Virus record (IMG/VR): IMGVR_UViG_3300010151_000154
Coordinates: 1-24,620 of that record
DNA length: 24,620 bases
Source of the DNA: a virus
Reading direction: 5' to 3' (one strand)
Shown here: positions 1 through 24,620 of the stretch, piece by piece
Layout of the letters: each line of letters starts with the position of its first letter
Numbering within the stretch: the first letter of the stretch is position 1
Program-made: the position numbers and the translations under genes
Notes under the pieces: model-generated
Database searches by the model: none
Told to the model about the DNA's origin: nothing
The model's input: only the letters and a program-made list of their open reading frames with translations

Positions 1-921
1 ACAACTTATCTTGATTTGATTTTCAATAAATATGGCCAAGCATATTCAAGCGGACAAAGAGTGCCTGAATACGATTTAAAAATTGCTAAAGGTGTGTTAA
101 AAAATCATATTCCCTCGACGGAGCAGGTTGGCCACACAGCCGAATGCGAAGCCAACTGCCTACAAACCCACAGCGCCACCACAATCATCCCAAGCGCCGT
201 GGGCTCTATCGCACCTTTTTCTGCAATGTCGGTACAAGATTGTAACAAAAATCCATTGGGATTGGTAAAATACGAGACGTCTCAATTTAATAGCGTTATA
301 ATAAACCCGGTAAGAACAAGCTTTTCATGGGGTACAAAAAAGATGGGAGAATATTTGAAAGGCATTGATGATCCTTTATGGTTAAAAACAAAAGATAAGA
401 TCAGGCTCGTTATTAAAGACATATCTCCTGAAAAAGCAAATGGAATTGACAAAGTGCAGGGGCACAGATCGCACAGAGAGGGTATCGACGTCGGCCTAAA
501 CCTACCACAAATAGGGATTCCAATACCTGAACGAAAACGAATTAAATCGCCAGATTTAGATGTAGACGCTATGTTGGTATTTATGATATTGTCGAAAATA
601 CATGATGCAAAAGTAATATTTTTAGATCAGAAATTTTTTCGAGCCATTGAAGACAGGGCAATGTTTATTGCTAATGACGGCCCGGGCGTCCTCAAAACCG
701 ATTCTGCATATAAATTATTTTTTAAGAAACATCTTTTTGGAAAACCCAACTTTGCAAAGGATTTGATGCAGCTTTTACAACACAAGCGCGGCTATGAAGA
801 TCGCCTGCAAGTAAGAATAGTACGAAAGTGGGCGTCCCATGAAACTAAAGATTATCCCAAATGGGCACTGAAACGCCTCAAGCGCCTAGGGTGTAACTAT
901 CGGGGCGCCGCAACCGCTTAA
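1..921 (+). CDS. MepA-like (peptidase M74) murein endopeptidase homologue, probably inactive; 5' partial
   Basis: The frame is open from base 1, so the true start is upstream; 306 residues are visible to the TAA at 919-921. Residue numbers below count the TTG at 16 as 1. The order of motifs follows MepA, the LAS-fold endopeptidase that cuts peptidoglycan cross-links: a WGTKKM stretch near residue 105 (MepA has WG followed by a helix), then KDIS, then GHRSHREGIDVG (residues 149-160, compare MepA GHxSHQxGLDVD), then RGYEDRLQVR (258-267, compare GHDxHFHVR). His150, His153 and Asp158 are kept. The residue at the zinc-binding Asp position of MepA (Asp120) is Gly160, and the C-terminal His positions (206, 209, 211) are Tyr260, Arg263 and Gln265. 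A phage tail lysin or a structural descendant of one is likely. The fold call is fairly firm and activity is doubtful. It sits 11 bases upstream of the spike-like gene, where a tail-associated peptidoglycan hydrolase would fit. Confidence 0.62.
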   Translation, partial: TTYLDLIFNKYGQAYSSGQRVPEYDLKIAKGVLKNHIPSTEQVGHTAECEANCLQTHSATTIIPSAVGSIAPFSAMSVQDCNKNPLGLVKYETSQFNSVIINPVRTSFSWGTKKMGEYLKGIDDPLWLKTKDKIRLVIKDISPEKANGIDKVQGHRSHREGIDVGLNLPQIGIPIPERKRIKSPDLDVDAMLVFMILSKIHDAKVIFLDQKFFRAIEDRAMFIANDGPGVLKTDSAYKLFFKKHLFGKPNFAKDLMQLLQHKRGYEDRLQVRIVRKWASHETKDYPKWALKRLKRLGCNYRGAATA

Positions 922-925
922 GGAG
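920..925 (+). promoter_or_regulatory. Shine-Dalgarno AAGGAG that supports a GTG start
   Basis: AAGGAG overlaps the stop codon of the upstream gene and lies 7 bases before the GTG at 933. It is the best ribosome binding site in the window and is the reason for choosing the GTG start over later ATG codons. Confidence 0.75.
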
Positions 926-932
926 ACAAGCA

Positions 933-1955
933 GTGACTACAAGCAATACCATAAAAGCGAGAGCAAAAGGGCTTGATCCCAAGGACGGCACAAACGCTAG
1001 CGCCACCGAAATAGAAAGTACTATTGGCATAGACCACACATTAAATGTTCAGAAGATTCCAGAGTATAAAAAAACTGAATATGAAGTACTTATCAAGGGC
1101 CCATACGCATCTCACATTTCTTTAGGGGCCGACAGAATTAACCAACACAAGACCATGTCACATGGAGACGGCAAGGGCGCCATGGGTGTTTTTGCAAGCT
1201 CCCACATTGATCTTGTTGCAGGTCTTGATTCAGTCGATACATATAAAGAAAGAGTGCCAGAAGTGCCAGTAAATCCTGATGCGTTTCGTGATGCCTCACG
1301 AGTATATATTTCTGAAAATTGTGACGTTGATAAACAATTTATGTGTTCCGAGGGGTCAATTGGAAATGTAGAAAGTAAAGCGGCCGTAGTCGTAAAGTCC
1401 GACCACGTTAGAATAATCGGTAGAGAAGGTATTAAAATTATAACCGGTACCGATACTTGGAATTCAAGAGGCCGCGAATTATTCGGCGTCCCCACTATTG
1501 ATCTTATTCCCGGCAACATAGCAACAAAGACTGTCGATGGTATGGATTTAAAGCTAGCATCTGGACATAACATACTACAGCCTGTTCCCCGCGGCGATCA
1601 TTTAGTGGCTTGCTTTGAAGACCTGATTGAAAAAATTGACGGGATAATTGGAACAATAGATTATTTTTTAAAAGCACAACAAAGATTTAATAGCAAAGTA
1701 ATGATGCATGTGCACCCCGATTATGTGGCAAAGGCCATCGGCGGAACCGCCAACGGAAATTTCAATTCTTTGTTTGGTGGTAAAGTCGGCACAAGCGACG
1801 AGTGTGCCATCGCCGGCGCCACCATGATAGCAGAAGTGGAGAAGATTAAAACTGATTTAAAATTTGGGAGCGGCCTGTTTGCAGAAACCAAATTTGCCTT
1901 TTTAAGACCTCTTGGGTCATCATATATTAACAGCAGGGGAGTAAATGTCACTTAA
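933..1955 (+). CDS. Putative baseplate spike/structural protein with beta-helix-like stretch and HxH motif
   Basis: The protein has 340 residues and starts at GTG behind AAGGAG. The first 40 residues are polar and low in structure. Residues about 55-100 (SHISLGADRINQHK, then GVFASSHIDLVAG) and 150-175 (AAVVVKSDHVRIIGREGIKI) show short alternating beta-strand units of the kind found in phage needle or beta-helix proteins, including the pattern VRIIxREGIKI. A helical stretch follows (LIEKIDGIIGTIDYFLKAQ, about 230-250), then MMHVHP with His259 and His261. HxH pairs coordinate a metal on the threefold axis of several phage spikes and fibres (for example P2 GpV), but here the pair is followed by about 80 more residues, so it need not be the tip. 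It precedes the gp25-gp6 genes with one giant gene between, matching the V-W-J order of P2. Role inferred: trimeric spike or hub-associated protein. No enzymatic motif is seen. Confidence 0.5.
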   Translation: MTTSNTIKARAKGLDPKDGTNASATEIESTIGIDHTLNVQKIPEYKKTEYEVLIKGPYASHISLGADRINQHKTMSHGDGKGAMGVFASSHIDLVAGLDSVDTYKERVPEVPVNPDAFRDASRVYISENCDVDKQFMCSEGSIGNVESKAAVVVKSDHVRIIGREGIKIITGTDTWNSRGRELFGVPTIDLIPGNIATKTVDGMDLKLASGHNILQPVPRGDHLVACFEDLIEKIDGIIGTIDYFLKAQQRFNSKVMMHVHPDYVAKAIGGTANGNFNSLFGGKVGTSDECAIAGATMIAEVEKIKTDLKFGSGLFAETKFAFLRPLGSSYINSRGVNVT

Positions 1956-1972
1956 CGTGATAAGAGATTAAT

Positions 1973-4900
1973 ATGGCATATACTGAACTAGAAAAAGAAT
2001 TAATAAAATTATACGAAAAATTAAAGGACTCTCCTGAAAAGGGGTTTGTAGAACGAATTCCCGCATATTTGCCGGCCACGGATGATGATATGGTGGAAGA
2101 GAGTTTTATTCCCTCGCTGGAAGATTGGTTGGACCCCGAAAAGGCGACACCACCGGGCCAAAGTTTGCATAAAGCGCCGCCATATGCCCAAGAAACCAAT
2201 GAGAGCGCCCAAGATTATTTGATTAGATTATACAAAGAATACGGCCTGGGTTCTTGGTGGGGCGCCGTATATACGGACGACCCGAGTATTCCACCCCCGC
2301 GCTGGTATCAGGAAACAAAGACTCACCTATCAAAAAATGGAAATTATTATATAGTTCCAGTTGTTTACGAAAGAATGACAAGCAATCCAGCTTTACAGAA
2401 ATTTCTCAAAGATGGTAAAATACAACTTTACGGCGCCGGCGGGGTTTTAGAAGATACAGCTTTTCTAGAGTCGGCAAAATCTTGGGCACTCGAAAAATTA
2501 GCTGCTGATTTAGCAAAGGCCCTTTCCCTTCAGAACAGAACCGATGCAAAAAAAGTTGCTTTTTTGCCCATTGACACTGTTATATGGGAAAAAGGTATCA
2601 AGACTGGAGAAGTAGCAGAGGCGTGGTACGTTGAGCACCGCCCCGAAGAGTTTCAAAATTTATTTTTAAAGGTAATGTTTGATAGAAGCTGGGTGGACTC
2701 TCTTGCCCTAAAAGCCAATCCATGCGCAGACGTAAGCAATATAAAACATACTGTGATGTTGTTTGTAGAAACACTAGAAAAAGATTTAATTGACTTACAA
2801 AACATTTTGTATCGTTTTGCGGGGCGCATGCATGAGGCAACAGAAGTTCAAGTAGATTTCGACGCATCGTGCACGGCTGGTAAAATATCAGCAGTTTCTG
2901 GGATTTTAGACGGGTTGTTAAGGCTTAATGACAAGCCAGAGATAAGTGTCCAATCTCCCGGCGCCATTCAAATTGCATTCGATGAAGAATATAAAATACA
3001 ATACGTTGCTTATAGTGATGTACCAGATTGTTTGTGTGATGAGGAAAACATGAGTGCGTATATGCTGAAGAAGGGCGTAGAAAACTTAAAAAGTTTGCCA
3101 CCTTTTGATTCTTCGACTGTTAATGCTCTATTGTATTACCTACCAGACATTATACGAAAATATTCTCCATATTTAAGCGGCGCCAAGAGTAAATATCTTT
3201 TTGCTGCGCAAGAATCTTGGGTCCGATTTATAAAATCTTATGTATTTCCCGTGCCCGAAGTTGTATTCGATACATCGAGCACTAGCGAAGAACTATTCTT
3301 GGATCAAATTGCCGCATTCGAGACGTTATCAAACTCGGTCACAAGCCTTCTAAAAAAAGGTGCTTACACGCGAGACCCAACAGTCCTACTATCCCCGGAA
3401 GCAAGAAATCTACTTAAGGGGATCGCGAACGGCCAAACAGCATATGCCGGTGACGATACCATGATGGGGGCCATTAAATCACAAGTATTTTCTATAAAAA
3501 CATTATATAATGGTTTACTTAATCGAGTACCAGTCACGGCGCTAGTCAAAATCGCCGCCAGTGCAATTATTAAATGCACAGGCGACAACGCGATAAAGAA
3601 AAAATTATGCAGAACGATTCTTAAAGGCATGCCCCGCGAAGACGTGGAAACTAAATTAATTCCATGCCTGCAAACTGCCGGCTACGTCGCAGCTGCAAAT
3701 AAATTGCGCACCACCATTGGGTCGCGTCAAGAACTTGTGTACAACAAGGCCCGGGCCAGATATCCTGATAAATTTGGTGACCTACCAGCATCGCAAGCGA
3801 TACAGTCAGAAGCTGAAATGGCCAAAGTGAATGGTCTCTACTGTGCTGACCCCGCTTTTCAAAAAATGTTGGGGCGCCCCGCCGATGATTTTTCTGAAGA
3901 AATGCTTCTTTGGCTTGAACAGCAAGGTGATGACCAAGTTTGCGAATGCATATTTAATATTTACACGCCAATTGAACAACTATTTGATTTCGCAGAAGAT
4001 CTAGCAGATGATGCAGCAGATATTGTGGACATATTTGGGCAAAACAAAGCTCAACAGATCGAAACAACAACGACTTATCCTATTAAAAATACATTTACGG
4101 CGTTGAAGATGTTTGTAACCAATCGAACTGGTAACTTTGGGGACGCTTTTTTTGGTACCTTAGTGAAGATATATCTTCAAATATTGCTTGGAGCGGTCCT
4201 TGTCGTATTAAATCACGTTAAAAGTGAATACATCGGGGGGCTTTTGAGGGACGCTTGCAATGTTACAGCCAACCCCTTTTCTAAAAAAAGCATAACAAAT
4301 ATGATAATGAGTAGCCCCCTCCACTCAGATAAAAGCTTCCAACAACTAAAGAGCACTGTTGGCAAGATGACGAAGATGGCCGGCCTCGCCGGCGAAATAC
4401 AAGATATAGTGGCAGCGCTAGAAAAACTGGGAGAGCAATTCACCCCAAGCGAGTTCAAACGCCTTTTTACAACTCCATGCAATGATGATTCTTTTAATGA
4501 CGGCTTTTTGAAGGCTTCCCTCACATTTTTGGCGCACGATGTAACTCAATCTGGCGCCACCGACGGCGGAGGCACACCAACAGATGCTGCCACCTCGGCC
4601 GACGGAACCGCCCCACCTCTCTGTCCTGCGCCGCCCTCCAGACAACCTTCAATCGGCTCTGTACAAACTTTGTTATTAAACATCGGCAGTTTAGTCGATC
4701 ATGCTATGTTCGAAGAATTACAGGAAGAGCATGACAAGGTGACCGACATCATTATTGATCTTTGTGATCCTGAATCGACTGCTATCTTGGCGGTACCTAC
4801 CGACGCCCTCGAACGCCTCGCAGAAAAAGACGCCGACGATTTAACTAATGATATTCTTGAAATGATGCCTCTTCTTGATCCGAGCAAGATAGAAGACATG

Positions 4901-7900
4901 ATGCCACCTATTTTTTGCGGCCCATGCAAGCCTTCGCAAATCGGAATGCAACCAATGATGCCTAGACAGTCTCATCCCTCTGAACTGTTAATGATTGAGC
5001 GCGCCAACAACGATATGTATAATATGATTAACACAGCATTCAATAATAACCTTGAAGGCTATAAGCCGATCATATTAGACGTCGGCGCCAGCCAGCGAGA
5101 ACTAGCCAACACGTTCAGAAATAGCGCCCCCGGTAAAATTGGAAAATCGATGGACATTAATTTGGGTATAGTCTCAATTCCTCTGGGGCTTTTTACCCAC
5201 GACCGAGAAAAAGCTCTTAGAGATTTTTCTGTGGCCACGGCAGCACTACATGACAAGTCACAGGGCGAAGTAAAGTTAGTTGCCGAAGGGCTTATAAAAG
5301 TGTTGGAAAGCGAGACGTCACCAATCAACATCGTCAAAGAAGACGAGGATTTTAATGTATTCGAATACGACGTACCAGGATCTCAAATCTTGATAATCAT
5401 GATGATCAATTATTCTGATAAGCAGGCCGCCTGGAAGGGCTATGTAGCCGACCCAAAGCAAATAAAAATTGTAGCCATCGATAGACTAGTAAATCGTGCC
5501 GTATACCAATGGCCGGACGATTCCCTTGTTAATGTTGACAAGCCAGAGCCCATAGAGCTTAGTAGCACAGACTTGGTAGAAGCACTTACTGAAAACTTAA
5601 TGGCCACTCAGCCAAGTTTACATTTTTCTGCTGGGTACCCGGCCCAAAAAGAAACATTTGAAAAACAATTTCCAATAATTACTAATCTTGTTTTTGAGAA
5701 TACGCTTAGAGGCGGGACATCACACGACCTCTTCCAAGCGCCGGTGTTTAATAAAATACCCCTCACCGACGCAGAAGTAGAAGAGACATGTATTGAGGGC
5801 GTCGGCGGAATTCCCCTTTTAAATATTGAAAAAATTTCGGAAGATACAGACAAAACACGACAAGCCCTGGAGTGCGTGATGAGTGCGTTTGCACAACCCA
5901 GCTCGAATCAGGTTGCAACTATTTTTGGATTATACAAGATATTGATGAAGGTATGCATAATCGAGGAATATTTGAAAAACATATTTGCCTTTGGTTTTTT
6001 GCGGGTGTCGGATGTGACCAGATCTCCAAGTTATATGAAATTAATTCAAGACAGCATTATTAATAGTGTCGACGCACTCGCCGGCCAAGACGGCTATAAT
6101 AAGCTGTTAGACTATTCAGGAAAAATTATAAACGGGCGCCAACAACTGGGAGATCCCTCTCTCTCTGAAAAAATATTAACTCCAGCGGCATGCCTTGATA
6201 TATTGATTCAGGAAGCGGCTGAAGAAGTCGACGATGTTTTAGACGCCAGAATACAAGGCATTGTGGATCCCAACTGGACAAAGAAGTTTTATGGGTTCGG
6301 TGAGGCAGATTCTCCCGAAGCCCAAGGCGCTATTATGGGCAGGCTCTTGGAATATGCTGTAAATTCATCACCAGAATATTGGTCTCCTGATTTATATCCC
6401 TTTGATGACGTGGATAACGATCCCCAAAAGCTTGGTAATTTAAAAGCCATGCGATTTTTAGGGCCCAATTCCGATACAGCCGGCGAATGGCCAATTGCGA
6501 GCGATGGTCTCGGTTGGCCAAAAAAAGGTTCTGAGCGCTGGGAAGGCGGCTTGTTTTTTCAGCCATACATGAGGGTTAAATCTAAAATAACCGATATGGA
6601 AGATTTTTGGAAAAAGTTCATACAAGCAGAAAAAGATACAAAACTAGTTTGGGATTCCCCCATCTCATCCGGTGAATACTCAGGCGCCAAGGACGAAGTT
6701 GATGCCGCCATAGACGTCCTATTAACAGGTATACAGGATGTACTAGACAATGGCGACGGATCAACTCACAAAGAAACAGTAAAGGAATTTTTTGATTTAG
6801 TTTTTAGACCTGAAGCTCAGGCCCCCGCGCACAAACTTCCATTTATGCGTATTGTCTCTTCCTTTTGGTCTCCAGACTCGTTAACGAATCCGGTATGGGA
6901 TGGCACCGATCCCTATTATTATTGGACCCCGCCACTTCCACCACCAGATCCCGATGATATCGGAAATCCCCCAATTGGAATATCTCCCTTTGGAGATATT
7001 CCACTACCACCAGAGGTGCCGAACAAGGACAACCCCGATCCCAATACGGGAACCCCTCCCAAGACAGAAGAAACACCACAGCCGTACACTTCTGCTATTA
7101 AAGGATCGATTCCGCCCTTGCGATGGCATTGGGCAAACAGGGGTGTTGTATCAACCCACCGCGTTGATAGACTTTCTGCTTACTATGATTCTGAGAGCAA
7201 AAAGTTACAGACACAAATTGCTACACTGGAAGCACAGATTGCAGCGGCCGGTGAGACGATCACCGAGCTGATGCCGTGGGGCGCCGATCTGCTGGCCGCC
7301 AAGGGCAAGCTAGCTAATCTTATTGGCCAGCCAATATCGAACCACTCATCACCCGAAGTCATCTATGAGGCGGACCTTTATGAAAGCACTCTCGCAATGT
7401 TCGGAGCCGTTAAAGAGTTAAATTTTTCTTCGACGGCAGGTTCTGGTTATGAGGGCAGCACTTCCGGAGAAGTCCTGTCAGCCACAGAGTCTCTTCTTCT
7501 TAAGCTAAAAGCAGGGATTGAGTTTTCCAAGGCGTCCACCGGCGCCGGCGACACCCTTGTGGCGGGCGAACATTATGACCAATTTGCAACAGCCTTCTGG
7601 AATAGAATAAGAAATATAATTTTTGATAGCCCTGCGTCTAGTTGGTTTGATTTTAAACTTGGAATGAGGCTAAATTCATTGACACCGTTTAAAGATGTAC
7701 CCGATTCGTTTTTTAGCAAGATTCATACAATGTACTATGATGATTTTGCCAAGTACAACGATGAAAAGACATTTATTTGGGAAGAGTCCGGAAATAAATA
7801 TTTTTGTTTTCCCATAGAACAAGCAGAATATGATGCGTACCAATTTTCAGCAGTCATAAACGATTATAATAGTACTTTAAGCATGGTCGACCCGGCGACG

Positions 7901-9424
7901 GGCACGCTGCAGACAGAGCTTGGTCCAAAAAGTGCAATACCAGAAGGATCATTACAACCTGAGCCGTCTTTGTGGGCCCTCGCAAGGTCTATAGACAAGG
8001 CACACTATGTTGATGGCGAAGGTATGCTAGATGGAATAAAAACAGAGTTAGCAAAAGTCACCGCGTTTGGTAAAGACAAAGACCCGGCCAATCCGACCCC
8101 CAACAAACTTTTAACCAATGTGGTGCCCCTTAAAGAACTAATAACAACAACCGCGCTATTTTATAGATATTACATGGAAGCGGCGTACCCCGATTTAATA
8201 ACATTGTTAGAGCCCACCAAAAATATGGTAACTCGCATAATTGCTGCTTACAGCGCGGCCGCCGAAGGGGATTACACATATATGGATTCTCTCTTGGAGG
8301 ACGCAACTCCGGGAGCAACTAGCCCTTCTCAATCCCCCACAGACGCGCAGCTGGCTAAAAAGTTTATGTTGTTGTTTGTTCAAATGGCCGCCAACATGTT
8401 TGACCCAACGTGGACAACCCCTTGGTTCCTTCCGGGCCCAATCACACCGATAGGCGTAGTGGCCAAAGCCCTATTAACTGACTGGTCCGATGACGATGAT
8501 AAAGACGATGATGCCGGAGATATCACGGAGCCGAAAGAAAAAGTATGCCCACCAAAAATACCAATAACAGCCCCAGAGCCATCTTTGGTTGAAGAGGGCA
8601 TAGGCCTTGAAGCGCTCACGGACCCACTAGGAGGAGAGGTGATTGACCCAGTGACCACCACAAATCCCACCGTAAGATACCTGTTGGTCTTTCCAGAAAA
8701 AAATTGGGCAAGATACGTCGCTGATTCCGCGGCCAGCAATCACGCCGCGGACTGGTACGGATTGTTCGATGTCGCCGGCCCTGGATCGTGGAGCTTTTCT
8801 TTGGGCATGCTTGCCAATGCGTTATCGGTCGGTCCCGAAGCGGACCCCACAAGTGAGATATGGTTCGCAGAAGGATCCTGGAGCTTATGGTTCGCAACGT
8901 ATGGAATTACAGGAACCTATTTGAAATTAATGGCGCCAAATGAAAAGGAGTACCAAGGAGTGGTAGTCAGTCCAACGCGTAAGCTTTGGCATCCGGATAA
9001 TAATCCACCGCCAGCCGGCGCATTCGATCCTTGTGGAGTAAATCCAGGTTTTCAATTCGGTGAAAAAGCGCGGACCATCGACGGCTATCTAACCGGGCCC
9101 GAAGTCCCCACAATCGACACCCCAAAGGCTTTCAGAGATAGCGTTTTTGATAGTATACAATGCTCTCCTTTGGGGGCGTGGCTCGGCCCCAAAAAATATA
9201 TGCACGCTAGCGGCCCCGCATTGGCGGTGACTTTATTAGAAGAGAACCCCTTCCCCGCTCCCTTTGTCTCCCGCGATTTCTCCGACGAGGGCTACAAAAC
9301 CATGCTCGAAACCTGCTCGCGAGATAATCCCTGTGACCTTGAAGGGACAGATTTATTAGAACTTTTGGGCGTTAAAAAAATCCCCCCCGAAGAATGGATC
9401 CCGGAGAGCACCGAACCCGGCTAA
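1973..9424 (+). CDS. Giant phage structural protein of unknown function (2483 aa)
   Basis: The family is not recognised. One uninterrupted 7.45-kb frame starts at ATG 17 bases after the previous stop, behind a weak AAGAGA (1962-1967). The N-terminal third looks mostly helical and charged. Around residues 730-752 is a hydrophobic run (LQILLGAVLVVLNHV) that could be one membrane or buried helix. Residues about 863-893 form an Ala/Thr/Gly/Pro-rich linker; CGPCKP occurs near 982. A strongly Pro-rich linker (PPLPPPDPDD and onward) spans about 1650-1705 and is followed near 1742-1767 by a short coiled coil (KKLQTQIATLEAQIAAA). An Asp-rich patch (DDDDKDDD) lies near 2172-2181, before a Trp/Gly-rich C-terminal region. 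The linkers suggest a modular protein of at least three blocks. A tape measure was considered but the Pro and Gly content argues against it. Its place between a spike-like gene and gp25 points to a baseplate or hub-associated virion protein. That is inference from position only. Confidence 0.7.
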   Translation: MAYTELEKELIKLYEKLKDSPEKGFVERIPAYLPATDDDMVEESFIPSLEDWLDPEKATPPGQSLHKAPPYAQETNESAQDYLIRLYKEYGLGSWWGAVYTDDPSIPPPRWYQETKTHLSKNGNYYIVPVVYERMTSNPALQKFLKDGKIQLYGAGGVLEDTAFLESAKSWALEKLAADLAKALSLQNRTDAKKVAFLPIDTVIWEKGIKTGEVAEAWYVEHRPEEFQNLFLKVMFDRSWVDSLALKANPCADVSNIKHTVMLFVETLEKDLIDLQNILYRFAGRMHEATEVQVDFDASCTAGKISAVSGILDGLLRLNDKPEISVQSPGAIQIAFDEEYKIQYVAYSDVPDCLCDEENMSAYMLKKGVENLKSLPPFDSSTVNALLYYLPDIIRKYSPYLSGAKSKYLFAAQESWVRFIKSYVFPVPEVVFDTSSTSEELFLDQIAAFETLSNSVTSLLKKGAYTRDPTVLLSPEARNLLKGIANGQTAYAGDDTMMGAIKSQVFSIKTLYNGLLNRVPVTALVKIAASAIIKCTGDNAIKKKLCRTILKGMPREDVETKLIPCLQTAGYVAAANKLRTTIGSRQELVYNKARARYPDKFGDLPASQAIQSEAEMAKVNGLYCADPAFQKMLGRPADDFSEEMLLWLEQQGDDQVCECIFNIYTPIEQLFDFAEDLADDAADIVDIFGQNKAQQIETTTTYPIKNTFTALKMFVTNRTGNFGDAFFGTLVKIYLQILLGAVLVVLNHVKSEYIGGLLRDACNVTANPFSKKSITNMIMSSPLHSDKSFQQLKSTVGKMTKMAGLAGEIQDIVAALEKLGEQFTPSEFKRLFTTPCNDDSFNDGFLKASLTFLAHDVTQSGATDGGGTPTDAATSADGTAPPLCPAPPSRQPSIGSVQTLLLNIGSLVDHAMFEELQEEHDKVTDIIIDLCDPESTAILAVPTDALERLAEKDADDLTNDILEMMPLLDPSKIEDMMPPIFCGPCKPSQIGMQPMMPRQSHPSELLMIERANNDMYNMINTAFNNNLEGYKPIILDVGASQRELANTFRNSAPGKIGKSMDINLGIVSIPLGLFTHDREKALRDFSVATAALHDKSQGEVKLVAEGLIKVLESETSPINIVKEDEDFNVFEYDVPGSQILIIMMINYSDKQAAWKGYVADPKQIKIVAIDRLVNRAVYQWPDDSLVNVDKPEPIELSSTDLVEALTENLMATQPSLHFSAGYPAQKETFEKQFPIITNLVFENTLRGGTSHDLFQAPVFNKIPLTDAEVEETCIEGVGGIPLLNIEKISEDTDKTRQALECVMSAFAQPSSNQVATIFGLYKILMKVCIIEEYLKNIFAFGFLRVSDVTRSPSYMKLIQDSIINSVDALAGQDGYNKLLDYSGKIINGRQQLGDPSLSEKILTPAACLDILIQEAAEEVDDVLDARIQGIVDPNWTKKFYGFGEADSPEAQGAIMGRLLEYAVNSSPEYWSPDLYPFDDVDNDPQKLGNLKAMRFLGPNSDTAGEWPIASDGLGWPKKGSERWEGGLFFQPYMRVKSKITDMEDFWKKFIQAEKDTKLVWDSPISSGEYSGAKDEVDAAIDVLLTGIQDVLDNGDGSTHKETVKEFFDLVFRPEAQAPAHKLPFMRIVSSFWSPDSLTNPVWDGTDPYYYWTPPLPPPDPDDIGNPPIGISPFGDIPLPPEVPNKDNPDPNTGTPPKTEETPQPYTSAIKGSIPPLRWHWANRGVVSTHRVDRLSAYYDSESKKLQTQIATLEAQIAAAGETITELMPWGADLLAAKGKLANLIGQPISNHSSPEVIYEADLYESTLAMFGAVKELNFSSTAGSGYEGSTSGEVLSATESLLLKLKAGIEFSKASTGAGDTLVAGEHYDQFATAFWNRIRNIIFDSPASSWFDFKLGMRLNSLTPFKDVPDSFFSKIHTMYYDDFAKYNDEKTFIWEESGNKYFCFPIEQAEYDAYQFSAVINDYNSTLSMVDPATGTLQTELGPKSAIPEGSLQPEPSLWALARSIDKAHYVDGEGMLDGIKTELAKVTAFGKDKDPANPTPNKLLTNVVPLKELITTTALFYRYYMEAAYPDLITLLEPTKNMVTRIIAAYSAAAEGDYTYMDSLLEDATPGATSPSQSPTDAQLAKKFMLLFVQMAANMFDPTWTTPWFLPGPITPIGVVAKALLTDWSDDDDKDDDAGDITEPKEKVCPPKIPITAPEPSLVEEGIGLEALTDPLGGEVIDPVTTTNPTVRYLLVFPEKNWARYVADSAASNHAADWYGLFDVAGPGSWSFSLGMLANALSVGPEADPTSEIWFAEGSWSLWFATYGITGTYLKLMAPNEKEYQGVVVSPTRKLWHPDNNPPPAGAFDPCGVNPGFQFGEKARTIDGYLTGPEVPTIDTPKAFRDSVFDSIQCSPLGAWLGPKKYMHASGPALAVTLLEENPFPAPFVSRDFSDEGYKTMLETCSRDNPCDLEGTDLLELLGVKKIPPEEWIPESTEPG

Positions 9425-9477
9425 ATAATAAGAAGAATAATTGGTTTAACTGCTAATTATTAGAAAGGAATAAAAAA
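9425..9477 (+). other. Largest intergenic gap, with AT-only inverted repeat and RBS
   Basis: This 53-base gap is the longest non-coding stretch in the window. AATAATT (9436-9442) pairs perfectly with AATTATT (9455-9461) across a 12-base loop. With seven A-T pairs and no following T-run it is a poor intrinsic terminator; it could be a processing site or chance. AAAGGA at 9465-9470 lies 7 bases before the ATG at 9478 and is the likely ribosome binding site of the gp25-like gene. No convincing -10/-35 pair or T4-type TATAAATA late promoter is seen here. Confidence 0.35.
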
Positions 9478-9885
9478 ATGGCAGTTGGCTTTTCTCCAAA
9501 ATTACCGTTGCAGCCCGATCCTACTGATGGGTTTTTTAAACTCAACAAAACTTTAGGAGAAGTTATTAAACAAAATTTAAAAATGCTAATTCTGACAACC
9601 CCAGGAGAGCGCATGATGAACCCAGACTTTGGAGTAGGCGCCAGAAATTTTTTATTTGACACAAAAATAGGAACTTTTCAAAGCCTTAAGACTACAATAA
9701 TCACGCAAGTGCGACAATTTATTCCCTTTATCAAAATTATCGATATTCATTCATCTAATAAAAAGCGGGATGAAGCACAAATACATAATTATTCAGAAGA
9801 ACAACGCATGGGGCTTGTGGTTAATTATTATATTCCAAATTTAAATTTGAGAGATACTTTAAAAGTAACTGTTACTAGTGTTTAG
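9478..9885 (+). CDS. Baseplate wedge protein, gp25/GpW family
   Basis: The 135-residue length matches T4 gp25 (132 residues) and its relatives P2 GpW and type VI secretion TssE. The family signature is clear: a helix (LNKTLGEVIKQNLKMLILT), then PGER at 42-45 followed by MMNPDFG (46-52) and a hydrophobic LF pair, and a C-terminal beta region ending in VTVTSV. In this family the protein joins the wedge to the sheath-initiating ring of the contractile tail and has no lysozyme activity despite older annotation. It has a good ribosome binding site (AAAGGA) and is followed after 27 bases by the gp6-like gene, the usual W-J order. Assignment is from the motif and length; both are convincing. Confidence 0.9.
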   Translation: MAVGFSPKLPLQPDPTDGFFKLNKTLGEVIKQNLKMLILTTPGERMMNPDFGVGARNFLFDTKIGTFQSLKTTIITQVRQFIPFIKIIDIHSSNKKRDEAQIHNYSEEQRMGLVVNYYIPNLNLRDTLKVTVTSV

Positions 9886-9896
9886 TTATAGTTAAC

Positions 9897-9900
9897 GAGG
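9897..9900 (+). promoter_or_regulatory. Weak ribosome binding site GAGG for the gp6-like gene
   Basis: GAGG (within CGAGGA) lies 12 bases before the ATG at 9913, a rather long spacing. No better site exists in the 27-base gap, and the ATG is placed correctly for the conserved N-terminus of the family. Confidence 0.45.
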
Positions 9901-9912
9901 AAAAACTAAGAG

Positions 9913-11703
9913 ATGCCGAAGAAAAAACCATCTATAAACTATACGAGTCGCGACTTTAATTCAATCAGAGCGGATCTAGAATCTTACGTTAAAAGATATT
10001 ATCCGGACAATTACAAAGACTTTACAGAAGCTTCTTTTGGCTCTCTAATGCTAGATACGGTTTCCTATATTGGGGATATGCTATCTTTTTACGTCGATTA
10101 TCAAACTAATGAATCATTTTTGTCTACCGCAATGGAGTTTGATAATGTATTAAAACTAGGCGGAGAACTTGGATATAAGTATAGACCTTATCCGTCTTCT
10201 TTCGGTACGTGCAACTTTTATGTAACCGTTCCCGCCGAATCAAATTCACCAGCACCAGACGATAACTATAAGCCCGTTTTAAAGAAGGGTTCAACTTTTA
10301 ATTCCACCGCAGGTACCATTTTTACACTTTTAGAAGATGTCGATTTTTCAAAGAGCACCAATCCAATCCTGGTTGCTTCGCAGAACTCCTCAACGGGCCT
10401 CCCACTTACTTATGCCGTGCGCGCCGCAGGCCAAGTTGTTTCTGGCGAGTTAGCTGTGCAGGAAGTATCTCTCGGAGAATTTCAAAAGTTTTTAAGAATA
10501 GCTGTAAACGGACAGAATATTAGTGAAATAATTTCTGTGTTTGATGATAACGGAAACCAGTATTTTGAAGTTGACTATCTCACCCAAAATGTTATATATG
10601 TACCAATTTTAAACAAAGGAAGCAATTCTAGTACAGTTCCTTACATAATAAAACCTGTAGCTGTTTCTCGAAGATTTATGGTCGAAAGCACGCCAACCGG
10701 AATGTTTTTGCAATTTGGTTATGGTAGCGAAGAGACACCAGTAGAACTTAAAGACCCGGCAGAGGTTGTGTTGCAATTGCATGGCAAAGATTATTCCTCT
10801 GACACTTCATTTGACCCCTCTGTACTAAATGAAACAGACAAGCTTGGCGTCGCCCCTGCAAATACCACTTTAACAATAATTTACAGAATTAATACTACTG
10901 AAAATACAAATTCGGCGGCCGGCACAATAACTTCTGTACATGCCGCTGATTTTCAGTTTGCCAGCTCAGAAGCTCTAACCACAAGTAAGAAAAATCGAGT
11001 AATTGGTAGTCTTTCGGTTATGAACGAAGAGCCAATTGTGGGAGATGTAACTTTAGTATCTTCAGATGAAATCAAAACACGCGCGCTTGGAAACTTTGCC
11101 GCACAATACCGGGCAGTGACAAAACAAGATTATATTAATATAGCCTATAACATGCCAGCAAAATACGGGAAGATCAAAAGGGGTACCATCGAATTAGATT
11201 CCGATTCCTACAATCAGCGCAATTTAAATATGTACGTCATCTCGGAAGACTCAGATGGTAACTTGGTCGAAAGCAATAGCGCGCTAAAAAACAACTTAAA
11301 GACTTGGATCAATCGATATAGAATGATCAACGACACGGTTGATATATTAGATGCTAAAATTGCTAATATTGGCATAGATTTTAAAGCTTCAACATTCCCC
11401 GGCATTAATAAATATGATGTTTTAAACGACTCTGTAAGGGCACTTCAGGTAGTTTTTGATAAGACGTTTTATATTGGAGAGCCCCTTTTAATAACAGACA
11501 TATATCAAATCTTAAAAACAGTACCAAACTTAATGGATGTTATAGACGTGCAGATTACATTAAAAACTGGAGCATCGTATGCCGATTCTCCCATAAACAT
11601 TGAAGAAGCAATGTCTGCCGACGGAAGATTTATAATTGCGCCAGTGGATACAGTTTTTGAAGTCAAGTTTCCAAATGCAGATATAGCAGGAACAATAGTA
11701 TAA
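9913..11703 (+). CDS. Baseplate wedge subunit, T4 gp6/P2 GpJ family (Baseplate_J-like)
   Basis: The protein has 596 residues (T4 gp6 has about 660). Its N-terminus carries the motif chain typical of T4-like gp6 proteins: INYTSRDFNSIRADL, YYPDNYKDFTEASFGSLMLD, then YIGDMLSFYVDYQTNESFL and a following helix (about residues 8-95). A long beta-rich middle part follows. Near residues 385-426 is the Baseplate_J-like core segment with RAVTKQDYINIAYNMP and a KYGKIKRG turn. The C-terminus again looks alpha/beta (VFDKTFYIGEPLLITDIYQIL). In contractile tails this protein forms the iris-like ring of the baseplate, with two copies per wedge joined by one gp7/GpI. It follows gp25 and its stop overlaps the next start (TAATG). 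The whole chain is intact. Function comes from the known family; the assignment is strong. Confidence 0.92.
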   Translation: MPKKKPSINYTSRDFNSIRADLESYVKRYYPDNYKDFTEASFGSLMLDTVSYIGDMLSFYVDYQTNESFLSTAMEFDNVLKLGGELGYKYRPYPSSFGTCNFYVTVPAESNSPAPDDNYKPVLKKGSTFNSTAGTIFTLLEDVDFSKSTNPILVASQNSSTGLPLTYAVRAAGQVVSGELAVQEVSLGEFQKFLRIAVNGQNISEIISVFDDNGNQYFEVDYLTQNVIYVPILNKGSNSSTVPYIIKPVAVSRRFMVESTPTGMFLQFGYGSEETPVELKDPAEVVLQLHGKDYSSDTSFDPSVLNETDKLGVAPANTTLTIIYRINTTENTNSAAGTITSVHAADFQFASSEALTTSKKNRVIGSLSVMNEEPIVGDVTLVSSDEIKTRALGNFAAQYRAVTKQDYINIAYNMPAKYGKIKRGTIELDSDSYNQRNLNMYVISEDSDGNLVESNSALKNNLKTWINRYRMINDTVDILDAKIANIGIDFKASTFPGINKYDVLNDSVRALQVVFDKTFYIGEPLLITDIYQILKTVPNLMDVIDVQITLKTGASYADSPINIEEAMSADGRFIIAPVDTVFEVKFPNADIAGTIV

Positions 11704-13232
11704 TGGCCATTAAAAGATATACAGCAGATGCTGATACAACAATAACAAATGCCTACAAAGCAAACTTGTCCACCCGCGGCGTGAGCGGCAACATGGGACA
11801 ATCAGATATTCTTGAAGTTTTTTCAATCTATGCTCAAGCTTCGACAGCCTCATCGGAATTAGAAAGAATATTGATTAAATTTCCTGTAACTGGCACTAGC
11901 GCCGGCTATATTTCTTATGATAGATCCCAAGGGGACATTCCATCATCAGGCAGTGTGTCCTTTTATTTAAGATTGTTCAATGCTGAGCATTCACAAACTA
12001 CCCCTAAAAATTATAATTTAGTAGTTGACCCCGTTTCCCAGAGCTGGGATGAGGGCCTTGGGCTGGATATGGAAGAATATTCTGATGAAGACGCGTCCAA
12101 CTGGATTACCGCTAGCATCGATGGAAGCACCTCCACCCTTTGGTCCACCGCCGGCGGCGACTATCTGATAGATTCTTCCTCTTCTTTTACTGCTTCTTTC
12201 ACCACGGGCTTCGAAGACATGGAGTTGGATATCACCACCCTAGTTGAACAGTGGATAAGTTCTAGCAACAACAACCAAACTGATTTTGATATGGGGCAGA
12301 AGTCAAATTATGGTGTTGGCGTGCATTTAAAAAGCAGCGAAGAAAGCGCCACAAAGTCTTATTATACTAAAAAGTTTTTTGCAAGAGGATCACAATTTTT
12401 CTTTAAGCGCCCAGTTATTGAAGCTCGTTGGGATTCTTCCAGAAAAGATAATAGAGGAAGTTTTTATTACAGCAGCTCGATGGCACCCGCCGCGGATAAT
12501 TTAAATACAATCTATCTTTACAATTATGTTCGTGGTCAACTAAAAAATATTCCCGGTATCGGCGCGAGCGACCCTATATATGTCAGCCTCTATTCAGGCT
12601 CGGCCGCCAATTCGTCACCATCCGGCTCAAAGCTATTGTTAAGCACCGGCGGCACAGTAGACTCAGGCGATCTTTATAATGCAACAGGCGGCTTTGTGGC
12701 CACGGGAATTTATTCAGCTTCTCTTGCCTTTACGGGCTCTGGTTCGTTAACGAAAGTGTTTGATGTGTGGCACAGCAGCAGTGTTGAGTATTTTAGTGGC
12801 ACAATAGATCCAAAGAATTTAACCCAAACTTGGCCCGGGCAAGCTTTTAACCCGAGCCAACAATATGTGTCTAAAATTACAAACTTAAAATCTTCATATA
12901 CTACTAAAAATAAAGCGTCGCGCATGCGATTATATACGCGTAAAAAAGACTGGAATCCCAACATCTATAGCGTTGCGTCAGCAGTTGCTCCTATCGATTT
13001 GGTTGACGATGCTTATTATAAATTAATTCGTGCTACTGACGGCTTTGAGATAATTTCTTATGGCACCGGAAGCGACAATAACACAAGACTGTCTTATGAC
13101 GCTAGTGGCAGTTATTTTGATTTAGACATGTCAATATTAGAGGCAGATTCTTCATATACAATTAAATTTATTTATTATCTTAACGGTCAATATGCCGAAC
13201 AGCCCGAAGAATTTACATTTAGAGTAGAATAA
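11703..13232 (+). CDS. Beta-rich virion protein with DNRLRE-like N-terminal domain
   Basis: The protein has 509 residues. Its ATG overlaps the stop of the gp6-like gene by one base (TAATG), with AGGA at 11688-11691, so it is probably translationally coupled. Residues about 4-190 resemble the DNRLRE-type jelly-roll domain of secreted and surface proteins: ADADTTITNAY near the start, then an SELERILIKFPV strand, then a Gly/Ser-rich strand pair and WDEG at 115-118. A second part (about 250-509) is rich in Ser, Gly, Tyr and Thr with alternating strands, and ends in two Ig- or FnIII-like strand runs (SSYTIKFIYYL and EEFTFRVE). No signal peptide is seen, as expected for a virion protein. It sits between the two wedge components, so it may be a wedge-bound accessory or receptor-facing protein. 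The DNRLRE likeness is a pattern judgement; the function is inferred. Confidence 0.55.
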   Translation: MAIKRYTADADTTITNAYKANLSTRGVSGNMGQSDILEVFSIYAQASTASSELERILIKFPVTGTSAGYISYDRSQGDIPSSGSVSFYLRLFNAEHSQTTPKNYNLVVDPVSQSWDEGLGLDMEEYSDEDASNWITASIDGSTSTLWSTAGGDYLIDSSSSFTASFTTGFEDMELDITTLVEQWISSSNNNQTDFDMGQKSNYGVGVHLKSSEESATKSYYTKKFFARGSQFFFKRPVIEARWDSSRKDNRGSFYYSSSMAPAADNLNTIYLYNYVRGQLKNIPGIGASDPIYVSLYSGSAANSSPSGSKLLLSTGGTVDSGDLYNATGGFVATGIYSASLAFTGSGSLTKVFDVWHSSSVEYFSGTIDPKNLTQTWPGQAFNPSQQYVSKITNLKSSYTTKNKASRMRLYTRKKDWNPNIYSVASAVAPIDLVDDAYYKLIRATDGFEIISYGTGSDNNTRLSYDASGSYFDLDMSILEADSSYTIKFIYYLNGQYAEQPEEFTFRVE

Positions 13233-13233
13233 T

Positions 13234-16200
13234 ATGAGCACAGACTACAAAAAAATATTTGGTCAAAAAGATATTATTTTGACACAAGTTGATAGAGACA
13301 CTTTAGCTTCTGAGGCCGAATCTGTTGAATACATGTTTGAGTATTTCAACAGAAAACAAAGATTTATTCCTCCTGTTGACTTTACTAAGCCAAAATATTT
13401 TGCTAGATTTGGGTCCGCTGAAAAATATTATATCGACTCTATCGAAAGAGTTTATGAAACATATCCTTATGATGGCTCACTAAAAGAAAGAATACAGTGG
13501 GAATTAAGTTCCTCTTATTTAGATCTCCATTTATTTGAAAATGAATACCCTAGAACTAATGGGTATGTTATATTTTCTGCTGATGGCTGGGGCACTTTAA
13601 GCTCAACCAATAGTGGCTACGGGCAGCCCGCGTCGTCGGAATACATCTTCATCAAAGGAGGTCCACACACCTCTCAGCGCAGCAAAGAAAAAGATATCCA
13701 AGACACAGATGGAACTTATAAAAGCGGTTACGCCAACATTTGGGATCCGGATAAGAACAGAGAATGTAATTTAAAAATTGGCGGTGTTACTGGGAACACT
13801 GTTGAGTTTTGGATGAAAAAGAGTGAATTTGTTAAGACGCTAACTGGCCGCGAAGTAATATTCGATCTTTATACAAGCGAGTATATCTCTTCTAGCGATA
13901 ACTACGGGCGCCTCACAATTGAAATGACAGGCACAACGAGCGCCTCTCCATTCAGGGTTACATATATGTCGGGGACTGCTGGGTTTTCGTATGAAACCAT
14001 CGGATCTTCGATTACTACATCTTCTGTCGCGGATGACGCATGGCACCATTATGCATTTGCTTTTAAAAATAGCGGCAGTGTTGTGGAAACTAGCTTGTTT
14101 GTTGACGGCGCCTGCAATGAAACAGTTTTTACTGGTTCCGCCGTTAATAATGTTAGCGGCAACCTAAACGCAACCATCGCTGCATTAGCTGCAGCCCCAT
14201 CTGGCACCTTTACACCCGCCGTCGGCTGGGGCAAACTTTCTGGATCACTAGACGAATTCCGCTTTTGGAAAGCCCAACGTACCTCTCAGCAAATTGGCCG
14301 ACAAATGATTGAGCCTGTTGGTGGCGGTACGAATACGGATGATGCAAATACTACCTTGGGGGTATACTATAAGTTTAATGAAGGCATCACATTGACCGCC
14401 TCCACCGATCAAACTATTTTAGATTATTCTGGCAGAATAAGTAATGGTACTTTTGAGGGCTATAATTCCGCGGCGCGCAGCACGGGCTCGGCCATGGTTG
14501 ATTCGGGCAAGGTTAATAACGAGTTCAAGGACCCAATCCTTTATAGTTTCCACCCAGACGTGCTGTCCCTTAGAAAAACACGACAAGATGAAGGCCGCAT
14601 ATATGACTATTCCAATAATGCATCAATATACCATTCGCTGCCAACTTGGATTATAGAAGAGGATGAAGTTAGAGAACACTCTCCATTAAGAAATCTTACA
14701 CAAATTATTGGTAGCTACTTCGACACCTTAGCCAGCCAGATAGAATCTATACCGAAGTTCAAGCAAAAAAATTATTTAAGCTCCAGCTTCAAGCCATACC
14801 CCTTCGCAGACAGATTATTAGAATCTGTAGGCTTTTCATATTTCCCTGAATTGTTTTCGGATGCGACCGCACTTCAACATTTTAGAAATAGAGACGATGT
14901 ATCTCTCTTTAAACAAAAACTATATGATGTAAAAAACCGCATATACCAAAATATTTATAATAATATTGTTTATATATATAAAACAAAAGGAACAGAAAAA
15001 TCTTTTAGAAACCTTATTCGCTGCTTTGGATTAGATGACGAAATATATAAAATTAATACATATGGCAATCGCACGACTTACCAATTAAAAGATAATTATA
15101 CATCAGTAGCAGAGTTTAAAAAATATGCTAATTTCTCGTTAACTACCACTAAAAACGCAGTAGTATTTCCGTTTTCATCAAGCACCAATCCGAACTCTAC
15201 ATCATTTATTTCTGCTAGTCTGGGAGACGCTTTAGAGACCACTGGCGGCCTCGCCCTTACAATGGAGACTGAAGTAGCATTTCCGCGACGACACAGCCTC
15301 GCGGCCTCGAATACGGTAGTTCAAGCTGGGACGGGCAGTAGTAAATCTTTTAGAGCATTTTCGCCATTTAAAACAGCGTCCCTTTTTGGAATGCATCAAG
15401 TTGAGGGCACTACTGAGAACAATTTGACATGGGCAGCCACTGATTATGCAAATTTTCAAGTTTATGCGATAAGAGATACCGAATTTTCAAAGAGATGTCA
15501 ATTTGTGTTGACTGGAACAGCAGACTCCGTTATACCCACGCTCAGCAGTAGCTATTTTAATGCCGTTTTCGACGATACTCGATGGAATTTTTCTGTAGCA
15601 ATAAAACCAACAAAGTATCCCGAAGCAATGCTCCCAAGTGGATCCAGCGGATCGACATGGGATGTAGAATTTTATGGTGTAGAAAAAGTACTTGATATTG
15701 TAAAAAACGAATTTTTTGTAACATCCTCAATCACTACGATGCAGGGTACTCGATTTATGACAAACCCGAAGAGCGTCTATATCGGTGCACACCGCACCAA
15801 TTTTTCTGGGGGACTGCTACAAAGCTCAGATGGAAACATCTCTTCAACGCGCGTGTGGATGACTTATATCCCAACTGGCACAATAAAGCAGCACGCACAA
15901 GACGTAAAAAATTATGGCAGTCCAAACCCTTATAAGAGTGCGTATTTGTACCAGACGACCATGTCCGGAACGCGAGTACCAGAAATCCACACACTGGCTT
16001 TAAATTGGGAATTTAGCACCCTAACCACATCAGACGCTAGCGGCGAGTTTGTTGGTCATGACTTTTCTTCTGGGTCTACAAGCCTTCAAAACCGTTATAA
16101 CTGGATTGGCAATATCATAGGAAAACAATATTTACCAAAAGGATATGCATTCCCAACCGACTCTTCGAGTTCTATTAATAGAAAATATATCTATTCTGCC

Positions 16201-19200
16201 AAAAAACAATTACCAGAAATGGTTAATAGCTCAGACATGGTTAATATTTTGGAAGAAGACGACAAGTTTTTTAATAAAGTTAATTTGGCGCGCCCCACGA
16301 ATTATTATATGTATATTGAAAAAAGTATGTATCAGACCATATCTGAAGAAATGATAAAAATATTTTCATCGATCAAAGATTTTAATAATTTAATCGGAGA
16401 GCCAGTAAATAAATATCGAGACAATTATAAACACATGGAGAAACTCCGCGGCCTGTTTTTCGAGAGAGTCGGCAACACGGCTGATTTAGATAAATATATT
16501 GATTTTTATAAATGGGTTGATCAAACATTAGATTCGCTTCTTGGCAATTTAGTGCCCGCCTCCGCAGATATTAGTGATCAATATGGTAGTAATATTCGGA
16601 CGTTGGTAGAAAGCCATGTGCTGGAAAGAAATAAATATAAATGGCAGTACCCGACACTTGAAGACAAAACACCATCGGCAATTGAAGGGCACGTGCTTGG
16701 AATTAATGAGCTTACTTATAATTGGAAATTTGGCCATAGCGGCAGCGATCAGGGTCAGAAATGTCGCTGGTGGAAAGAAAGGGCAGAAAGAACAGATGCG
16801 TTGTCCAGCGGGGACACAAACATTGACAACGATAAACAAACAATATTAGATTCAATTAATAATGAAACAAATGCCAGTGATTATACTTTATACGACAACG
16901 CGAACAGCACAGCTTATTCTGGATCGACATATGCAATACGTCGTTTGGCAAAACCGTATAAGTTTGATGTGCGCGACACCAGAGCAATAAAAGGCGGTAT
17001 AAATTTTCACCCAAACAAAAAAGTCACTTACTATAAAGAAACTATGAAGCGTTTCGAACCCAACGAAATTGAGCCCTACATCGTCGTCGAAACATATAAT
17101 TTACCCGGGTGCGCGGATGATCTTTCTGGTTCAAATAAAGTAATTAAATTCCCGCTAGATGCAAACAACGCTAGTTTTAACCTGGACACTTTTAACAGAG
17201 CCCCCGGCAGCTTGCTGGCGCCTTTTAATATTATTAGCTCTTCTGTCGGGCCTCAAACGGGCTTGAGAGATCTTAGATCTGATGCAACACTTACCAACAT
17301 ACATCATGATGTTTATGGTCCGGACTATGAACATCCAATGCAAGGGCCTTTTACTGAAAAACATATTGGCGGAAATCAACATAGACACCACCCCGTAAAT
17401 ATCGGAAGCGATGAGCACCCAAACCGCGGTGAAGCGTGGTCTATCGATCAAGAAGGCGGCGCTTTGTCGGAGAATGGTGTAACTCTTATAAATCCTTTAA
17501 TCTCACAGGCGGATGGCGTAGGGTTGCAACTTCCAGATCCAAATTTACCGCGCGCAGTTTTCTTTAGAGAACCAATGGCCAAGCGCCCTGTAAATATTAG
17601 AAATATTCAGCAAGTAACAGGGTCTAGAATACTTGGCAATTATGTTAAAGATTATGAAATATTAATGACATCTGGTCGTTCAATTAATAATCGTTATTTT
17701 GTTAAAAACGAAGGAGTCTCTGGAAGCGCAGGTAACGTATTTGCCGTAAGCGGCGTTTTAGATTATAATCTACCCGGCGGAGCAGCCTCTACGGTTAACC
17801 GAACACAGGTAGTAAAAAATGGTGTAACTTCTTCTGTGCGCAATGACTATATTATTGTAAATAGATTTTCTGCTCCCGGCGACCCATCTACCATGGGATT
17901 AGGTTTCTTAGACATTGAATCTCAAGAATATTCAATTTATAATGCATTGCCATGGCGTAATTTAATTGTCAGAGAAAGTTTACATGAACTGTTTATTGAC
18001 CACACTAAACAGTTCGGCTTTTTCAGTGACGCTCAGAACTCAGCTAGTTGGGTATTGGCAGGTGAAACCTATCCCGGTACTAGCGGCTCAGTATCGGCAG
18101 CTAACTATGAAGGTAGCGCGTCCTTTCATAAGGTCAATAGAAATCCCCGACGCGTAATTAAATATAATGGAACTGGCGACGCGTCGCCCGTAGTGACGGG
18201 CACAACTTACGATAATTGGTATGTACAACATCAAATTCCACAAACAGATTTGCAATATGCTTGGATTACGTCAAGCATAGTTAGTGACTATACAGGGTCA
18301 GCACTTTTTGGCTTCGAACAGCCAAATTTTGACAACGCAAGCTTGGCTTCTACGGATATTACATTTTGTAGTGCTAGTGATTTTGGCGCATATTATGCCT
18401 CCGGCGATCCCCCCAACTGGGGGAAAACACGAGCCCTCGCCGGCGGCTTTGTTCCAACAGACTTTGTAGGAATAAATGCGAGTATATATGATCCTATTTC
18501 TGGAAGCGAAAATATTTTAGGATATCCAGCGAACCTGTCTGTATTAAATTACTTGAATTACGGCGCGCCAGATGGGACTACCACCGACGGCGATGACGCC
18601 TCGCCTCGTGCCGGCGGCTTCATTAATGAGTTCTCTTCGGAGAACAAAACACAAGTTTTAAATTCTCTTATTCTCCACCGCCAAGGGCCCTGTGGCTGGC
18701 CTTCATGGAAACAAACTAGAGGTGGCGAGCATCCTGTTATTCGCTCACACAGAAAAGAAAATCGGCTTTCATTTGCGAAAAATATTTCAATTGATAGCCA
18801 CGGTACGTTTGATCCACCCGCCCAAGGCTGGCGGAATTGGATCGATATTGGCGGAAAAAATCGAGATATTTTAGTATCCCAAATCGAACCGCCACTCTCT
18901 TCAAAATTCAAGCCGGTCACGCACAATTTACAAATTAAGACATCGTGGGGAGAAACACCAAACACAAACAAGATTAAAGTTCGCCATTCTTATGGAAACG
19001 AAAAAACCAATTTCCCCCAGAAAGTATTAGGGTCCATAGACTTGAATAAAGTAGACTATATCTATGTACCAGCCGGCCAAGCCGGCCAATTAATAAGCGA
19101 CCACCCAAAAACATTAATTTACGATTCTTTACATAAATTTATCACAAAACCAAGTACTGCAAATCCAATAGAAGAGTTTATCAATTTACAAATTGAAGAA

Positions 19201-22200
19201 ACAATCTATCCTCGTGAGCACTATACATATTTGAAAAGTACTAGACAGCGCGACAATTTTGCAAACAGCTTCTGGCGAGATACAAGAAACGCTAGAAACA
19301 CGGACTTGATGACAGACAGGCCAAACTCACAAGGCCCAACAGTCTCTCAAAGTATGTGGCCACTAGACGGCCGGTCAGACACATCGGCAAAGACTTTAAC
19401 CTCATCTTATGGTATCGAGGGGGAACTTCAAAATGGGTATAGTTTGTTCTTTTCGCCATCTGATATTAATGCTGACTTCCGGTCGCCAATGGCCGCGGCG
19501 ACTTATGCTCGTCGAATACCTGAGAGCCACTCCAATGAAAACGTGAATGTTATTTTTGCCGGGGACACCGCATGGGAAGCCGCCACACAAGCAGGTGTAA
19601 ATCCTTTTTATAATGATTATGCTTCATACGTTGAGGAGTTAAAAAGGATCGGCAAAGACTATGGGATTGTACCAGAATATAGAATTAGTGAACAAATGAA
19701 CTATCTCTGGACTCAAATTACAGGCACCTCGCATGACTTTGATAATCCACCAACGTCAACGGCCTATCTCACGCTGACAGGCTCTACGCTTAGTAGTAGT
19801 GGCGATAACACCTTTTATACAGTATACACGTATAGTGATTTCATGAAACACTTTAAGGAGGTACAAGACGACGGATTACAGTACGGAGCGGTACCAACAG
19901 AGTTAACACTTGAGTGCGAAGCATTAATTAAGTTCTTGCCATATGATGGGTTTTATCCGGCCCAAAGAACAGTACAACTAGCAGAATTGTTTAGTCAATC
20001 TTACGGGCCCACCACCGAGTTAGCAGGAGATGATGCTAATTGGAGAACTGCCATGGCGCCCCTTTTCTCTCCTGGCATATTGTACAATTCAATTAAATCT
20101 GGCATCGCAGTTGATTATCCGATTGCCACTGGGTCTGTAGGACATAATCTTTTTGTTACTGGAGCAATGCCTGCAGGTGGTTTTACAACCGATACGCGCG
20201 ACGACGGAGACCCACGCCTAAGTGGTACCTTCGATTACAGAGTGCCCTTTGAAGCCTTAATTGACCCACTCGATGCAAATTTCAGTCAAGTTATAGACAC
20301 AGAACCACATCCATCCGCGTCTATTGACAGCACCGCTAGTTTCAATAGTGCGCACACGCCCCTTTATGGGTATGCTATAAATAACTTTTTGGCAGAAGTA
20401 CCATCATTCTTTTTAAAGAACGGCGCCCTGACTTCGTTGACATCGGGCAAAGACATTAACACCATAACCGCTACACCTAATACTGATTACAAAATGAGAA
20501 TTGCCTGTAATAATGGAAAGGTTATGGTGAAGGAGCTGTTCACAGATTATCCCGGCGCTCTGTCCTCATCACGACACGCGCAAACACCATCTTTTATTTA
20601 TAACAGACCAAGAACAGTCATGTATAATAGATCGTTCAACACATCTAGCGGCGAAGATTTCACGTTACGCCACGTAGGTAAAAAAAGCCGTACGATATCC
20701 TACGGGTCGTCCTTTGGGCCTCCTTGCGATGCACCATATCGCGATGGCCCGACATTATTGTCAGAATCCCATTTCGATGCATTCACGCCCCCTTATTACA
20801 ATGGCTATAGTCATATTGAATTAACATTCCGCTCGGGAATGGATGGGAAAATGAACATATCAGATATTAAAGGCGCACTCACGCCATCTCAAATTTCTGT
20901 TTTTAGGGAAACGACAAGAGAATCTGGTTCGGGAGAGGGCACGTGCGCAGGAAGAAGCGCCATGTCTATTACTGCGTCTTTGAACTGGGGCCAAGTTGTA
21001 AGCACCGATGACCCGATAAGTGGAGAACCTGGCGCCGGCGGCGACAGATGGGTGATACAGCCTAAGTGGGAATGCCCCATACTAGATTTTAACAGTTCTA
21101 GTATCACACTTCCGACTTACGGATCTGGCTCAGTAGCCAAAGGAATGTGGCACCAATACTCATCCGTTGTTCCAGGGAGCATGAATTCTATATATATGAG
21201 TGTACAAGACGTACCTGGGTATCCAGAAGAGCAATCCTTAAGAAAACTATTAGGTTTTAATACCACTAATAGTTGGGCATCACTTGGCCTTCCCGCACAA
21301 AAAAAGACAATTAGCGAAGCGGTTGTGGCAATTCCATTTTGGCCCGATACTCACGCTGTTACTACCGGCGGAAAAAACTTTTTTGACATTGACATTAATA
21401 CAATTAAATGGGCAGAGCAATTGATAGATATGAAAAAGGGTGGCTTTCTTGGCAAAAAAGCAGAAGCGGAACTCATGAGTACTTGGTATTTAGATGGTCA
21501 GATCAACCCCGAAGTATTAGAATTTAAGCCGGCCAAAAGCGCTATTGACATGGTTAGGACAATGAAAAAGTATGTTATTCCGCCTCAATTTGATTTTTTA
21601 CGACCTGGCGCACAAATAAATCCTTTTGCAATGTTTATTTTTGAGTTCGAAACAACACTTACGAGAAACGATTTAATAAACATTTGGCAGAATCTATCAC
21701 CGAACGACCCCAAAAACCCGTCGATAAATAACAAAAGCTTAAGCCACTCGGTAACTAAAAGGGCGACAGCACCGTTCGGTTGGCCAAACAAGAAAGGCCT
21801 CAATTTGTTAAAGCGCAAAGATTTGCTTCAGGAGGCAAAGAATAACAACGATAGCAATTGGAAAGGGTTTGATTTGCTAAATGAACGCCCAGCAGAAGGG
21901 ACAACCGACGATATAACTTCTCCACTTCCAGATCCGGCAGATAACACGAATCTCCCCTTCCCGTCCGAGATACAGTGGTTAGTTTTTAAAGTAAAACAAA
22001 AAGCAAAAACTAATTATTATGACTTGACGGCCACAACTTCTGATGATGATAATGAGGGTAGCAACATTCCATATTATAGCTTTAACTGGCCATATGATTT
22101 TTTCTCTTTGGTCGAGATGATTAAAATAAATGCGGCATACAAATTAGAAAGTGATCCTACGAGCCCATATGAACTGGGCCCACCGCTAGATCCCAACGCC

Positions 22201-22527
22201 CCAGAAGAAGAGATTATTATGAATTCGGATGACGAAACCGGTATACCGTTTAACCCCTTTGCTGCCGGCAGCAAGCAAGCTTCTAACAATATCGCCACTA
22301 CCGCCGCCACCACGCTCCCAACGCCGGGAACCGTGTCAGAGTTTAATCTAAACAAAGCCGCCGCAGGCCCACTCGGCGCGCGCCCCTCCGGCACAAAAAA
22401 GAAAATTACTTTTAATGCAGCTACGTTAGCAAACATTAAGTACATTCCCGCGGTATTGCCTCCAAAGACTGGGAAAGGCAAGCGAAATCAAAAAGATAAA
22501 ACGGGCCCCAAAGGCGGTAGAAGTTAA
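13234..22527 (+). CDS. Giant baseplate-type protein (3097 aa) with LamG-like domains and a GpI/gp7-like segment
   Basis: One intact 9.3-kb frame begins one base after the previous stop without a clear ribosome binding site, so coupling is likely. Residues 1-110 (FGQKDIILTQVD, YFNRKQRFIPPVDF) form a conserved-looking N-terminus. About 177-355 is a LamG/concanavalin-like domain: VEFWMKK strand, WHHYAF at 270-275, and DEFRFW at 340-345 followed by KAQRT. About 439-608 resembles the P2 GpI/T4 gp7 wedge part: LPTWIIEED near 469, then helices, then KGTEKSFRNLIRCFG at 585-599. A second, weaker concanavalin-like region lies at about 675-900 (ETEVAF, WNFSVAIKP, RVWMTYIPTG). Residues about 998-1146 are helical and charged. 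The long remainder, to about 3000, is beta-rich, Ser/Thr/Gly/Tyr-rich and unrecognised. The end is an Ala/Thr/Pro linker and a Lys/Arg/Gly tail (from about 3005). T4 gp7 has about 1030 residues, so this would be an expanded version. The LamG part is fairly sure; the gp7/GpI part is supported by motif and by position after gp6. Confidence 0.65.
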   Translation: MSTDYKKIFGQKDIILTQVDRDTLASEAESVEYMFEYFNRKQRFIPPVDFTKPKYFARFGSAEKYYIDSIERVYETYPYDGSLKERIQWELSSSYLDLHLFENEYPRTNGYVIFSADGWGTLSSTNSGYGQPASSEYIFIKGGPHTSQRSKEKDIQDTDGTYKSGYANIWDPDKNRECNLKIGGVTGNTVEFWMKKSEFVKTLTGREVIFDLYTSEYISSSDNYGRLTIEMTGTTSASPFRVTYMSGTAGFSYETIGSSITTSSVADDAWHHYAFAFKNSGSVVETSLFVDGACNETVFTGSAVNNVSGNLNATIAALAAAPSGTFTPAVGWGKLSGSLDEFRFWKAQRTSQQIGRQMIEPVGGGTNTDDANTTLGVYYKFNEGITLTASTDQTILDYSGRISNGTFEGYNSAARSTGSAMVDSGKVNNEFKDPILYSFHPDVLSLRKTRQDEGRIYDYSNNASIYHSLPTWIIEEDEVREHSPLRNLTQIIGSYFDTLASQIESIPKFKQKNYLSSSFKPYPFADRLLESVGFSYFPELFSDATALQHFRNRDDVSLFKQKLYDVKNRIYQNIYNNIVYIYKTKGTEKSFRNLIRCFGLDDEIYKINTYGNRTTYQLKDNYTSVAEFKKYANFSLTTTKNAVVFPFSSSTNPNSTSFISASLGDALETTGGLALTMETEVAFPRRHSLAASNTVVQAGTGSSKSFRAFSPFKTASLFGMHQVEGTTENNLTWAATDYANFQVYAIRDTEFSKRCQFVLTGTADSVIPTLSSSYFNAVFDDTRWNFSVAIKPTKYPEAMLPSGSSGSTWDVEFYGVEKVLDIVKNEFFVTSSITTMQGTRFMTNPKSVYIGAHRTNFSGGLLQSSDGNISSTRVWMTYIPTGTIKQHAQDVKNYGSPNPYKSAYLYQTTMSGTRVPEIHTLALNWEFSTLTTSDASGEFVGHDFSSGSTSLQNRYNWIGNIIGKQYLPKGYAFPTDSSSSINRKYIYSAKKQLPEMVNSSDMVNILEEDDKFFNKVNLARPTNYYMYIEKSMYQTISEEMIKIFSSIKDFNNLIGEPVNKYRDNYKHMEKLRGLFFERVGNTADLDKYIDFYKWVDQTLDSLLGNLVPASADISDQYGSNIRTLVESHVLERNKYKWQYPTLEDKTPSAIEGHVLGINELTYNWKFGHSGSDQGQKCRWWKERAERTDALSSGDTNIDNDKQTILDSINNETNASDYTLYDNANSTAYSGSTYAIRRLAKPYKFDVRDTRAIKGGINFHPNKKVTYYKETMKRFEPNEIEPYIVVETYNLPGCADDLSGSNKVIKFPLDANNASFNLDTFNRAPGSLLAPFNIISSSVGPQTGLRDLRSDATLTNIHHDVYGPDYEHPMQGPFTEKHIGGNQHRHHPVNIGSDEHPNRGEAWSIDQEGGALSENGVTLINPLISQADGVGLQLPDPNLPRAVFFREPMAKRPVNIRNIQQVTGSRILGNYVKDYEILMTSGRSINNRYFVKNEGVSGSAGNVFAVSGVLDYNLPGGAASTVNRTQVVKNGVTSSVRNDYIIVNRFSAPGDPSTMGLGFLDIESQEYSIYNALPWRNLIVRESLHELFIDHTKQFGFFSDAQNSASWVLAGETYPGTSGSVSAANYEGSASFHKVNRNPRRVIKYNGTGDASPVVTGTTYDNWYVQHQIPQTDLQYAWITSSIVSDYTGSALFGFEQPNFDNASLASTDITFCSASDFGAYYASGDPPNWGKTRALAGGFVPTDFVGINASIYDPISGSENILGYPANLSVLNYLNYGAPDGTTTDGDDASPRAGGFINEFSSENKTQVLNSLILHRQGPCGWPSWKQTRGGEHPVIRSHRKENRLSFAKNISIDSHGTFDPPAQGWRNWIDIGGKNRDILVSQIEPPLSSKFKPVTHNLQIKTSWGETPNTNKIKVRHSYGNEKTNFPQKVLGSIDLNKVDYIYVPAGQAGQLISDHPKTLIYDSLHKFITKPSTANPIEEFINLQIEETIYPREHYTYLKSTRQRDNFANSFWRDTRNARNTDLMTDRPNSQGPTVSQSMWPLDGRSDTSAKTLTSSYGIEGELQNGYSLFFSPSDINADFRSPMAAATYARRIPESHSNENVNVIFAGDTAWEAATQAGVNPFYNDYASYVEELKRIGKDYGIVPEYRISEQMNYLWTQITGTSHDFDNPPTSTAYLTLTGSTLSSSGDNTFYTVYTYSDFMKHFKEVQDDGLQYGAVPTELTLECEALIKFLPYDGFYPAQRTVQLAELFSQSYGPTTELAGDDANWRTAMAPLFSPGILYNSIKSGIAVDYPIATGSVGHNLFVTGAMPAGGFTTDTRDDGDPRLSGTFDYRVPFEALIDPLDANFSQVIDTEPHPSASIDSTASFNSAHTPLYGYAINNFLAEVPSFFLKNGALTSLTSGKDINTITATPNTDYKMRIACNNGKVMVKELFTDYPGALSSSRHAQTPSFIYNRPRTVMYNRSFNTSSGEDFTLRHVGKKSRTISYGSSFGPPCDAPYRDGPTLLSESHFDAFTPPYYNGYSHIELTFRSGMDGKMNISDIKGALTPSQISVFRETTRESGSGEGTCAGRSAMSITASLNWGQVVSTDDPISGEPGAGGDRWVIQPKWECPILDFNSSSITLPTYGSGSVAKGMWHQYSSVVPGSMNSIYMSVQDVPGYPEEQSLRKLLGFNTTNSWASLGLPAQKKTISEAVVAIPFWPDTHAVTTGGKNFFDIDINTIKWAEQLIDMKKGGFLGKKAEAELMSTWYLDGQINPEVLEFKPAKSAIDMVRTMKKYVIPPQFDFLRPGAQINPFAMFIFEFETTLTRNDLINIWQNLSPNDPKNPSINNKSLSHSVTKRATAPFGWPNKKGLNLLKRKDLLQEAKNNNDSNWKGFDLLNERPAEGTTDDITSPLPDPADNTNLPFPSEIQWLVFKVKQKAKTNYYDLTATTSDDDNEGSNIPYYSFNWPYDFFSLVEMIKINAAYKLESDPTSPYELGPPLDPNAPEEEIIMNSDDETGIPFNPFAAGSKQASNNIATTAATTLPTPGTVSEFNLNKAAAGPLGARPSGTKKKITFNAATLANIKYIPAVLPPKTGKGKRNQKDKTGPKGGRS
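19072..19089 (+). repeat. Perfect 9-base tandem duplication inside the 3097-residue gene
   Basis: GCCGGCCAA occurs twice in direct succession and encodes AGQAGQ in frame. It is too short to suggest a repeat domain and is probably a local slippage event. Confidence 0.6.
22511..22517 (+). promoter_or_regulatory. Ribosome binding site inside the end of the giant gene
   Basis: AAGGCGG lies 9 bases before the ATG at 22527, which itself shares one base with the preceding stop (TAATG). It supports that start and coupled translation. Confidence 0.45.
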
Positions 22528-23588
22528 TGAGTTTTCTAGACCCCAAAGAAAGAGTTATTGATTTGCAATTAACTTCATATGGAAAATATTTGTTATCTAT
22601 CGGACGTTTTAAGCCAGTAGAATATGCTTTTTTTGATAGCGATATTATTTACGACAGGCGCTTTGCCCAGGCGACCGCCGAGTTGCAAAGCGAGGCCGAG
22701 GGGCGCATCCAAGAAAACACGCCGCGCCTTGCGGCACAAACAATTTATAGACCAACAGAAGTTGGCGTTTTTGCCACAAATGAAAACTTAAAATATAATT
22801 TAATGCCAGGCGTTTTAGCCGACAAAGCAAACAAAGTATCACAGACACCGGACAAATCGTACATATTCCAGGAGCCAATTGGTAATTCTGCTTATAATTC
22901 TAATAATGTAGCCGCATGGAACATAGGGTTCTTGAAAGCGGAGCTTACTAGTTCAATCTCCGCTCTAACCCCGGATTGCACATCAACAAGTTGCCCATGG
23001 GCCGGCCCAACTCTTTTCACCCCACAGCTATCATGCTCTCTTCAATATTATATTGAAACGTATGAGCCGAACATGGAACAGCAAAATTCAGATAAATATT
23101 CCGGAATTGACGTTGTTGAGGACACTGTTTACGATACAAATACGCCAATCATGTTTCAAGACGAATCATACTTGATTTATAAAGACGACTTTGCTTTGTT
23201 AAAAATAGAAGAGGCAAATACTGAATTTTTAAAAGAAAATTTTGAACTAGAAGTTTATAAAATCGAAACCATCGAGGGAACAAAAGAAGACGCAGATGGT
23301 AATAAAGTGCCCACGTATACTGAGTCGTTGGTGCCACTATACTTTGAAGGAGATGGCGACAACATAGATAAAACTTCTCGTGTCGATTATTATTTTAATG
23401 TTGACATTGATTTTGAAATAAATGAAGAAGAATATTGTAAGTTAGCCAAAGCTCAAGGCACTCAAAACAAAATTAAAAACATTTATAATGATAAAGTATT
23501 TAATTGTGAAAGCAGGGAAGAAACATTGCGCTCCTTAAATATATATGCCACCAAAGAAAACCAAGATCCGGGAGATATTTGTGAATGA
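22527..23588 (+). CDS. Conserved-type phage structural protein, function unknown
   Basis: The protein has 353 residues. Its ATG overlaps the stop of the 3097-residue gene (TAATG). The N-terminus is distinctive: DPKERVIDLQLTSYGK at 5-20, then GRFKPVEYAFFDSDIIYD at 26-43. I recall this type of N-terminus from structural genes of marine T4-like phages, but cannot confirm it here. The middle contains a Cys-bearing stretch (CTSTSCPWAGP, about 151-161), and the C-terminal half is acidic with alternating strands (YLIYKDDFALLKIEEAN, VDYYFNVDIDFEIN). It ends in a Cys-containing, charged tail. No catalytic motif, signal peptide or membrane segment is seen. The position at the end of the wedge genes and the 4-base overlap with the next gene suggest a virion role in the same complex. 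Function is inferred from context only. Confidence 0.6.
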   Translation: MSFLDPKERVIDLQLTSYGKYLLSIGRFKPVEYAFFDSDIIYDRRFAQATAELQSEAEGRIQENTPRLAAQTIYRPTEVGVFATNENLKYNLMPGVLADKANKVSQTPDKSYIFQEPIGNSAYNSNNVAAWNIGFLKAELTSSISALTPDCTSTSCPWAGPTLFTPQLSCSLQYYIETYEPNMEQQNSDKYSGIDVVEDTVYDTNTPIMFQDESYLIYKDDFALLKIEEANTEFLKENFELEVYKIETIEGTKEDADGNKVPTYTESLVPLYFEGDGDNIDKTSRVDYYFNVDIDFEINEEEYCKLAKAQGTQNKIKNIYNDKVFNCESREETLRSLNIYATKENQDPGDICE

Positions 23589-24620
23589 GCGCCTCTAATT
23601 TTGAATTTAATGGTCTTTTTGATTCTGTCCTACCGAACGTTTATATTAATAGAATCACCTTAGAGAAACTAAACTCGCGACCACTTTCTAATAATAAATA
23701 TGATATGACACCGCACATTAATCAAACATTGCTTCCAAAAGGAAAGCAAAAGGTCGACCTGGGTTTTGACCCCGAGAATCCTGACTGGGAAATGATGACA
23801 GTAACAGCACCATCTTTAACCGCAGACTATGGCGGTTTTAAAAATGTATTAAAAGTCACTCTTGATATGTTTTTAGAGATTCCCAATATTGATGATAATA
23901 GTTTTTGGGATATGATTTTCACCGAAGAAATGATCAATTATTTAAGCATTAGAACGCGATTTTATAGTGGAAAAGCAAAAGAATATTATATGCAAGAAAC
24001 AACTGGCTACATCACAGATCCCGAGGACGCAACGAAAATAATAGATACACCATTAAACGAAGTTATCAAAGCCATTAGCAGTATTAATAATCTCGAACAA
24101 GCATCATCCACCATCAAAGAACAATATAAAGAATCCCTACCAGATGGCACTTCGGTTTTTAAAATACCCATTCAAGTGACCACCCAATTGGGCAATGACA
24201 CCGCGTTTCCTACTGATTTGGCGGTCTTGGCACAATGTACAATGGACATGGGCTGTCTAGGCAATCAATGCTCATCAGAAAGTTTGCCCACTGGCCGCCT
24301 GGCTTCTGAAGTAGTTATCAAGAACAATAAAATTCAAGACAAGGGGATGCTATTCTTTGTATCCGGCAAGCAAGATAGTAATGTTTTTGACCATCTCAAG
24401 GGGCAACTTTGGCTTGGGGGTGTACACAAACATGCCGACAGATATATGGCCGGGAGTAAACACAGTGATAGTCCGCACCCTTATTTAGAATATGTTGTTG
24501 TACCAAACAATCGCATACAAGACTTTAGACAAATATCAGTTTTGCGAAAACAATCAATTAACTTTACTCCCAATACAAACTTAATATTCGGAGGAAGTTA
24601 TACTGATCTGCGAGCAACAA
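23585..24620 (+). CDS. Phage structural-type protein, 3' partial, function unknown
   Basis: The frame starts at ATG within the previous stop (ATGA overlap, 23585-23588), with GGGAG at 23570-23574, 10 bases upstream. It stays open for 345 codons to the window edge, so the C-terminus is missing. The protein opens with FNGLFDSVLPNVYINRITLEKL, continues with WEMMTVTAPSLTADYGGFKN (about 60-79) and a hydrophobic, acidic stretch (VTLDMFLEIPNIDDNSFWDMIF), then a helix near 160-185. Three Cys residues cluster at 218, 224 and 229 in a Gly/Met-rich turn. Near 280-300 is GQLWLGGVHKHADRYMAG, with several His residues. The beta-rich character and the context suggest a tail or baseplate protein. I do not recognise the family. 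The overlap and the ribosome binding site make the gene itself certain enough. Confidence 0.7.
   Translation, partial: MSASNFEFNGLFDSVLPNVYINRITLEKLNSRPLSNNKYDMTPHINQTLLPKGKQKVDLGFDPENPDWEMMTVTAPSLTADYGGFKNVLKVTLDMFLEIPNIDDNSFWDMIFTEEMINYLSIRTRFYSGKAKEYYMQETTGYITDPEDATKIIDTPLNEVIKAISSINNLEQASSTIKEQYKESLPDGTSVFKIPIQVTTQLGNDTAFPTDLAVLAQCTMDMGCLGNQCSSESLPTGRLASEVVIKNNKIQDKGMLFFVSGKQDSNVFDHLKGQLWLGGVHKHADRYMAGSKHSDSPHPYLEYVVVPNNRIQDFRQISVLRKQSINFTPNTNLIFGGSYTDLRAT

Follow-up and report, generated by a model that had tools for sequence, protein, structure and literature searches.

In bacteriophage T4 and Vibrio phage XM1, the wedge unit of the baseplate combines a pair of gp6-type subunits with a single gp7-type subunit (PMC10457771). 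In XM1, the gp7 equivalent holds the tail spikes through an internal loop and through its tail end, and movement of the spikes has been proposed as the trigger of contraction (PMC10457771). The wedge protein Gp119 of Bacillus phage Vp4 carries carbohydrate-binding modules and binds and decorates host cells (PMC11406892). In the extracellular injection system AlgoCIS, the wedge protein Alg11 contains two carbohydrate-binding modules, and the exposed gp7-like part of Alg12, which has been termed a hotspot of re-engineering, holds the tail fibres (PMC8894135). Concanavalin-type domains have already been noted in pelagimyophage structural proteins, and a survey of pelagimyophages and cyanophages reported gp7 as absent and replaced (PMC7029224). 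Among cyanophage proteins labelled "baseplate wedge initiator," gp7 of Prochlorococcus phage P-HM1 (PHM1_087) is about 4446 residues long (13,341 bases), and Syn1_094 has 3274 residues.

Here we analyzed 24,620 bases recorded from an uncultured virus (the window, taken at its full length), which encode a 3097-residue protein downstream of genes for gp25-like and gp6/GpJ-like wedge proteins. On the evidence presented below, this protein is probably a gp7/GpI-class wedge subunit of an uncultured marine T4-like phage, with two LamG insertions and a fused C-terminal module. Giant gp7 proteins, in cyanophages, and wedge-borne carbohydrate-binding modules were already known; LamG domains inside a gp7-class protein are what is new here, insofar as no title or abstract found in a limited literature search described them.

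The window protein resembles the giant cyanophage gp7 proteins in that it follows gp25 and gp6, is very long, and contains a KGT helix that aligns with theirs (E = 1e-5). In contrast, the core of cyanophage gp7 lies at the extreme N-terminus, and Syn1_094 has a YHYH domain and no LamG match. The gene for T4 gp7 likewise comes after that for gp6, and its product has a KG helix that aligns and extra domains around the core, although these are of other kinds (fn3 before the core, domains V and VI after it) and the direct profile match is weak (E = 0.0065). P2 GpI (Tail_P2_I) also shares the KGT helix, aligned over 50 to 72 columns with the 50-column match exceeding the shuffled controls, but it is a core-only protein of 176 residues whose Pfam model does not match the window protein. 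Vp4 Gp119 shares the placement of binding-type modules on a wedge protein but is of the BW3 type (like A511 gp105), carries a different family of binding modules, and belongs to the Herelleviridae (PMC11406892). AlgoCIS likewise has elaborated wedge proteins; however, it is an injection system, and its binding modules reside in Alg11 and not in the gp7-like part (PMC8894135). Separately, both Syn1_094 (record L085, positions 16837 to 26661) and P-HM1 gp7 (L192, from 5902 onward) have a stretch of their own between two N-terminal core blocks, and as read from these sequences, the giant cyanophage gp7 is another wedge core with an insert.

Gene order and domain architecture

The features of the locus are as follows; the residue numbers are those of the 3097-residue protein.

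9478 to 9885, + strand: gp25-like wedge protein/sheath initiator (PF04965 [GPW_gp25], E = 4e-9; phrog_261, E = 8e-13)
9913 to 11703, + strand: gp6/GpJ-like wedge protein (phrog_219, "baseplate wedge subunit," E = 2e-19)
11703 to 13232, + strand: DNRLRE-like gene between the gp6 and gp7-like genes (NF033679, E = 8e-4, below the cut-off)
13234 to 22527, + strand: 3097-residue probable gp7-class wedge protein with fused C-terminal module; open reading frame (ORF) without an internal stop
13291 to 13548, + strand: N-terminal helical block (residues ~20 to 105), common to phages without LamG domains
13555 to 14529, + strand: LamG1, LamG/pentraxin-like domain (residues 108 to 432), by Pfam and structural match
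14539 to 15093, + strand: first half of the wedge core (residues 436 to 620), with the KGT helix at residues 563 to 600 (14920 to 15033)
15094 to 16218, + strand: LG2, second LamG-like beta-sandwich (residues ~621 to 995), between the two core halves
16324 to 16668, + strand: second half of the wedge core (residues 1031 to 1145), with the family motif (V/I)E(P/S)(N/H)xLER(S/N)K
16789 to 17190, + strand: variable linker (residues ~1186 to 1319), where relatives have a gene split or extra sequence
17191 to 22173, + strand: C-terminal module (residues 1320 to 2980), conserved, of no known family and a separate gene in some relatives

The 5' to 3' order is that of a wedge operon, namely gp25, gp6, the DNRLRE-like gene, and the 3097-residue ORF, which adjoins gp6/GpJ with a single 509-residue gene intervening. 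Distant relatives of that intervening gene product occur in Microcystis phage Mel-JY01 and Flavobacterium phage immuto (BLASTP E values of 3.5e-5 and 0.001). An earlier note, made from the letters of this DNA, had expected the gp7/GpI partner behind the gp6/GpJ and DNRLRE genes and had read it as one 3097-residue chain, and both statements agree with the genes identified upstream and with the uninterrupted ORF. The second core half, the C-terminal module with its occurrence as a gene of its own in some relatives, and the shared N-terminal block were absent from that note.

Relationship of the probable wedge core to gp7 and GpI

A scan of viral contigs with residues 433 to 622 yielded 424 relatives, 80 of which were fetched. 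Residues 1 to about 1185 form one conserved module, over which the relatives are 41 to 75% identical to the window protein. The core motif reads IYKTKGTEKSFRNLIRCFGL, in which KGT corresponds to residues 585 to 587. Mean identity was 0.54 in the first core half and 0.59 in the second and reached 0.79 in the KGT helix, the best-conserved part of the module. The second half aligns across all three clades, represented by the window, the Mel-JY01 type, and the immuto type. Each of six relatives on contigs of 131 to 201 kb has a major capsid protein of the T4 type (PF07068) together with a single gp6, indicating that the group is T4-like.

A tblastn search with residues 1 to 899 found no match among 50,697 phage records. 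Distant orthologues were reached via the gp6-like neighbour gene, whose product has full-length relatives in cultured phages. In this way, we identified orthologues in Mel-JY01 (1336 residues; core hhalign E = 4e-9), immuto (1265 residues; E = 3e-14), a phage grown on Flavobacterium sp. LMO8, and LR756508, a 484-kb uncultured phage record (1400 residues; E = 2e-8). The proteins of immuto and Mel-JY01 share with the window protein an orthologous core and a matching gene position. However, the immuto protein is without any LamG domain, the Mel-JY01 protein has an LG2-like region and lacks LamG1, and both chains stop long before they would reach the length of the C-terminal module. The N-terminal block is also common to these proteins: its motif, VDFxxPxxFARFGSAEK, has the counterpart xVDYxEFxNFVxYSSAEE in the Mel-JY01 and immuto types, and hhalign aligned the two over 19 columns with an E value of 1.2e-4 and a score of 29.3, versus at most 22.2 in 60 shuffles.

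The family profile of the core was compared with profiles of accepted members of the class. The match to the cyanophage gp7 profile had an E value of 1e-5 over 35 columns, with a score of 42.2 versus 21.7 for the best of 100 column shuffles. The comparisons with T4 gp7 and P2 GpI, which the earlier note had proposed, gave E values of 0.0065 over 19 columns and 0.012 over 50 columns, and both scores exceeded all 100 column shuffles (25.3 versus a best of 23.7 and 22.3 versus a best of 20.5, respectively). Such weak direct values are to be expected because the accepted homologues T4 gp7 and P2 GpI, compared in the same set-up, themselves give an E value of only 0.33. The cyanophage and T4 gp7 profiles match each other with an E value of 5e-6. 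The KGT helix was aligned in all four profile comparisons, and a short block preceding it occurs in matching order in the family and in cyanophage gp7, with a weak score (E = 0.0028). By these comparisons, the KGT-helix core is homologous to known members of the gp7/GpI class.

Profiles were required for this result: single-sequence hhalign comparisons of the core with T4 gp7 and P2 GpI were not significant, and none of the gp7/GpI models of Pfam, PHROG, and NCBIfam matches the window protein. The second core half had no match to the gp7 or GpI profiles compared. The idea that this half corresponds to the PAS-containing end of GpI found no support. In the AlphaFold model of residues 1 to 1185, LamG1 and LG2 were confident and the core from residue 510 on was mostly below a pLDDT of 50; the structural-match lists for this model were filled by LamG chains and named no gp7, which is uninformative about the core, as the core was modelled at low confidence. 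A model of the immuto-type core built from 99 sequences was helical, with a mean pLDDT of 49.6 and a pTM of 0.23. Low model confidence may occur in a subunit that folds together with gp6.

In the six relatives on long contigs, searches with PF09684 (Tail_P2_I), PF21428 (above the cut-off), and phrog_17744 detected no second gp7/GpI, the finding that the earlier note had named as a refutation. This result is to be read in light of the facts that all three models also miss the window family, that phrog_17744 gave nothing in the control genomes, and that the window covers just a 24.6-kb part of its own genome. Since the profiles match known members and the gene order is that of a wedge operon, it is likely, by remote homology, that the core belongs to the gp7/GpI class. 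The earlier note had placed a tail protein I core at residues 439 to 608; its KGT helix and its class are supported by the profiles, but its extent is now residues 436 to 620 together with the second half at 1031 to 1145. Outside close T4 relatives, gp7 is hard to recognise, and the alignment and signature obtained here now make the probable gp7-class core recognisable across a large marine group of uncultured viruses, in which one scan yielded 424 relatives, and link this group to cultured Flavobacterium and Microcystis phages.

LamG insertions and the C-terminal module

In the window protein, LamG1 is matched by PF13385 at residues 187 to 354 (E = 3.2e-8), and the same model was found in 32 of 34 relatives; the domain is present in all 42 relatives aligned. 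The predicted domain, residues 108 to 432, matches LamG/pentraxin folds with VIA-align Z scores of 19 to 20 over 217 aligned residues. The best matches were PAPP-A chains (Z of about 20; rmsd of 3.0 to 3.2 over 217 residues), and 4dqa, a putative carbohydrate-binding protein of Bacteroides, was also matched (Z = 19.6). Both profile and predicted fold thus assign LamG1 to the LamG/concanavalin A-like fold. A LamG domain had been claimed for residues 177 to 355; the domain holds, and its boundaries are considerably wider. Its closing segment has 63% mean identity, and its strand parts have a mean identity of 0.43.

LG2 is predicted to be a beta-sandwich, mostly with good confidence, in the AlphaFold model of residues 1 to 1185, and two-domain LamG chains align structurally over residues 108 to 971, covering both LamG domains together. 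Its profile matches that of LamG1 weakly (E = 0.007; score of 28.2 versus at most 22.2 in shuffles), the corresponding region of Mel-JY01 matches LamG1 with an E value of 7e-5, and the window copy has no Pfam match. Mean identity in LG2 is 0.40. No glycan-binding site was identified in the LamG domains.

The second core half at residues 1031 to 1145 places LG2 inside the core. The concanavalin-like region that had been described at about residues 675 to 900, following the core, is predicted to be a sandwich as proposed, with different boundaries and in a different position. In immuto, the core halves are only about 80 residues apart (583 to 665), versus more than 400 in the window protein, and the stretch from the N-terminal block to the core is short too. 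Because immuto lacks both LamG domains, and Mel-JY01 and LR756508 have the LG2-like region and lack LamG1, both domains are insertions into the wedge protein, as the earlier note had suggested in speaking of domains inserted around the wedge core. By alignment, the insertion point of LamG1 lies behind the N-terminal block and ahead of the core, and that of LG2 lies between the core halves. The LamG regions are the most variable parts of the module (mean identity of 0.40 to 0.43 versus 0.54 to 0.79 in the core), and additional LamG-like domains are inserted near residue 281 in relatives L031 and L037 and at residue 655 in L032.

Other inserts were seen in two relatives. In window numbering, L066 carries beta-rich inserts behind residues 302 and 729, and L032 carries one behind residue 736. 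These inserts resemble each other and sit in LamG1 or LG2 of different relatives, as if they were a mobile domain.

The C-terminal module comprises 1,660 residues and had no match in Pfam (window copy), the PHROGs (three separate copies), or the PDB; tblastn with residues 1320 to 2980 found no phage record. When the N-terminal and C-terminal profiles were compared with the sequences in the PDB, all matches were at chance level. In five relatives (L031, L058, L059, L061, and L068), the counterpart of residues 1 to 1185 is encoded alone, with the remainder in a second gene wherever the record extends far enough; the wedge ORF and the C-terminal module ORF of L061 overlap by 8 bases. The split falls near residue 911 in L022 and L023 and further on in L072. 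A fused or split state could be assigned to 53 records, including the window; of these, 45 are fused and 8 are split, and the core tree needs at least three changes between the two states. The fusion to the wedge protein makes it most likely that the C-terminal module serves as a peripheral part of the baseplate or in receptor binding. Two split relatives showed further peculiarities: in L058 (12647 to 18636), several ORFs are inserted between the separate wedge and C-terminal module genes, and in L061, the separate C-terminal module gene (12414 to 18785) encodes five FG-GAP repeats (PF14312, E = 2e-42), another adhesion-type insert.

Possible roles, alternative readings, and neighbouring genes

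On the reading that we favour, residues 436 to 620 and 1031 to 1145 would most likely join two copies of the gp6-like protein encoded by the adjacent gene in a wedge heterotrimer. By analogy with T4 and XM1, LamG1, LG2, and the C-terminal module would then occupy the outer side of the baseplate ring and serve either in surface binding or as docking sites for fibres. The LamG domains may contact surface glycans, including those of the host, or other proteins, and such contacts could exert a direct pull on the wedge from which sheath contraction starts. The most far-reaching form of this proposal holds that, throughout this large T4-like marine group, the wedge subunit itself contains the receptor-sensing lectins, placed at two points of the chain, that glycan binding acts directly on the (gp6)2-gp7 unit that triggers contraction, with no separate fibre lever, and that the C-terminal module represents a previously undescribed class of peripheral baseplate components. 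We regard this combination as rather unlikely.

The LamG domains of a gp7-class wedge protein could also be structural, bracing neighbouring wedges or holding tail fibres and the C-terminal module with no host contact. The constant presence of LamG1 in the 42 aligned relatives and its strongly conserved closing segment fit such a role, and there are precedents in the loop and tail end of the XM1 gp7 equivalent, which hold tail spikes (PMC10457771), and in the gp7-like part of Alg12, which holds tail fibres (PMC8894135). However, the LamG strands diverge faster than the core, several lineages have acquired whole extra LamG-like domains, and the Vp4 wedge protein with its carbohydrate-binding modules does bind cells (PMC11406892). 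We give a purely structural role a real chance, if a little short of an even one. Natural versions differ in the number of LamG domains (none, one, or two) and in whether the C-terminal module is fused or separate, and they provide a set for testing wedge-borne lectins in adsorption.

Two other readings dispute the wedge protein itself. The protein might contain no wedge core, being instead a large tail-fibre protein or adhesin of the tail periphery that happens to adjoin gp6, with KGT arising by chance; the failure of every standard family model and the lack of a gp7/GpI match for the second core half would suit this. Against it stand the cyanophage gp7 match, with its score of 42 versus at most 22 in 100 shuffles, the exceptional conservation of the KGT helix, the LamG-free orthologue that keeps the core at an equal gene position, and the failure to detect another gp7/GpI in the six relatives, and we consider a chance resemblance improbable. 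The eight relatives with the parts as separate ORFs might raise the suspicion that two genes were joined into the 3097-residue chain by an assembly or frame error, but the ORF continues through the junction in the other 45 decided records, from many independent contigs, and that of the window has no stop codon; an artefact is thus barely credible.

The remainder of the window contains further large or weakly matched ORFs. Immediately upstream of gp25, positions 1973 to 9424 encode a 2483-residue protein with no match in Pfam or PHROG, and in some relatives this position is occupied by shorter ORFs of ~1370 to 1675 residues. Downstream, the product of positions 22527 to 23588 belongs to no known family, and over its first ~43 residues it matches the beginning of a 211-residue protein encoded downstream of the Mel-JY01 gp7-like gene (E = 5e-4). 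At the open 5' end, the product of positions 1 to 921 has weak similarity to the penicillin-insensitive murein endopeptidase family PF03411 (E = 0.005, below the cut-off) and is perhaps a tail-borne cell-wall hydrolase.
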